Origin: Phycisphaerales bacterium
GTDB lineage: Bacteria; Planctomycetota; Phycisphaerae; Phycisphaerales; SM1A02
NCBI GenBank assembly: GCA_022447205.1
Contig: JAKVBQ010000018.1
Coordinates: forward strand, 1-57,291
Length of the DNA: 57,291 nt
Direction of reading: 5' to 3'
Positions 1 through 57,291 of this stretch are shown here, piece after piece. A model generated the notes under the pieces. That model saw only the letters and a list, made by a program, of their open reading frames with translations. It was not told the origin of the DNA and ran no database searches. The first letter of the stretch is position 1. Every line of letters begins with the position of its first letter. The position numbers and the translations under genes were made by a program.

Positions 1-1
1 G

Positions 2-280
2 GATGAGCTGGCTTCACCAACCGGATCAACCACGTACGACGTTGTTCTCGTCGATCTTGAGATGCCTCGCATGGGTGGCCTTGAAGCGGCGGCGGCATTG
101 CGTGCTGAAGGATGCACCACTCCGATCATCACCCTGAGCGCACATCGCTCTGAGGACGTCGAAGTGCGCGCTCGCCTCAATGGCTGTGATGCCTCCCTCG
201 TGAAGCCGGTCCCACCTGTCGAACTGGCGCGGAGAATTCATCTCGTCCTTGAGTCCTCGGGGCTCCGACGCGCCGGCTAA
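2..280 (+). CDS. Response regulator receiver domain, C-terminal part (5' end outside window)
   Basis: The open frame enters from the left edge and ends at TAA 278-280. The visible part carries the phospho-acceptor strand and loop (VVLVDLEMPRMGG; the Asp at 53-55 is the probable phosphorylation site), a Ser on the next strand (IITLSAH) and the conserved Lys-Pro (SLVKPV) before the last helix. These are the hallmarks of a CheY-like receiver domain. No output domain follows, so it is either a stand-alone receiver or the C-terminal receiver of a hybrid histidine kinase; the missing 5' part would decide. Its partner cannot be named from this window. Confidence 0.85.
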   Translation, partial: DELASPTGSTTYDVVLVDLEMPRMGGLEAAAALRAEGCTTPIITLSAHRSEDVEVRARLNGCDASLVKPVPPVELARRIHLVLESSGLRRAG

Positions 281-413
281 ATCAAACTCACTTTGTAGAA
301 CAGCGCTTTTGCATTCTTCTTGTATGGAGCGTGCTGCTAGTCCTTCTATGGTTCACTATGGACGATTTGGCCTTCATGGATACCTCTGTGCCCGCTGTTA
401 TCATGGACACATC

Positions 414-1247
414 ATGCGAACCGTGATCATCAGTGATGTGCATGCGAACCTCGAGGCACTCGAGACCGTGCTCGAGGATGTTGCAGGGCGAGCGCATGAT
501 CGGATCATCTGTCTCGGTGATGTGATCGGATACGGCCCCGACCCCTGTGCCTGCATCGATCTCGTCGAGCAGCACTGCGAATTCTCCCTTCTGGGGAACC
601 ATGACTACGCCTGTCTGTACGAGCCGACCAACTTCAATCCGATCGCGGTGCAGGGTTCCTACTGGACGCGAGCGCAGTTCGAACCGGAAGGTGACGGACT
701 CAGGAACGATGATGCGGCACGTCGCCAGGCCTATCTGCACCTCATGCGGACCTTCTCCTACCTCGACGATGACCGCGACTACCTCCTGGTGCATGCCTCC
801 CCGAAGAAGCCGCTTTCCGAGTACCTCTTCCAGGATGATGTGCAGAAGGCGAGCAAGATCACGGGTGCGTTCTCGGCCATGCGTGGAGGTGCCTACGCAT
901 TCGTGGGTCACACCCATGTCCCGGGCGTGTTCTCCGCCGAACGTGACCAGGAAGGTCGCATCTCGATCGACTCGCTCTATGAGTTCGACTACGCGAACGA
1001 ACTCGAAGGACCGTTCGAACTGGATACCTGCGACGGTCGCATGAGCTTCATCGTGAATCCGGGATCGGTCGGCCAGCCACGGGACGGCGACCCGAGGGCG
1101 AGCTATGCCATCCTCGATACCTCCGGACCGGTTCCCACCGTCGAATTCACCAGGATCGCCTATTCCGCGGAAACCACCCGCGCCAAGATCCATGCCAACC
1201 GGCACCTGGGGGATCGCCTCGGGGACCGTCTGATCGTGGGTGAATGA
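414..1247 (+). CDS. Metallophosphoesterase, first of a tandem pair
   Basis: A 277-residue calcineurin-like phosphoesterase of the YfcE type, presumably a cytoplasmic two-metal phosphodiesterase or phosphatase; the substrate is unknown. Metal-binding motifs are DVH (8-10), GD (35-36), GNHD (61-64) and GHTH (165-168), followed by a conserved NPGSVGQPRDGD segment. An upstream in-frame GTG at 249 is possible, but homology begins at ATG 414. A TATCAT box at 399-404 lies nine bases before that ATG, so the transcript would be nearly leaderless. The next gene is a clear paralogue, so the pair looks like a local duplication. Confidence 0.9.
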   Translation: MRTVIISDVHANLEALETVLEDVAGRAHDRIICLGDVIGYGPDPCACIDLVEQHCEFSLLGNHDYACLYEPTNFNPIAVQGSYWTRAQFEPEGDGLRNDDAARRQAYLHLMRTFSYLDDDRDYLLVHASPKKPLSEYLFQDDVQKASKITGAFSAMRGGAYAFVGHTHVPGVFSAERDQEGRISIDSLYEFDYANELEGPFELDTCDGRMSFIVNPGSVGQPRDGDPRASYAILDTSGPVPTVEFTRIAYSAETTRAKIHANRHLGDRLGDRLIVGE

Positions 1248-1334
1248 CCGCTCTGGTGGCGGATCCGCGGTGTCTCCAATAGCATTTCCCCTTCCGGCCT
1301 CCCGGGCCAGTTGTCTCCTCAAGCAGGCGAAGCA

Positions 1335-2210
1335 GTGCGAACCGCGATCATCAGTGACATTCATGCCAACGTCTATGCCCTCAAGGCCGTCCTGGAGGAC
1401 ATCGAGGCCCACGAGGTCGATCGGGTGATCTGTCTTGGTGACGTGATCGGATACGGTCCCGACCCCATCGAATGCGTCGATCTCGTTCGTGAGCATTGCG
1501 CACTGACCCTGCTCGGCAACCATGACTTCGCCTGCCGGACCCAGCCCGTGAACTTCAACTTCATGGCACGGGACGCGGCTCTCTGGACACAGGATCGCCT
1601 GGACCTTCCCTACCCCGACGAGGCGGCTCGAGAGGAGCGGATCCGTTTCCTTGATTCACTGCCCGTTCGCCAGATGCTCGATGACGATCCGCGCTTCCTC
1701 TGCGTGCACGGCTCCAGCCGCCATCCAACCAACGAATACGTCTTTCCTGATGACGGCTTTCGCGCCGAACGCATGAAGCCGCTCTTCGATCGATTCGAGG
1801 GGATCTGCTTCGAGGGTCACACTCACTGGCCCGGCGTGTTCGTCTGCGAGCAGCTTTCCGGTCAGGATCCGAGCTATTCCTTCTACCGGGGCTTCTGTGA
1901 AGAAGGCCGACAAGGGAGTCTCTGCGGAGGTACGCAGACCGGCATCGACCGTATCGTCCTCCGTCTTTCGGAGGGGACGCGGTACATCATCAACCCTGGT
2001 TCGGTCGGGCAGCCACGTGACGGTGATTCCTGGGCCAGCTGGTCGATTCTGGACCAGCCGGATGGCGAGACCGACACGGACCCCACCCTGACATTCCACA
2101 GGACCAACTACGACTGGATGCGCGTTCGGGAACGGATCGAACAATACAGGCGCGATGGTGACGACCGCCTGGATCCCTTCCTCGGCGAGCGTCTGGGCAT
2201 GGGACGCTGA
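1335..2210 (+). CDS. Metallophosphoesterase, second of a tandem pair
   Basis: A 291-residue paralogue of the preceding gene, sharing IISDxHAN, ICLGDVIGYGPDP, TLLGNHD, GHTHWPGVF and NPGSVGQPRDGD. It should bind two metals and act on a phosphate ester; the substrate is unknown. It differs by an insert of about 30 residues after the GHTH motif (around 1845-1965). I chose GTG 1335 because it aligns with the ATG of the first copy; TTG 1311 is the alternative. It ends eight bases before yidC, so the two are probably co-transcribed. Confidence 0.88.
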   Translation: MRTAIISDIHANVYALKAVLEDIEAHEVDRVICLGDVIGYGPDPIECVDLVREHCALTLLGNHDFACRTQPVNFNFMARDAALWTQDRLDLPYPDEAAREERIRFLDSLPVRQMLDDDPRFLCVHGSSRHPTNEYVFPDDGFRAERMKPLFDRFEGICFEGHTHWPGVFVCEQLSGQDPSYSFYRGFCEEGRQGSLCGGTQTGIDRIVLRLSEGTRYIINPGSVGQPRDGDSWASWSILDQPDGETDTDPTLTFHRTNYDWMRVRERIEQYRRDGDDRLDPFLGERLGMGR

Positions 2211-2218
2211 AAGCAGTC

Positions 2219-4540
2219 ATGGACGCCTCGACACGCAAGATCGTCTTTCCCCTGATCATCGCAACCGTGGCGTGCCTCGTCGTCGCTGCCGTGATCCTCG
2301 GACCCGGCCGGACCGCTGACACCAATGAGGCGCCTGCGGCAGCACCCGACGCCTCGACGGTTGCGGAGGCGGCGACCATCTCACCGGATGAGAGTGCGTC
2401 CCCGGACGCGAGCATTCAGGAGGCAACCGCCGACGTCGCTTCCACTGCTGCCGCCGAATCCGATGCGGACCGGGAACTGCCTCCGATGCCGGAACGGGAA
2501 GGGGGCTGGGGTCGTCTCGTCGCAGCTGCGCCAGCCGGGACCCTTCTCGAGCGTGGCGGCGCGAGCTCGATCGGTTCCCTTGATCCCGAACGCGAGCGAC
2601 TGCAGATCGACTTCTCCTCGAAGTCGGCTGGCATCTCGAAGATCACGTTCAGCAACTTCTGGCGCACCGGTGCAGCCAAGCGTCAGGCCGACGCCCATCA
2701 TGCGGCGATCGCCGACGGCGTCTCCGATCCACCTCCGCTCCCCGATGAAAGCGAACGCTACGTCCTCGACACGTCCGGGATGCTCTACACCGAATCGGGC
2801 GCAGCGGTCGAGACGCCGATCCTTGCCGTGCGCTCCCTCCGGATCATCGGCTGGGGGGACACCCCTCAGGACGTGCTCCTGTTCGGTGACGTCTGGTCCG
2901 AGGTCGAACCGGGCCTCTTCAAGTCGGAGATCCGCGAGGAGGGAACCGACCAGGTCGTGTGTTCGATCACGCGTCGGTTCGTTCTTCCCGAGGGTCGCTA
3001 CGAGATCGCGCTCGAGCAGTCGGTGGCCAACGAGTCCGGCCAGCCCCTCAGGGTGCAGTGGATCCAGTACGGGCCCGGTGACCTCGCTCGTGACGAGACC
3101 ACCTACCTCCAGGACATGCGGCGTTTCCACTTCGGGTACCTGATGAACTCGAAGCGCGATCCGAGCCAGTCCCACGTCCTCTATTCCGGGATGATGCTCG
3201 AGCGTCGCACCGCAGTGGAGATGGCCGAGACCTACCGCGAAGATCCCATCGACAACATGCTGTGGCCGACCGAAGCCTCCAGGGAGGACGGGTACTCCCT
3301 GTCCTGGTTCGGCACGACCAACCGCTACTTCGCACTGTGCATCCACGCTCCGTACGATCCGCCCGACTCGCCCTCCAAGCGACTCTCGGCGATCGAGACG
3401 ATCAGTCCCCTCGGATTCGGTGTGGATGAGGAGCAGAATCTCGAGACCCAGCTTCTCGGCAAACTGCAGTACGTCGATGCCGGCGGGTCCGTCGACTGGG
3501 ACATGGGCCTCTATGCCGGACCGCTCGAACGATCCGTCCTCGACGGCGTCGAGCCCTACGTCGGGCTGAACATGGGTGGCCTGATCCTGTACCTGATGAG
3601 CGGCTGCTGCACGTTCTGCACGTTCGCCTGGCTGGCGGACTTCATGGTCATCTTCCTGTCCTTCATCCACGGCTACGTCTTCGACTGGGGCATCTCGATC
3701 ATCTTCCTGGTGATCCTCGTCCGAACCCTCCTGCACCCGATCACCCGCAAGGGGCAGATCAGCATGCAGAAGAACGCGAAGGCGATGGGCGAGATGAAGC
3801 CGGAGCTCGACGAGCTCAAGAAGCGCTACGCGAACGACCCCGAGAAGCAGCGCAAGGAACAGATGCGTCTCATGCAGGAGAAGGGGATGAATCCCCTCGG
3901 GTGCGGCGGAGCGATGCTGCCGATGTTCCTGCAGATGCCGATCTGGATCGCCTTGTACGCGGTCCTCTTCTTCGCCTTCGAACTCCGTCAGGAATGGGCG
4001 TTCTACGGCATCTTCCAGTCCTTCGACGGTTGGGCGTTCATGGGTGACCTCAGCGCCCCGGACAACTTCATCAAGTTCTCCGGTGAACCCTACGACCTCT
4101 GGTTCTTCCAGTTCACCGGCATCAACCTGCTCCCCCTGCTCATGGGTCTGGTGTTCTACTTCCAGCAGAAGTACATGACGCCTCCGCCCAGTGCGAGCAT
4201 GACCGAGGACCAGCTTCGTCAGCAGAAGATGATGAAGGTGATGATGCTCGTCCTCTTCCCGGTCATGCTGTACGGAGCACCGAGCGGACTGACCCTCTAC
4301 ATCCTCACCTCCAGCGTCATCGGCACCCTCGAGAGCCGCTACATCCGTGGGCACATCAAGAAGCTCCAGGAGCGCGAGGACAACGAACCCGACGTGATCG
4401 ACGGTGGCGGAGGTGGTGGATCGGCGAAGGCCGCGAAGAAACAGGATCGAATGGGCAGGATGTACGAGCAGATGCTCGAGAACGCCCGGAAGCGCCAGGA
4501 AGCCAAGCAGCAGAAGAAGAAGACGTTCAAGAGGCGCTGA
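2219..4540 (+). CDS. yidC: Membrane protein insertase YidC
   Basis: YidC/Oxa1 insertase of 773 residues, which inserts and folds inner-membrane proteins alone or with SecYEG. An N-terminal membrane helix (about 5-27) is followed by an Ala/Glu/Ser-rich linker, a large periplasmic domain to about residue 440, and the conserved five-helix core. The first core helix ends with the conserved Arg (ILVRTLLHPI). Next come the charged cytoplasmic hairpin (QKNAKAMGEMKPELDELKKR) and the MNPLGCGGAMLPMFLQMPI segment. The tail is basic (KKKTFKRR), as in ribosome-interacting YidC proteins. The usual rpmH-rnpA neighbours are absent, but mnmE follows, as it often does. Confidence 0.97.
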   Translation: MDASTRKIVFPLIIATVACLVVAAVILGPGRTADTNEAPAAAPDASTVAEAATISPDESASPDASIQEATADVASTAAAESDADRELPPMPEREGGWGRLVAAAPAGTLLERGGASSIGSLDPERERLQIDFSSKSAGISKITFSNFWRTGAAKRQADAHHAAIADGVSDPPPLPDESERYVLDTSGMLYTESGAAVETPILAVRSLRIIGWGDTPQDVLLFGDVWSEVEPGLFKSEIREEGTDQVVCSITRRFVLPEGRYEIALEQSVANESGQPLRVQWIQYGPGDLARDETTYLQDMRRFHFGYLMNSKRDPSQSHVLYSGMMLERRTAVEMAETYREDPIDNMLWPTEASREDGYSLSWFGTTNRYFALCIHAPYDPPDSPSKRLSAIETISPLGFGVDEEQNLETQLLGKLQYVDAGGSVDWDMGLYAGPLERSVLDGVEPYVGLNMGGLILYLMSGCCTFCTFAWLADFMVIFLSFIHGYVFDWGISIIFLVILVRTLLHPITRKGQISMQKNAKAMGEMKPELDELKKRYANDPEKQRKEQMRLMQEKGMNPLGCGGAMLPMFLQMPIWIALYAVLFFAFELRQEWAFYGIFQSFDGWAFMGDLSAPDNFIKFSGEPYDLWFFQFTGINLLPLLMGLVFYFQQKYMTPPPSASMTEDQLRQQKMMKVMMLVLFPVMLYGAPSGLTLYILTSSVIGTLESRYIRGHIKKLQEREDNEPDVIDGGGGGGSAKAAKKQDRMGRMYEQMLENARKRQEAKQQKKKTFKRR

Positions 4541-4562
4541 CCCGCATCCCGAGAGGACGCTC

Positions 4563-5912
4563 TTGAATCCTGCCGACACCATCATGGCCGTCTCCAGTCC
4601 GCCGGGGCAGGGACAACGTGCACTTCTTCGCCTCAGTGGGCCTTCCGCTCGAGCGCTTGCGCGGCTTGAATCATGCCAACCCGGCTGTCACCGAGTCCGC
4701 CTGGCGGTGCAAGGCGGCACGTTGCCCGCGATCGCGGTGATCGCGCACGGGCCTGCCAGCTACACGGGCGATGACGTCGTCGAACTCCTCGTGCCGGGTG
4801 GAGACGCGGGTCTTGCCCACCTCCAGGAGACACTGATCCAGGAAGCGGAGGCTCGAGCAGTCGCCTTGCGACAGGCGGAACCGGGCGAGTTCACGGCACG
4901 GGCCTACCTGAACGGCAGGATCGACCTGCTCGAGGCGGAGGGCATCGCCGAGGCCATTCGCGCGGAATCCGATTCACATCTCCGCGCGGCACGACTGATG
5001 TCCGACGGTGGGCTGGGATCCGTCGCGCTCGAGCTCGTCGATTCACTGACCCACCTGACCGCGATGGTCGAGGCTGGCATCGACTTCACCGACCAGGAGG
5101 ATGTGGTCGCGATCGCCAACGACGCTCTCGAAGCCCGGTTGGCGGATCTCGTCGCCGGCCTGGATCGAAGGCTTGAAGGCACGACATCGATCGAGCGCAT
5201 CGAATCCGTGCCTCGCGTGGTGCTGGCGGGACCGGCGAATGCAGGCAAGTCGAGTCTGTTCAACGCGCTCCTCGGTTCGGAACGCACGGTGGTGACCGCC
5301 GTCGAGGGGACGACGCGTGACGTCGTGACCGAATCCCTCCTCCTCGAGACACCTGATGGCGATCTCGAGATCCTGCTCTCCGATGTGGCCGGTTTCGAAG
5401 CCGTGAACGAAGGCACTGATCCACGCATCGCGCGGGCGATGCAGGCGGGTGCAAGGGAAGCGGTCGAACGTGCCGATCTCGTGGTGCGTTGCACGGCGCC
5501 CGGTCAGGAACTCGCGTCGCTGGCCGAGGGCATTCCCGTGCTCGATGTCGCGACGAAGGGGGATCTGTCCCCGGTCGGGGTGAGCGGACATGTCGTTTCC
5601 GTCGTCGACGGGACGGGTGTTCGGGAACTCGCGGACCTGATCGCAGATCGCCTCGGTGCTCGATCAAACGTCCTTGGGAGCGGCATGCTCGCACTGACTC
5701 ATCGTCACAGGACCGTCCTCGATCGATCCATGGATGCCATGGTGCGTGCACGGATGCTGGTTCTCGAGGCCGGTGAGGGCGTGATGCCGCCTGCTGAACT
5801 GATCGCCGCCTGCCTGCGGGATGGTCTGGATGCGCTTGGTGAACTCGTCGGTCGTGTCACACCCGACCAGGTGCTCGAACATGTCTTCGCGCGGTTCTGC
5901 ATCGGCAAGTGA
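4563..5912 (+). CDS. mnmE: tRNA modification GTPase MnmE
   Basis: MnmE (TrmE), 449 residues, normally works with MnmG to install the 5-aminomethyl-type modification at wobble uridine 34 of certain tRNAs. It has the N-terminal folate-binding domain (NPADTIMAVSSPPGQG; GEFTARAYLNGRIDLLEAEG) and a G domain inserted in the helical domain. Motifs are GPANAGKS (223-230), GTTRDVV and DVAG. The protein ends FCIGK, the catalytic C-terminal motif. The start is taken as TTG 4563 because the family begins Met-Asn-Pro-Ala-Asp-Thr-Ile and GAGAGGA lies just upstream; a longer frame would overlap yidC. The TKGD motif replaces the common NKxD. Confidence 0.95.
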   Translation: MNPADTIMAVSSPPGQGQRALLRLSGPSARALARLESCQPGCHRVRLAVQGGTLPAIAVIAHGPASYTGDDVVELLVPGGDAGLAHLQETLIQEAEARAVALRQAEPGEFTARAYLNGRIDLLEAEGIAEAIRAESDSHLRAARLMSDGGLGSVALELVDSLTHLTAMVEAGIDFTDQEDVVAIANDALEARLADLVAGLDRRLEGTTSIERIESVPRVVLAGPANAGKSSLFNALLGSERTVVTAVEGTTRDVVTESLLLETPDGDLEILLSDVAGFEAVNEGTDPRIARAMQAGAREAVERADLVVRCTAPGQELASLAEGIPVLDVATKGDLSPVGVSGHVVSVVDGTGVRELADLIADRLGARSNVLGSGMLALTHRHRTVLDRSMDAMVRARMLVLEAGEGVMPPAELIAACLRDGLDALGELVGRVTPDQVLEHVFARFCIGK

Positions 5913-5978
5913 GCACTTCGATTCCCCAGCATGCTCGATGACTCGACACGCCCGGCCAGGTCGCGATAGCCTGTGGCC

Positions 5979-6377
5979 ATGACCGTGAACATCATCCGGA
6001 TCAGGCCTCGTTACTCTGAATGCGACCCCATGGGAGTCGTGCACCACACCGTCTATCCGATCTGGTTCGAGATGGGCCGGACCGAACTGCTTCGAATGAC
6101 CGGGGTCAGTTACCGGGAACTCGAGGAGCAGGACATCCTGCTCGCCGTGGTCAGACTGGATGTCCGCTATCGGAGTCCGGCCCGGTACGACGAGGAGCTC
6201 GAGCTCGAGACCGAGCTCAAGTCGGTGGGTCGGGTGAAGGTCGTGCACGAGTACCGCCTGAAGCGGGATGGCGACCTGCTGGTCACGGGAACCACGACCC
6301 TGGCCTGCCTGAATCGAGACGGCACGCCCCGGTTGATCCCCGAACTGATGCTCGCTCCTCAGCCTGGATCCGACTGA
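5979..6377 (+). CDS. YbgC-type acyl-CoA thioesterase
   Basis: Hot-dog fold thioesterase of 132 residues, in the YbgC/4-hydroxybenzoyl-CoA thioesterase family, which hydrolyses acyl-CoA thioesters in the cytoplasm. The signature YSECDPMGVVHHTVYPIWFE holds the catalytic Asp and the following conserved His/Tyr residues. A TAGCCT box (5967-5972) stands six bases before ATG 5979, which supports this start over GTG 5973. The 3' end overlaps the 3' end of the convergent DciA-like gene by 19 bases. The substrate cannot be read from the sequence. Confidence 0.88.
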   Translation: MTVNIIRIRPRYSECDPMGVVHHTVYPIWFEMGRTELLRMTGVSYRELEEQDILLAVVRLDVRYRSPARYDEELELETELKSVGRVKVVHEYRLKRDGDLLVTGTTTLACLNRDGTPRLIPELMLAPQPGSD

Positions 6378-6745
6378 TCCGTGGCCCCGAGTTTCGTCTT
6401 GATCCTGGTCAGCGGTCCGCTGTAGAGCCGTCGGAGGTTGGCCTCCAGCCCCGTTCGGAGCAGCCGGTCGAGCTCGTACTTGGCTGGTGAGGAGTCCACC
6501 TCGATCGTGATCGTGGTGCCCCTGGTGCTGCTGAGACGGCTGCAGGCGAGGATCTCGGCCGGGACAAGCTGTTCCCAGGCCTGGCTGAAGGAGGAAAATC
6601 GCTTCTCGTCCCGAACGGCCTTCTTCTTGGTCGACTCGATGATCTCCCCGATCGAGGGGTTGAAATCGCGCCTCCTGCGGTATGGGGCGATTCGGGCGAG
6701 TCTGGCCAGACGTGGATCCTGCATGGTCCTGAGTGTCTCCACCAC
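6359..6745 (-). CDS. DciA-like DUF721 protein
   Basis: A 128-residue protein with a DUF721 (DciA) domain. In many bacteria DciA recruits or loads the replicative helicase. The diagnostic part is the AWEQLVPAEI helix followed by a Thr/Val-rich strand (TTITIEVDSSPAKYELDRLL). The preceding segment is basic (KKKAVRDEKR). The start is GTG 6745 or ATG 6727; a TATCCT box at 6752-6747 lies too close to GTG 6745, which favours 6727. The 3' end overlaps the convergent thioesterase gene. Confidence 0.78.
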   Translation of the reverse strand: MVETLRTMQDPRLARLARIAPYRRRRDFNPSIGEIIESTKKKAVRDEKRFSSFSQAWEQLVPAEILACSRLSSTRGTTITIEVDSSPAKYELDRLLRTGLEANLRRLYSGPLTRIKTKLGATDQSDPG

Positions 6746-6780
6746 GAGGATAGGCGTTTCGCAGGTATGCTGCTCGCCTC

Positions 6781-7881
6781 ATGAGTTCAGTTCACCTTGA
6801 ATCGGTCAGGAAGGTCTTCGGGAGCACCGTGGCGGTGGATGGTGTCGATCTCGACATCGCCTCCGGTGACCTCTTCTTCCTGCTTGGGCCTTCCGGCTGC
6901 GGCAAGACGACCCTGTTGCGCATGATCGCCGGGTTCGCGACTCCCTCCGGGGGCAGCATCAGGATCGGGGATCGGGACGTGACCAGGCTTCCTGCCGAGA
7001 AGCGGGATACCGGGATGGTCTTCCAGAGTTACGCACTCTGGCCCCACATGAGCGTTCGCGAGAACGTCGCCTTCGGACTGAAGGTCCGCAAGCTCGAACG
7101 CGAACGGATCGACGAGGAGGTCGACCGCGCGCTCGCACTCGTCCGCATGGAGGAGTACCACGCCCGCAAGCCGAATGAACTCTCCGGAGGACAGCAGCAG
7201 CGTGTCGCCCTCGCCCGTGCCCTTGCCTTCAAGCCCAGCGTGCTTCTTCTCGACGAACCGCTTTCGAACCTCGATGCGAAGCTTCGAATCGAAATGCGTT
7301 CCGAGATCCGACGCATCGTCGACGAACTCGGTGTCACGACGATCTACGTGACCCACGACCAGAAGGAAGCGCTGTCCCTCGCCGACGACATGGTGGTGAT
7401 GCGGGACGGACACGTCGTGCAACGCGGCGCACCCCGGCAGCTCTACTCCAGACCGAATTCCAGGTTCACCGCCGACTTCCTCGGGGAGACGAACCTGATC
7501 TCCGCGGAGATCTCCGGTTCGGATGGACCGGCCGTCACGCTCTCGACCGTCGCCGGCATGCTGACATCGACGGCCACGGCGGAGTCCGTGCCCGACAAGG
7601 GCAATGTCACGATCTCGATCCGACCGGAGTCCCTGAAGGTGCTTTCTGCCGGTGTCGCGTCGGAGCCCTCTGCGGGCGGATCCGCAACCGGTGGCAGGAC
7701 GTCCGTGATCGAAGGGAAGCTGCTCGACACGATGTTCCTCGGGGAGATGGCCCAGTACCGGGTCGGCGTCGGGGAGGACCTTGTGCTCAAGGTTTTCGAG
7801 CTGAACCCCCGTGAAATGGCCCCGGGGAGCGATATTCGCCTGGGCGTCGAGTCCGAGGACGTCGTTCTGCTGCGGGACTGA
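6781..7881 (+). CDS. ABC transporter ATP-binding protein, MalK/PotA type
   Basis: A 366-residue ATPase subunit of an importer. It has Walker A GPSGCGKT (36-43), the Q-loop in MVFQSYALWPHM, the signature LSGGQQQR, Walker B VLLLDEPLSNLD, the switch VTHDQ and a C-terminal TOBE region (about 240-366). The sequence resembles the iron(III)/spermidine/sugar import class. No permease or binding protein is nearby, so it may serve a transporter encoded elsewhere, as MsiK-type shared ATPases do. TATGCT (6766-6771) lies nine bases before ATG, with no Shine-Dalgarno site. Confidence 0.93.
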   Translation: MSSVHLESVRKVFGSTVAVDGVDLDIASGDLFFLLGPSGCGKTTLLRMIAGFATPSGGSIRIGDRDVTRLPAEKRDTGMVFQSYALWPHMSVRENVAFGLKVRKLERERIDEEVDRALALVRMEEYHARKPNELSGGQQQRVALARALAFKPSVLLLDEPLSNLDAKLRIEMRSEIRRIVDELGVTTIYVTHDQKEALSLADDMVVMRDGHVVQRGAPRQLYSRPNSRFTADFLGETNLISAEISGSDGPAVTLSTVAGMLTSTATAESVPDKGNVTISIRPESLKVLSAGVASEPSAGGSATGGRTSVIEGKLLDTMFLGEMAQYRVGVGEDLVLKVFELNPREMAPGSDIRLGVESEDVVLLRD

Positions 7882-7908
7882 CCCTGACTCGGCTAGACTG
7901 CGCGGCTC

Positions 7909-9378
7909 ATGTCATCCGCCACCAACATGCCTCGGATCGCGATCGTAGGGCGACCCAATGTCGGGAAGTCCAGCCTGTTCAACCGCCTGGTCGGCCGGCG
8001 GGTGTCGATCGTCGATCCCACGCCCGGTGTCACGCGTGACCGTGTCGATGGCGTGATCCAGGTGAACCCCCCCGAAGAGACGTTGGAGACCGAGCCTCGT
8101 TTCGCGGAACTGACCGATACCGGGGGCTACGGCGTCTATGTCGGCGAGGGTGCGCGCTTCGATGATGCAGGCGAGGATCTCGCCCGGCTCACCGATGCGA
8201 TCGAATCGCAGATCCGATACGCGACGCGTGAAGCCGACCTCGTGATCTTCCTCCTCGATGCCCAAACCGGGGTGACCGCCCTCGATGAGCGCATCGCGAC
8301 CATGCTTCGCAAGGAGGGGAGCGCCGAGAAGGTCATGACCGTCACCAACAAGGTCGACGACGATTCCTGGCAGGCCCATGCGCATGATGCCTCCGCACTC
8401 GGATTCGGTGAACCGATCCCGGTCTCCGCGAAGAGCGGCTACGGGCGTCGGCAGCTCGGTGAGGCACTCTGGGATCGGATCGCCGATGGTCAAGGCGCAC
8501 CGCGAGATCCCTCGATCCAGTTCGCGATCGTCGGTGCCAGAAATGCCGGCAAGTCGACGCTGATCAATGCGCTTGCAGGGCGAAAGAGGGTGATCGTCTC
8601 CGAGATCGCCGGAACCACCCGTGATTCGGTCGACGTCCGCTTCGAGATCGATGACAAGCAATTCCTCGCGATCGACACCGCCGGTGTCCGAAAGCGGAAA
8701 TCCTGGGCTGATGATGTCGAGTACTACTCCCATTCCCGTGCCCGGGATGCGATTCGACGGAGCGACGTCTGCATTCTCCTCGTCGATGCGTCGAAGGAGA
8801 TCTCCCAGGTCGAGAAGAAGCTCTCACTCGAGCTTCAGAAGCAGTTCAAGCCGACGCTCGTCGCCGTCAACAAGTTCGACCTCGTCGAAGACGAGGTCAA
8901 GCCCGAACAGTACGTCGACTACCTGACCCAGGAACTGCGCGGCTTGAGCTACGCCCCACTGGTCTTCATCAGTGCGAAGGAAGGGGAGGGGCTCGACGAT
9001 GTCGTGAAGCTGGTCGCCAACCTCGAGAAGCAGGCATCGCACCGGGAGACCACCGGTCAGATCAATCGACTGGTCCAGGAGATCCTCAAGGAGCGGGGGC
9101 CCTCCTCGAAGCTCGGCACCAAGGCGAAGATCCTCTATGCGACCCAGGTCGGCATCAACCCGCCGACCGTCGTCATGGTCGTCAACAAGCCCGACCTCTT
9201 CACCCAGGGCTATCGCCGCTTCCTCATGAATCGCCTCAGGGACCAACTGCCCTTCTCCGAGGTTCCGATCCGACTGGTCATCACGGAACGCAGCAGGATG
9301 TCCCTGTCCGCCCTCAAGGGCGGTGACCACCGGGCCGGGGAACGACTCATCGAGGAAGATGCTGGCGAATCGGACTGA
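7909..9378 (+). CDS. der: Ribosome assembly GTPase Der (EngA)
   Basis: A 489-residue GTPase with two tandem G domains and a C-terminal KH-like domain, needed for maturation of the 50S ribosomal subunit. G domain 1 has GRPNVGKS, TPGVTRD, DTGGYG and TNKVD. G domain 2 has GARNAGKST, GTTRDSVD, DTAG and NKFD. The C-terminal part (TKAKILYATQVGINPPTVVM) is typical. TAGACT (7894-7899) is nine bases before ATG, so the transcript is probably leaderless. Length is close to the family norm. Confidence 0.97.
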   Translation: MSSATNMPRIAIVGRPNVGKSSLFNRLVGRRVSIVDPTPGVTRDRVDGVIQVNPPEETLETEPRFAELTDTGGYGVYVGEGARFDDAGEDLARLTDAIESQIRYATREADLVIFLLDAQTGVTALDERIATMLRKEGSAEKVMTVTNKVDDDSWQAHAHDASALGFGEPIPVSAKSGYGRRQLGEALWDRIADGQGAPRDPSIQFAIVGARNAGKSTLINALAGRKRVIVSEIAGTTRDSVDVRFEIDDKQFLAIDTAGVRKRKSWADDVEYYSHSRARDAIRRSDVCILLVDASKEISQVEKKLSLELQKQFKPTLVAVNKFDLVEDEVKPEQYVDYLTQELRGLSYAPLVFISAKEGEGLDDVVKLVANLEKQASHRETTGQINRLVQEILKERGPSSKLGTKAKILYATQVGINPPTVVMVVNKPDLFTQGYRRFLMNRLRDQLPFSEVPIRLVITERSRMSLSALKGGDHRAGERLIEEDAGESD

Positions 9379-9386
9379 CGGTCCGC

Positions 9387-9601
9387 TACAATCAGCACGG
9401 AATTCGTTCTTGAACCCGTCACCCCACCAGGCAGGGTGGCGGAGGCTCAACAACCTGCCTGGCGACATGTCAGTCCCTGTTCCGCCCGTTTCGGGGTCGT
9501 TTCGACGCTCCTCCATCCGGGCCGGCTCCACCCCGCAGGGCACGAACATGTGTGAAAGGTGAAGAACGATTCCCAGTCGCTACAAGTCAACCGGTTCGAT
9601 C
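9387..9601 (+). promoter_or_regulatory. Possible promoter and structured leader before the PSP1 gene
   Basis: This 220-base gap between der and the PSP1 gene holds a good -10 match, TACAAT (9387-9392), just past the der stop. It is followed by an inverted repeat, CCAGGCAGG (9427-9435) and CCTGCCTGG (9454-9462), with an 18-base loop. No T-tract follows, so it is not a standard terminator. It may be a structured 5' leader of about 170-200 bases or a small RNA. I recognise no known RNA family. Confidence 0.35.
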
Positions 9602-11008
9602 GTGAAGCTCCCGGTCTTCGAGGACGAGTCCGATCCCGATACGAGGGATGTCCTCAGTTCAGAGGAGGCCTATCGCCTTCGCAAGCCTCCGACTTCGATC
9701 GTCGTCCGCTACGGGTCGATGCGCATGGTCGCGGAGTATCCCTATGACGGACCTGCGAAACCCGGTTGCGGAAGCAAGCTGATCGCCAGGACGAGCCGAG
9801 GCCTCGAGGTCGTCGAGATGCTCACCACGACCTGCCCCAATTCCGGGTGCGGGAAATCGGTCTCCCGGAAGGAGATGCTCGACTACATCGACAATTCCGG
9901 TGGCGCGGACTATCCGTTCAAGACCTCGGGCAAGATCCTTCGTGTCGCATCGGTCGAGGATCTCAACAGGTGGAGCGAGATCCAGGCTCGTGTTCGGGAT
10001 CGAATCGGGGACATCAAGGAGGCCATCTCCAAGCACGGGCTCGCCGACGAGATGCACCTCGTGGACGTCGAACCGATCCTCTCCGAAGAACAGCTCACGG
10101 TCTTCTACACCTCGGAGGACCGAGTCGACTTCAGGGAACTGGTGCAATGGCTTGCCCGTGAATTCAGCTGTCGCATCGAGATGCGTCAGGTGGGAGCGAG
10201 GGACGAGGCCCGGCTGGTCGCCGACTACGAGCGATGCGGCCAGCACTGCTGCTGTCAGAACTTCCTGAAGGTCCTCAAGCCGGTCTCGATGCGCTCGGCC
10301 AAGGTCCAGAAGGCCACGCTCGACCCACTCAAGATCTCCGGGCGTTGCGGTCGGTTGATGTGCTGTCTTCGTTACGAGGACGAGACCTACTCGGAACTGA
10401 AGTCCCGCCTCCCGCACAAGAAGACGCGTGTCGGCACTCCGGAGGGTCCCGGTCTCGTCATGGATTCGAAGATCCTGGTCCAGCTGGTCCTGGTGAAGCT
10501 CGAGGAGGACAGTCGCACGATCGCCGTCCCGGTGGAGGATCTCTGTGATCCCGATGACTGTCCGGATCCCGCGAAGGCGAAGGCACCCGATCCACTGCGC
10601 GGCATGCCCTCGGAGACGATCGAACGCAGCGAGAAGGGGTCCGGCAGGAAGCGTCGTCGCCGTCGTCGCGGTTCGAAGAACGCCCAGCAGGATGCGTTCC
10701 GCGAAACCTCACAGGCTGAAAGTGCGTCGCCCGGGAGCGCTCGTGGCTCCGATGCACTCGCTCCCGAGGAGGGTGGGTCCGAGCCATCGACCGGCAAGAA
10801 GCGCCGTCGCCGTCGACGCCGCAGGTCGAAGGACGGTGGCTCCGGTGGCCAGGCGGCCGAGGGCATGACGCCGGAATCCGGCACACCCGCTCCCTCGAAC
10901 CAGGCATCCGACGGTTCCGCTCAGCCGAAGAAGAAGCGCCGTCGCCGTCGACGCAGGCGGAGCGGTGGAAACGACAAGAACTCCGGCCAGGCCCCATCCG
11001 AAGGCTGA
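9602..11008 (+). CDS. PSP1-domain protein (RicT/YaaT-like) with Arg-rich tail
   Basis: The protein has 468 residues from GTG 9602. The N-terminal two thirds is a PSP1 domain. Its Cys-rich signature is CGQHCCCQNFLKVLKP followed by CGRLMCCLRYE, the motif of B. subtilis RicT, an Fe-S partner of RNase Y in mRNA processing. An extra Cys pair lies near residue 80 (CPNSGCGKS). The last 150 residues are low complexity, with three Lys/Arg blocks (about 344, 400 and 455) separated by Ser/Gly/Glu-rich linkers, suggesting nucleic-acid binding. No Shine-Dalgarno site precedes GTG 9602. The frame is open back to 9563, and an ATT at 9569 follows AAGGTGAAG, so the true start may be ATT. Confidence 0.85.
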   Translation: MKLPVFEDESDPDTRDVLSSEEAYRLRKPPTSIVVRYGSMRMVAEYPYDGPAKPGCGSKLIARTSRGLEVVEMLTTTCPNSGCGKSVSRKEMLDYIDNSGGADYPFKTSGKILRVASVEDLNRWSEIQARVRDRIGDIKEAISKHGLADEMHLVDVEPILSEEQLTVFYTSEDRVDFRELVQWLAREFSCRIEMRQVGARDEARLVADYERCGQHCCCQNFLKVLKPVSMRSAKVQKATLDPLKISGRCGRLMCCLRYEDETYSELKSRLPHKKTRVGTPEGPGLVMDSKILVQLVLVKLEEDSRTIAVPVEDLCDPDDCPDPAKAKAPDPLRGMPSETIERSEKGSGRKRRRRRRGSKNAQQDAFRETSQAESASPGSARGSDALAPEEGGSEPSTGKKRRRRRRRRSKDGGSGGQAAEGMTPESGTPAPSNQASDGSAQPKKKRRRRRRRRSGGNDKNSGQAPSEG

Positions 11009-11030
11009 TTGCGCGGTACTCTATCCATGC

Positions 11031-12842
11031 ATGAGCGCTGAATCCGACCACTCCACGACTGAATCCGGGCAGGCCTCCTCCGGTGGCATCTCCGACACGA
11101 TCCAGGCCCTGATCGTCGCCTTCGTCATCGCGATGACCGCTCGTGGTTTCGTGCTCGAAGGCTTCGTCATCCCCACCGGGTCGATGGCTCCGACACTCAT
11201 GGGCCAGCATGGCCGCTACCACTCCCCGCAGACCGGATGGAGCTATGCCTTCGACTGGGGGAACAGCAACCGCGGCTTCGGCTCGATGTGGATGAACTCG
11301 GCCAAGATCCTCGTCGACGCCAGTCGACAGGCGCAGGCGATCAGTGACCCCACCGATCGGAGGCGGGTCCTGCGACAGGCGATCCGCAAGGCCGCCATCA
11401 ACAGGTGGGATCCGTACTTCGGCCTGGACAGACCGGTGGAACGGTGGGAACCCGATCCATCGAAGGCCCCGAGATCCCGAAGTGGTGATCGCGTCCTGGT
11501 TCTGAAGGCGGTCTATCCGCTCATGGAGCCGGATCGTTTCGACGTCGTGGTCTTCAAGAACCCGACCGATCCCATGGGTCCGACCCAGAACTACATCAAG
11601 CGGCTGGTCGGGCTTCCCGAGGAGAAGCTGGTCACCGTCGACGGCGACATCTTCACCGGTCCGCTTGATCGGGGTGTCGAGCAGATGAACGTCGCTCGGA
11701 AGCCGGAGTCGGTCCAGCGGGCGGTCTGGCAGCCGGTCTATGACTCGAGCTACCAGCCGATCGATCTCGAGGCCTGGCGTGACTCCGAGCGGGTGTCCTG
11801 GTGGGGTGGCCCCTGGCTTCCCGATTCCAACGGCGAACTCGACTGGTCGATCGGCACCGACCGGACCTGGCGCTGCACGTCCTCGGGTTCGAGCCGACTC
11901 CTGTTCAACGGTGACGCGTGGCCGATCACCGATTTCAACATGTACAACATCTATCGAGGCCACTCATCGGGTTCCTCGATGACACCTCCCCTGATGAGCG
12001 AGCCCTATGCAGTGAGCGATGTCCGGGTGAGAGGCACGATCGATGCCGTGGAGCCGGGTGGCTTCGACTCCACCACGCTCGAGATGACCACGCGTGGTCT
12101 CCTGCATGAATGGCAGGTCACCCGTGATGAGGTCAGGCTCCGACTTGTCGACGCCACCACCGGCGCCGAGATCGCCTCGGATGCGGTGACGTTCTCGCCG
12201 CCCGCGCGTGCCTTCGAGGTCGACTTCTGGCATGTCGATCAGCAGATGTGGCTCTTCATCGACGGAAAGCTGATGCTTCAGCTCCCCTACGATGGCTGGG
12301 ATCCCATCGAACGCTTCCAGGCAAGCTTCCCCGGTACGTCGGTCGAAGCCTACATGCGCTCGCCCGAGATCCCGAGGCCAGAGCCCCCGGCCCTCGCATG
12401 GCGTTTCGAGAGCACGCCCTTCGCGCTTCGAAGCGTGCAGGTCGCTCGGGACATCTACTATCGCCCCGTCGAGCTTGACGAGCGAAACGTCGGTACGGCT
12501 CGGAACCCGGGCAACCAGTTCTTCGAGAACGGTCCGCCGATCTACGGCCTCGGGTTCGGCACCAACCTCCTGGAGCCCTCCCGCATCGAGGCCGATCAGT
12601 TCGTGATGTTCGGTGACAACAGCGCGGCGAGCCGTGACGGTCGCATGTGGGGACGGCCTCACCAGCTTGCCGTCGATTATTCCGGTGATTCCGCACCGTT
12701 CGTCGTGCCTCGAAAGCTTCTCATCGGGAAGGCGTTCAGCGTCTACTTCCCCGCACCGCTTCCATCCCGGCTGCCATGGCCGCTCTCGTCGGTGAAGATC
12801 AACATCGTCCCCGATTTCGGCAGGATCCGTTTCATCCGTTGA
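11031..12842 (+). CDS. lepB: Signal peptidase I with a large inserted domain
   Basis: Type I signal peptidase of 603 residues, cleaving signal peptides at the outer face of the inner membrane. One N-terminal membrane helix (about 23-46) leads to the nucleophile motif PTGSMAPTL (Ser51). The general base lies in NYIKRLVGLP (Lys190), and the family's last box reads MFGDNSAASRDGRMWG (Asp529). About 340 residues separate Lys190 and Asp529, far more than in E. coli. The insert contains a beta-rich region resembling a LamG/concanavalin fold (HVDQQMWLFIDGKLMLQLPY). TACTCT (11017-11022) is eight bases before ATG 11031; a longer frame would overlap the previous gene. Confidence 0.93.
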   Translation: MSAESDHSTTESGQASSGGISDTIQALIVAFVIAMTARGFVLEGFVIPTGSMAPTLMGQHGRYHSPQTGWSYAFDWGNSNRGFGSMWMNSAKILVDASRQAQAISDPTDRRRVLRQAIRKAAINRWDPYFGLDRPVERWEPDPSKAPRSRSGDRVLVLKAVYPLMEPDRFDVVVFKNPTDPMGPTQNYIKRLVGLPEEKLVTVDGDIFTGPLDRGVEQMNVARKPESVQRAVWQPVYDSSYQPIDLEAWRDSERVSWWGGPWLPDSNGELDWSIGTDRTWRCTSSGSSRLLFNGDAWPITDFNMYNIYRGHSSGSSMTPPLMSEPYAVSDVRVRGTIDAVEPGGFDSTTLEMTTRGLLHEWQVTRDEVRLRLVDATTGAEIASDAVTFSPPARAFEVDFWHVDQQMWLFIDGKLMLQLPYDGWDPIERFQASFPGTSVEAYMRSPEIPRPEPPALAWRFESTPFALRSVQVARDIYYRPVELDERNVGTARNPGNQFFENGPPIYGLGFGTNLLEPSRIEADQFVMFGDNSAASRDGRMWGRPHQLAVDYSGDSAPFVVPRKLLIGKAFSVYFPAPLPSRLPWPLSSVKINIVPDFGRIRFIR

Positions 12843-12868
12843 TGAACGCGCTTGGTCGCGCCTTCATC
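12841..12868. terminator. Possible hairpin terminator between convergent genes
   Basis: GATGAA-C-GCGC, loop TTGGTC, GCGC-C-TTCATC: ten base pairs with one C:C mismatch, overlapping the lepB stop codon. It sits between convergent genes and could end transcription from either side, but no T-tract follows in either direction. Confidence 0.35.
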
Positions 12869-12931
12869 ATTCGAGTGCGTGAACGCGTGTGATGCCCCAT
12901 TCAACATACGAACGGGATGCGCGGTCCGATT

Positions 12932-15049
12932 TCACCTGACCGAGGAATCATCGTCGACATGGAGTTTCCCGACGAGTTCCGCCAGCTCCCCCAGCGAGTC
13001 ATTGCCTCTTGACTGCCAGTGGTTCGTTCTGATCGGTTCGATCCTGTCCACCACCTCGAGGAGCTCGATCAACCTCGTCCTGGGCGTGCCCAGGAGGGCG
13101 GTTTCCTTGTCGTCCAGCTCGATGATGTCGCTGATCCCGAAGAGTTCTCCGAGACCATCATCGCCGGGGAAGGACGGCCTTGCGGGAGTTTCCTCGTCGA
13201 CCTTCCGAGCTGCGGCGAGGAAGGCGATGGCCGCAAGGCGTTCGGTGTTCCAGTTGCGGGCAAGGCGCTCCGCATCGATCGGATTGCGCAGGCCGAATCC
13301 CATGATGACCCTGAAGAACGGTGGTCGCAGTGTGGCTTCCCGTGCTGCCGACCAGCCGAGGGGGTCATTCCCTGCGATCCTGGCAAGCCTGCGGTCGAGC
13401 AGGTCCCTTGATTCGACCGAGCAGCTCCGCCCGGGGAGCACGGCTCGGGCCAGTTCCATCAGTTCCGTGGCCGCCGCTGCGGACGCGACCGATCCGGCAA
13501 GATGTGATCCATCCCCAAGATGGACGGATACGGCGAACGCATCGGCGAGGGACCTGATCAGATCAGATGAGTCCTCCTCGACATCATCTTCATCAAGGCA
13601 TGAGATCATCGCGGCTTCGGCGAGCAGGAGACGGATCGCAGCCCGCATCGGTCGTACCCATTCACCGAAGGGGATGACCTCACCGCGTCGTTCGGCGACG
13701 ATGTCCGCCTTCCATTCGCATCGCTCGAACTTGGCTGCTCCACGAAGGATGCCGATGATCGGTGCAGCCTGTTCGAGTGCTCCTCTCGCCTCGTCAAGCA
13801 TCGCATCGGGAATGTCGTCACAGGAACCGGTGACCGCGACGATCTTTCGGATCATGTCGAGGAGCTCCTGGTCGGATTTCGTGATCCTGGCCAGGTATGG
13901 GAATGCCTGTTCATAGAGCACCGCGGCGTTCGCGAAGTTCGCGGGATCCGCGCCTCCGGCGATCTTCTCGAGGATGCTGGTGTACCGGCGGATCTGGTTG
14001 TCGGCCTGGATCTTCCGATCGAGGAGCAGGTCGTAGGAAGGCATGACGATCTCGGCGAGCAGTCCATATTCACCTGCAAGAAGGTCCTCTTCGAGTTCGG
14101 CGATGGCCCTCTTCGCCTTTTCCGGGTCTTCCTCGAGAAAGGCGGTCTGTGCGAGTTCGAACCCTGGTCGTGCGAGTTCAAGCTGTTCCGCGAACTCCTC
14201 CTCATCGAGGTTCCGGATCAGCTCGATCGTGCCGTTCTTCTCCCCATCGGTGAAGGTGCCGAACATCTCCGCGAACTCCGCTGCGTCGTAGTTCAGCGAG
14301 AGCATGGTGGCCTCGAGTGATTCGAGTTCGCTGCCCATGGATCGAGCGAACTGGAACGGGTCGGGATTCTTCGAATCAAAGCCGCCGAGGGCGATGTTCG
14401 CGCTCGCCTGATCGAGATCGCCTCGTGCGATGGCATCCTCGATCGAATCGAAGCCCTGCTGCGCACAACTCAGGCCGACCAGTGAGTTGATCACCATGCC
14501 GTCCGATGCGGAGTGCCTGCTGAGGTTCATGAGTGCGGCAAGGGAGTCCGCCGAGGATGTGGATTCACCATTGGCACGACGCATGTTGGATTCAAGGGAA
14601 AGCAGACGCGAGAGTTCACGCATCGGGGCCAGGTGGGGGACGAGTGTCATGTAGCCGTCTTCGACATTGGGCCCGAAGTCGGCGTAGTCGAGTGCGGACG
14701 CCTCGTGGGCGAGCTGAAGCGCTCTGGAGCCGCGCTCGAGGAGATCAGCCACTTCGCGAGTCTGGTATGAGGCGGGGCCCGGTTGCTCTTCGATGTGCTC
14801 CATGATCCGCATCCAGTCATCCTGGAACCCATCGCCAAGCTGGATCAGTTCGTCGAATGCCCGCATGTAGACCAGAGCCGCGTTCTCCCTGTCATCGCCG
14901 GGTTGCAGGGCATCTCGGAGCACGTCCCTCTGCTGCTGTTCATCCGTCTCCTGGAAGGCTGCAGCCATCGACACCGAGTGCAGCCCTGAAACCAGGATCA
15001 GGGCGGTGACTGCCGGGATCAGATCTCGTCGTCTGTTGCAGGACTTGAT
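12932..15049 (-). CDS. Secreted helical protein of unknown function, possible ATC start
   Basis: I do not recognise the family. From GTG 14974 the protein has 680 residues, mostly amphipathic helices rich in Glu, Ala and Leu. The frame stays open upstream to a stop at 15074-15076. This extension encodes a convincing signal peptide: basic IKSCNRRRD, hydrophobic LIPAVTALILVSGL, then a small-residue cleavage region (SMAAAF). No ATG, GTG or TTG precedes the basic part; the only near-cognate codon there is ATC 15049-15047, which I take as the tentative start (705 residues). If wrong, the start is GTG 14974 and the signal peptide is lost. It lies downstream of the YbhN-like gene. Confidence 0.75.
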   Translation of the reverse strand: MKSCNRRRDLIPAVTALILVSGLHSVSMAAAFQETDEQQQRDVLRDALQPGDDRENAALVYMRAFDELIQLGDGFQDDWMRIMEHIEEQPGPASYQTREVADLLERGSRALQLAHEASALDYADFGPNVEDGYMTLVPHLAPMRELSRLLSLESNMRRANGESTSSADSLAALMNLSRHSASDGMVINSLVGLSCAQQGFDSIEDAIARGDLDQASANIALGGFDSKNPDPFQFARSMGSELESLEATMLSLNYDAAEFAEMFGTFTDGEKNGTIELIRNLDEEEFAEQLELARPGFELAQTAFLEEDPEKAKRAIAELEEDLLAGEYGLLAEIVMPSYDLLLDRKIQADNQIRRYTSILEKIAGGADPANFANAAVLYEQAFPYLARITKSDQELLDMIRKIVAVTGSCDDIPDAMLDEARGALEQAAPIIGILRGAAKFERCEWKADIVAERRGEVIPFGEWVRPMRAAIRLLLAEAAMISCLDEDDVEEDSSDLIRSLADAFAVSVHLGDGSHLAGSVASAAAATELMELARAVLPGRSCSVESRDLLDRRLARIAGNDPLGWSAAREATLRPPFFRVIMGFGLRNPIDAERLARNWNTERLAAIAFLAAARKVDEETPARPSFPGDDGLGELFGISDIIELDDKETALLGTPRTRLIELLEVVDRIEPIRTNHWQSRGNDSLGELAELVGKLHVDDDSSVR

Positions 15050-15090
15050 GTGGCACCCACTTTCGGAGTCACCTCAATGGTACGCAGGAT

Positions 15091-16116
15091 TCAAGTGCCC
15101 GTATGCACCCGACACGGCGATTTCCCGTCGGATTCCGGGTCTTCACTTCCGACCTTCGTCCGTCTGGTGAAGGTCAGTACGAGGAATACCAGTCCCCCGA
15201 TCAGGAATGGAACCAGGTAGTAGAGCACTCGGAACGTGATCAGCGATGCAACAAGATCCGCCTCGCTCGGGAATCTCGGTGCGAGCACCACGAGCATGAT
15301 CGCCGTGAACACCCCGATGCCGCCGGGGACCGCCGACATCAACGCGACGAACTGGACGACGGAGAAGATGCCGACGAATGCGAGCCATCCGAGGTCGTGG
15401 TGCGGGGGGAGCAGGACGTAGAGGACGGTTGACGCGATTGCGAGATCGGCCACCGACGCGGTGAGCTGGAGGAGACCGATGCCGGGTCCCGGCAGCCTGA
15501 CCTCATGTCCCCTGAACATGAATGGGCGTCGCCTGACCATCGTCAGCACGAACCAGAAGGCGATCGCACCCAGCAGTGCCGAGGGGATCACGTACCTGAA
15601 CCACTCATGCGCGAACACAGGTCCGACCTTCGGGAGTTTCGAGAGCAGTCTGGTCAGCTCCGCCCCTTCAAGGAGCAGGGCACCTGAGGAGACGAACGAG
15701 AGGCCCATGTAGTAGGTCAGGACCCCGAAACCGACGATCATGCCGACATCCCGACCCGAGACACCCCACCGTGGGTAGACGCGCAGTCTCAGCATCGCAC
15801 CGACGAGGACCCCGTGGCCTGTGGTGTTCGTGATGCTGTAGCCGAGAAGCCCTGTTGCGAGTGGTCTCCACCAGCCGATTCCGATCCTGCAATGGCGTGC
15901 CGCAACCAGGTCGTATCCAGCCAGGGCAATGAGCCCCGGAATGACCAGGCCGGCCGCGATCGCGACATGCCAGCCGGGGATGGCGAGGACCGCATCCCTG
16001 ATCTGGCCGAACGAGTACTTGTGCAGCTCGAGGTAGATCGCATAGATCGCGAATCCGAACACCACGATGGTGAAGATCGGACTGAGCTTGCTGAGGCTGG
16101 GGAGTCGGAAGGTCAC
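15091..16116 (-). CDS. YbhN/UPF0104-type integral membrane protein
   Basis: A 341-residue protein with about eight membrane helices, in the lysylphosphatidylglycerol synthase transmembrane (UPF0104/YbhN) family. Typical features are the amphipathic segment after the first helix (YSFGQIRDAV), GYSITNTTGHGVLVGAMLRLRVY and AVPGGIGVFTAIMLVVL. Members are thought to move or modify lipids; no catalytic synthase domain is present, so the role is open. GTG 16116 is chosen because TATCCT (16128-16123) lies six bases upstream. ATG 16194 would run into the terminator of the RRM gene. Confidence 0.85.
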   Translation of the reverse strand: MTFRLPSLSKLSPIFTIVVFGFAIYAIYLELHKYSFGQIRDAVLAIPGWHVAIAAGLVIPGLIALAGYDLVAARHCRIGIGWWRPLATGLLGYSITNTTGHGVLVGAMLRLRVYPRWGVSGRDVGMIVGFGVLTYYMGLSFVSSGALLLEGAELTRLLSKLPKVGPVFAHEWFRYVIPSALLGAIAFWFVLTMVRRRPFMFRGHEVRLPGPGIGLLQLTASVADLAIASTVLYVLLPPHHDLGWLAFVGIFSVVQFVALMSAVPGGIGVFTAIMLVVLAPRFPSEADLVASLITFRVLYYLVPFLIGGLVFLVLTFTRRTKVGSEDPESDGKSPCRVHTGT

Positions 16117-16165
16117 GGTTGGAGGATATCCATTCTCGCCTGCGGGGGATCGGAGTGCCCCTTCC

Positions 16166-16198
16166 AAGAAAAACGCCATGGCGAGAATCGCCATGGCG
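16166..16198 (-). terminator. Intrinsic terminator of the RRM gene
   Basis: On the minus strand an 11-base-pair perfect stem (CGCCATGGCGA/TCGCCATGGCG, 16198-16174, loop TTC) is followed by TTTTTCTT (16173-16166). It sits 80 bases after the RRM stop codon and is the cleanest terminator in the window. Confidence 0.9.
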
Positions 16199-16277
16199 TG
16201 CTTGCTTGTCTCTTGCCGTTCGCTTGTGAGCCGACCCGGACGGGTCGCCTCGAGAACATTCCGTGTTCGAATCGAAC

Positions 16278-16529
16278 TCAGCGACGGGGCTGACGTTCCT
16301 GGGCTTCGTTGATGCGAAGCGCCCGGCCGTCCATGTCCTGTCCGTTGAGCTGGTCGATAGCCTTGCGAGCGCCTTCGTCATCCATCTCGACGAAGCCGAA
16401 GCCACGTGAGCGACCGGTTTCGCGGTCAAGGATGACACGTGCGCGCTGCACGCTGCCGAATTGCGAGAAGAGATCTTCGAGTTCTTGGTCCCCTGCGGAC
16501 CAGGGCAGGTTGCCCACGTAAATGTTCAT
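16278..16529 (-). CDS. Small RNA-binding protein with one RRM domain
   Basis: An 83-residue RNA recognition motif protein. RNP2 is IYVGNLPW near the start and RNP1 is RGFGFVEM (about 42-49); a short basic tail ends QPRR. Bacterial RRM proteins of this kind, well known in cyanobacteria and planctomycetes, bind single-stranded RNA and are often cold-induced. The start at ATG 16529 gives the usual length. The gene has its own strong terminator and is separated from the divergent molybdoenzyme gene by about 300 bases, so it is probably monocistronic with a long leader. Confidence 0.93.
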   Translation of the reverse strand: MNIYVGNLPWSAGDQELEDLFSQFGSVQRARVILDRETGRSRGFGFVEMDDEGARKAIDQLNGQDMDGRALRINEAQERQPRR

Positions 16530-16825
16530 CAGTAGCACCGGTCTAAAGTAAGTCACAGGTTGAATACGGTATCGATGCCTTCCTGTGACAGCAGGTCAAT
16601 CGACTACGCACGCCGTGCCCCAGCGTGCCTCAACATGGTACCGGATCTGATGAACGATTGGAACGATTCAAGCTTTCTCTGTAGCCATATCGCTTAATGG
16701 TGCCGTGTCAACGAGTTCGTCACTGATAACAAATGTGGACTCTGGCCCTGGATTTCCACATTTGTCCCGGTTCATCCGATTTCAGTTCCGGCGATCGCCA
16801 CTCTGACGCAGAGTATGCTGCCCTG
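16530..16825. other. Intergenic region between RRM gene and molybdoenzyme gene
   Basis: About 300 bases without a gene and noticeably less GC-rich than the surroundings. It must hold the RRM promoter (minus) and the oxidoreductase promoter (plus, TATGCT at 16814-16819). I see no coding frame I would defend. Its main structure is the palindrome listed separately. Confidence 0.7.
16729..16765. promoter_or_regulatory. Perfect 11-bp palindrome upstream of the molybdoenzyme gene
   Basis: ACAAATGTGGA (16729-16739) and TCCACATTTGT (16755-16765) form a perfect inverted repeat with a 15-base spacer. It ends 48 bases before the TATGCT box of the oxidoreductase gene. It could be an operator for a dimeric regulator. 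A transcription-attenuating hairpin is less likely, since it lies upstream of the inferred transcript start. Confidence 0.55.
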
Positions 16826-19012
16826 ATGAGACGCCCGCGAGCCGGCGGAGGTTGGCCTGCAATCTGGTACACGTTGACCAAGAGTCGCGAGGCGGGTGGT
16901 GTTCTTCGCATGTGGCGTGCAATGCGCACTCGCAATGCGTGCAAGACCTGCGCACTCGGGATGGGTGGCCAGAAGGGGGGAATGGTCAATGAAGCCGGTC
17001 ATTTCCCCGAGGTCTGCAAGAAGTCGCTCCAGGCGATGGCCGCGGACATGGGTGGTGCCATCTCCTCTGAGTTCTGGGCGGATCACGACTTCGATGCGTT
17101 GCGGGCGCTCTCGCCTCGCGAGCTTGAAGGGCTCGGCCGCATCGTGCACCCGCTCCACGCCGGCCCGATGGATGACCGATACCGACCGATCGCGTGGTCG
17201 CAGGCGATGGATCGCCTGGTCGATCAGTTGAAGAGCACGCCACCCGAGCGGACCTTCTTCTACTTCAGCGGCCGCAGTTCCAACGAAGCGGCGTTCCTGC
17301 TCCAGCTCCTCGCTCGGCTGCATGGCACCAACAACGTCAACAACTGCTCCTACTACTGCCACCAGGCATCCGGTGTCGGGCTCGCAAGCGTGACCGGATC
17401 GGGAACCGCGACCATCACCCTCGACGATGTCGACCAGTGTGACCTCCTCTTCCTGATCGGCGGCAATCCCGCGAGCAACCATCCGCGCTTCATGCGCTCG
17501 CTCATGGAGCTCAAACGCCGGCGTGGCAGGGTCGTGGTCGTGAATCCGATGCGCGAGCTCGGTCTGGTTCGCTTCAAGGTGCCGAGCGATGTCCGCAGCC
17601 TGCTCTTCGGCACCCGGATCGCCGACGAATACCTGATGCCGAGGATCGGAAGCGACATCGCGGTGCTTGCAGGGATCGCCAAGGCGACGATCGCCCTCGG
17701 CGGGGTCGCGGAATCGTTCGTCACCGCTCATTGCGAGGGCTGGGATGCCTGGCGGGGATGGGTCGAGGGGCTCGCCTGGGACGATCTCGAGTCCGCGTGC
17801 GGTGTTCCGCGTCGTGACCTCGAGCGGATTGCGGCGCTCTACGCGGAGAGCGAGCGCACGATCTTCGCCTGGACGATGGGGATCACCCACCACGAGCACG
17901 GCGTGGCCAATGTCCAGACGATCGGCGGCCTCGCGATGCTGCGGGGCATGCTCGGTCGACCGGGTGCGGGGCTTCTGCCCTTGCGAGGGCACTCCAACGT
18001 GCAGGGTGTCGGTTCGGTGGGGGTGACGCCGGTCCTCAAGCCGCCGATCCTTGCGGGACTCGAACGAAAACTCGAGGTCGAGCTGCCGAAGACGCCGGGT
18101 CTCGACACGATGGCGTGCATGGAAGCGGCGGAGCGCGGCGAGATCGACCTTGCAGTCTGCCTGGGCGGGAACCTCTTCGGGTCGAACCCCGACTCCGCCT
18201 TCGCAAGCCGTGCGCTGCGCAACGTACCGCTGGTCGTTCAACTCTCGACCACCACCAACACCGGTCACTGCTGCGGCCTGGGTCGGGAGACCCTGGTCCT
18301 CCCGGTGCTTGCTCGTGACGAGGAATCCCAGCTCACCACGCAGGAGTCGATGTTCAATTTCGTCCGGATCTCGGATGGAGGGCCCGCCCGTCACGATGGT
18401 CCGCGAGGTGAGGTCGACCTGGTCTGCGAGCTTGGCGAGCGCGTGGTCGGGAACGAGCCGGTCGACTGGACGGCGATGCGCGATCACGACGCGGTGCGGT
18501 CGCTCATCGCGGAAGTCGTCCCCGGTTACGGTGCGATCGCCGAGGTCGGCGCAAGCAAGCAGGAGTTCACGATCGACGGTCGCATCTTCCATGAGCCGAG
18601 CTTCCCGACGGAGAGCGGGCGTGCCCGGTTCCATCTCGCCGACATGCCGTCCTTTGAACTCGAGCCCGACGAGTTGGTCGTGATGACCGTGCGAAGCGAG
18701 GGCCAGTTCAACACCGTGGTCTACGAGGAGGAGGATCTCTACCGCGGTCAGGACCGGCGCGACGTGATCCTCATGAACCCTGATGACATGCAGCGGCACG
18801 GCTTGTCGGCCGATGATCCCGTCGAGGTGACGACCGCCATCGGCTCGCTTCGCGTCCTCGCCCGCCCCTTCGAGATCGCTCGTGGCTGTGCTGCGATGTA
18901 CTACCCGGAGGCGAACATTCTGGTGCCGAGGACTCTCGACGGCGCTTCGAAGACGCCGGCGTTCAAGAGCGTACGGGTCCGGATTCGCGCACTTGAGGCC
19001 ACGAACGGCTGA
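16826..19012 (+). CDS. FdhF/YdeP-family molybdopterin oxidoreductase
   Basis: A 728-residue molybdopterin-dependent oxidoreductase of the YdeP class, related to formate dehydrogenase alpha subunits. The diagnostic N-terminal motif is CKTCALGMGGQKGGMVNEAG. Other features are the NCSYYCHQASGVGL segment, LIGGNPASNHPR, GAGLLPLRGHSNVQGVGSVG and the C-terminal molybdopterin dinucleotide-binding domain (DPVEVTTAIGSLRVLARPFE). E. coli YdeP is linked to acid resistance, but its substrate is not established. The start at ATG 16826 follows TATGCT by six bases. mobA and a MOSC gene lie next to it on the other strand, consistent with a cofactor and enzyme neighbourhood. Confidence 0.92.
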   Translation: MRRPRAGGGWPAIWYTLTKSREAGGVLRMWRAMRTRNACKTCALGMGGQKGGMVNEAGHFPEVCKKSLQAMAADMGGAISSEFWADHDFDALRALSPRELEGLGRIVHPLHAGPMDDRYRPIAWSQAMDRLVDQLKSTPPERTFFYFSGRSSNEAAFLLQLLARLHGTNNVNNCSYYCHQASGVGLASVTGSGTATITLDDVDQCDLLFLIGGNPASNHPRFMRSLMELKRRRGRVVVVNPMRELGLVRFKVPSDVRSLLFGTRIADEYLMPRIGSDIAVLAGIAKATIALGGVAESFVTAHCEGWDAWRGWVEGLAWDDLESACGVPRRDLERIAALYAESERTIFAWTMGITHHEHGVANVQTIGGLAMLRGMLGRPGAGLLPLRGHSNVQGVGSVGVTPVLKPPILAGLERKLEVELPKTPGLDTMACMEAAERGEIDLAVCLGGNLFGSNPDSAFASRALRNVPLVVQLSTTTNTGHCCGLGRETLVLPVLARDEESQLTTQESMFNFVRISDGGPARHDGPRGEVDLVCELGERVVGNEPVDWTAMRDHDAVRSLIAEVVPGYGAIAEVGASKQEFTIDGRIFHEPSFPTESGRARFHLADMPSFELEPDELVVMTVRSEGQFNTVVYEEEDLYRGQDRRDVILMNPDDMQRHGLSADDPVEVTTAIGSLRVLARPFEIARGCAAMYYPEANILVPRTLDGASKTPAFKSVRVRIRALEATNG

Positions 19013-19050
19013 GTCCGCGCATCATCAATGGATGAACTCGTGTCCCAGGT

Positions 19051-19632
19051 TCATCCCTCGGATGCCTCCTCCGCGAACCGTCGCCACAGCATGGTGAATT
19101 CCTCCGGCGTGTCCGCGTCCTCGAAGGTCGCCCCTTCCGGATCGATCTGCTCCGCACCAACCGCCTCCTGCCATGCACGGAGCGCACGAACGCCCTGTTC
19201 GAGGAGCTCGGTGGTCAGGTGTGCGAGCGAGGCATCCACGAGGCAGGGGAGTGGCTGCGAATCAAAGTGGACCATCGGTGCTCCTGACACCTCCATCAGT
19301 CTTTGAAGCGCGCTGGGAGCGATTGCCGGCATGTCGCAGGGCACCACGAGATAGCGGTTCGCGGTGCCGCTTCGCAGCACGGCTTCGATGCCTGCGAGCG
19401 GCCCGCAGTCCGGGCGTTCATCCGCGACAACGGCATGGCCTCGCAGTCCGTGCGGGTTGCCGATGAGGACCACCTGTTCGCAGATCAGCTCCATGACGTC
19501 TCGGATGGTCTCGATCATGCTTCGTCCATCCGGGAGAAGCAGTCCACCCTTGGGCACACCCATGCGACGACTGGCTCCACCGCAGAGGATGGCGGCGCAG
19601 ATGTCGCTTCGTGGTTCGACTGTTCGAATCAT
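19051..19632 (-). CDS. mobA: Molybdenum cofactor guanylyltransferase-like NTP transferase
   Basis: A 193-residue MobA-like nucleotidyltransferase, expected to attach GMP to molybdopterin. The N-terminal AAILCGGASRRMGVPKG is the nucleotide-binding motif GGxSxRMGxPK. DCGPLAGIEAVL and the metal-binding VPCDMP segment follow. The start codon overlaps the stop of the upstream MOSC gene by four bases (ATGA), so the two are translationally coupled. MocA-type CMP transfer is a possible alternative, but the adjacent YdeP-type enzyme suits MobA. Confidence 0.87.
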   Translation of the reverse strand: MIRTVEPRSDICAAILCGGASRRMGVPKGGLLLPDGRSMIETIRDVMELICEQVVLIGNPHGLRGHAVVADERPDCGPLAGIEAVLRSGTANRYLVVPCDMPAIAPSALQRLMEVSGAPMVHFDSQPLPCLVDASLAHLTTELLEQGVRALRAWQEAVGAEQIDPEGATFEDADTPEEFTMLWRRFAEEASEG

Positions 19633-20144
19633 GACCAGGGCAGCAGCCCGGCCCCGTCGATCGAACCGGCAGGAACCTCGCGCAACGCAGGGCGTTCGCC
19701 GGTACCGACTTGATCAATCGTCAAGGTGTCTCCAGCCTCGATCGTGCCCTCGACCAGAACCTTGCCGTACATGCCCGAGCGGTTCCAGAGGATCCGCTTG
19801 AGCTCCGGTGAGATCGAGTCCAGGATGTAGCACGGCGTGCGCACCTTGGTGATCTCCAGCTCGAGACCGCTCGAGAAGCGCACCCGGTCCCCGAGCGCGC
19901 AGTCCTGGATGCGGACCCCTTCGAGGGTGAGGTTCTCGCCGATTGCGCCGGGAGCCAGTTCGTGACCCTCCGCACGCATCGACTCGAGAATCTCGAGATC
20001 GATCATGCAGACCGCCTGGGTCGGGCTGCGGTGGGATTCATGATCGTGTCCATCACCTTCGAGTCCGGCGGTGGAGACGTGCAGTCGTTCCCGCGGGAGC
20101 TTGGGGATGCCGCCGGGGGAGGTGTTCACGGAGATGACTTTCAT
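19629..20144 (-). CDS. MOSC-domain protein
   Basis: A 171-residue MOSC (molybdenum cofactor sulfurase C-terminal) domain protein. The domain begins with VSTAGLEGDGHDHESHRSP, and AIGENLTLEGV and CALGDRVRF follow. The conserved Cys lies in VRTPCYILD. MOSC proteins bind or transfer sulfur to molybdenum cofactor or reduce N-hydroxylated compounds. TAGGAT (20156-20151) is six bases before ATG, so this gene is the leaderless head of a two-gene unit with mobA. Confidence 0.88.
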   Translation of the reverse strand: MKVISVNTSPGGIPKLPRERLHVSTAGLEGDGHDHESHRSPTQAVCMIDLEILESMRAEGHELAPGAIGENLTLEGVRIQDCALGDRVRFSSGLELEITKVRTPCYILDSISPELKRILWNRSGMYGKVLVEGTIEAGDTLTIDQVGTGERPALREVPAGSIDGAGLLPWS

Positions 20145-20185
20145 GCACGCATCCTACCGGCTGTACTCCTCGCTGCCATGGCTGA

Positions 20186-20944
20186 TCAGTCGAGGAGGAT
20201 CGAGCCACAGGTGAGACCACCCTCCGCCCTGGCCAGTTCCGAGTTGTCCACCACTGCGAGTGCGAGCCCGCGCTGATCGAGCCGGTCCACGGTGCGTTGG
20301 AAGCTTCGATCGACGATGAGATGCTCACGCACCCGGAGGACGTTGCCGGCGAAGGGTTCTTCGGGATGGACCTCGATCACATCGAGCCCCGTGAAGAGAG
20401 CGGGATCGATCCACTCCGGGTTGAGCAGCACCGCCTCCTCATCCGCCTGCGAGCACCCCGACTTGAAGTGCAGGCATCCGGTCTGGCCGACCTCCTGCAC
20501 CCGGTATCCAAGAGGGTCCAGGAACCCGGCCAGTTGTCGCGCGCCCTCTCGGTTGGTCCGGTCGCCACAGCCCACCCAGAGGCGCCGCCCGATCCGAAGC
20601 ACGTCGCCACCATCGAGGGTGCCCGGGGCCTCGATCCGCACCACCGGTCGTCTTGTTGCAAGAGCCTCTTCGACCGCGGGCAGTTCGCCTCGTCTCGAGG
20701 CCGCGCCCGGTCGGCTCATGACCGCGAGTTCCGGCACCACCACCGCGGTGTCCTCGATGAACACGCAATCGGGCTGGTTCGGGTCGGCAGCAAGGCATTG
20801 GATCCGGCATCCCAGCCCCTCGAGGGTCTCGAGGTAGGCCGCATGCTGTGCCCTGGCTCGAGCCAGGTCGATCGGGGTGCGATCGAGGTGTGTGAGCTCG
20901 CAATCGGCGATTCCGGGGCTGATCTCTCTGGCAAGTGCTTCCAT
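20186..20944 (-). CDS. DDAH-like amidinohydrolase
   Basis: A 252-residue member of the dimethylarginine dimethylaminohydrolase/arginine deiminase superfamily. Visible features are CVFIEDTAVV (substrate acid), TLDGGDVLRIG, the catalytic His in CLHFKSG and the nucleophilic Cys246 in GGLTCGSI near the end. Such enzymes split methylated arginines into citrulline and methylamines. Length and motif order fit DDAH rather than arginine deiminase. The gene is divergent from the SDR gene with only 27 bases between the two start codons; its TACAGT box is at 20960-20955. Confidence 0.88.
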   Translation of the reverse strand: MEALAREISPGIADCELTHLDRTPIDLARARAQHAAYLETLEGLGCRIQCLAADPNQPDCVFIEDTAVVVPELAVMSRPGAASRRGELPAVEEALATRRPVVRIEAPGTLDGGDVLRIGRRLWVGCGDRTNREGARQLAGFLDPLGYRVQEVGQTGCLHFKSGCSQADEEAVLLNPEWIDPALFTGLDVIEVHPEEPFAGNVLRVREHLIVDRSFQRTVDRLDQRGLALAVVDNSELARAEGGLTCGSILLD

Positions 20945-20971
20945 CTCGTCGTGGACTGTAGCATTCGCATC
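20945..20971. promoter_or_regulatory. 27-bp bidirectional promoter with overlapping -10 boxes
   Basis: TAGCAT (20959-20964, plus) is seven bases before the SDR start, and TACAGT (20960-20955, minus) is ten bases before the DDAH start. The two hexamers overlap by two bases. With only 27 bases between the start codons, both mRNAs should be leaderless or nearly so. Confidence 0.6.
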
Positions 20972-21754
20972 ATGAGCATCGACTTCTCACTGATTGGACG
21001 TGCCGCGGTGGTCTCCGGCGGCACTCGTGGCATCGGGCGGGCCACCGCCCAGGCCTTCGCCGAGGCTGGTGCAGCCGTGACCGTCACCGGTCGTGATCCG
21101 GAACGGCTCGCGGAGACGGTCGCCTCCCTTCCCGGCTCCGGCCACGAGAGCCTGCTTGCCGACACCACCGATCTTGACGCGGTCCGAAGCATGGCGGCCG
21201 AGCGGGCGGCGCGTGGCCCGGTTCACATCCTCGTGAACAACACCGGGGGTCCGCCTGCGGGTCCCGCATCGGCAGCGGAACCCGAGGCGTTCACCGAGGC
21301 GTTCGCGATGCATCTGGCGGCAAGCCAACTCATGGTGCAGGCATTCCTGCCGGGGATGAAGGACGCCGGTTACGGGCGGATCATCAACATCATCTCCACC
21401 TCGGTGGTCACCCCGATCCCCGGACTGGGTGTGAGCAACACCATCCGTGGTGCGGTCGCGAACTGGGGGCGTACCCTAGCCGTCGAACTCGGGGCCTTCG
21501 CGATCACGGTCAACAACCTGCTTCCCGGGTTCACCGGAACAGATCGACTCTCCACGCTCTTTGAAGGCAAGGCGAAGAAACTCGGCTGCTCACCGGAGGA
21601 GGTTCGCGAACAGGCGATCCGGTCGATTCCCGCCGGTCGGATCGCCGACCCGGAGGAACTCGCTTCCGTCGCCCTGTTCCTCGCGTCACCGGCGGGCTCC
21701 TACGTGAACGGAGTCAACCTCCCGGTGGACGGCGGTCGGGTTGCCAAGGGGTGA
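20972..21754 (+). CDS. Short-chain dehydrogenase/reductase lacking the YxxxK pair
   Basis: A 260-residue Rossmann-fold SDR. The cofactor loop is GGTRGIG (16-22), NNTGG replaces NNAG, and the C-terminus has the usual NLPVDGG. Where classical SDRs have Tyr-x-x-x-Lys, this protein reads SNTIR (Ser155, Arg159), as in a FabG-like subfamily with an LxxSNxxR motif. Activity is therefore uncertain. It heads a plus-strand unit with a semialdehyde dehydrogenase seven bases downstream, so a role in the lower kynurenine pathway is plausible but unproven. The frame is open far upstream, but ATG 20972 is set by homology and the TAGCAT box. Confidence 0.85.
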   Translation: MSIDFSLIGRAAVVSGGTRGIGRATAQAFAEAGAAVTVTGRDPERLAETVASLPGSGHESLLADTTDLDAVRSMAAERAARGPVHILVNNTGGPPAGPASAAEPEAFTEAFAMHLAASQLMVQAFLPGMKDAGYGRIINIISTSVVTPIPGLGVSNTIRGAVANWGRTLAVELGAFAITVNNLLPGFTGTDRLSTLFEGKAKKLGCSPEEVREQAIRSIPAGRIADPEELASVALFLASPAGSYVNGVNLPVDGGRVAKG

Positions 21755-21761
21755 CGTGTCC

Positions 21762-23258
21762 ATGACGACGGTTCTTGAAGACGGGATCCCCGAAGTGAAC
21801 GAACAAGAGACGACCACCATCCGAAACCTCGTGAATGGCGGCCTGGTCGATGCCATCGACGGGGGATGGGGTGAATCGATCAATCCAGCGACCGGTCGTG
21901 TTCATGCGCGTTACCCGGAATCCGGAGCCGAGGATGTGGACAGGGCGGTGTCCGCCGCCGTCGAGGCCTTCCCGAACTGGAGCGGTCTGCCCGTCAGGGA
22001 ACGATCGGCACATCTTCGCAGGCTCGCCGACCTCATCGATTCCAACAGGGATCGACTCGCACGTCTCGAATCGATCGACCAGGGGAAGACCCTCGCTCAA
22101 GCGACCGACATCGAGATTCCTCGAGCCGCTTCGAACTTCCGGTTCTTCGCCGGAGCCGTGGAAGGGGCCCCGAGCGAACTTCACCAGATGGACGGTCAGG
22201 CGATCAACTACACCTTGCGGCGGCCGCGAGGTGTCGCCGGCTGCATCTCGCCCTGGAACCTGCCGCTCTACCTGCTCACCTGGAAGATCGCGCCGGCGCT
22301 GGCCACCGGGAACACGGTTGTCGCGAAGCCCAGCGAGGTCACGCCCGCGACGGCAGGCGTGCTGGCTGAACTCGCCATCGAGGCGGGTCTTCCACCGGGT
22401 GTGCTCAACATCGTGCATGGCGCGGGTTCGACCGTCGGTCAGCGCATCGTCGAACACCCTGATGTACCGACCGTCACCTTCACCGGATCCACCGCGGTCG
22501 GACGTCGTATCTCCGAGGTCGCGGGACCGATGTTCAAGAGGATCTCCCTCGAACTTGGTGGGAAGAACCCGGTGATCGTCTGCGAGGATGCCGATCTCGA
22601 TGCCGCCATGGACGACATCGTCCGCAGTTCGTTCGCCAACCAGGGCGAGATCTGCCTGTGCGGATCACGGATCCTCGTCCACCGATCACGGCTGGCCGAG
22701 TTCATGGACATCTTCCTTCAGCGTGTGCGGGGTCTTCGGGTCGGCGATCCCCTGAGTCCCGAAAGCGACCTTGGCGCGATCGTCTCCCGCGAACATCTGG
22801 AAAAGATCGAGTCCTACGTGCAACTCGCGGTCGATGAAGGCGGAAAGATAGCGTGTGGAGGAACTCGTCCTTCCGCGCTGCCCGAGCGATGTTCGGATGG
22901 TTTCTTCTTCGAACCGACGGTCGTCCTCGGCCTCCCGCAGGCCTGTCGGACCAACCAGGAGGAGATCTTCGGCCCCGTGGTCTCCGTCCAGGGCTATGAC
23001 ACCCATGCGGAGGCCGTCACCAAGGCGAATGACGTGCCATATGGACTTGCCTGCTGCATCTACACGCGTGATCTCGCTCGAGCCCATCGAATGGCCGCTC
23101 GCATCGACGCCGGGATCGTGTGGATCAACTGCTGGATGGTTCGTGACCTCCGAACGCCGTTCGGTGGCTGGAAATCAAGTGGTGTCGGACGTGAAGGCGG
23201 ACAAGATGCCCTTCGTTTCTTCACCGAACCGACCAACGTCTGCCTGAACCTGGAGTGA
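21762..23258 (+). CDS. 2-aminomuconate/2-hydroxymuconate semialdehyde dehydrogenase
   Basis: Aldehyde dehydrogenase of 498 residues, close in pattern to NbaE/AmnC/XylG enzymes that oxidise 2-aminomuconate semialdehyde with NAD+. Motifs are ISPWNLPLYLLTWKIAPAL, the NAD-binding VAKPSEVTP, FTGSTAVGRRI, the base Glu in LELGGKNPVI and the catalytic Cys in NQGEICLCGSR. The C-terminal PFGGWKSSGVGREGG is typical of this clade. Neighbouring RidA, ACMSD and HAO genes make the aminomuconate substrate most likely. The start is ATG 21762, seven bases after the SDR stop; GTG 21795 is an alternative. Confidence 0.9.
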   Translation: MTTVLEDGIPEVNEQETTTIRNLVNGGLVDAIDGGWGESINPATGRVHARYPESGAEDVDRAVSAAVEAFPNWSGLPVRERSAHLRRLADLIDSNRDRLARLESIDQGKTLAQATDIEIPRAASNFRFFAGAVEGAPSELHQMDGQAINYTLRRPRGVAGCISPWNLPLYLLTWKIAPALATGNTVVAKPSEVTPATAGVLAELAIEAGLPPGVLNIVHGAGSTVGQRIVEHPDVPTVTFTGSTAVGRRISEVAGPMFKRISLELGGKNPVIVCEDADLDAAMDDIVRSSFANQGEICLCGSRILVHRSRLAEFMDIFLQRVRGLRVGDPLSPESDLGAIVSREHLEKIESYVQLAVDEGGKIACGGTRPSALPERCSDGFFFEPTVVLGLPQACRTNQEEIFGPVVSVQGYDTHAEAVTKANDVPYGLACCIYTRDLARAHRMAARIDAGIVWINCWMVRDLRTPFGGWKSSGVGREGGQDALRFFTEPTNVCLNLE

Positions 23259-23263
23259 TCACC

Positions 23264-23755
23264 ATGCGGATCCTGACAACAGTCCTGCCACTCGCCTTCC
23301 TTTCCATGCTGGCATCATGCTGCACACAGGCTCCGACGTTCGAGTCGCTCGATCCGCGTGCGGAAGGTGATTTCTTCCTCTACCGCCTCGATGGCGATCG
23401 TTACCCCGGGGAGCCGGTCCCCGAGGGTGGGGAACTTCTCCAGGGCTGGCTGATCCTCGATACCTGTCCGATCAATGACGATCTGACCAGGAACCGCATC
23501 TTCCGGGCGTTCGATGACGGGATCGATGATGCGCCCGGCGGGGAGCCGGTCGACTGCTTCAATCCCCGGCATGCGATCTCCGTCACGACCGATGGGGTTC
23601 GAATGGACTACCTGATCTGCTTCCAGTGCTCGAACTGGTACAGCTACGAGAATGACAAGATGATCGGGGGCGGAGGGACGAGCCGTTCGCCGGCGCAGGT
23701 GTTCGACGAGATCCTCTCCAAGTGCTCGGGAAAGACCAACCCAGATGACAAGTGA
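23264..23755 (+). CDS. Small lipoprotein of unknown function
   Basis: A 163-residue protein with a lipoprotein signal: MRILTTVLPLAFLSML followed by lipobox LASC. The mature part is acidic with scattered Cys residues (DTCPIND, DCFNPRH, ICFQCSNWY), where two Cys flank a conserved-looking Asn-Trp-Tyr. I do not recognise the family. It starts five bases after the dehydrogenase gene and overlaps the RidA gene by 11 bases, so it is co-translated with catabolic enzymes, an unusual place for an envelope protein. Confidence 0.75.
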   Translation: MRILTTVLPLAFLSMLASCCTQAPTFESLDPRAEGDFFLYRLDGDRYPGEPVPEGGELLQGWLILDTCPINDDLTRNRIFRAFDDGIDDAPGGEPVDCFNPRHAISVTTDGVRMDYLICFQCSNWYSYENDKMIGGGGTSRSPAQVFDEILSKCSGKTNPDDK

Positions 23756-24173
23756 ACGAATCGATTCCACGCGCGCCCCTGAACCGGTCGGCGCGTTTCC
23801 CCATGCCCGTCGGGCTGGCAACCTCCTCTTCCTCTCCGGGATCGGACCACGAGTGAGAGGATCGAAGGAGATCCCCGGTGTGACCCTCGACGACGAGGGC
23901 AACATCACCGACTACGACATCGAGGCCCAGTGTCGCTCCTGCTTCGACAACGTGCGCACGGTGGTCGAGGATTCCGGCATCCCCTGGACCAACGTGGTCG
24001 ATGTTCTTGCCTTCCTCACCAACATGAAGGACGACTTCTCGATCTACAACGAGGTGTATGCGGAGTACTTCGCCGGCGAGGGCAACCCGAATCCCTCACG
24101 GACCACGATCGAGATCGGTTCGTTGCCAACGCCCATCGCGGTCGAGGTCAAGGTCACGGCGATCATCGATTGA
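23745..24173 (+). CDS. RidA-family 2-aminomuconate deaminase
   Basis: A 142-residue YjgF/RidA-fold protein. The pattern FPHARRAGNLLFLSGIGPR, the internal EAQCRSCFDNVRTVVEDSG and the ending NPSRTTIEIGSLPTPIAVEVKV match the 2-aminomuconate deaminase branch (NbaF/AmnD type). These hydrolyse 2-aminomuconate to 4-oxalocrotonate and ammonia. The gene follows the semialdehyde dehydrogenase in one unit, which supports the assignment over general imine deaminase RidA. It converges on the TM2-like gene with a 17-base gap. Confidence 0.85.
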   Translation: MTSERIDSTRAPEPVGAFPHARRAGNLLFLSGIGPRVRGSKEIPGVTLDDEGNITDYDIEAQCRSCFDNVRTVVEDSGIPWTNVVDVLAFLTNMKDDFSIYNEVYAEYFAGEGNPNPSRTTIEIGSLPTPIAVEVKVTAIID

Positions 24174-24190
24174 CCCGTCGGGCGGTCGGG

Positions 24191-24715
24191 TCACTCCATG
24201 ACCCGACCCTCTCCATCCAGGGTGTTCGTGGCGGCTTCGATGATCGACCAGACCAGGATGCCCAGCCACAACGGGATCCCGATGCAGAGCGGGAAGATGA
24301 AGATGCCCCCGAGGAACATCCCGACGATCCCGCACAGCCCGAGCACGAGCTGGATGGTTCCGTTGCTGGTCCGGCCGACGATGAGGTTGTTGATGCCCGG
24401 GAGACCAAGGAAGAGCGGGAGCAGGATGCCCAGGAGGATGTAGAGGATTCTCTGGTGGGGTGACTTCGGGCGCTTCGAGCCGAGTGATTCCTGGATCGCC
24501 TGGTTCGAATCCGTCGCGGGATGCATGCGTTCCTCGGGTTCCGCCATCGGAATGACGAGGCCCGCCTGGTCCGGAGTCACCCAGCTGGCATCCGGACCCT
24601 TCACCTGTCCTCCGGAGCTGACGCGACCCTCTTTTGCGTATCGCTCGAGTTCCTCACGAGAGTAGGGACCGTACTCCGCGCCGAGTTCGTCTCGATAGGT
24701 CCAGTTTCGCTCCAT
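24191..24715 (-). CDS. GYF_2-domain membrane protein
   Basis: A 174-residue protein. Residues 4-50 form a GYF_2 (DUF4339) domain (WTYRDELGAEYGPYSREEL, then ASWVTPD). A linker leads to three or four hydrophobic segments (about 90-160) with Gly-rich turns (GLPGINNLIVGR) resembling a TM2-type hairpin. GYF_2 with membrane helices is common in planctomycetes; the function is unknown. GGGAAG precedes ATG. It may be the last gene of the kynurenine unit. Confidence 0.8.
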   Translation of the reverse strand: MERNWTYRDELGAEYGPYSREELERYAKEGRVSSGGQVKGPDASWVTPDQAGLVIPMAEPEERMHPATDSNQAIQESLGSKRPKSPHQRILYILLGILLPLFLGLPGINNLIVGRTSNGTIQLVLGLCGIVGMFLGGIFIFPLCIGIPLWLGILVWSIIEAATNTLDGEGRVME

Positions 24716-24748
24716 GGTCGGCTTCCCGTGTCAAATGGTGGTTGTGGC

Positions 24749-25285
24749 TCAGGGTGTCACGCCTTCCAGGGGGTTCTCGACGCTGTTGTTCTCGTCGGCG
24801 AATGCTCCCATGCCCGTCGATCCCTCGTAGGCACCGGCGCTGGAATAGGAGCAGACGACCGGCTTGCCGTCCCTTCCCGGAAAGATGATCTCAAAACCAT
24901 TGTTGGTGATTCGGTACTCAGGATTTCCCTCGGGGCTTGCCGGAGTCGGGGGATACAGCGTCGGACGATCCTTGAGGCCTGCCAGCAGGGTCTTGCCCTC
25001 CTCGTCGGAAGGAGCGGCACCCTTCGTCGCAATCCAGCCCTGGATCGGCTCGGCGGCCCAGTTGGCGAGCTTCTCGAGGTTGGCTTCGACCGATCCGGCA
25101 GGCGGATTCTCATCCAGGGTCTGCTGAGCATCCCTGCCGTCCCAGATGACCAGGAAGATGGCCAGGGCGCCGATCACCAGGAGAACGAGAATCAGCACCA
25201 GTGGTGCCAGCGAGCCGCCCCGGCGGGGCTTCCCGTTGCGGGGACTGTTCTGGGGGCGCTGGGTGGGTCTTGCGTGTTGGTTCAT
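24749..25285 (-). CDS. Single-pass membrane protein of unknown function
   Basis: A 178-residue protein. The N-terminus is basic and Pro/Asn/Arg-rich, followed by one membrane helix (LAPLVLILVLLVIGALAIFL, about 26-45) and a soluble, presumably periplasmic domain. I do not recognise the domain. GAGAAGGA lies just before ATG. It is 61 bases after kynB and 33 bases before the GYF_2 gene on the same strand, so it probably belongs to that transcript without an obvious pathway role. Confidence 0.7.
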   Translation of the reverse strand: MNQHARPTQRPQNSPRNGKPRRGGSLAPLVLILVLLVIGALAIFLVIWDGRDAQQTLDENPPAGSVEANLEKLANWAAEPIQGWIATKGAAPSDEEGKTLLAGLKDRPTLYPPTPASPEGNPEYRITNNGFEIIFPGRDGKPVVCSYSSAGAYEGSTGMGAFADENNSVENPLEGVTP

Positions 25286-25346
25286 GGGTTCCTTCTCGTA
25301 CTCGGTGGGGTGTCACTGGGGGTGAATCTCATTCGTGGCCATCCGG

Positions 25347-25970
25347 TCACGGACATCGAAGTATCGCGCGGACCGGGCTGCCGTCAAATCCCTCGAGGGG
25401 CAGGGGCAGGGCGATCAGCTCATAGGGCCCTGGTTCCACGTTCCGAAGCAGGAGTCCCTCGAGAATCGACACGTCATTGGCGAAGAACCTCGCGTGGGCG
25501 GGCAGGTCCTTCGATTCCTGGGTGTCCACGCTGGGGGCATCGACTCCGACAAGGCGTATGCCCTTTCCGGCGATGTGATCCACCAGATCCGGTTCGAGTC
25601 CGCAGTAGTCGTCGTTCCAGTTCTCGATGCCATCAAAGGTTCCGGTGTCGATCAGCAGTCGCTCGGTCTCGGGGATCGGACCCTCCAGATCATCAAGACC
25701 CAGCCGGCCGCCCCTGGGGCCCTTGGCGCGCATGACATGACAGGGGCCGACGTAGAGTTCGATCGGTTGCTGCTCGATGCCTCGCCCGCCCGCCCCGTAA
25801 TGGCCGGGTGAATCAGCATGGGCGCCCACGTGAACCGAGGTGCGCAGGGTCGAGAGCGTGACCGGCGCGCCGTCTTCCAGACGACAGAGAAATTCGCGGG
25901 ACGGTTTGGTGTCACCGGGATAGACCTGAGTGCGATCGGAAAGCACGGGTGAGATGTCGATCAGGGGCAT
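25347..25970 (-). CDS. kynB: Kynurenine formamidase
   Basis: Cyclase-family metal hydrolase of 207 residues. KynB converts N-formylkynurenine to kynurenine and formate. The metal motif HVGAHADSPGHY (HxGxHxDxPxH) is intact, and the N-terminal LIDISPVLSDRTQVYPGD matches bacterial KynB. LPAHARFFANDVSILEGLLL and PYELIALPLPLEGFDGSPVRAI complete the family pattern. The start at ATG 25970 follows GAAGGA; ATG 25988 is upstream and less likely. It lies 35 bases after kmo in the same orientation. Confidence 0.93.
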   Translation of the reverse strand: MPLIDISPVLSDRTQVYPGDTKPSREFLCRLEDGAPVTLSTLRTSVHVGAHADSPGHYGAGGRGIEQQPIELYVGPCHVMRAKGPRGGRLGLDDLEGPIPETERLLIDTGTFDGIENWNDDYCGLEPDLVDHIAGKGIRLVGVDAPSVDTQESKDLPAHARFFANDVSILEGLLLRNVEPGPYELIALPLPLEGFDGSPVRAILRCP

Positions 25971-26005
25971 GACGGGTCCTTCTTTCAATCAAAAGGCGCG
26001 AGGGG

Positions 26006-27370
26006 TCACGAAGGACCGTTGGCGAACAGCAGATCCGGCATCATGGCCAGGCCATAAACCACCATGCACAGCAGGACGAGGATGCATGCGCCCACGACCG
26101 ACACGACACGCCACTGTCTTGCCGCCCGTCTTCTGGCGCGGTCGTAAGGGATGGTCGTGAACGAGACCATCTCGTACAGCGGGATGAATCGATCGCCAAG
26201 CGTTCGATGGAGGAACTGTTCGAGCTTCTTCTTGTAGCGGAACCAACGCTTCCCGGTGTGGTCACGCATCTCCAGGAAGTTCGCGAGCGCCATGTCCGCG
26301 ATCGCATTGGCATGCTCGACCCGATCCTTGAAGTACCGCTCCATGGCACGAGGCAGGTCGTCCGCACCCTGCTCGATGTGTTCGGCGAGGGAGACCGAGT
26401 CCTCGAAGCTCGCGTTGGCACCCTGCCCGTAGAACGGCACGATCGCGTGCGCTGCATCACCGATGAGCACCGTCCTGCCGACATGCCATGGGGCGCAACG
26501 GATCGTGCCGAGGAGCGAGACCGGATTCTCCCGGTATTCCTGCTCCAGGTCGGGCATCAGCGCGCCGGCATCCGGATAGTGGAGCCTGAAGAACTCCTTG
26601 ACGTTTTCCGGCTGGACCGATTCGAAGGAACGTTCGCCCTTGTAGGGCCAGAACAGGGTGCAGGTGAACGAGCCGTCCTGGTTCGGGAGTGCGATCATCA
26701 TCTCCGCGCCGTGGGGCCAGATGTGAAGCGCCTTCGGTTGGATCGCGAACGGGGCGTGGGGCCCGCTCTCGACGGGTGGGATCGTGAGCTCCTTGTAGCC
26801 ATGCTCGAGGACGTCCTGGGTGCTCTCGAGTGCGTTCGCACGTTCCATCGCGGCTCGTACCGCCGAACCCGCGCCATCCGCACCCACCACGATGTCGGCC
26901 TGCTCCGTGCACGTGGATCCGTCACGCTCCGAGGTGAATTCGACGACGCCCTCTTCGTGATCGACGTTGGAGCATCGCATTCCGAAACGGAGCTCGATGC
27001 AGTCGTGTTCGTCCGCCGCCTCGATGAGAAGCAGGTTCAGTTCTGATCTGCTCACGGAGTTGATCGCATGGGAAGCGTCGGCTGAATACGGCTGGAACGT
27101 GGACTTGCCCAGGGTGTCGTGGATCATCCTCCCGGGCATCGGAATCGCCTTCTCGAGGAGTCGATCCCGAAGACCGGCTCGCTCCAGTGCGTCGATCCCC
27201 CTGCGACTGATCGCGAGGTTGATCGAACGTCCTCCCGCATGATCGCTCTCGCGCGGATCCTCCCGTGCCTCGCAGACCAGGACATCATGCCCGGTCCGAC
27301 CGAGGAGTCGTGCGAGCAGGCATCCGGCAAGTCCCGCCCCGACGATCAGTACCTTCGGCTTGTCGGTCAT
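26006..27370 (-). CDS. kmo: Kynurenine 3-monooxygenase with C-terminal membrane helix
   Basis: FAD-dependent monooxygenase of 454 residues that hydroxylates kynurenine to 3-hydroxykynurenine using NADPH and O2. It has the GAGLAGCLLARLLGRTG dinucleotide fold, SINLAISRRGIDAL near the substrate site, GADGAGSAVR and the second FAD motif LIGDAAHAIVPFYGQGANA. Residues 422-444 (VVSVVGACILVLLCMVVYGL and on) form a strong membrane helix at the C-terminus. Human KMO is anchored in this way; the well-studied Pseudomonas enzyme is soluble. The start codon overlaps the kynU stop (ATGA). Confidence 0.94.
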   Translation of the reverse strand: MTDKPKVLIVGAGLAGCLLARLLGRTGHDVLVCEAREDPRESDHAGGRSINLAISRRGIDALERAGLRDRLLEKAIPMPGRMIHDTLGKSTFQPYSADASHAINSVSRSELNLLLIEAADEHDCIELRFGMRCSNVDHEEGVVEFTSERDGSTCTEQADIVVGADGAGSAVRAAMERANALESTQDVLEHGYKELTIPPVESGPHAPFAIQPKALHIWPHGAEMMIALPNQDGSFTCTLFWPYKGERSFESVQPENVKEFFRLHYPDAGALMPDLEQEYRENPVSLLGTIRCAPWHVGRTVLIGDAAHAIVPFYGQGANASFEDSVSLAEHIEQGADDLPRAMERYFKDRVEHANAIADMALANFLEMRDHTGKRWFRYKKKLEQFLHRTLGDRFIPLYEMVSFTTIPYDRARRRAARQWRVVSVVGACILVLLCMVVYGLAMMPDLLFANGPS

Positions 27371-28659
27371 CCCTCTCCCAGGACTGTTGCAGCCGCATGG
27401 ACGTCGATGAATCGGTTGTAGAGAGGGGTTGGTGCGAGGCGGATGACATCCGGTTCGCGGAAGTCACAGATGATGCCGTGTTCCATGAGGGCGTCGAAAC
27501 GCCTGCGGGGCTGATCCGTGACGTGGATCGAGAGCTGGCAGCCCCGTTCGGAAGTGCTGCTGGGCGTGATCACCGAGCAGGTCTCCGGCATCGATTCCCG
27601 AAGCAGGTACTCCAGGTATCCGGTGAGCGCCCTGCTCTTCGCACAGAGCGCTGACATCCCGGCTTCATCGAAGAGCTCGAGTGATGCGACCAGTGGTGCC
27701 GCCGCGAGGATCGGTGGGTTGGAGAGCTGCCATCCTGCCGCGCCTTTCTGCGGCACGAACTCCGGAATCAACTGCATCTGGAATCTCGAGTCCGGATCGT
27801 TGCCCCACCAGCCCGCGAAGCGCGGGATCGAACCGTCATCCCCATGACGTTCATGGACGAACGCGCCTGCGAGCGCGCCCGGACCGGAGTTGAGGTACTT
27901 GTAGGAGCACCAGCAGGCGAAGTCCACGTTCCAGTCATGCAGTTGCAGCATGACGTTGCCCGCGGCATGGGCAAGATCGAATCCGGCCATCGCCCCGACG
28001 TCGTGTGCCGCCTTTGTGATGCGCGCGAGATCATGGAACTGACCGGTCCGGAAGTGCACCCCTCCGAACATGACGAGAGCGAGCTCTTCGCCGAGGTCAT
28101 CGATCATGGCCTCGATGTCCTCGATCCTCAGTGTCTCCTCCCCTGCCCTGGGTGCGCACAGCACGAGTGCGTCGTCCGGATCGATCCCGCGAGCCCGTAG
28201 ATGGGTCTTCACGGCATAGGTGTCCGACGGGAACGCTCCGTCCTCGATGAGGACCTTTCGCCTCGCGCCATCCGGTCGGTAGAAACTCACCATCAGGAGA
28301 TGGAGGTTCACCGTCAGGGAGTTCATCATCACGACTTCGCCGGGCTTCGCACCGACCAGTCGTGCGCCCGTCTCGGTGAAGATTTCGTGGTAGCTGTACC
28401 AGGGGCGTGTCGAGTTTCGATGCCCTTCGACGCCGAGCCGGGCCCAGTCTTCGAGCTCTTCGCAGATGAGCTCCTTGGCGCGCCTTGGCATCAGCCCCAG
28501 TGAATTGCCGCAGAGATACGCACCATCATGTCCATCCGGCGCCGGGGGGATCTCGAATCGTTCCCTGAACCCCGCGAGGGGATCGATGGCATCGAGCTTC
28601 CTTGCGTAGTCGATGCCTGTTTCGAAACTTGCAGTCGTCACTTCACCGAGACTCGTCAC
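27367..28659 (-). CDS. kynU: Kynureninase
   Basis: PLP-dependent hydrolase of 430 residues, cleaving 3-hydroxykynurenine to 3-hydroxyanthranilate and alanine. Family segments are YLCGNSLGLMPRRA near the start, VVMMNSLTVNLHLLMVSFYRP, GFDLAHAAGN and the PLP-lysine motif WCSYKYLNSGPGALAG. It overlaps the upstream ACMSD gene by four bases and the downstream kmo gene by four, so the three enzymes are translationally coupled. Length is normal. Confidence 0.95.
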   Translation of the reverse strand: MTSLGEVTTASFETGIDYARKLDAIDPLAGFRERFEIPPAPDGHDGAYLCGNSLGLMPRRAKELICEELEDWARLGVEGHRNSTRPWYSYHEIFTETGARLVGAKPGEVVMMNSLTVNLHLLMVSFYRPDGARRKVLIEDGAFPSDTYAVKTHLRARGIDPDDALVLCAPRAGEETLRIEDIEAMIDDLGEELALVMFGGVHFRTGQFHDLARITKAAHDVGAMAGFDLAHAAGNVMLQLHDWNVDFACWCSYKYLNSGPGALAGAFVHERHGDDGSIPRFAGWWGNDPDSRFQMQLIPEFVPQKGAAGWQLSNPPILAAAPLVASLELFDEAGMSALCAKSRALTGYLEYLLRESMPETCSVITPSSTSERGCQLSIHVTDQPRRRFDALMEHGIICDFREPDVIRLAPTPLYNRFIDVHAAATVLGEG

Positions 28660-29717
28660 GATTCGATACCGTCCTGCCTGACCGGAGTGGTCGGGGCGAC
28701 CGCCTGATTCAAGCCGAGGAACTCCTCGGCGGTACCGGCGAGCATTCGCTTCTTCTGTTCCGGGCTGAGATCGTTCATCGAGCGGATGAGTTCGCCGGGT
28801 TTGCTTTCGCCAAGCGGGAACGGGTAGTCCGATCCCATCGCGATCCGCTCGGCACCATGAAGTCCCACGAGGTAGCGGAGGGCTTCCGGGTCATGAACGA
28901 GGGAGTCGATGTAGAACCGGTCGAGATAGGTACTGGGTGCGCGATCGATCTTCTTGGCGCAGAGATCGGGGCGGACTTCGAATCCGTGATCCATCCTTCC
29001 CAGAGCGAAGGGGAAGCTGCCGCCTCCGTGTGCGAAACCGATCCGAAGGTCGGGGAGCTTGTCGAAGACTCCGCCGAAGATCATCGAACTGATCGCGATC
29101 GCCGTCTCGGTGGGCATCCCGACGAGCCAGGGCAGCCAGTATTCGGGCATCCGGTCACGACCCAGCATGTCCCAGGGATGGACGAAGACGCATGCCCCGA
29201 GTTCCTGTGCGGCCTCGAGCACCTCGACGATGGACGGATCATCGAGGTTCTTCTCTCCGACGTGGGTGCCGATCTCGATGCCGGCAAGTCCGAGTTCGCC
29301 GGTCAGGCGCTCAAGTTCCCTGATCGCACGTTTCGGCTCCTGGAGCGGGACCGTTCCGAGCCCCTGGAAACGTGTCGGCCACTCACGGACGACCTCCGCG
29401 ATGTGATCGTTGAGGATGCGGGAGAGGTCGAGCGTGTCATCCGGTTTCGCCCAGTAGTTGAACATGACCGGAACCGTCGAGAGAACCTGCATGTGGACAC
29501 CCGTGGCGTCGCAGTCGGCGAGCCTGACCTGCGGGTCCCAGCAGTTCGACTGGATCTCCCTGAAGAAGGCACCATCGATGTGCATGCGTGCACAGCAGGG
29601 CTTGTGGTGTTCGAGTTGCAGCCAGCCACCGTACCCGTACCGTTCCTTCAGGTCCGGCCAGTTCTCCGGAAGGATGTGCGTGTGCAGGTCGATGTGGTTT
29701 GGATGATCGTCCATCAT
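28656..29717 (-). CDS. 2-amino-3-carboxymuconate-6-semialdehyde decarboxylase (ACMSD)
   Basis: Amidohydrolase-fold decarboxylase of about 353 residues. ACMSD turns aminocarboxymuconate semialdehyde into aminomuconate semialdehyde, diverting carbon from quinolinate/NAD synthesis to catabolism. Metal ligands are visible as HTH in DLHTHILPENW, the His in VFVHPWDMLGRDRMPEYW and the Asp in MGSDYPFPLGE. MHIDGAFFREIQSNCWDP and VLSTVPVMFNYWA match the family. The start is ATG 29717 or 29714, eleven bases after the HAO stop. It overlaps kynU by four bases. Confidence 0.94.
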   Translation of the reverse strand: MMDDHPNHIDLHTHILPENWPDLKERYGYGGWLQLEHHKPCCARMHIDGAFFREIQSNCWDPQVRLADCDATGVHMQVLSTVPVMFNYWAKPDDTLDLSRILNDHIAEVVREWPTRFQGLGTVPLQEPKRAIRELERLTGELGLAGIEIGTHVGEKNLDDPSIVEVLEAAQELGACVFVHPWDMLGRDRMPEYWLPWLVGMPTETAIAISSMIFGGVFDKLPDLRIGFAHGGGSFPFALGRMDHGFEVRPDLCAKKIDRAPSTYLDRFYIDSLVHDPEALRYLVGLHGAERIAMGSDYPFPLGESKPGELIRSMNDLSPEQKKRMLAGTAEEFLGLNQAVAPTTPVRQDGIES

Positions 29718-29728
29718 GAACCTGCCAT

Positions 29729-30349
29729 TCAGGACTTGAGTTCGTCGGGCATGACATACGGCCCCGGACGTTCGACGCGGTTGCCGCATTTTCCGCAGGT
29801 CGACCGTTCCGGGTCCTCCCAGAACGATTCCATCGCGGCCTTGAATGCATGGACGATGTCCTTGCAGTCGAACTCGTTGTCATGAACGAGTGCGTTGCAC
29901 TTCTCGCAGTAGAAGATCTGGTGCTCGAGTTCGCCTTCCGGTCTTCTTCGCTCGACGACCATGCCAAGGGTCCCTTCCGGACGGCAGGGGGCATGCGGTA
30001 CGTTGGGTGGAATGAAGAAGGTCTCACCCTCTCGGACGACATGATCGACGATCCGGTCTTCCTCGTAGGTCTTGACCACGATGTCGCCGACCAGCTGGAT
30101 GAAGAACTCCTCGGAATCGGTCTTGTGAAAGTCGTTGCGTGCGTTCGGCCCCGCGATCACCATCACGAAGAAATCCCTGCCGCTGTAGAGGTACTTGTTC
30201 CCGACCGGCGGCTTGAAGGCACCCCTGTTCTCCGAAACCCACTTCATCAGGTGGATGGGAGAGCTCACGGAACCGTCTGCTTCGATACCGCACGGTTCGT
30301 CAGGCGTGTCTGGGTTGACGATCGAAGCCTGGGAATCGCTTCTGGACAT
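29729..30349 (-). CDS. 3-hydroxyanthranilate 3,4-dioxygenase
   Basis: Cupin dioxygenase of 206 residues, opening the ring of 3-hydroxyanthranilate (HAO, NbaC type). The iron ligands lie in NARNDFHKTDSEEFFIQL and in PPNVPHAPCRPEG. The C-terminal CEKC and CGKC pairs form the rubredoxin-like iron site found in bacterial HAO. ATG 30349 is preceded by GGAG at a spacing of eight bases. The further upstream ATG 30397 overlaps the -10 box and is rejected. This is the first gene of the kynurenine unit. Confidence 0.94.
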   Translation of the reverse strand: MSRSDSQASIVNPDTPDEPCGIEADGSVSSPIHLMKWVSENRGAFKPPVGNKYLYSGRDFFVMVIAGPNARNDFHKTDSEEFFIQLVGDIVVKTYEEDRIVDHVVREGETFFIPPNVPHAPCRPEGTLGMVVERRRPEGELEHQIFYCEKCNALVHDNEFDCKDIVHAFKAAMESFWEDPERSTCGKCGNRVERPGPYVMPDELKS

Positions 30350-30395
30350 TCGAAGTTCTCCTGCCTGCTGCTCGGGTCCGGCCTCTGGTTCGTTC

Positions 30396-30401
30396 ATTCT
30401 A
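30396..30401 (-). promoter_or_regulatory. -10 box of the kynurenine unit
   Basis: TAGAAT on the minus strand (30401-30396), inside TGTGTAGAAT. Initiation about seven bases downstream would give a leader of about 40 bases ending with GGAG before ATG 30349. No clear -35 hexamer is visible. Confidence 0.55.
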
Positions 30402-30423
30402 CACATCCGAACATGCATGGTCC

Positions 30424-30448
30424 TGATGTGTCCCAGTGACACCACATC
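30424..30448. promoter_or_regulatory. Imperfect palindrome between divergent units
   Basis: GATGTGTC, CCAGT, GACAC, C, ACATC: two half sites facing each other with one extra base. It lies between the kynurenine -10 box and the TACACT box (30455-30460) of the lipoprotein gene, so a bound regulator could affect both. It is a candidate operator only. Confidence 0.35.
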
Positions 30449-30466
30449 TGTCGTTACACTGCCTTC

Positions 30467-31012
30467 ATGCCCGTTCCTGCACGATTCCTGCTGTTTTTGG
30501 CATGGCTGGTCCTTTCCGGCTGCCAGATGTTCGATCGTGGTGAGGGCTTCGATGGCTCCGGTACCGTCAGTGGCGGCATGGCGACCGTGAAGGTGCGGAT
30601 CCACGGCATCGCGAAACCACGCGGCACGCTCAACGTCGGTTTGTACTCCAGCTCCGAGACCTGGCTGACGACCGAGTACAGCCACTCGAAGAACGGTCGT
30701 GTCGGCAAGGTCGGCGAGGTGATCGAGATCGTCCTCGAGGACGTTCCATCGGGTGCGTATGCGGTGAGCCTCTTCCAGGATCTGGACGACACCAGCTCGC
30801 TCAGCCGCAATGCATTCGGCATACCCACCGATCCCTGGGGCATGTCGAACGATGCGGTCGGCACGCTTGGTCCGGCCTCCTTCGAGGCGGCAGTGGTGAA
30901 GATCGAACCCCCGGAAACGGTTCTCGATGTGCGGTTGAGGACCGGTCTGGGCATTCTGTCGGACGTGCCGGATCTCGTTGAGGAGGCTGGCGAGGAATCA
31001 GGGGGAGACTGA
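30467..31012 (+). CDS. DUF2141-family lipoprotein
   Basis: A 181-residue protein with a lipoprotein signal (ARFLLFLAWLV, lipobox LSGC). The mature part is a DUF2141 beta-sandwich: KVRIHGIAKPRGTLNVGLYS, EIVLEDVPSGAYAVSLFQD and ALG-type end replaced by NAFGIPTDPWGMSND. The function of DUF2141 is unknown. TACACT (30455-30460) is six bases before ATG, with no Shine-Dalgarno site. The 3' end overlaps the convergent gene by 15 bases. Confidence 0.85.
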   Translation: MPVPARFLLFLAWLVLSGCQMFDRGEGFDGSGTVSGGMATVKVRIHGIAKPRGTLNVGLYSSSETWLTTEYSHSKNGRVGKVGEVIEIVLEDVPSGAYAVSLFQDLDDTSSLSRNAFGIPTDPWGMSNDAVGTLGPASFEAAVVKIEPPETVLDVRLRTGLGILSDVPDLVEEAGEESGGD

Positions 31013-31522
31013 TTCCTCGTTCATTCTGTCCTGCCGCTCCAGAGGTGGGTAGGGAAGTCCGCTCGAATCCATCGCGATCTCCAGCTCCTCCCGACATGCC
31101 TGGATCATCTCGAGCCTTCGCAGGATCGATTCACTCGAGGAGAATTCGGTACGGACTCGCCGACCACTCTCGGATTCCACCTGACTGTGCAGCTCGCGAC
31201 GAACCGTGTCGGGAATCCTGCCATCGCGTTCGCAGAGGATCTCGATCGCGAGGTTCTCGATCGCCCGGTAGGTCAGGGTCTCTTCGGACTGTTGTTCGAG
31301 CTCCTCGAGGAGCTGGCGGATGCGCTCTCGCCTCTGGTCGGACGTCGTTCGCATCATGGCCAGCTGGACTTCCCGTGCTCTCAGCTTCTTGTTGAGGTCG
31401 GGCAGGGTGCCGATCTCCTTCAGCTGACGTCGGAGCAGGAACGTGGCGATGCCGAAGGCGATCGCTGCGCCCGCCATGGCCGCTCCGATTCCCAGCAGTA
31501 GTCCAGTCGAGATCTCGATCAT
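30998..31522 (-). CDS. Membrane-anchored coiled-coil protein of unknown function
   Basis: A 174-residue protein. One N-terminal membrane helix (GLLLGIGAAMAGAAIAFGIATFLL) is followed by a charged region with heptad-like Leu spacing (LKEIGTLPDLNKKLRAREVQ; RIRQLLEELEQQSEETL). I do not recognise the family; a scaffolding role would be a guess. A GATAAT box with a short leader containing AAGGA lies upstream near 31560. It is divergent from the MutL operon. Confidence 0.72.
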   Translation of the reverse strand: MIEISTGLLLGIGAAMAGAAIAFGIATFLLRRQLKEIGTLPDLNKKLRAREVQLAMMRTTSDQRRERIRQLLEELEQQSEETLTYRAIENLAIEILCERDGRIPDTVRRELHSQVESESGRRVRTEFSSSESILRRLEMIQACREELEIAMDSSGLPYPPLERQDRMNEESVSP

Positions 31523-31666
31523 GTCAGCGCTTTTCGCATCCTTGAGAGCCCCTGAGGGGGATTATCACACTCTATGAAGATGGAATTCCGGACACCAGCC
31601 CCGAGTCGGGATTCCTCAATCCGGCATTCTTCCTGCTGACAATCGCCATGAGCTCGCCACAGCCCA

Positions 31667-31672
31667 TACCTT
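31667..31672 (+). promoter_or_regulatory. -10 box of the nine-gene MutL operon
   Basis: TACCTT (31667-31672) is seven bases before ATG 31680, the pattern seen at other leaderless starts here. No other promoter is evident before 40798, where the genes end. Confidence 0.5.
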
Positions 31673-31679
31673 GGCGGCC

Positions 31680-32141
31680 ATGGATCAAGCGACATCGGAC
31701 AGCCCTGAGACGATCGACTGGGTCGTATCGCCCGCGCGGGAGAAACCGGCCCTTGCCTGCTTCGTGGCGGGGGTATTGGTCCTGATCGGCTACCTCGTCT
31801 CCCTCTTCGCCGAGGACTGGATCTGGGGTGCGCTGGCCGTGGTCTTTTTGCTTGCCACCGTGAGCCGGTTCTACCTGCCAAGCCGTATCCAGGTATCTCA
31901 AACAGGTGTTCGTGCCGAGTTCCCCCTTCGGACTCGGGAGGCACCCTGGGATGAGATCGAGTGGGTGCGCCATGACGCGGTCGGCGCATTGATCCGAACC
32001 CGGACCAACAGGCTGTTCCAGAGCGCTGAATTCACCATTCTCTTCGGGCGTGCCGGGCATCGAGTGATCGAAGGGCTCAAGGCGTTCGCTCCCGAGGGCG
32101 TGGTTCAATATCGTGGTGGGGACAAGGAGCCCTCACCGTGA
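31680..32141 (+). CDS. Two-helix membrane protein with bPH-like domain, first gene of the MutL operon
   Basis: A 153-residue protein. Two membrane helices (ACFVAGVLVLIGYLVSLF and WGALAVVFLLATVSRFYL, about 30-70) are followed by a cytoplasmic beta-rich domain (IQVSQTGVRAEFPLRTREAP; IEWVRHDAVGALIRT). The arrangement resembles bacterial PH-domain membrane proteins, but I am not sure. The next gene overlaps it by four bases (GTGA), so it is translationally tied to the operon. TTG 31671 is an upstream alternative start. Confidence 0.75.
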   Translation: MDQATSDSPETIDWVVSPAREKPALACFVAGVLVLIGYLVSLFAEDWIWGALAVVFLLATVSRFYLPSRIQVSQTGVRAEFPLRTREAPWDEIEWVRHDAVGALIRTRTNRLFQSAEFTILFGRAGHRVIEGLKAFAPEGVVQYRGGDKEPSP

Positions 32142-32560
32142 AGAAAAGCCTCTCAGAACGTTTCAGGCATGCTTTTGCCTTTGAGAAACAAGAGGACTTC
32201 ACGCCCGATGAGCGGGATCAGGAGCTGATCGAGGTGGTCTGCAAGGCCGTCGTCGAGCGGGGCATGGCGACCCCGGCAACCCTGTTCCTCGAGTCCACGC
32301 GTCCGCTCAACTACATCGGCAGCCAGGCGATGGTCTTCTTCGAGCCGGTGGTCCGTGCCGTCCTGAGGCATCCCGAGGCGTGGGAACGATTTTCACGCAT
32401 TCTGGAGCATCGGGGAGCGATCGAGTACCTTTGCCGACGCATCGAGGCGCTCGATGATGAGCGCCGGAAACCGGCATCACCTTCGAAGACCGACTCGGCG
32501 GATCCTTCTGCCGAAGAGGCCGAGGCAACTGCGAGATCGACACCACCTGATGAGCAGTGA
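32138..32560 (+). CDS. Small soluble protein of unknown function in the MutL operon
   Basis: A 140-residue protein, helical by composition. The core reads DQELIEVVCKAVVERGMATP, FLESTRPLNYIGSQAMVFFE and a C-terminal acidic, Ser/Pro-rich tail. FLESxRPLNYIGSQAMVFFEP looks like a conserved motif; similar small proteins occur in planctomycetes, but I know no function. It overlaps both neighbours (4 and 11 bases), so its product is probably made in step with the MutL-like ATPase. Confidence 0.78.
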   Translation: MKKSLSERFRHAFAFEKQEDFTPDERDQELIEVVCKAVVERGMATPATLFLESTRPLNYIGSQAMVFFEPVVRAVLRHPEAWERFSRILEHRGAIEYLCRRIEALDDERRKPASPSKTDSADPSAEEAEATARSTPPDEQ

Positions 32561-34406
32561 ATCCACCTTCAACCCCGCCGATGTCAAGGTCATCCTGGCC
32601 ACCGACTGCGGTTCGACCACGACCAAGGCGATCATGATCGAGCAGGTCGATGGCGTCTATCGGCAGACCTGGCGTGGAGAGGCCCCGACGACCGTCGAGG
32701 AGCCGTTTGCTGACGTCACGGTCGGTGTCATCAACTCGCTGACCGAGATCCAGGAGGTCTCCGGACGGCGGCTCCTGGACGACCAGGGCCGCATCATCCG
32801 CCCCGCGACCGCCGACGAGGGCTGCGACATCTACATCTCGACGAGTTCCGCGGGCGGTGGGCTCCAGATGATGGTTGCCGGCGTGGTCCGCGAGATGACC
32901 GCAGCGAGTGCGAAACGTGCGGCACTCGGTGCGGGCGCGATCGTGATGGACACCATCGCGTCCAACGACAAGCGTCGCCCGCACGAACAGATCCAGCGGA
33001 TTCGTGAACTGCGCCCCGACATGGTCCTGATCTCCGGGGGCACCGATGGTGGTGACACCAAGAAGGTGACCGAGATCGCCGAGCTGATCGCTCCGGCGAA
33101 GCCGAGGCCTCGTTTCGGCAAGGCCTACGAGCTGCCGATCATCTTCGCGGGCAACGAGAAGGCCCAGCCCGAGATGAATCGTGTCTTCGGTGATGGCGGC
33201 TTCGACCTCAAGATCACCGACAACCTCCGTCCGAGCCTCGAGCAGGAGAATCTCGGCCCCGCCCGCGACATGATCCATGACGTGTTCCTCGAGCACGTGA
33301 TGGCGCATGCCCCTGGCTACGACAAGCTGATGTCGATCACCGATGCCCCGATCATGCCGACGCCCGGTGCGGTCGGCGACATCCTGCAGACGATCGCGAA
33401 GGGCAGGGGAATCAACGCGGTCGGCGTCGACATCGGCGGTGCGACGACGGACGTCTTCAGCGTTTTCGACGGCACCTTCAATCGAACGGTGAGCGCCAAC
33501 CTCGGGATGAGCTACTCGATCTCGAACGTCTGTGCGGAAGCGACCCTGCCGACCATCCTGCGCTGGGTGCACATCGACATGGACGAGCGCGAGCTTCGGA
33601 ACCGCGTCAAGAACAAGATGATCCGTCCGACGACCATCCCGCAGACCCTCGAGGCCCTGGTGTTCGAGCAGGCGGTCGCACGCGAGGCGCTTCGACTCGC
33701 CTACAAGCAGCACAAGGAATTCGCGACGACACTCAAGGGTGTGCAGCAGCAGCGTACGGTCGGCGACACCTTCAGCCAGCAGAGTGGCGGCGAGACGATC
33801 GTCGACAACATGAAGCTCGACCTCCTGGTCGCTTCGGGCGGCGTGCTCAGCCACGCTCCAAGGATGCACCAGACCGCGATGCTCCTGATCGACGCCTTCG
33901 AACCCGAAGGCGTGACCGAGCTGGCCAAGGACTCGATCTTCATGATGCCTCACCTCGGCGTCCTCGCGTCCGTGCACGAGCAGGCCGCCATGGAGGTCTT
34001 CGAGCGTGACTGCCTCGTCTACCTCGGCACCTGTGTTGCGGCGAAGGGCGCCGGAAAGCCCGGCAAGTCCTGCTTCAGCTGGTCCCTCGACGGCGGATCC
34101 CGTGGTTCCGGCGAACTTCAGTTCGGGGATCTGGAACATGTCGAGCTCGGCCCGGATGAGAGCGCAGAGATCGAGATCCGACCCGCCCGCGGGTTCGATG
34201 TCGGTGCAGGTCCCGGCAAGGTCCTGAAGCGAACCGTTCGTGGAGGCACCGTCGGACTGATCCTCGATGCGCGGGGACGTCCGCTCGCGCTGCCCGAAGA
34301 GCGCCAGGCGTGTCGGAGCGCGATGCAGAAGGTGATCGACCAGATCGGGCTGTATCCCGCAGCCGAGTCGACTCCGGTCACCCAGGAATCGGGGAGTTCA
34401 GACTGA
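32550..34406 (+). CDS. Orphan MutL-like ASKHA-fold ATPase (glutamate mutase L family)
   Basis: A 618-residue protein of the glutamate mutase MutL family, not the mismatch-repair MutL. The fold is ASKHA (actin/Hsp70/hexokinase): phosphate-1 loop LATDCGSTTTKAIMIE (about 12-27), YISTSSAGGGLQMMV, VLISGGTDGGD, a second phosphate loop VGVDIGGATTDVFS and LLVASGGVLSHAP. In clostridia MutL lies beside glutamate or ornithine/lysine aminomutase genes, and its role is unclear. No mutase subunit or B12 gene is present here. Instead the neighbours are membrane proteins, so it may power or assemble an envelope complex. Its stop overlaps the next start by one base. Confidence 0.9.
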   Translation: MSSESTFNPADVKVILATDCGSTTTKAIMIEQVDGVYRQTWRGEAPTTVEEPFADVTVGVINSLTEIQEVSGRRLLDDQGRIIRPATADEGCDIYISTSSAGGGLQMMVAGVVREMTAASAKRAALGAGAIVMDTIASNDKRRPHEQIQRIRELRPDMVLISGGTDGGDTKKVTEIAELIAPAKPRPRFGKAYELPIIFAGNEKAQPEMNRVFGDGGFDLKITDNLRPSLEQENLGPARDMIHDVFLEHVMAHAPGYDKLMSITDAPIMPTPGAVGDILQTIAKGRGINAVGVDIGGATTDVFSVFDGTFNRTVSANLGMSYSISNVCAEATLPTILRWVHIDMDERELRNRVKNKMIRPTTIPQTLEALVFEQAVAREALRLAYKQHKEFATTLKGVQQQRTVGDTFSQQSGGETIVDNMKLDLLVASGGVLSHAPRMHQTAMLLIDAFEPEGVTELAKDSIFMMPHLGVLASVHEQAAMEVFERDCLVYLGTCVAAKGAGKPGKSCFSWSLDGGSRGSGELQFGDLEHVELGPDESAEIEIRPARGFDVGAGPGKVLKRTVRGGTVGLILDARGRPLALPEERQACRSAMQKVIDQIGLYPAAESTPVTQESGSSD

Positions 34407-35533
34407 TGGCCAAGGCATACACCCCGGGACTCAAGGTCTCCGCATCGACCGAACACGAAGCGCATCGCATCCTCCCGATCCAGGGTGAGGTCAAGGTTGC
34501 CGAAGGCGATCTCGTCGATGCCGACACGATCGTCGCCGAGACCTTCATGGATGGTGATGTCACCCCGCTCAACGTCGCGAACCTGCTCTCGGCCCAGCCC
34601 GGCGAGGTGCCGGGGCTGATGCTGAAGCAGGAGGGAGATTCGGTCGAGAAGGACGAGCCGATCGCACGGAGCAAGGGGATCTTCGGGATGTTCAAGAACG
34701 AGTGCAAGGCACCGGCGAGCGGGACCTTGCAGGCGATCTCCAAGACGACCGGACAGGTGATGATCGCCGGGCCGATGATCCCAGTTCAGGTGAAGGCCTA
34801 CCTCCCCGGGCGCGTCGACTCCGTGCTGCCCGGTGAAGGCGTGGTGGTCAAGAACACCGTCACCCTGATCCAGGGGATCTTCGGGGTCGGTGGCGAGACC
34901 TCCGGTCGGATCGTCATCGCGACCTCCAGCCACGACGAGGAGCTCCGTGCCGAACTGATCACCGAAGAGATGTCCGGGGCCATCATCATCGGTGGCGGCC
35001 GGATGACCGCCGAAGCGATCCAGAAGGCCCGTGAGGTCGGGGCTTCCGCGATCGTGTCCGGCGGGCTCGATGATTCCGACCTCAAGCAGATTCTCGGCTA
35101 CGACCTCGGGGTCGCCATCACTGGAACCGAGAAGCTCGGCGTGACGGTCGTCGTCACCGAGGGCTTCGGCGAGATCGGCATGGCGCGTCGGACCTACGAG
35201 CTGCTGAGTGCTCGAGCGGGCCGGCAGGCTTCCGTCAACGGAGCCACTCAGATCCGTGCGGGCGTGATGCGACCGGAGATCCTGATTCCCGTCGAGGATG
35301 GGTCGGACTTCGACGGGGATGCAATTGAGACCGAATCAGGTGTCCTGGAACTCGGAACGCCGATCAGGATCATTCGGGATCCGTTTTTCGGAATGATCGG
35401 GACGGTCGCGGCGCTGCCCGAAGCGCCACAGGTCCTCGGATCTGGTTCGAAGTCCCGTGTCCTCGATGTTGCACTCGAATCCGGAGATACGGTTACCGTA
35501 CCTCGGGCAAACGTGGAACTGATCGAGACCTGA
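34406..35533 (+). CDS. Barrel-sandwich/KOW-domain protein of the MutL operon
   Basis: A 375-residue soluble protein. Two barrel-sandwich-like segments are visible (RILPIQGEVKVAEGDLV with VPGLMLKQEGDSV; CKAPASGTLQAIS with VQVKAYLPGRVDSVLPGEGV), resembling biotinyl-lipoyl hybrids but without an MKM lysine motif. A central alpha/beta part (SGAIIIGGGRMTAEAIQKAR; ASAIVSGGLDD) follows. The C-terminus is a KOW-like beta domain (GTPIRIIRDPFFGMIGTVAA). It starts on the last base of the MutL-like gene. Function is unknown; the MutL-like ATPase is its likely partner. Confidence 0.83.
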   Translation: MAKAYTPGLKVSASTEHEAHRILPIQGEVKVAEGDLVDADTIVAETFMDGDVTPLNVANLLSAQPGEVPGLMLKQEGDSVEKDEPIARSKGIFGMFKNECKAPASGTLQAISKTTGQVMIAGPMIPVQVKAYLPGRVDSVLPGEGVVVKNTVTLIQGIFGVGGETSGRIVIATSSHDEELRAELITEEMSGAIIIGGGRMTAEAIQKAREVGASAIVSGGLDDSDLKQILGYDLGVAITGTEKLGVTVVVTEGFGEIGMARRTYELLSARAGRQASVNGATQIRAGVMRPEILIPVEDGSDFDGDAIETESGVLELGTPIRIIRDPFFGMIGTVAALPEAPQVLGSGSKSRVLDVALESGDTVTVPRANVELIET

Positions 35534-35564
35534 CCCTTCCTGTGGTCTCGACAAGGATTCAGAC

Positions 35565-36947
35565 ATGAACAGAGCCGGTCAACGCATAGCTCTTGCCCTC
35601 AATGCCCTGCTGCTCGCCGGTCTCACCGGGGTTGCGGCGGCATCGAGCCCGCTCACGGGAGCACCTCCCGCACCTCCATCCGGCGTGAGTGCCGAGGACA
35701 AGCCCTGGGATGGTGGCGGCACCGTCCTCCTGCGCTGGGAGGCGTCCTCCACCGAGGAGATCAAGGGCTATGAAGTCTTCGCGCACCAGGAGGTGTCCGG
35801 GTCGGTCGCCGCGGCCGAGGCCGAACAGTCTGCGAAGGACGAGGCCGAGGCGCAGACCGAGGCGATTCTCGAAGGCGAAGGCGTCGCTCCCGAGGATGCC
35901 GAGCAGCAGGCCGGGGAACGTGCGGCACGGGACGTCGCCCCTGTCACTGACGTTCCGAAGTGGAACTCCCTGGGTGTCGTTCCACCGGACCAGCTGGAGT
36001 TCATCGCGAGCGGTCTCGACAAGAGCACGCCGTATCGATTCATGGTTCGTGCCATCGGTTCCGACGGAGAGGCCTCGGCCGATTCCAACGTCACCCCGGC
36101 ACTCGTCCCGTACGCACAATGGTTCGATGGCGCCAAGCTGCCCCTCTTCTGCATCCTGTTCGTGATCTGCGGAGCCGTCTTCCTCTACGTCATGCTCGCT
36201 CGTTCCGGCATGCCGATGAAGATCCGCACCATCGCTGGCCTGAAGGCGGTCGATGAGGCGGTCGGCCGTGCGACCGAGATGGGCCGTTCGATCCTCTACA
36301 TCAACGGCATCCAGGACATGGATGACCTGCAGACCGTGGCCGGCGTGACCGTTCTCGGTCATGTCGCGAAGACGGCCGCCGAATACGACGCGAAGATCGA
36401 GGTTCCGACCAGTCGGTCACTCGTGATGACCGCGGCACGCGAGGCGGTCCAGTCCTCCTACTACACGGCCGGACGTCCTGATGCCTACAACCCCGACCTG
36501 ATCTACTACGTGACCGACGAGCAGTTCGGTTTCGTCGCCTACGTGTCAGGCATGATGACCCGCGAGAAGCCCGCAGCCTGTTTCTACATGGGCGCGTTCT
36601 TCGCGGAGAGTCTCATCCTCGCCGAGACCGGCAACTCCGTCGGTGCGATTCAGATCGCCGGAACCGCGCAGCCGAGCCAGCTGCCGTTCTTCGTCGCCGC
36701 CTGCGACTACACGCTGATCGGCGAGGAGTTCTTCGCGGCGAGCGCCTATCTCTCCGGCCAGCCCGACCAGCTCGGCAGCCTCAAGGGACAGGACGTCGGC
36801 AAGATCATCGTCGGTGTCTTCATCATCATTGGTGTCGGACTGGCCACCGTCCAGGCCGCCACTGCAGGCATGCCTTCGATGGAGTCGCTCCATGAAGGCG
36901 CGACGTCCGCGGTCGATTTTCTCGTGAACACGATTCTGGGAAGTTGA
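35565..36947 (+). CDS. DUF6754-type membrane protein with N-terminal FN3-like domain
   Basis: A 460-residue protein. A signal peptide or helix (ALNALLLAGLTGVAAAS) leads to an extracytoplasmic fibronectin-III-like domain (GGTVLLRWEASSTEEIKGYE; STPYRFMVRAIGSDGEAS) interrupted by an Ala/Glu-rich insert of about 45 residues. A membrane helix follows (LPLFCILFVICGAVFLYVML, about 190-210). The C-terminal half (DEAVGRATEMGRSILYINGI; RPDAYNPDLIYYVTDEQFGF; FYMGAFFAESLILAET) matches my memory of DUF6754, a planctomycete/chloroflexi family of unknown role. A final helix is near 425. Confidence 0.82.
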   Translation: MNRAGQRIALALNALLLAGLTGVAAASSPLTGAPPAPPSGVSAEDKPWDGGGTVLLRWEASSTEEIKGYEVFAHQEVSGSVAAAEAEQSAKDEAEAQTEAILEGEGVAPEDAEQQAGERAARDVAPVTDVPKWNSLGVVPPDQLEFIASGLDKSTPYRFMVRAIGSDGEASADSNVTPALVPYAQWFDGAKLPLFCILFVICGAVFLYVMLARSGMPMKIRTIAGLKAVDEAVGRATEMGRSILYINGIQDMDDLQTVAGVTVLGHVAKTAAEYDAKIEVPTSRSLVMTAAREAVQSSYYTAGRPDAYNPDLIYYVTDEQFGFVAYVSGMMTREKPAACFYMGAFFAESLILAETGNSVGAIQIAGTAQPSQLPFFVAACDYTLIGEEFFAASAYLSGQPDQLGSLKGQDVGKIIVGVFIIIGVGLATVQAATAGMPSMESLHEGATSAVDFLVNTILGS

Positions 36948-36959
36948 GGAAGGATCTCG

Positions 36960-37667
36960 GTGCAGGTACTCACACGCAGCATTCCACTCCTCATCACCGG
37001 CCTTGCCGGTCTGGTGATGATTCTCTCCGCCTTCTTTCCCTACACCAGTGAATGGGGCAAGGTCGCCGGTCAGTTCTTCAACATCCTCGCGGCGTTCGCG
37101 TTCGTGCTGGGTGGCGGCAACCTGCTCAAGATCCACTTGAAGAAGGTGTCGGACCAGTCGAAGGGCTGGGGCTACTCGGGCGTCATCCTCGTCTGCTTCA
37201 TCGCCACGCTGGTGGTCGGGCTGGGGAAGCTCGGGGTCTATCCGAACCATGACTATCCGAACATCCGGTTCAGCGGTGAGACGCAGAGCTCGGGCGCGTT
37301 CTGGTGGGCGTACGAATACGTCTTCAAGCCGCTGACCGCGACGATGTTCTCCATGCTGGCCTTCTATGTCGCGTCCGCCGCGTTCCGCGCGTTCCGCGCC
37401 AAGAACTTCGAGGCGATCCTCCTGCTCGGGACGGCCTTCATCATCCTGCTCGGTCGTACCTTCGCAGGCGTGCTGGTCACCGGCTGGATCGACCCGCAGG
37501 GACCGTTCGGTGGGCTTCGACTCGAGGAGTTGAGTGTCTACGTGATGCAGGTGTTCAACACCGCAGGAAATCGCGCGATCATGATCGGCATCTCCCTCGG
37601 CATCGCCTCCACCTCGTTGAAGATCCTCCTCGGCATCGACCGCTCCTTCCTCGGATCGGGGGACTGA
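36960..37667 (+). CDS. Six-helix membrane protein of the MutL operon
   Basis: A 235-residue integral membrane protein with about six helices (near 8-28, 38-57, 72-92, 125-145, 150-172 and 203-222). Charged loops include KIHLKKVSDQSKGWGY and YPNHDYPNIRFSGETQSSGAFW. GTG 36960 follows AAGGA by a short spacer. The family is unknown to me. The neighbours suggest it is a subunit of the same membrane complex. Confidence 0.8.
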   Translation: MQVLTRSIPLLITGLAGLVMILSAFFPYTSEWGKVAGQFFNILAAFAFVLGGGNLLKIHLKKVSDQSKGWGYSGVILVCFIATLVVGLGKLGVYPNHDYPNIRFSGETQSSGAFWWAYEYVFKPLTATMFSMLAFYVASAAFRAFRAKNFEAILLLGTAFIILLGRTFAGVLVTGWIDPQGPFGGLRLEELSVYVMQVFNTAGNRAIMIGISLGIASTSLKILLGIDRSFLGSGD

Positions 37668-37671
37668 CACC

Positions 37672-38721
37672 ATGATCACCATGCTTGCCAATCTCGATCG
37701 CCGCTGGATCTTCCTTGCCATGGCCCTCTGCGTGGCGATTCCGATCCTCGTGATCGGCCTGACCGGAAAGACCCTCCCGGAATCACCGACCCCACTTGCG
37801 GAAGCCTTCTTCCACGAGGTCGATGTCGCCGGAGAATCCCAGGGACGTCCCGGCCGGGTCCTCATGGCCTTCGACTTCGACCCTGCCTCGGCTGGTGAAC
37901 TCTCCCCGATGGCGAGCTCGCTGGTGCATCAGTGTGCCGAACGAGGCCAGAAGATGTACTTCGTCTCGCTCTGGCCCGTCGGGCCCCAGATGATCGAGGA
38001 CGCCATCGCGAAGGTCATCAATCGCCACTACCCCGATCTCGTCTACGGGGAGGATTACGTCAATCTCGGTTTCAAGGCCGGGAACGAACAGGTCATCAAG
38101 GTGATGGGGATCGATCTGACCACGGAGTTCCGGACCGACACCAAGGGTACGCCGCTCGATCAGATTCCGATGATGGAAGGTATCACCACCCTGGAGAACT
38201 TCGACCTGATCGCGGAGATCAGTGCGGGCTATCCCGGCACCAAGGAATGGGTCCTCTACGCGGCGACCCAGTTCAACATCCAGATGGTGAGCGGGATGAC
38301 CGGGGTCCAGGCGCCCCTGATGTATCCCTACTACCCGGGACAGCTGGACGGACTGCTCGGCGCGATCAAGGGCGCCGCGGAGTATGAGTCGGTGGTCAAC
38401 GCCTGGGTCCTCCAGAACAAGCTTGCCGAGATCCTCGTCTCGGGGGGCATGGCTGAGGACCAGGCTGATGATGTTTCGGCCGTTCTTGCTTCCGCGCCTT
38501 CCCAGGTCGGGACCTGGACGGAAGGCGCGGACGCCTCGTCGTTGAGCCCCGAGACGAAGGCGGCCCTGATCAACACGGCGGCTGCGCCCATAGCCGGTGA
38601 ATTCCTCGAGGGTCAGCGACGCATGGGCCCGCAGCTCTTCGCACACCTGCTCATGGTCGGCCTGATCATCCTCGGCAACGTGATCTTCTTCGCCCAAAGA
38701 CGACAGGGAGGACGGTCATGA
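37672..38721 (+). CDS. Membrane-anchored alpha/beta protein of the MutL operon
   Basis: A 349-residue protein with one membrane helix near each end (WIFLAMALCVAIPILVIGL, about 13-31; FAHLLMVGLIILGNVIFF, about 322-339). Between them is an alpha/beta domain (GRVLMAFDFDPASAGELSPM; GQKMYFVSLWPVGPQMIEDA; EWVLYAATQFNIQMVSGMTG). Two helices with even parity put the domain on one side, probably outside if the first helix is an N-in anchor. The family is not recognised. It overlaps the next gene by four bases (ATGA). Confidence 0.8.
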   Translation: MITMLANLDRRWIFLAMALCVAIPILVIGLTGKTLPESPTPLAEAFFHEVDVAGESQGRPGRVLMAFDFDPASAGELSPMASSLVHQCAERGQKMYFVSLWPVGPQMIEDAIAKVINRHYPDLVYGEDYVNLGFKAGNEQVIKVMGIDLTTEFRTDTKGTPLDQIPMMEGITTLENFDLIAEISAGYPGTKEWVLYAATQFNIQMVSGMTGVQAPLMYPYYPGQLDGLLGAIKGAAEYESVVNAWVLQNKLAEILVSGGMAEDQADDVSAVLASAPSQVGTWTEGADASSLSPETKAALINTAAAPIAGEFLEGQRRMGPQLFAHLLMVGLIILGNVIFFAQRRQGGRS

Positions 38722-39866
38722 GCGACCAGAATGACAACATGACTGGTTCACAGCGCACGATCTGGGGCGTCATCGTCGTGGCGATCGTCGGTCTGGTCAT
38801 CCTCCGGTCCTTCATCGGGACCGGCATGGGCCGGGTCTACGTCCAGCCCGAGGACCTCGCCTTCGTGCAGCTGGCACCCAGCGTTGACAACGCGACTGAA
38901 TCCGCGACCGATCCCAAGTGGGTCCGGACCGACAGTGAAGAGGGCAAGGCGTACATCGAGGCAAATCCCGATGCGGAGATCATCGGATGGGTCGAATACG
39001 CTCCGGCAGCACCGAGCAGCTACTTCAGGCAACAGGCCAGCCTGGCTTCGAGTGATGGTGGGGGAGCTTCGATCGGCATGAACCCGATCATCATCTCCTG
39101 GCCGCGCACGATCGGACTCTGGGTCGCGGCATTCTTCACCCTCGCCATCTTCTCCTTCCTCTACCGTGACAACCCCTTCTACAAGTTCGCGGAGAGCGTG
39201 GTGGTCGGGGTCTCGGCCGGATACTGGATGGTCGTCGGGTTCTGGGATGTGATCATCCCGAACCTCGTGCAGCGCCTCCTGCCGGTCTTCTCGAAGAGCT
39301 ACTTCACGCCCGGGATGGAACTGCCCGGTGAGTGGTCCGCCTACTGGCCGAATCTGTTCTACATCATCCCGCTGGTGCTCGGCATCATGCTCATTCTTCG
39401 CCTCGTGCCCAAGTGTGGATGGCTGAGTCTCTGGCCGCTCGCCTTCATCGTCGGCACCATGGCGGGGCTCCGCCTGGTCGGATACATCGAGGGTGACTTC
39501 CTCAGTCAGATCAAGGCATCGATCGTTCCCCTCTACGTCGAGGGCACCGACACGACGACCACCTTCAGGACGTACTGGGGCACCTTCTGGGCGAGCCTGT
39601 CGAACATCCTGATCGTGGTGGGGGTCCTTGCGACGCTCGTCTACTTCTTCTTCTCGATCGAACACAAGGGTGTGGTCGGGGGCACGGCGAGGGTCGGCAT
39701 CTGGTACCTGATGATCACCTTCGGTGCAGCGTTCGGCTTCACCGTCATGGGGCGTATCGCGCTGCTTGCCGCACGCGTGGAATTCCTCTTCGACGATTGG
39801 ATGTGGCTGATCGATCCGAACCAGCAGAGGGTGATCCTGGAGGCATCGGTCGGATTGCTGCTTTGA
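38718..39866 (+). CDS. Polytopic membrane protein of the MutL operon
   Basis: A 382-residue protein with about seven membrane helices: one near 15-33, then a soluble loop of about 95 residues, and six or so between 128 and 355. Conserved-looking segments are WPRTIGLWVAAFFTLAIFSF, YRDNPFYKFAESVVVGVSAG and ARVEFLFDDWMWLIDPNQQR. The gene overlaps both neighbours by four bases. No transport or enzyme family is recognisable. Confidence 0.8.
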   Translation: MSDQNDNMTGSQRTIWGVIVVAIVGLVILRSFIGTGMGRVYVQPEDLAFVQLAPSVDNATESATDPKWVRTDSEEGKAYIEANPDAEIIGWVEYAPAAPSSYFRQQASLASSDGGGASIGMNPIIISWPRTIGLWVAAFFTLAIFSFLYRDNPFYKFAESVVVGVSAGYWMVVGFWDVIIPNLVQRLLPVFSKSYFTPGMELPGEWSAYWPNLFYIIPLVLGIMLILRLVPKCGWLSLWPLAFIVGTMAGLRLVGYIEGDFLSQIKASIVPLYVEGTDTTTTFRTYWGTFWASLSNILIVVGVLATLVYFFFSIEHKGVVGGTARVGIWYLMITFGAAFGFTVMGRIALLAARVEFLFDDWMWLIDPNQQRVILEASVGLLL

Positions 39867-40798
39867 CGACCCTCGACAACAGTCGAATCAACACCGCCGT
39901 GCTTCTCTGCGCGGCGGTGTTCGTTTGTGGCTGTGCTCCACGAACGCCGTTTGAGCGCGCCGTGCGTGGGGCGGATGAGGGTTCCTGGGAACTTGCCGCG
40001 CCGGGTCTCCTTGCCCGGCTTGTCGATCCGGATGCGACCGTCGTGATCGAGCCCCTCGGCGAGGTCGACGACATCGGCATGATGACCGCCTACGCGACGC
40101 CTCGTCTTCGAGCGAGCAGGGTGCAGGTCGATCCGTTCCTCCATCCCATCCATGCGGCTCCGGAAGGTGGGACGCGACTCACCCGAAGGGAACTCCTCGA
40201 GGGCGGGCACCTCGAAGGGCTCGAGCTCGCGTGGCTGGACGATGCGCTCGAGGCCTATCTCGTCCAGGTGAACGGCTCCGCCGTGCTCGACTGGGTTGAT
40301 CCCGTCACGAAGGCTTCGACCGGTGAGGCGACCGCGATCGTCTGGAGTCACTCCAACGAACATGCCTACGGCAGCCTCGGACGAATGGCGATCGAGGCGG
40401 GCCTGGCCGATCCTGATGCCATGAGCCTGGATCTCCTGAGGTCACTTCACGCAGCCGACCCGGACGGGATCGGGCTGCTGATGATGCAGAACCCCAGATA
40501 CATCATGTTTCGTGCACTGCCCGAAGGGGAGTCGATCAACGGATCGCGTGGTGTTCCGCTCGTCCCCGGGGTCTCGCTCGCGGCCGATCCATGTCATGAG
40601 ACCGGGGGGATTCTGCTCGTCGAGCCGATCAACGGTTCCCCGCCGCGGATCGGCCTCGTGCATGACGGCGGGGCGGCCATCGTCGGCCCGCAACGCATCG
40701 ACAGCTACCTTGGTGTCGGTCCGGAGGCCATGGATGCCGCAGGTCGGGTCGTGGTTCCGGTCCGTGTGTCTCGGATCCGTTTCAAGGATGTCGACTGA
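39863..40798 (+). CDS. MltA-like lytic transglycosylase lipoprotein, last gene of the MutL operon
   Basis: A 311-residue protein starting at TTG 39863 (TTGA overlap with the previous stop). The N-terminal hydrophobic segment ends VCGC, a weak lipobox. The rest follows the MltA/3D pattern: WLDDALEAYLVQVNGSAVLD, HAYGSLGRMAIEAGL, QNPRYIMFRALPEG, GVPLVPGVSLAADP and VHDGGAAIVGPQRID, whose Asp aligns with the catalytic Asp of E. coli MltA. It would cleave peptidoglycan glycan strands. Coupling to the MutL-like operon ties that system to the cell wall. Confidence 0.8.
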   Translation: MTTLDNSRINTAVLLCAAVFVCGCAPRTPFERAVRGADEGSWELAAPGLLARLVDPDATVVIEPLGEVDDIGMMTAYATPRLRASRVQVDPFLHPIHAAPEGGTRLTRRELLEGGHLEGLELAWLDDALEAYLVQVNGSAVLDWVDPVTKASTGEATAIVWSHSNEHAYGSLGRMAIEAGLADPDAMSLDLLRSLHAADPDGIGLLMMQNPRYIMFRALPEGESINGSRGVPLVPGVSLAADPCHETGGILLVEPINGSPPRIGLVHDGGAAIVGPQRIDSYLGVGPEAMDAAGRVVVPVRVSRIRFKDVD

Positions 40799-40895
40799 AT
40801 CTCCAGCCTTTTCGTGGGACCGAGCGAATCACCCGGAGGCGGTCATACCCTGCCGGTCGTGTTGTCTCGATGACCCGACTTGAAAGGAATGAACG

Positions 40896-41465
40896 ATGAT
40901 TCGATGCCTTGTCGTCCTTGTCCCCTGTCTCCTGTCTGCGAGCCTGTACGCCGGTGGTGGAGCAGGGTGGCATTTCAACCAGCTCGCCGAGGCCGGAACC
41001 TCGGTTGCCGCGGATCATGGCGAGGGCAGCCTCGATCTTGCCGCCTTGAAGGGCATGGCTGCCGCCTATGAGGGGACGAAGCTGAATGCAGATGAGTCGG
41101 ATGCCCCCGGTTCATCCCTTGGTGTTCGTGGCTCTGCAGCGAATGGTGCCTGGTTCGAAGTGAACTCCATGGTCGACGGGCCTGCGGCCTTGAGTTTCGC
41201 CTACCGAGCGAGTGCCACCGGATTCGATGACAACCGAGTGCAGGTCTGGAACGGTACGGAGTGGAACGACCTGGTTCGTTTCGGCCTCGATGGGTCGAAA
41301 GGCAGTCGTGGCTGGGTGCGATTGGTCGTTCCCCTGAGTCCTCAGGAAGGGCCGCTTCGGATCCGGGTGCTTCTGGGCGGGGCGGAAAGCGCCAATGGCA
41401 TCATCCGTTTCGACAATGTCAGGATCGGTCCACCTGAACCGCCGACGGAATCGTCTTCCCGGTGA
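40896..41465 (+). CDS. Small secreted protein of unknown function
   Basis: A 189-residue protein with a signal peptide (MIRCLVVLVPCLLSASLYAGG). The mature part is a predicted beta-sandwich (NGAWFEVNSMVDGPAALSFA; VQVWNGTEWNDLVRFGL; GPLRIRVLLGGAESANGIIR; FDNVRIGPP), of the kind found in carbohydrate-binding or discoidin-like domains. No catalytic motif is visible. AAAGGA before ATG gives a clear ribosome binding site. It is separated from the MutL operon by 97 bases. Confidence 0.78.
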   Translation: MIRCLVVLVPCLLSASLYAGGGAGWHFNQLAEAGTSVAADHGEGSLDLAALKGMAAAYEGTKLNADESDAPGSSLGVRGSAANGAWFEVNSMVDGPAALSFAYRASATGFDDNRVQVWNGTEWNDLVRFGLDGSKGSRGWVRLVVPLSPQEGPLRIRVLLGGAESANGIIRFDNVRIGPPEPPTESSSR

Positions 41466-41521
41466 TCAACCCTGGTGTGGGTGGTGTGGGTGCACGGTCG
41501 CATGAGCGGCCGTGTCACCTT

Positions 41522-42577
41522 TCATCTGCTCTGGGCAGTGGCCAGGCGTTGACGACTCAGTCTGATGGCGAGTTTGATCGCGGCCATCATCGAGTCCGGA
41601 ACCGCCTTGCCTTGCGTTGCGATGTCGTAGGCAGTGCCATGGTCCGGACTCGTTCTCAGCAATGGCGTGCCCGCCGTCACGTTCACGGAGCTCCGGTTGC
41701 CGAGCAGCTTGGCGGGGATCAGGCCCTGGTCGTGGTACATCGCCACGACGAGATCCCATCTGCCTTTCGCCGCCTCGATGAAGATGGTGTCGGCGGGAAA
41801 CGGGCCGTGGGCATCGACGCCGGCGTTGCGGGCCATCTCGATCGCCGGCACGATGATGCGCTGATCCTCGTCTCCGAGGAGTCCGTCCTCACCGGCATGC
41901 GGGTTCAGGCCACAGACCGCCACTCGTGGGTCTTCGATGCCCAGGTCCCGGCAGAATGCAGCGCCGAGATCGATCGGTTCAAAGACCCGGCCGATCGTGA
42001 GGAGGTTCCTGAGCTCCATCAGGGGGACGTGTGCCGTCGCGAGTCCGACCACGAGCTTGTCGGTGTGGAAGAGCATCGAGTGGCGCTTGCTTCGGGTTCG
42101 ATGCGCGATCAACTCGGTGTGGCCGGGGAAACGACTGCCGGCGAGAGACCATGCCGTCTTGCTGATCGGACCGGTCACCAGGGCATCGATGTGGCGCGGG
42201 TCGTCCTCTTCACGCATCGCGTCATCGATCGCATTTTCAACGAACAGCTTCGAGAGCTGACCACCGGCCTGGGTTGGACCCGTTTCACAGGATCGCAGAC
42301 TCTCGGGGAGTTCATAGTCACGCACGATCACCTCGTCCTTGATCGGGCGTTCGAGTCGTGTGGAGTCATGGGGAATCCTCGACCATGACGGGCGCTCTTC
42401 AAGTCGATCTGCGGTCAGGGTCAGGGTTTCGTTGCACCCGTAGATCACGAAGTTCACGCCACCCGAGGGCTCCATCCTGGCAAGGGACTTGACGAGGACC
42501 TCCGGGCCGATCCCCAGGGGATCACCCATGGTGATGCCGATGGTTGCCGGTCTGGTTGGTTCGTTTCGAATGACCAT
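41522..42577 (-). CDS. pdxA: 4-hydroxythreonine-4-phosphate dehydrogenase
   Basis: PdxA, 351 residues, NAD-dependent enzyme of the deoxyxylulose-5-phosphate-dependent vitamin B6 pathway. Family motifs are TIGITMGDPLGIGPEVL at the start, ALVTGPISKTAWSLAG, FPGHTELIAHRT, VCGLNPHAGEDGLLGDED and VAMYHDQGLIPAKLL. Zinc ligands (His in GHTE and YHDQG) are intact. TAGAAT (42589-42584) is six bases before ATG 42577, so the transcript is probably leaderless. PdxA2-type sugar-acid enzymes are an alternative, but the sequence resembles true PdxA. Confidence 0.93.
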   Translation of the reverse strand: MVIRNEPTRPATIGITMGDPLGIGPEVLVKSLARMEPSGGVNFVIYGCNETLTLTADRLEERPSWSRIPHDSTRLERPIKDEVIVRDYELPESLRSCETGPTQAGGQLSKLFVENAIDDAMREEDDPRHIDALVTGPISKTAWSLAGSRFPGHTELIAHRTRSKRHSMLFHTDKLVVGLATAHVPLMELRNLLTIGRVFEPIDLGAAFCRDLGIEDPRVAVCGLNPHAGEDGLLGDEDQRIIVPAIEMARNAGVDAHGPFPADTIFIEAAKGRWDLVVAMYHDQGLIPAKLLGNRSSVNVTAGTPLLRTSPDHGTAYDIATQGKAVPDSMMAAIKLAIRLSRQRLATAQSR

Positions 42578-42663
42578 CCGGGCATTCTAGGGAGCCAGTT
42601 CCGCTTCAGGTGTTCGATTCCTCCGGGATTCGAACAAGCTTCGAGGGAATCGGTCATGTGAAA

Positions 42664-42687
42664 GGGGCACCCGAAATCGGGTGCCCC
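42664..42687 (-). terminator. Hairpin terminator after the 704-residue protease gene
   Basis: GGGGCACCCGA and TCGGGTGCCCC form an 11-base-pair perfect stem with an AA turn. On the minus strand it is followed by TTTCACA, a short T-run. It lies between the protease stop and the pdxA promoter. Confidence 0.75.
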
Positions 42688-42715
42688 TTCTTCATGTCGT
42701 GAGGGTGTGGTCGGA

Positions 42716-44830
42716 TCAGCAATCGCCCCAGTACCCGAGGACGATGGAGAGATCCTCGCCGTTGGTGGTACCGTCGTCATTGATGTCACCTGCGGCCTGG
42801 CCCCAGTTGCCGAGGACCCAGGCAAGGTCGGAACCATCGACGACGCCGTCGTCATTGGTGTCGGCGATGCAGGGGGTCCCGCAGGTGTCCGCAGCACACG
42901 GGACGCTCTCACCGGCGAAGGTGCCGCCGGCGAGCTTGCAGAGGTCCGAAGCGAGCTGATAGCACTTCCCGGCGATGCAGCAGGCACCGGTCGGTTCAGT
43001 GCAGGGATCGTCCGCACAGGTGCTGTTCGGCCCTTCCCAGGTTCCGCTGACCGCCGCGCAGTCTGACTGCGTCACTTCGCTGCAGAAGCTGTTTGCGCAG
43101 CAGGCTCCGGTGGGATCGGGGTTGTCCGTGAAGCTGATGTCCATGTCGTAGCTGTTCGTGGATCCGCTGTCGAGGAAGACCCTGAGGTACACGCGTCGGA
43201 TCGTGCTTTCGTAGTTCGAGGCCGAGACACGCTCGTCATTGGTGTTCGTGACACCCTCGTCCACCAGGTCGCCGGAGCAGGAGACCATGAAGAGCTGGGC
43301 GTCGATGTCACCGTTGGCATGTGCGAAGTCGAGATCGAAGGTCACGGTCTGTCCGGCGGGCAGGTTCAGACGGTACCAATCCTCGTCATCCGCCTTCACG
43401 ATGAGATCGGGCAGCGAGGTCTGTGACGTCAGGTAGCTCGCCTCGGAACAGGAGTCGTTGTCCTCGTAGAGATCGTCGTCAGGGGTGCCGTTGTTGAGGT
43501 AGTCGTCGAAGTTGCCGACCGAGTAGGCACGTGCGAAACGACCGTAGCCGTCAAGGCCGTTCGTGTTCGAGCAGGAGGAAGCGCCACAGGTCAGGACGCC
43601 CATCAGCTTCTGGTCGCTGTCGCGGTAGGCACCGGATCCAGAGGAGCCGCCTTCGGTGACGCCGTCGTTCCAGCGAACACCGAACCAGTTGGTCGATGAA
43701 CCGCACACCGGGTTCGAGTTCACGTCGCCGTAGCTGATCCGCATGTAGTCGCCTCCGGGGTGATGGAGGCAGGTGACATCGAGGTTGGTGGACGGGGTGT
43801 CGGTGGTCCAACCCACCCAGTACGTGCCACCGGGAACGGAACCGTTGATCCTCAGGAGGGTGCTGTCCGCGCTTCCATACGTGGCGGTCAAGGTGGATCC
43901 GCTGGTCGATGCACCATTGGAATAGGAACCGGTGCAGTTCTGGCGCTCGTAGCGGAAGACGAACTGGGTGCTGGAGGCCTCGCTCTGTGTCGAGATGCAG
44001 TGGTATGCCGTGATGAAGTACGGCTCCTGGTCCTGTGCCGTGGTGGCGATCAGCTGGCCGGAGCAGACGTAGCCGCCGAACAGGATGAGGGCGGTCGCGT
44101 TCCCGACGTCGTTCCATGAGGAGTCGCAGGTTGCATGGTTGTGGCATGCGCCCGAACCACCGGCAAGACCGTCCTTGAAGATCGGCAGGTAACCGTGCAT
44201 GAAGTCGGTGAAGTCGAACGGAAGGCCGGCACCGAATGCCGTGTCCGGTTCGAAGTACTCGATCACCACGCCGGTGACCGGTTCCGTCATCGACTGGATC
44301 CGACCGTCATCCATCGGGCCGTCATCCGTGAAGGGACCCTTGACCGTTTCCGGCATGCCGGATGCGTAGGTTCTCAGCTCCGCACCCTCGGGCATGTCGA
44401 CATTCTGAAGGATGACGCTGGTGTTCTCCGCATCGATTGCATGGATCTCGATCTGCCAGATGCGCCCGCCGGGGACGTCGATCCACTGTCCGTCTGCCTC
44501 CGAGATATCGAGGGGCCGCGGGACTGCGAACCGAAGGGGCTCGCCCTGCTGGAGCAGGAAGTCACCTTCGACGATCAGATCCACGTGGTCGATGGCGGGA
44601 AGGTTGATCCTCGGCGTGGGGATGAAGTCGAACCCGAGGCGATGCGCGATCGGCATCCTGAGGCCGAGGGGCTTCTCCGCACGATCCCGCTCTGGCGCGG
44701 CATAGCCTTCAGCCTCGAAGACCACTGGTCCGTCCAGGGGCGAGGTTTCATGGCCATCGATCGAGGTCAGGTTCAAGGAGACGAGCGCAAGTCCGGTGAG
44801 TGTCGTGGTCAGGGAAAGCATCGATATCAA
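42716..44830 (-). CDS. Secreted lysyl-endopeptidase-like serine protease with dockerin-like tail
   Basis: A 704-residue secreted protein. After a signal peptide (SLTTTLTGLALVSLNL) and a prodomain comes a trypsin-fold protease like Achromobacter protease I. His277 lies in FITAYHCIS, Asp322 in SADSTLLRI and Ser397 in EGGSSGSGA. A pre-peptidase C-terminal (PPC) domain follows (about 480-565; DNDSCSEASYL; DEDWYRLNLPAGQTVTFDLD). Two Cys-rich GACC repeats (about 573-650) and a dockerin-like pair of Ca-binding loops (DTNDDGVVDGSDL; DINDDGTTNGEDL) end with GYWGDC. AAGGA precedes ATG. It is a paralogue of the next upstream gene. Confidence 0.9.
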   Translation of the reverse strand: MISMLSLTTTLTGLALVSLNLTSIDGHETSPLDGPVVFEAEGYAAPERDRAEKPLGLRMPIAHRLGFDFIPTPRINLPAIDHVDLIVEGDFLLQQGEPLRFAVPRPLDISEADGQWIDVPGGRIWQIEIHAIDAENTSVILQNVDMPEGAELRTYASGMPETVKGPFTDDGPMDDGRIQSMTEPVTGVVIEYFEPDTAFGAGLPFDFTDFMHGYLPIFKDGLAGGSGACHNHATCDSSWNDVGNATALILFGGYVCSGQLIATTAQDQEPYFITAYHCISTQSEASSTQFVFRYERQNCTGSYSNGASTSGSTLTATYGSADSTLLRINGSVPGGTYWVGWTTDTPSTNLDVTCLHHPGGDYMRISYGDVNSNPVCGSSTNWFGVRWNDGVTEGGSSGSGAYRDSDQKLMGVLTCGASSCSNTNGLDGYGRFARAYSVGNFDDYLNNGTPDDDLYEDNDSCSEASYLTSQTSLPDLIVKADDEDWYRLNLPAGQTVTFDLDFAHANGDIDAQLFMVSCSGDLVDEGVTNTNDERVSASNYESTIRRVYLRVFLDSGSTNSYDMDISFTDNPDPTGACCANSFCSEVTQSDCAAVSGTWEGPNSTCADDPCTEPTGACCIAGKCYQLASDLCKLAGGTFAGESVPCAADTCGTPCIADTNDDGVVDGSDLAWVLGNWGQAAGDINDDGTTNGEDLSIVLGYWGDC

Positions 44831-45211
44831 TCCTTAGTCAGGAAGCGTTCGGCTATGTCCGCCGGTACCGTCGTGGTGGGGTTCGGGACCGGCTTTCGTG
44901 AGGTGGTGACAATGGGCGACAGGGTGCCCATCATCTACACCTTCGAAAGTACCCCACAACAGGTTCGGCTAAAACATAAACGAATGCTTATTTTCTCATT
45001 TTCCTCGTCTTCGTGGGGTGTTCCTGGCGTTCTCTCCCTGAATTCGCCTCGATTCGGGGCCTTGTGACGTCTTCAGGGTCGGCCTGCTCCCGGCAGCACA
45101 GCCCCGCCGATGTCATCCAATCCGTGGAATCGGCTCGGACCTGTCCGGAATGAAAACAGGCGCCCGCCGAAGCGGGCGCCTGTGAAAGAGGTCAAGCAAT
45201 GCCTCGTGGGG
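44831..45211. other. Intergenic region between two protease genes
   Basis: 381 bases without a gene. It holds the terminator of the upstream protease (45149-45183) and the promoter and leader of the downstream one. A T/A-rich stretch (about 44970-45010) stands out from the GC-rich surroundings and could be an UP element or promoter zone; I could not fix a single -10/-35 pair. I see no coding frame. Confidence 0.6.
45149..45183 (-). terminator. Intrinsic terminator of the 1136-residue protease gene
   Basis: On the minus strand ACAGGCGCCCGC, loop TTCG, GCGGGCGCCTGT: a 12-base-pair perfect stem (45183-45156) with a stable tetraloop, followed by TTTTCA. It lies about 30 bases after the stop codon. 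Confidence 0.88.
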
Positions 45212-48200
45212 TCAGCAGTCGCCCCAGTAGCCGAGGAGGACGGTGAGGTCCGAACCATCGGTGGTGCCGTCTCCATTGACGTCGCCACCAGGTCCGTCCC
45301 AGTCTCCAAGGAGAATGGTGAGGTCTGAACCGTCGACGATCGAGTCGCCGTTCAGGTCACCCAGGCAGGTGCTGCCGCAGGTGTCCTCGCCACAGGCTCC
45401 TCCGATGAACTCGCCGCCTGCGTCCGCGCAGTCGGCTTCGCTCAGGGTGCTGCATCCGTTGTTGAGGCAGCATGCACCGGTCTGACCGGAGCAGGAGCTG
45501 TCGGAACAGGAGGTCCCGTTCCCGAGGAAGGTGCCTCCGAGATCCGCACAGGCCGGACCCGTCTGCAGGCTGCATTCGAAGCCGAGGCAGCAGGCGCCTT
45601 CCTGCGAACCGCCGCCATTGTCACCTTCGATGGTGAGCGTGGCGACACCGTAGTCGGCTGCGCCGTAGCCACCAAGGGCGATGACATAGAGCTGTCCGGC
45701 ACTCGCCGAGAACTCGATGGTGGTGGTGTAGTTCTCGCATCCATCCGTGTCGTCAAGGCAGACGATGACGTTCTCGGGGGAGCAGTCATCGGTGTGCACG
45801 CTGAGACGCGTGTCCCATGCCGCCTGGTTGCAGGTCGTCACGACGTACGGCCCGCTTGCAGGTGCGGTGAAGGCGTAGAACGCGGTGTTGAGGAACGCGT
45901 CGGTTCCGAACTCGCCCGGATCACAGTAGCCGGTGAGGTCGAGGGTGACTCCGACGGCATCCGTGGTGTCGACGCTGTTGTCGCCGACCACGACCGTGGT
46001 CGGGTCGCATTCGCCGCCGCCACCGCCGCCACCGCCACCGTCACAGTCGGTGCAGTCGCCGTTGTCGCAGCCGTATTCGTCGCAGTTCAGGAACATCGCG
46101 ACACCGGGCGGGCATTCATCACAGCCGTAGTCGGCGGGGATGTACGAGCCGTCGTCACAGAAGGTGTCACCGAGCCATGCATCGAAGACGTACTGCGGGA
46201 AGCAGGTTCCCTGGCAGTCGGCAGCCCAGCCGTCCGGGCAGTCGTCACCGCCACCGCCGCCGCCACCGCCGCCGCCGCCATCGGTCGACAGGGTGAGGGT
46301 GCCGGTACCTGCATCGCCTGCGGAGTAGCCACCGACGACGATGAAGTAGGTGTTGCCGCCCGTGGCGTCGTAGCTGAGCTCGGTCGTGAATCCGTCGCAG
46401 CCATCGGTGTCATCAAGACAGGTGATGACGGAGGAGGGATCGCAGTCACCTGCGTGGACCGAAAGACGGGTGTCGAACGTGGCCTGGTTGCAGGTCGAGA
46501 CGGTGATGGTCCCGCTCTCATCCGGCGTGAACTCGAAGAAGACCGAGTTGTAGATGAGGTCGTCACCGAACGTGCCCGGGTCGCAGTAGCCGGTCAGGTC
46601 GACCGACGTGCTCGAACCGGTGGTGTCGAACGGGGTGTCGCCGAGGCCGATGACGGTTGCGCCATCGCAGTCGCCGCCGCCGCCGCCGCCACCGCCACCG
46701 CCGCCACCGTCGCAGCCGGTGCAGTCGCCGCCGTCGCAGTCGAACTGGTCACAGTTCAGGTAGATGGCGACGCCAGGCGGGCATTCGTTGCAGTCGTAGC
46801 TGGGGTAGTCACAGTAGTCGGCCGGGATGTAGGAACCGTCGTCGCAGAACGTGTCGCCCTGCCAGTCGGTGTAGACACCGTCCGGGAAGCAGGTTCCCTG
46901 GCAGTCCGGGGTGAAGCCGGCGGGGCATCCGCCGCCTTCGCCGCCGTCAACGGTCATGTTGTAGTTGTTCTCCGTGTCGGAGTACATGAAGACGTTGAGG
47001 TACACGGTGGTGTTACCACCGGTGTTGTTGGTCCACGAGATGCTCTCGTCGTTGTTGTTCGAGTCGCCGGTTGCGATGATCGAGCCACCGCAGGCGTCGT
47101 AGAGGTTCGCATCGATGTCGCCGTTCGCATTCACGAAGTCGAGCTCGATGCTCAGGTCGTAACCGTCCTCGACAACGATGCGATACCAGTCCTCGTCGGT
47201 CGAACGAACGACCAGGTTGGAGTAGGTGCCGTTGCCCATGTAGCTCGCCTGGGCGCAGGTGTCGTTGTTCTCGTAGCCGTCGTCACCGGAACCTTCGCCC
47301 AGGTACTGGTCGAAGCCGTTGGTGTAGGCGCGCTCGAAGCGACCGTAGCCGTCCAGCCCGCTCTGGTTGGAGCAGGAGGCCGCACCGCAGGTGAGCACAC
47401 CGAAGAGGCGCTGGTCGCTGTCACGGTAGATGCCCGAACCCGAGGAGCCACCTTCGGTGGTGCCCTGGTTCCAGCCCATGCCGACCCAGTTCGCACTGGA
47501 GCCGCAGACGCCGTTGGAGTTGGTGTTGCCGAAGCTGATGCGCATGTAGTCGCCTGCGGGGTGGTGCAGGCAGGTTGCGCTGGTGCCGGTGGGGGGTGAA
47601 TCGGTCGTCCAACCGACCCAGAAGACACCGGAAGGCAGTGCGCCGTTGATCCGGAGCAGGGTGTTGTCGGAGGCCGCCCAGGTGTCGACCAGCGTGGAGC
47701 CGGACGTGCTGACACCATTGGAGACGCTTCCATTGCAGGTGGGTCGTTCGTATCGGAACACGAACTCCGCACCGCTTGCCGCACCCTGGCTGCTGATGCA
47801 GTGGTTCGCGGTGATGTAGTAGGGGGTCTCGTCCTGTGCCGCGGTCGCGATCAGCTGGCCGGAGCAGACGTACCCGCCGCTGAAGAGCACGAGTGCGGTC
47901 GCGTCACCGATGTCGTTCCATTCGGGATAGCAGGAAGGCGTCAGGTTGCAGCCGCCGGCACCACCGGCAAGGCCGTCCTTCAGGATCGGGCGATAGCCGT
48001 GCGTGACTTCGCTGATCACGAAGGGAAGTTCGCTCTTGTTCGCCATGTTGGTGGGAACGAAGTACTCGACGACCACGCTCTCTCCGGGGCGGGTCTTCGA
48101 CCAGGCGTTTCCGTCACCGGCAGGTCCGGTCCCCGTGAAGGGGCCGGCGACCCTGTCGGGCTCGATCGGGGAGTACATGCGGACTTCGGTTCCGCGGGGG

Positions 48201-48622
48201 AGGCTCATGTCCTCGAGATGAAGGCGGGTGTTCTCCGCGCCGGAACTCAGGACCTCGATTCGCCAGATCTGGCCGCCGGGGATGTCGACCCACTGGCCAT
48301 CGGCTTCGCGGATGTCGAGTTCGCGGGGGACGCCGTAGCGAAGGGGTTCGCCTTCGGCGAGCGCGTCGTCATCCTCGACCATCAGGGGGAAGATGTCGAT
48401 CGGGCCCAGCACGAACATCGGAGCGGGAATGAAATCGACGCCGACCTGATGCGCAAGAGGCATCATCGAGGCGGGCTTCTTGACCGGTCGGTCAGGCAGG
48501 GTCGACCTGTGACCATCGGCTTCGGTGATCTGCGGGGCAGCGTATGCGGTACCGGCGACGAGGCCGGAAACCGCCATCGAGCCTGCAGCAGCCAGGGCGA
48601 TGAAGGAGTTCGTCATCTTCAA
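45212..48622 (-). CDS. Large secreted serine protease with LNR-like repeats, poly-Gly linkers and dockerin-like tail
   Basis: A 1136-residue paralogue of the 704-residue protease. It has a signal peptide (ending AYAAPQ) and a prodomain. In the trypsin-fold domain His274 lies in ITANHCIS, Asp319 in AASDNTLLRI and Ser394 in EGGSSGSGI. A PPC domain follows (about 460-560). Then come two copies of a module: a Cys-rich LNR-like repeat (WxGDTFCDD ... LNCDxxxCDxGDCTxCD; about 565-638 and 792-862), a poly-Gly linker, and a beta-sandwich (VDLTGYCDPGTFGDD ... CNQATFDTRLSVH; about 650-778 and 872-1000). Two GACC repeats and a dockerin-like end (GYWGDC) close the protein. GAGGAG precedes ATG. Confidence 0.9.
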   Translation of the reverse strand: MKMTNSFIALAAAGSMAVSGLVAGTAYAAPQITEADGHRSTLPDRPVKKPASMMPLAHQVGVDFIPAPMFVLGPIDIFPLMVEDDDALAEGEPLRYGVPRELDIREADGQWVDIPGGQIWRIEVLSSGAENTRLHLEDMSLPRGTEVRMYSPIEPDRVAGPFTGTGPAGDGNAWSKTRPGESVVVEYFVPTNMANKSELPFVISEVTHGYRPILKDGLAGGAGGCNLTPSCYPEWNDIGDATALVLFSGGYVCSGQLIATAAQDETPYYITANHCISSQGAASGAEFVFRYERPTCNGSVSNGVSTSGSTLVDTWAASDNTLLRINGALPSGVFWVGWTTDSPPTGTSATCLHHPAGDYMRISFGNTNSNGVCGSSANWVGMGWNQGTTEGGSSGSGIYRDSDQRLFGVLTCGAASCSNQSGLDGYGRFERAYTNGFDQYLGEGSGDDGYENNDTCAQASYMGNGTYSNLVVRSTDEDWYRIVVEDGYDLSIELDFVNANGDIDANLYDACGGSIIATGDSNNNDESISWTNNTGGNTTVYLNVFMYSDTENNYNMTVDGGEGGGCPAGFTPDCQGTCFPDGVYTDWQGDTFCDDGSYIPADYCDYPSYDCNECPPGVAIYLNCDQFDCDGGDCTGCDGGGGGGGGGGGGDCDGATVIGLGDTPFDTTGSSTSVDLTGYCDPGTFGDDLIYNSVFFEFTPDESGTITVSTCNQATFDTRLSVHAGDCDPSSVITCLDDTDGCDGFTTELSYDATGGNTYFIVVGGYSAGDAGTGTLTLSTDGGGGGGGGGGGDDCPDGWAADCQGTCFPQYVFDAWLGDTFCDDGSYIPADYGCDECPPGVAMFLNCDEYGCDNGDCTDCDGGGGGGGGGECDPTTVVVGDNSVDTTDAVGVTLDLTGYCDPGEFGTDAFLNTAFYAFTAPASGPYVVTTCNQAAWDTRLSVHTDDCSPENVIVCLDDTDGCENYTTTIEFSASAGQLYVIALGGYGAADYGVATLTIEGDNGGGSQEGACCLGFECSLQTGPACADLGGTFLGNGTSCSDSSCSGQTGACCLNNGCSTLSEADCADAGGEFIGGACGEDTCGSTCLGDLNGDSIVDGSDLTILLGDWDGPGGDVNGDGTTDGSDLTVLLGYWGDC
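46009..46036 (-). repeat. Poly-glycine coding tract, copy 3
   Basis: A GGC/GGT run coding nine consecutive Gly residues between the second LNR-like repeat and the second beta-sandwich. The other tracts are at about 46250-46285 and 46673-46708 (twelve Gly each). Such runs can expand or contract by slippage. Confidence 0.7.
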
Positions 48623-48678
48623 GTGCTCCTCTTTCTGTATCCGTATCTGTGGTTGTGAGGGTTATTCGGGACGCTGCC

Positions 48679-48706
48679 ATGCTACAGGAGAACCTCGCAT
48701 CAACAA
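48679..48706 (-). promoter_or_regulatory. Promoter of the 1136-residue protease gene
   Basis: -35 TTGTTG (48706-48701) and -10 TAGCAT (48684-48679) with a 16-base spacer on the minus strand. Initiation near 48672 gives a leader of about 50 bases ending with GAGGAG before ATG 48622. Confidence 0.5.
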
Positions 48707-48724
48707 CGAATGATGATGTCATGA

Positions 48725-48750
48725 GGCCGATGTTCGTGAGAACATCGGTC
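48725..48750. other. Stem-loop downstream of the L,D-transpeptidase gene
   Basis: GGCCGATGTTC and GAACATCGGTC form an 11-base-pair stem with one G:T pair and a GTGA loop. It lies after the transpeptidase stop and before the protease promoter. No T-tract follows on the minus strand, so it may be a Rho-assisted end, an mRNA 3' stabiliser or an operator. Confidence 0.4.
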
Positions 48751-48793
48751 GATAATGATTTGAAAGTGTCTCAATAAATGAAACGACAGTGGT

Positions 48794-50008
48794 TTACGGG
48801 CTGATGGTGATCATGCTTCCCTCGGTCGTCAACGCGTCGTAGACCCGTTCGACGTCCGGTCCGAGGAGCCTGATGCATCCCATCGACTGATTGGCCCCGA
48901 TCGAGTCCGGTTCCACCGTGCCGTGGATGCCGTAGCCGAGGAGGCCCTCGTTCGAGGGGTCGATTCCCTGCAGGCCGATCCAGCGTTCGCCGATCGGATT
49001 GCTGGGGTCGTCGGGGAGGAAGAACTCGCCGGTTCGTGGGTTCTTCCACTGCGGGTTCTTGAGCTTGGAGTTGCTTCGCACCTTGAACCGTCCGGTCGGT
49101 GTTCCGTTGAGCGCACCCAGTCCAACGGGATAGCTCGCGATGATGACCTCGTCCTCTCCGTTGGACAGGTACAGGTCGAGCGTGAAGTCCGACTTGCTCA
49201 CGTGGGCGTGGAACACGCCCACCGGGAGCTTCAGCGCCTGGCCGAGCCTGATTCGGGCAGGATCACGGATCATATTGATGTCCTGGATCATGCCCCATTC
49301 GACGTGGACATCCGACTGCCTTGCGATCCTGTCGAGGGAATCCCCGCCCTGAATCAGGTATCGGCGGACGAAGGGATCTCCCGGCATCATGTTCGGTGTG
49401 TAGAAGAGGTCGGCACCCAGCCGGGTCAGCGCGGCGCGGGCCGCCGCCCGGTCATTCGAGCCGAGCATGCCCTCCATCACCAGGTCGCTCAGCTGCCTTC
49501 TCGCCTCCATCGGATCGGTTTCGACCATGGTCAGGGCGCCGAGCAGCTGTTCAGAGGCTGCATTCGTCGTCTCGACAGGAGCCATCGGGTCCGGCTCACC
49601 CGCAGATGTCGTGGTCCCGGATCCCGGGGTGGGAGCGGTGGTGCTCGCCTCGGTGGGCGTGTTGCCTTCGGGTTCGCTGGTGATGAACGAGCCGTCGGCC
49701 AGCTCGGTGTTCGCCGTGCTGCTGCCCGTGTTCGCTGATCCTCCGATTCGGCCGCTCTCGAACGTCGAACCTCGTCCATCGTTCGGATCCGTGTTGCCGG
49801 TCGGTTCGAGATCAAGGGTGAGATCGGTCGTCGATCCCGGATCCGAGGTCGTCGCCATCGTGTCTTCCGGTCCGGACCACATGTACCAGGTGCCCCCCAG
49901 GATCGTCACGATCACCAGGAACGCGATGAACCTGCCCGGACGTCGCCTTCTTCGGCGATACATGTTGCGTCGGCTGACGGGACTTCCTGATTGACTGGCG
50001 AGTGCCAT
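48794..50008 (-). CDS. L,D-transpeptidase (YkuD) with LysM domain
   Basis: A 404-residue envelope protein. A basic stretch (YRRRRRRPGR) precedes a signal-anchor helix (FIAFLVIVTILGGTWYMW). A long Thr/Ser/Pro/Glu linker (to about 185) leads to a LysM domain (IQGGDSLDRIARQSDVHVEW; about 230-275) and a C-terminal YkuD domain with HGT and SMGCIRL, which holds the catalytic Cys. The enzyme makes 3-3 peptidoglycan crosslinks or attaches proteins to peptides. This implies a peptidoglycan wall. CGGAGG precedes ATG with good spacing. Confidence 0.92.
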   Translation of the reverse strand: MALASQSGSPVSRRNMYRRRRRRPGRFIAFLVIVTILGGTWYMWSGPEDTMATTSDPGSTTDLTLDLEPTGNTDPNDGRGSTFESGRIGGSANTGSSTANTELADGSFITSEPEGNTPTEASTTAPTPGSGTTTSAGEPDPMAPVETTNAASEQLLGALTMVETDPMEARRQLSDLVMEGMLGSNDRAAARAALTRLGADLFYTPNMMPGDPFVRRYLIQGGDSLDRIARQSDVHVEWGMIQDINMIRDPARIRLGQALKLPVGVFHAHVSKSDFTLDLYLSNGEDEVIIASYPVGLGALNGTPTGRFKVRSNSKLKNPQWKNPRTGEFFLPDDPSNPIGERWIGLQGIDPSNEGLLGYGIHGTVEPDSIGANQSMGCIRLLGPDVERVYDALTTEGSMITISP

Positions 50009-50061
50009 GTGCGGTCCTCCGAGGCGACCAAGGAAAGGTGAATTGCCGTGAAGTCGAGTGC

Positions 50062-50658
50062 CTACGACTTCGAAGGTCTCTGACTCACGCAGTCGATCGT
50101 CCGTTCATCAGTGACGACCAGATCGACCCGATGGTCATGGGGTTCGACCGGGACCCGTTCGCACATGGAGGCCTCGAAGCAGGTTCCGATGAGGCGTGCG
50201 GCAGGGAGCCGTTCCAGGAGCCGATCGTAGTATCCCCCGCCCCGTCCAAGGCGTTGTCCCCAAGTATCGAACATCAGCCCCGGGACCAGAACCAGTTCGA
50301 TGGCACCTGAGGGCACCGGCTCACCGGTGCTCGGGGTCCGGACCCCAAGGGCATCCGGCTCCAGTGAATTGATCGGCTGAACCAGTTCCACGGCTTCAAG
50401 GACTCCGGGCTCCGCTCCTGCTCGTGGAAGGAGCACCCTCCGGCCATCCGCTCGGAGCGTTTCCAGCGCATCCTCCAGACCTGGTTCCGAGTTCAGTGGG
50501 GCGAAGCCCAGGATGCATCCCGCCGCGGCAACCTCCGGGCGTTCGAGCAGTCGGTCGGCGAGTGCTTTGGAGGCCCGGCTCCGCTCCTCCGGAGCCATCG
50601 AGCGGAGTCGTGCCAGCGCTTGCCTTCGGAGATCGGCCTTCCGTTCCGGTGCGCTCAT
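50062..50658 (-). CDS. 5-formyltetrahydrofolate cyclo-ligase
   Basis: A 198-residue MTHFS/YgfA-family enzyme converting 5-formyltetrahydrofolate to 5,10-methenyltetrahydrofolate with ATP. The N-terminal basic helix (KADLRRQALARLRSM) and the signature LVPGLMFDTWGQRLGRGGGYYDRLL are clear. TCFEASMCERVPVEPHDHRVDLVVTDE matches the C-terminal motif. The start overlaps the rarA stop by four bases, so it is the second gene of a rarA unit. In E. coli ygfA follows 6S RNA; no such RNA is seen here. Confidence 0.92.
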   Translation of the reverse strand: MSAPERKADLRRQALARLRSMAPEERSRASKALADRLLERPEVAAAGCILGFAPLNSEPGLEDALETLRADGRRVLLPRAGAEPGVLEAVELVQPINSLEPDALGVRTPSTGEPVPSGAIELVLVPGLMFDTWGQRLGRGGGYYDRLLERLPAARLIGTCFEASMCERVPVEPHDHRVDLVVTDERTIDCVSQRPSKS

Positions 50659-51950
50659 TCGCCTTCGCCCTTCCCCTCGAGGTCGTTCAGGGTCGGTCTG
50701 AAGAACGAGATCGACGATCCCAGGTAGTCGGAGGTCGCTTCACCGGGAGGGAACTGATGCGGCGACCTGTAGGTTTCGCCGTCAGGTCCGTCGGATCGGT
50801 TGGCTCGATCCCTGAGGTGGGGTGGGACTTGCAGGCTGCCTTCCGTTCGAACATGCGCCAGGGCCCTGCCGATCGCGCTGGTCGTCGAATCGGATTTGGG
50901 TGCCCGCGCCATGTACAGGGCGGCATGGGCGAGGGTCAGCTGACATTCGGGCATGCCGATTCGTTCCGTCAGCAGCCAGGCGTTGGTGGCAACCGCGAGC
51001 GCGTTCGGATCCGCGAGACCGATGTCCTCGCTGGCGAGGATCGCTATCCGGCGTGCGATGAACGTCGGGTCCTCTCCGGCATCCAGCATCCGAGCGAGCC
51101 AGTACACCGTCGCATCACAGTCCGACCCCCGCATCGCCTTGATGAAGACGCTTGCAATGTCGTAGTGACGGTCGCCCGAAGCGTCGTACACGGCCAGTGT
51201 GCGCTGGATCGATGCTTCCGCGACCTCGATGTCGACCCGAACCTCGTCCGCCCCTTCGATTCTTGGCGCCGGATCCAGGCTGCGCGCAGCGACTTCGAGG
51301 GCGGTCAGGGCACGTCTGGCATCGCCATCACAGAGGACAGCCAGCCGTTCGATCGCCTCATCCGTCACATGCAGGGCGAGATCGCCCAGTCCTCGATCCT
51401 CGAGCACGGCCTTCTTCAGGATGCGTTCGATCGCCCCGCTGTCGAGTGGTTCGAGCTGGACCACGGTCGACCGGCTGACCAGTGCGCCGTTCAGGGTGAA
51501 TGAAGGATTCTCCGTGGTCGTTCCAACCAGGAGCAGGGTGCCCTCTTCCACCGCTTCCAGGAGGACGTCCTGCTGCGATCGATTGAACCTGTGGATCTCA
51601 TCCAGCAGGAGGACCGTTCGCCGTTCGCTTTCCTCGATCCGCTTTCCGGCCAGGGCGATGATCTCACGGACCCTTGCAACACCCAGGGCCGCGGCATTTT
51701 CCCGGACCAGTGCCGCATCGCAGGCCTCACCGATGAGGAACGAGAGGGTCGTTTTCCCGGTGCCGGGCGGCCCGTGGATGATCAGGGACCCGATCGTGCC
51801 CCCCTCGATCATCCGCCTCAGGAGACAGCCAGGCCCCAGAAGGCGCTCCTGGCCCTCGAAATCCTCGATCGATCGAGGGCGCATCCTTGCCGCCAGTGGC
51901 TCCACTGCGACCCTGCGTCGTGCCCTCTGAGGTGCCCAGAGATCCTCCAT
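50655..51950 (-). CDS. rarA: Replication-associated recombination protein RarA (MgsA)
   Basis: AAA+ ATPase of 431 residues related to clamp loaders and Mgs1/WRNIP1, acting at stalled replication forks. Motifs are MRPRSIEDFEGQERLLGPG, Walker A GPPGTGKTT, Walker B LLLDEIHRFNRSQQD, sensor 1 LLVGTTTENPSF and the C-terminal tetramerisation part (AMRGSDCDATVYWLARMLDAGEDP). ATG 51950 follows TAGACT (51963-51958) by seven bases, which supports it over ATG 51971 with a GGAGG too close. It is divergent from glmS. Confidence 0.94.
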   Translation of the reverse strand: MEDLWAPQRARRRVAVEPLAARMRPRSIEDFEGQERLLGPGCLLRRMIEGGTIGSLIIHGPPGTGKTTLSFLIGEACDAALVRENAAALGVARVREIIALAGKRIEESERRTVLLLDEIHRFNRSQQDVLLEAVEEGTLLLVGTTTENPSFTLNGALVSRSTVVQLEPLDSGAIERILKKAVLEDRGLGDLALHVTDEAIERLAVLCDGDARRALTALEVAARSLDPAPRIEGADEVRVDIEVAEASIQRTLAVYDASGDRHYDIASVFIKAMRGSDCDATVYWLARMLDAGEDPTFIARRIAILASEDIGLADPNALAVATNAWLLTERIGMPECQLTLAHAALYMARAPKSDSTTSAIGRALAHVRTEGSLQVPPHLRDRANRSDGPDGETYRSPHQFPPGEATSDYLGSSISFFRPTLNDLEGKGEGE

Positions 51951-52085
51951 GGAGGCGAGTCTAGCCGACATGAACCTCCGTTGTTCGGCATGGAATACCG
52001 TGAACCAGTCGAGACGGGGGCGCATGAGGCCGATACTGTCCCTTGGACAGCGACCCAGCAGATCCATCAGAAAGGGATCCACCGC

Positions 52086-53927
52086 ATGTGTGGAATCATC
52101 GCCTACATCGGTTCACGTGAAGCTTCACCGATCCTCATCGAGGGATTGAAGCGTCTGGAATATCGTGGTTACGACTCCGCCGGGCTCGCCGTGGTGGGGG
52201 ATGACACCCTGGACATCTCGCGTTCGGTCGGTCGTGTCCGGGGCCTCGAGGAACAGCTGGGCAGGGAGACCGCCACGTTCTCGGGTTCCATGGGCATCGC
52301 CCACACCCGTTGGGCGACTCATGGTGGCGTCACCGTCGAGAACGCCCACCCGCATCGCGACGACCTCGGTCGAGGGCACTCGATCGCGGTTGTCCACAAC
52401 GGAATCATCGAGAACTACCTCACGCTGAAGAAGTGGCTCGAGGAGAAGGGTCATGTCTTCGCTTCCGAGACCGACACCGAAGTCCTCGCCCACCTGATCG
52501 GCGAGCTCTACGACGGCGATCTCGAGCGCGCGGTCCAGGCGGCCCTCCGCGAGGTCACCGGTGCCTATGCGATCGCCGTCGTCTGTGCGAAGGAACCGGA
52601 TGTCATGGTGGTCGGTCGAAAGGGCTCGCCCCTGATGATCGGGGTCGGCTCGAACGAATACGTGGTGGCAAGCGACCCCAGTGCGATCGTCGCCCATACC
52701 AAGCAGGCCTTCACGCTCGACGACTACTCGGTCGCGAAACTCACCCGGGACTCCTTCCGGACGTCCACGATCGACAACATCGAGATCACGCCCCAGATCC
52801 GCGAGCTCGAGCTGGATCTCGGTCAGATCGAGCTGGGCGAATTCGAACACTACATGCTCAAGGAGATCCACGAGCAGCCGACCGCCCTGCGCCGGTCGCT
52901 TCAGGGTCGTCTCGATCTTCGCGGTGGAAGCGTCGTCCTGGGCGGAATCACCGAACATGCGCGTCATCTCGCAACAGCGAAGCGGATCGTCTTCGTCGGC
53001 CAGGGAACGGCACTGCATGCAGGCATGGTCGGTGAATACCTCGTCGAGAATCTTGCGAAGATCCCCGCCGAAGTCGAGTTCGCCAGCGAGTTTCGCTATC
53101 GAAACCCGATCGTCGAACCGGGCACGGTGGTCATCGCGATCAGCCAGTCCGGGGAGACCGCGGACACCCTTGCGGCGATCGAGGAGGCGAAGCAGAAGGG
53201 TGCCCTCACGCTCGGGCTCGTGAATGTCGTCGGTTCCACGATCTCTCGAGAGACGGATGCCGGCATCTACCTCCGGGTCGGTCCTGAGATCGGCGTGGCT
53301 TCGACCAAGGCGTTCATCGGACAGCTGCTGGTCACCACGATGCTTGCCGCGTTCATCGGTCGTCGCCGGTTCCTCTCGCAGGAGGATCTGCACAACCTGC
53401 TCACCGCGATGGATCGGGTCCCCGACCAGGTGGAATCCGTCATCGCGCAGTCCGACCAGATCAAGACGGCGACCGCCCGCTACGTGAACAGGGACAACTG
53501 GCTCTTCCTCGGTCGCGGGCTCAACTACCCCGTCGCCCTCGAGGGTGCCCTGAAGCTGAAGGAGATCAGCTACATCCATGCGGAGGGCATGCCGGCAGCC
53601 GAGATGAAGCACGGCCCGATCGCTCTCATCGATGAGGGCATGCCCGTCGTCGTGGTGGCGACCCGAAACAGCCAGTACGAGAAGGTGCTCTCCAACATCG
53701 AGGAGGTGCGCAGCCGCGGCGGCCATGTCATCGCGGTCGCCACCGAAGGCGACGAGACGATCCGCTCGCTGTGCGAGGAGGTCTTCTGGGTTCCCGACGT
53801 CCCCGAGCCCCTTCAGCCACTGGTCACCGTGGTCCCGCTCCAGCTCCTCGCCTATCACGCTGCCCTGATGCGGGGCAAGGATGTCGACAAGCCCCGGAAT
53901 CTCGCCAAGAGCGTGACCGTCGAGTAG
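52086..53927 (+). CDS. glmS: Glutamine-fructose-6-phosphate aminotransferase
   Basis: GlmS, 613 residues, makes glucosamine-6-phosphate from fructose-6-phosphate and glutamine, the first step of UDP-GlcNAc and cell-wall synthesis. Cys2 of MCGIIAYIGSREAS is the glutaminase nucleophile. LEYRGYDSAG and HTRWATHG follow. Two SIS domains carry the isomerase site (AISQSGETADTLAA; EGMPAAEMKHGPIALID), and the protein ends NLAKSVTVE. AAAGGGA precedes ATG. The short leader has no room for a glmS ribozyme. Confidence 0.96.
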   Translation: MCGIIAYIGSREASPILIEGLKRLEYRGYDSAGLAVVGDDTLDISRSVGRVRGLEEQLGRETATFSGSMGIAHTRWATHGGVTVENAHPHRDDLGRGHSIAVVHNGIIENYLTLKKWLEEKGHVFASETDTEVLAHLIGELYDGDLERAVQAALREVTGAYAIAVVCAKEPDVMVVGRKGSPLMIGVGSNEYVVASDPSAIVAHTKQAFTLDDYSVAKLTRDSFRTSTIDNIEITPQIRELELDLGQIELGEFEHYMLKEIHEQPTALRRSLQGRLDLRGGSVVLGGITEHARHLATAKRIVFVGQGTALHAGMVGEYLVENLAKIPAEVEFASEFRYRNPIVEPGTVVIAISQSGETADTLAAIEEAKQKGALTLGLVNVVGSTISRETDAGIYLRVGPEIGVASTKAFIGQLLVTTMLAAFIGRRRFLSQEDLHNLLTAMDRVPDQVESVIAQSDQIKTATARYVNRDNWLFLGRGLNYPVALEGALKLKEISYIHAEGMPAAEMKHGPIALIDEGMPVVVVATRNSQYEKVLSNIEEVRSRGGHVIAVATEGDETIRSLCEEVFWVPDVPEPLQPLVTVVPLQLLAYHAALMRGKDVDKPRNLAKSVTVE

Positions 53928-54328
53928 ACCTGGTGGCAGGAACTCATAAGCAGTTGTTAAAAAAGCACTTGCGCCTCAAGGCGAGCTCTGCGCATCGTCA
54001 GGTTCGCCATGGGGGTGACTTGCGTGTGGATCTGTGCGGATTGAACGAATCGTACCGGCTGGATTTCGGGTGCCTCCTGACGGGTGAGATGGGTCCCTTC
54101 GCATTCGTGGGGCATACTCCTTGGGTTCGTTGAACCAAATGCAGCAGGAGGTTACGCTTTCAAGCTCACTGGCTCGGACCACCCAGACACATCTCCGTGT
54201 TCGAGAACAGTCGACGGTTTCCCGTTCCGCTTGCTTCCATGGGGCGGGGATCTGACAGGCTTCGTTGCACACGGAGCAAGGCATTCAGGGCAGAATACGG
54301 CTCACTTTGGACAGACCACCAAGGCACC
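53928..54328. other. 401-base intergenic region without a recognisable gene
   Basis: Lies between glmS and the kinase gene. An A-rich patch (near 53957-53966) and a short CGCCTCAAGGCG hairpin are the only local structures. Some short frames run through it, but none has a start with ribosome binding site or coding character. I looked for a tRNA, SRP RNA or 6S-like RNA and found no signature. The kinase promoter should be in the right half. Confidence 0.55.
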
Positions 54329-55159
54329 ATGGCTGAAGACAAGAACAAGTTGCGCAAGCTGTTTGGGGTCAACCCCATGCACATGGTCGGCGAAGGTGCT
54401 CGAAGCAAGTGCTGGGCGGTCCACGATCCCAAGACGCACGAGATCAAGTTGCTCAAGTACGTCGAGATCGAGGACGAGAAGGATCACCGTTGGGTGGAAC
54501 AGCTCGAGAGCGAGCATGCCATCGCCTCCAAGTTCAAGCACCCGAACATCCGAGCCTCCTACGGCTTGAAGTACAAGCCGTCGAAGAGGAAGCCGAAGGA
54601 TGTCGCCCTGCTGATGCAGTTCGTCGACGGCGTCGACCTGGTCGAATGGCAGAAGGCGACCAATCCAAACCTCGATCGACTGCTCGAGGTCTTCATCGCC
54701 TGCGCGGATGCACTCAATCACATGCACATGGTCGGCTTCGCCCATGCCGACATGAAGCCGATCAACGTTCTGATGGACAGCCGGAGCGAAGAGCCCCTGA
54801 TCATCGATCTCGGTCAGGCGTGTGCGCTCAACACCGAGAAGGAACGCGTCCAGGGAACCCCCGGCTTCATCGCCCCCGAGCAGGTGAAGCGAAAGCCCAT
54901 CACCTATCTCACGGACGTCTTCAACTGGGGGGCCACCATGTACTTCATGCTGACCGGACAGAAGGTCGACACCGAGAGCTTCGCCCAGCCGGGCGCGCTT
55001 CCCGGTTGTCCGGGGCCGCTCTCCGATCTCGTGCTCGAGTCGATCCGGGCCAATCCGATGGATCGGACCGAATCGATGAAGTACCTGCGAGACAATCTGG
55101 TCCGCATCCGCCAGTCCCTTGCGCCGGAAACGGCTGATTCCGGCAAGAAGACCGCCTGA
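54329..55159 (+). CDS. Divergent serine/threonine protein kinase
   Basis: A 276-residue soluble Hanks-type kinase without membrane helix or sensor domain. The Gly-rich loop is GEGARSKCWAV. The presumed ATP Lys lies in IKLLKYVEIE, and the helix-C Glu in QLESEHAIASKF. The catalytic loop reads HADMKPIN (139-146) where HRDxKxxN is usual. The Mg motif is DLG (160-162) in place of DFG, and GTPGFIAPEQV ends the activation segment. Catalytic Asp, Lys and Asn remain, so activity is likely. The lost HRD Arg suggests no control by activation-loop phosphorylation. A glutathione peroxidase gene follows 19 bases later. Confidence 0.88.
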   Translation: MAEDKNKLRKLFGVNPMHMVGEGARSKCWAVHDPKTHEIKLLKYVEIEDEKDHRWVEQLESEHAIASKFKHPNIRASYGLKYKPSKRKPKDVALLMQFVDGVDLVEWQKATNPNLDRLLEVFIACADALNHMHMVGFAHADMKPINVLMDSRSEEPLIIDLGQACALNTEKERVQGTPGFIAPEQVKRKPITYLTDVFNWGATMYFMLTGQKVDTESFAQPGALPGCPGPLSDLVLESIRANPMDRTESMKYLRDNLVRIRQSLAPETADSGKKTA

Positions 55160-55178
55160 TCGATTGGAAAGAAGTCAT

Positions 55179-55823
55179 ATGACCCACCGACTCCTTCGGT
55201 TTCTCCCTGTCGGACTCATCATGGCAGCGACCGGACTTGGTTGCGCCCAGGATGCCCCTCGTTCACCGGAGGATCTTGAACGCTGGTCCGACGCGAGCCT
55301 CTGGTCACTGGAGGTGAAGGACATCGATGGTGCAGCCAGGCCCTTGAGTGCATGGACTGGCAAGGTCGGAGTCGTCGTCAATGTCGCGAGTCGTTGCGGA
55401 TACACGCCGCAGTACGCGAAGCTGCAGGCATTGCATGATTCGATGAAGGATCAGGGGGTGGTCGTCCTCGGTTTTCCCTGCAACCAGTTCGGTAGCCAGG
55501 AGCCGGGAACCCCTGCCGAGATCAAGTCCTTCTGCACGTCGCGGTACGGCGTGACCTTCCCTCTCTTCGAGAAGGTTGACGTCAAGGCGGGTCCGAAGCA
55601 GAGCGACGTCTTCGCACTGCTCGGAACCCAGTCCGGAAAGCTTCCTGGTTGGAACTTCTGCAAGTACGTCGTCGGCCGTGACGGCAAGGTGGTCTCATTC
55701 TTCCCGTCGAACGTCGCGCCCGATGATCCAAGGTTCCGGGCCGCCGTCGAGAAGGCCCTGGCGAGCACCCCCCGTCCCGAGGGTGAGGAAGACGACGTCA
55801 AGAGCGCCCCTGAAACCGACTGA
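55179..55823 (+). CDS. Exported glutathione peroxidase-like protein
   Basis: A 214-residue thioredoxin-fold peroxidase with an N-terminal export signal (LLRFLPVGLIMAATGLGC; possibly a lipoprotein, though the lipobox is imperfect). The active-site segment is NVASRCGYTPQY with Cys instead of selenocysteine. The tetrad partners are FPCNQFGSQEP and WNFCKY. Such enzymes reduce peroxides using thioredoxin or glutathione, here presumably in the periplasm. GGAAAGAAG precedes ATG. Confidence 0.9.
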   Translation: MTHRLLRFLPVGLIMAATGLGCAQDAPRSPEDLERWSDASLWSLEVKDIDGAARPLSAWTGKVGVVVNVASRCGYTPQYAKLQALHDSMKDQGVVVLGFPCNQFGSQEPGTPAEIKSFCTSRYGVTFPLFEKVDVKAGPKQSDVFALLGTQSGKLPGWNFCKYVVGRDGKVVSFFPSNVAPDDPRFRAAVEKALASTPRPEGEEDDVKSAPETD

Positions 55824-55913
55824 TCCTTCCCGCTGCATCATGTTCCCGCTCCTGCAGGGGGGCAGGTAGAGTATCGATCCCCCGACTCGACCTTCCTGCA
55901 GCATCAGGAGTCC

Positions 55914-57291
55914 ATGATGATCACGCTTCTTCTCGCAACATCCGTCCTGTCCTCGCCCGTCGGCTGCTCCGTGGACGAGCGGCTCGACCAGGCACTCGAT
56001 CTGGTTCCAGAGACCGCCGAAGTCATCGCGGTCGTTCCGGATCTTCGGCGTGCCAATGATGATCTCGGACAGTTGATCGATGCCATGGGGCGACCCTCGA
56101 CGGTGCTTGCCGGTCGACCGATCGAGATGTTCAAGGCTCAGCTCGGCATCGGTTCCGGCCTCGACGAACTCGGCTTTGCCGTCATGTACCTTGCCGGTGA
56201 AGTCGATGAACTCGGTGAGCCTGTTCCCGTGTACCTCGCTCCCACGAATGATCCTGCCGCGTTCGTTCGATCGAACTTCGCCGGTGCGACCGAACTCGAA
56301 CCAGGCCTCCAGGTGATGGCGGGGGAGGAGCGTTCGTACTTCCGCCTGCTCGAGAAGCACGTGCTGATCACCACCTCGGAAGCCCTGGCCCGTTCCCATC
56401 GATCGGACACCGGGATGGCGGCGATCTTCAATGAGGAGGTCGATCCAGCGGCTGGCGTCCATCTCGAACGAACCGATCTCATGGTCTGGTCCAGAAGGGA
56501 TGCATTCGAGGGCTTGATGGGGTCACTTGCGGATCGCGCTCCGATGGGGGTCCCCATCGGAGATCCCGCCGCGATCGGGGGGATGACCGCGGATCTCCTC
56601 TATGGACTCCTCCTCTTCGACTTCGATCCCCTCGGACTTTCCATCCGAAGTTTCATGGAGTGGATGCCCGGCAGCACGATGGCGGGTTTCATGGAGGGCG
56701 GTGAGGGCGATGGGCCGATGCTCGGAAGGCTTCCCGACAACCCCTACTACTTCGCGATGTCCATCGATTTCGCCGGTCTCGGGGGTCACGCAGCCTTCCG
56801 GAATCTCATGGGCCTTGCCAGCATGCCCCTGGATGTGCTCCCGGAGGGGATCCGGGAAGGTCGCCTCGGACTCAAGCAGCTCCAGTTGGCCGCCTATCCC
56901 AGTCGATTGGGCATCGCCCTGGGAGGCCTGCTCAACGACTCCGCCCTCGTGGTCTCTGCGGATGACCCTGAGGCGGTGAAGGAGGCCTTTCGCACGTTCC
57001 TGATGTCACTCGAGGGCGATCGTGGTGGGATCCGTTACCAGCCGGAATGGGTCACCGACAAGCCCTTGCGGACAGGCGGAGTCGCGGATGCCTTCCGACT
57101 TCAGGAAACGGTACTCCCTCCGACGGGAGACGCGCCCCAAGGTGGGTTTGCAGGATCGGCGATCCAGCGGATCGCCCTCCAGTTGATCTATGGTTCACGA
57201 GGGCTCAGCGGTTTCACCGGTACCGAAGGTACCGATGCATTCGTGATGACCTTCAGCCAGCGCCCCGATGTCTGGAAGCGCGCCCTGGGCA
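55914..57291 (+). CDS. Secreted protein of unknown function, 3' end outside window
   Basis: The frame runs from ATG 55914 to the window edge with no stop (459 codons). CAGGAG lies just before the start, and a TAGAGT box at 55867-55872 could begin the transcript. The N-terminus is a signal peptide (MITLLLATSVLSSPVGCS). The mature part is rich in Leu, Asp and Gly with repeated alpha/beta units (ETAEVIAVVPDLRRANDDL; LDELGFAVMYLAGEVDELGE; LGRLPDNPYYFAMSIDFAG). This resembles large planctomycete secreted proteins sometimes labelled DUF3352-like. I cannot name it with certainty. Confidence 0.8.
   Translation, partial: MMITLLLATSVLSSPVGCSVDERLDQALDLVPETAEVIAVVPDLRRANDDLGQLIDAMGRPSTVLAGRPIEMFKAQLGIGSGLDELGFAVMYLAGEVDELGEPVPVYLAPTNDPAAFVRSNFAGATELEPGLQVMAGEERSYFRLLEKHVLITTSEALARSHRSDTGMAAIFNEEVDPAAGVHLERTDLMVWSRRDAFEGLMGSLADRAPMGVPIGDPAAIGGMTADLLYGLLLFDFDPLGLSIRSFMEWMPGSTMAGFMEGGEGDGPMLGRLPDNPYYFAMSIDFAGLGGHAAFRNLMGLASMPLDVLPEGIREGRLGLKQLQLAAYPSRLGIALGGLLNDSALVVSADDPEAVKEAFRTFLMSLEGDRGGIRYQPEWVTDKPLRTGGVADAFRLQETVLPPTGDAPQGGFAGSAIQRIALQLIYGSRGLSGFTGTEGTDAFVMTFSQRPDVWKRALG

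Follow-up and report, generated by a model that had tools for sequence, protein, structure and literature searches.

An eight-gene unit recurs across bacterial phyla

The first eight genes of a nine-gene operon, g1-g2-MutL-g4-g5(DUF6754)-g6-g7-g8, are a conserved unit, and the existence of this eight-gene system across bacteria is well supported. The operon occupies positions 31680-40798 of a 57,291-nucleotide stretch of Phycisphaerales DNA (the window), where ORF coordinates confirmed nine + strand genes, g1-g9 (Table 1). Five junctions overlap by 4, 11, 1, 4 and 4 bases and the gaps are 31, 12 and 4 bases, in agreement with a first-pass annotation made from the sequence. The same annotation listed a TACCTT box in front of the operon, which carries no weight as a signal: the window contains 8 copies of this 6-mer where 2.75 are expected, a count that 2 of 100 shuffled sequences reach, and the copy in question stops 7 bases short of the start codon. 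A search of 31400-41000 gave no sigma-70-like promoter.

Table 1. Genes of the operon, with window coordinates
Gene	Position	Strand	Length (aa)	Features	Basis
g1	31680-32141	+	153	Small membrane protein, bacterial-PH-like region	Weak bPH_6, E 0.0015, below cut-off
g2	32138-32560	+	140	Small protein, conserved ~100-aa core	No Pfam family above cut-off
g3 (MutL)	32550-34406	+	618	MutL-like ASKHA ATPase, own subfamily	PF13941, 427 bits
g4	34406-35533	+	375	Barrel-sandwich + swivelling b/b/a + SH3/KOW	AlphaFold, fold matches
g5	35565-36947	+	460	FN3-like + TM + DUF6754 Rossmann-like domain + TM	PF20539, 403 bits
g6	36960-37667	+	235	Multi-TM, invariant arginines	Hydropathy
g7	37672-38721	+	349	TM - large (probably periplasmic) domain - TM	Hydropathy
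g8	38718-39866	+	382	Multi-TM; invariant D151, E159, R228, H316, R346, R353	
g9	39863-40798	+		MltA/3D-domain lipoprotein-like; genus-level passenger outside the conserved system	PF03562 + PF06725

The gene order, which the first-pass annotation had allowed might be unique to this genome, recurs across phyla. System genes, often in the same order, were found in records titled Planctomycetota, Zixibacteria, Neomarinimicrobiota, Gemmatimonadota, Riflebacteria, Acidobacteriota and others, with g5-g8 present in 72 of 80 named loci (g8 likewise in 72) and MutL, g4 and g5-g8 present as separate genes in 32 of them. The small gene g2 occurs in 29 of the 80 loci, and it also adjoins MutL in several loci whose g5-g8 genes lie elsewhere. 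The range of g1 is narrower, with copies in 16 of 80 named DUF6754 loci and in 13 of 15 loci of its own family or order. One locus (L047), with g4 and DUF6754, belongs to the cultured strain Thalassoglobus neptunius KOR42.

Co-occurrence was also scored in 196 Planctomycetota genomes. An identical set of 48 genomes contains both DUF6754 and g7, g6 is in the same 48 plus one genome with a weak match, MutL is in 45 of the 48 (some copies at least 1 megabase distant), and g4 is in 43. The genomes with DUF6754 and no MutL (G034, G045 and G100), and those with no g4 (the same three plus G086 and G182), are all draft assemblies split into hundreds of contigs. In G022, a genome in one 6.36-Mb contig, the genes are scattered, with g4 and g5 at about 0.29 Mb, MutL at about 0.79 Mb, g6 at about 3.48 Mb and g7 at about 3.53 Mb. 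Genome G135, which is 99% complete, carries a system-type MutL, g4 and g2 and lacks DUF6754, g6 and g7; MutL, g6 and g7 are all present in G167. Together, these distributions show that g1-g2-MutL-g4 and g5-g6-g7-g8 are two conserved modules that co-occur across phyla. A chance gene cluster is ruled out by the recurring order and by co-occurrence even when the genes are unlinked.

No extra conserved partner genes were seen across phyla among the neighbours of the loci. Genes read from sequence as putative fatty-acid synthesis genes follow 6-7 planctomycete loci on the downstream side, and a putative pyruvate phosphate dikinase gene, read in the same way, is found in 11 mainly Zixibacteria loci; we took both as local synteny. 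The recurrence of g1 and g2, a MutL-g4 fusion and a duplicated g5-g8 cassette were absent from the first-pass annotation.

The ninth gene is a passenger

The product of g9 scores above the Pfam cut-offs for MltA (74.1 bits) and 3D (34.7 bits) and is by family a putative lytic transglycosylase. Outside the window it was found only in L168, a locus of the same genus, which makes one of 15 loci of its own family or order and none of 80 others. A search of 81 loci returned the window copy only, and tblastn against all collected loci at E up to 1 returned L168 (E 7e-106) and a chance match in L175 (E 0.42). MltA is matched better elsewhere in the window's own genome, by C5 at 144 bits. We therefore dismissed a nine-gene system that includes MltA, since g9 was found only in the window and L168 among the collected loci. 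Of the MutL partners proposed in the first-pass annotation, the barrel-sandwich/KOW (BSH/KOW) protein, DUF6754 and three further membrane proteins stand, and the MltA-like lipoprotein falls away. Because this partner was not borne out, a role in the cell wall is unsupported.

The system MutL is separate from aminomutase-type MutL

The window MutL matches PF13941 at 427.5 bits (cut-off 27), with the domain ending near residue 488 of 618 and about 130 residues beyond it. When 30 relatives with 58-89% identity to the window copy were aligned, the motifs DCGSTTTK, DIGGATTD and SGGVLSHA proved invariant in all 31 sequences. Against the NCBI models for the GlmL family, GlmL and Or-4, it scored 163, 235 and 211, below the respective cut-offs of 204, 475 and 600, and two other system MutLs were also short of the GlmL family cut-off (159 and 171). 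Six aminomutase-type MutLs scored 272-430 for TIGR01319, all above 204, yet fell below both equivalog cut-offs. A tree was built, leaving out the partial L148, from 18 chosen system MutL rows and seven aminomutase-type rows, with long branches among them, used as outgroup; in it the system rows fall on one side of a branch with 99/99 support and the aminomutase-type rows on another (100/100). Three of these seven rows adjoin glutamate mutase and four were typed by family score. The system MutL is thus a clade separate from aminomutase-type MutL.

The first-pass annotation, seeing no mutase gene nearby, had proposed another role for this MutL, one to be refuted if a mutase accompanied the locus in most relatives or if the gene order were unique to this genome; neither outcome was borne out. 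The window's own genome (G000) has no glutamate mutase (PF06368), nor does any of the 48 DUF6754 genomes among the 196 Planctomycetota; three of five MutL genomes without DUF6754 in that set do. Among 41 DUF6754 genomes with records not titled Planctomycetota, two have glutamate mutase above cut-off, and in both a second, separate MutL adjoins the mutase. A non-mutase role is therefore supported as far as glutamate mutase is concerned. That MutL is still a B12-enzyme accessory, placed in this operon by accident, would be consistent with the PF13941 core common to GlmL and with three B12-binding-domain matches in the window's own genome, where one 1192-aa frame could be methionine synthase. This explanation is largely refuted for glutamate mutase by the genome counts, by the separate clade with its scores below the GlmL cut-offs, and by co-occurrence of MutL with g5-g7 even when unlinked, and we give it almost no weight.

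As a member of the ASKHA family, MutL might instead act as an assembly scaffold like PilM, FtsA or GspL, anchoring and organising, through its actin fold, a complex of bitopic and polytopic membrane proteins at the cell envelope. The membrane partners with external domains are in keeping with such a role, and MutL paralogues weakly match MreB-like_C (one just above cut-off) and FtsA (below cut-off). However, a scaffold may lose catalytic motifs that are invariant here, and the window MutL matches no PilM, FtsA or GspL family; for PilM and GspL, neither Pfam nor NCBIfam gave a match at E up to 1. We regard an assembly scaffold as improbable.

g4 is a multidomain partner that can be fused to MutL

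In Pfam, the window g4 gave only sub-threshold matches to Biotin_lipoyl and RnfC_N. Scanning 43 g4 sequences at E up to 1 found Biotin_lipoyl in 37, RnfC_N in 23 (best 1.4e-6), KOW in 10 and NQRA_N in 9. Structural alignment of an AlphaFold model of g4 (pLDDT 85.7) found fold matches to RraA, NusG/Spt5 and RnfC/NqrA. Residues 129-300 resemble swivelling b/b/a folds, with RraA at Z 8.6 over 129 residues and 3.9 A, barely above the level of unrelated folds, and a local match extends over 64-66 residues of RnfC (Z 7.8) and NqrA (Z 7.3). Foldseek returned one match with E < 0.001, to NusG (2.5e-5), with poor overall superposition. Sequence searches of solved structures gave nothing useful for MutL, g4 (best match Spt5 KOW, E 0.07), g5 or g7. 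The barrel-sandwich/KOW assignment of g4, made at first pass, is backed by both the domain scan and the model.

MutL and g4 form a single fused protein in three Neomarinimicrobiota loci (L034, L036 and L044), and a MutL paralogue is fused to a BSH-type protein in four others (L134, L135, L136 and L153). The swivelling-type fold of g4 would fit a reactivase-like reading: PMC7674605 describes the alpha subunit of dehydratase reactivase as an Hsp70-like ATPase joined to a swivelling domain, and MutL is an ASKHA protein by family. No Pfam reactivase domain was found in the operon proteins or in the 43 g4 sequences, and the operon proteins matched no B12-dependent dehydratase family in Pfam or NCBIfam.

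g5-g8 encode a putative membrane complex

The g5 protein matches PF20539 at 403.4 bits (cut-off 27), together with a weak fn3 match (E 9e-4, below cut-off). AlphaFold models cover g4 and the DUF6754 part of g5 only, the latter with pLDDT 92.4. Among the matches listed by a second aligner, the DUF6754 model resembled Sir2 (Z 12.2), CODH epsilon (Z 9.8) and transhydrogenase dIII (Z 9.7) at 9-11% sequence identity, while Foldseek gave no match with E < 0.001. We take this shared fold to be the DHS-like NAD/FAD-binding fold. Several invariant residues lie just after strands 1, 4, 5 and 6 of the model; we set aside the uncontrolled reading of a ligand pocket from them. By hydropathy, g6 and g8 have invariant charged residues in and around their TM regions, and the large domain of g7 has invariant acidic residues.

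The fold of g5 and the RnfC_N and local RnfC/NqrA matches of g4 could together indicate an Rnf/Nqr-like redox complex, in which a DHS-type Rossmann domain binds NAD(P) or flavin and g4 is an RnfC/NqrA-like docking protein. Yet other Rossmann folds, namely sugar epimerases (9.9) and RCK domains (9.7), reach about the score of CODH epsilon against the DUF6754 model, no CxxC or other cluster motif is among the invariant residues of the system proteins, and g5-g8 match no Rnf or Nqr subunit family in Pfam or NCBIfam (RnfA/D/E/G, NqrB-F). A redox complex would also leave MutL without a role, and we hold this explanation to be very unlikely.

Apparently one MutL for several cassettes

The g5-g8 set is often a duplicated cassette. 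Twelve loci, mostly from Zixibacteria, each have three distinct g5 cassettes, whose g5 copies cluster largely by position. Ten of the 12 corresponding genomes have one full-length system-type MutL; G247 and G264 have two complementary MutL fragments, which we took as one gene. DUF6754 copies were counted within the collected loci, which makes the MutL-to-cassette ratio provisional. A single MutL-g4 may be shared by several cassette types.

This multiplicity bears on a further explanation, an ATP-powered transporter with g6 and g8 as the membrane path and MutL-g4 as a permanent motor, in which a nucleotide-like ligand would bind to g5 while g7 and the FN3-like domain would capture or release cargo outside. 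Tight co-conservation of the parts, the charged residues of g6 and g8 and the acidic g7 domain would all suit a transporter. That one MutL apparently serves as many as three distinct cassettes is easier to reconcile with a shared factor than with a fixed motor, and Pfam and NCBIfam gave no transporter family above cut-off in any window subunit; we hold a transporter to be unlikely.

Proposed mechanism and significance

Our preferred reading, held tentatively and at a little under even confidence, is that MutL and g4 work in the cytosol as an ATP-driven motor of the chaperone/reactivase kind, with a putative inner-membrane complex of g5-g8 as client. Gene content, co-occurrence, fusion, invariant ATPase motifs, apparent shared service and the swivelling-type fold of g4 speak for it. 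MutL would contribute an Hsp70/actin-type ATPase and g4 the barrel-sandwich, swivelling and SH3-like domains of a machine that may work by analogy with B12-dehydratase reactivases, here with a membrane client. In that client, whose topology we read from hydropathy and charge only, the Rossmann-like DUF6754 domain would be cytosolic and the FN3-like and g7 domains outside. By binding and hydrolysing ATP, MutL would dock, remodel, load or reset g5-g8, and one MutL-g4 would serve several cassette types. Alternatively, MutL may act stoichiometrically, as a motor or a scaffold. The earlier suggestion that MutL energises or assembles an envelope complex fits the data as a putative role.

More broadly, we give about even weight to the idea that these genes encode an unnamed class of bacterial inner-membrane machine, present in several phyla beyond the usual model organisms, whose single shared MutL-BSH ATPase would drive or reset as many as three distinct membrane complexes, each built around a domain with a DHS-type nucleotide-binding fold. 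Openly licensed PMC papers that we searched gave no description of the eight-gene system, and the first-pass annotation knew of none; PMC5167688 and PMC2667541 had no bearing on it. That a membrane system of eight genes, its ATPase highly conserved, has neither a name nor a known function as far as we searched marks a gap in bacterial cell biology. The system also places the MutL/GlmL ATPases, which are poorly understood, in a second context, one not tied to B12. With a MutL-g4 fusion occurring naturally and a candidate client complex defined, MutL ATPase function becomes testable. If the proposal is true, the aminomutase accessory GlmL would belong, as one branch, to a larger family of motors that use ATP to service other proteins.

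Comparison with known systems

The inner-membrane platforms PilMNOP and GspL combine an actin-fold ATPase family member with membrane partners, as here; the system has no PilM, GspL or pilus family matches, and the catalytic motifs of its MutL are intact. RnfC and NqrA of Rnf and Na+-NQR place a barrel-sandwich module beside a multi-subunit membrane complex, as g4 may do here; no iron-sulphur or flavin subunits were recognised in the system, and the remainder of g4 differs. The DUF6754 soluble domain has a predicted fold in common with Sir2, CODH epsilon and transhydrogenase dIII, but with the low sequence identity given above and held between TM helices. With diol/glycerol dehydratase reactivase the system would share an Hsp70-like ATPase working with a swivelling-type domain, an analogy of parts; the families differ, the operon contains no B12 enzyme and the putative client is a membrane complex. 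GlmL/MutL, the glutamate mutase accessory (TIGR01319, NF040745), and Or-4 (NF040744) have the PF13941 ASKHA ATPase core in common with the system MutL. Unlike these, the system MutL forms a separate clade with about 130 extra residues and scores below all three cut-offs, and in place of the glutamate mutase partner of GlmL it has g4 and a membrane complex.

Operon layout and predicted protein anatomy

All nine genes of the operon reported in the first-pass annotation (g1 to g9) were confirmed at the coordinates claimed, with five junctions overlapping by 4, 11, 1, 4 and 4 bases and three short gaps of 31, 12 and 4 bases. The TACCTT box proposed in front of them gave no evidence of a promoter. 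The window is one entire contig from a 3.25-Mb draft genome (95% complete), in which the family search found a single MutL match. Pfam searches matched MutL (g3; PF13941, 427 bits), DUF6754 in g5 (PF20539, 403 bits) and the MltA and 3D domains of g9, and no Pfam family was over cut-off for g1, g2, g4, g6, g7 or g8. Of the two MltA-type genes in this genome, the one in the operon matches less well. Elsewhere in the window are a kynurenine-pathway-like cluster, whose amidohydrolase we take from its position to be ACMSD-like, and two large proteins, each with a trypsin-like peptidase region, that resemble each other by eye near the N-terminus.

Three ASKHA motifs were invariant across 31 aligned MutL sequences; the 30 relatives among them are 58-89% identical to the window copy. 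The g4 model (pLDDT 85.7) has predicted barrel-sandwich (BSH), swivelling β/β/α and SH3/KOW parts; its best fold match was RraA (Z 8.6, 129 residues, 3.9 Å), and it matched the Spt5 KOW domain at Z 8.0 (51 residues, 1.0 Å) and, locally, RnfC and NqrA at Z 7.8 and 7.3 (64-66 residues). The DUF6754 part was modeled (pLDDT 92.4) as a predicted Rossmann-like domain flanked by transmembrane helices, closest in fold to Sir2 (Z 12.2, 142 residues, 3.5 Å), followed by CODH epsilon (Z 9.8), transhydrogenase dIII (Z 9.7) and other Rossmann folds of similar Z. Hydropathy and flanking charge place this domain on the cytosolic side. By hydropathy and alignment, g6 and g8 are multi-TM proteins with invariant charged residues, and in g7 two TM helices flank a large domain, which is probably outside.

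Features in the window and in the loci and genomes compared
Feature	Location	Strand	Remarks
Kynurenine-like cluster	window 26006-30685	-	FAD monooxygenase, kynureninase, amidohydrolase, 3-hydroxyanthranilate dioxygenase
Trypsin-like peptidase region protein	window 42716-44830	-	match under Pfam cut-off
Trypsin-like peptidase region protein	window 45212-48622	-	match just over Pfam cut-off
MltA-type gene, operon copy (g9)	window 39863-40798		66 bits
MltA-type gene, other copy	G000:C5:30996-31463		144 bits
Long g6	L161:7580-9400; L162:7515-9338; L163:7761-9602		f28 genomes
MutL paralogue + BSH-type protein	L134:7278-9749; L135:8310-10814; L136; L153:11847-14867; also L138, L142
GlmL-type MutL + B12-binding-domain protein	L140:358-3540		genome G148

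Conservation of gene set and order

A DUF6754 alignment search of named genomes gave at least 581 relatives, and the best 80 loci were compared. Their record titles name Planctomycetota, Zixibacteria, Neomarinimicrobiota, Gemmatimonadota, Latescibacterota, Cloacimonadota, Riflebacteria, Acidobacteriota, Stahlbacteria, a Caldithrix-type bacterium and a deltaproteobacterium, and others are unnamed; some may be mislabeled, as most relatives are metagenome-assembled. With window-gene profiles, the g5-g8 cassette was complete in 72/80 of these loci, and MutL, g4 and g5-g8 were present as separate genes in 32/80, both lower bounds because contig ends cut many loci. Gene order recurs beyond this genome across several phyla, though it is not absolute. 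In several Zixibacteria-type loci (L063, L077, L081, L092, L093, L095, L111) MutL, where seen with g4, is directed away from the cassettes, and in a Riflebacteria locus (L108) g5-g8 comes first, then g2-MutL-g4.

Of 15 loci from the window's own family and order, 13 carry g1-g8 complete; L170 has no g1, g2 or MutL within the stretch read, and L181 is without g1. DUF6754 occurs in 24/25 genomes of the family, and 11/16 genomes of the same order outside it are without DUF6754. In some genomes of family f28, g6 is ~610 aa vs the usual ~235 aa, apparently through a large inserted stretch; the sole long g6 scanned (L161) had no Pfam family. This family probably takes in cultured Planctomycetaceae usable for tests, such as Thalassoglobus neptunius KOR42 (NZ_SIHI01000027.1; locus L047, with L013 (G167:C27) probably the same contig).

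Co-occurrence in Planctomycetota

Among 196 Planctomycetota genomes, DUF6754 occurs in 48, g7 in exactly those 48, and g6 in those 48 plus one weak match (G193). MutL was over cut-off in 50 genomes (45 shared with the DUF6754 set) and g4 in 44 (43 shared). The DUF6754-MutL association gave Fisher p = 7e-35 across genomes that are not independent, and at the family level 17/20 DUF6754 families also have MutL. Exceptions are G034, G045 and G100, with DUF6754 and no MutL, and G135, with MutL, g4 and g2 and no DUF6754.

In many genomes co-occurrence is not independent evidence, because the genes adjoin there. Coupling is independent of linkage in some genomes, not everywhere. Several genomes of family f44 have MutL and g4 far from g5-g8: in G187 their positions on a 4.08-Mb contig are 3.08 and 0.14 Mb, a separation of ~1.1 Mb even around a circular contig, and in G146, a member of this family, the distance is ~7 kb. 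In G022, g4+g5, MutL, g6 and g7 are scattered across 3.2 Mb on a single contig.

Relation to glutamate mutase

The suggestion that this MutL has a role other than aminomutase helper was borne out for glutamate mutase: PF06368 was over cut-off in 0/48 DUF6754 genomes. It was over cut-off in 3/196 Planctomycetota genomes (G009, G036, G070), which account for three of the five genomes that have MutL and no DUF6754, and under cut-off in four more, none within the 48. Another MutL genome without DUF6754, G148, has GlmL-type MutLs, one directly upstream of a B12-binding-domain protein, a possible aminomutase missed by PF06368. Records with titles other than Planctomycetota gave 41 DUF6754 genomes, of which 40 have MutL (exception G259) and two have glutamate mutase over cut-off (two more under it); in both, a second MutL directly adjoins the mutase.

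GlmL is the nearest namesake of the system, which does not pass the tests for GlmL membership. Three system-type MutLs scored 163, 159 and 171, under the NCBI GlmL-family cut-off of 204, and six aminomutase-type MutLs scored 272-430. In a tree rooted on the 7 aminomutase-type rows, which have long branches, 18 system rows (99/99) stand apart from those 7 (100/100). Judged from sequence, the system MutL is not a glutamate-mutase accessory. Literature searches of openly licensed papers found no description of the eight-gene system (g1-g8); its recognised domains are of known kinds, and their assembly and setting are, as far as these searches reach, undescribed.

MutL and g4 as a putative servicing machine

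In six loci a MutL paralogue either is fused to a BSH-type protein or lies directly upstream of one. No DUF6754 cassette was found in these stretches, and the pair may represent a second MutL-BSH system.

Three lines of evidence suggest that MutL and g4 form one machine, which would service the membrane cassette. The first is fusion: MutL and g4 form a single open frame in three Neomarinimicrobiota loci (1011 aa, 1014 aa and a third cut by a contig end), and the MutL-paralogue/BSH fusions support the same reading.

The second is copy number. Twelve loci, 9 titled Zixibacteria and 3 unnamed, carry three g5 copies, which group largely by position in a quick tree (first copies 12/12 in one clade, second and third copies 11/12 together each; exception L094). 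Of the 12 genomes behind these loci, ten encode a single full-length system-type MutL, and two of the ten also encode a longer, lower-scoring putative paralogue; G247 and G264 each have two complementary MutL fragments, taken as one split gene. One system-type MutL beside three cassettes suggests a shared servicing machine. MutL-g4 would dock on g5-g8, driven by ATP, and remodel or load it. The activity of g5-g8 may be transport or redox, or the role of g5-g8 and MutL may be that of a scaffold.

The third is likeness to the dehydratase reactivases. In these the alpha subunit combines an Hsp70-like ATPase with a swivelling domain (PMC7674605), and the predicted parts of MutL and g4 look similar.
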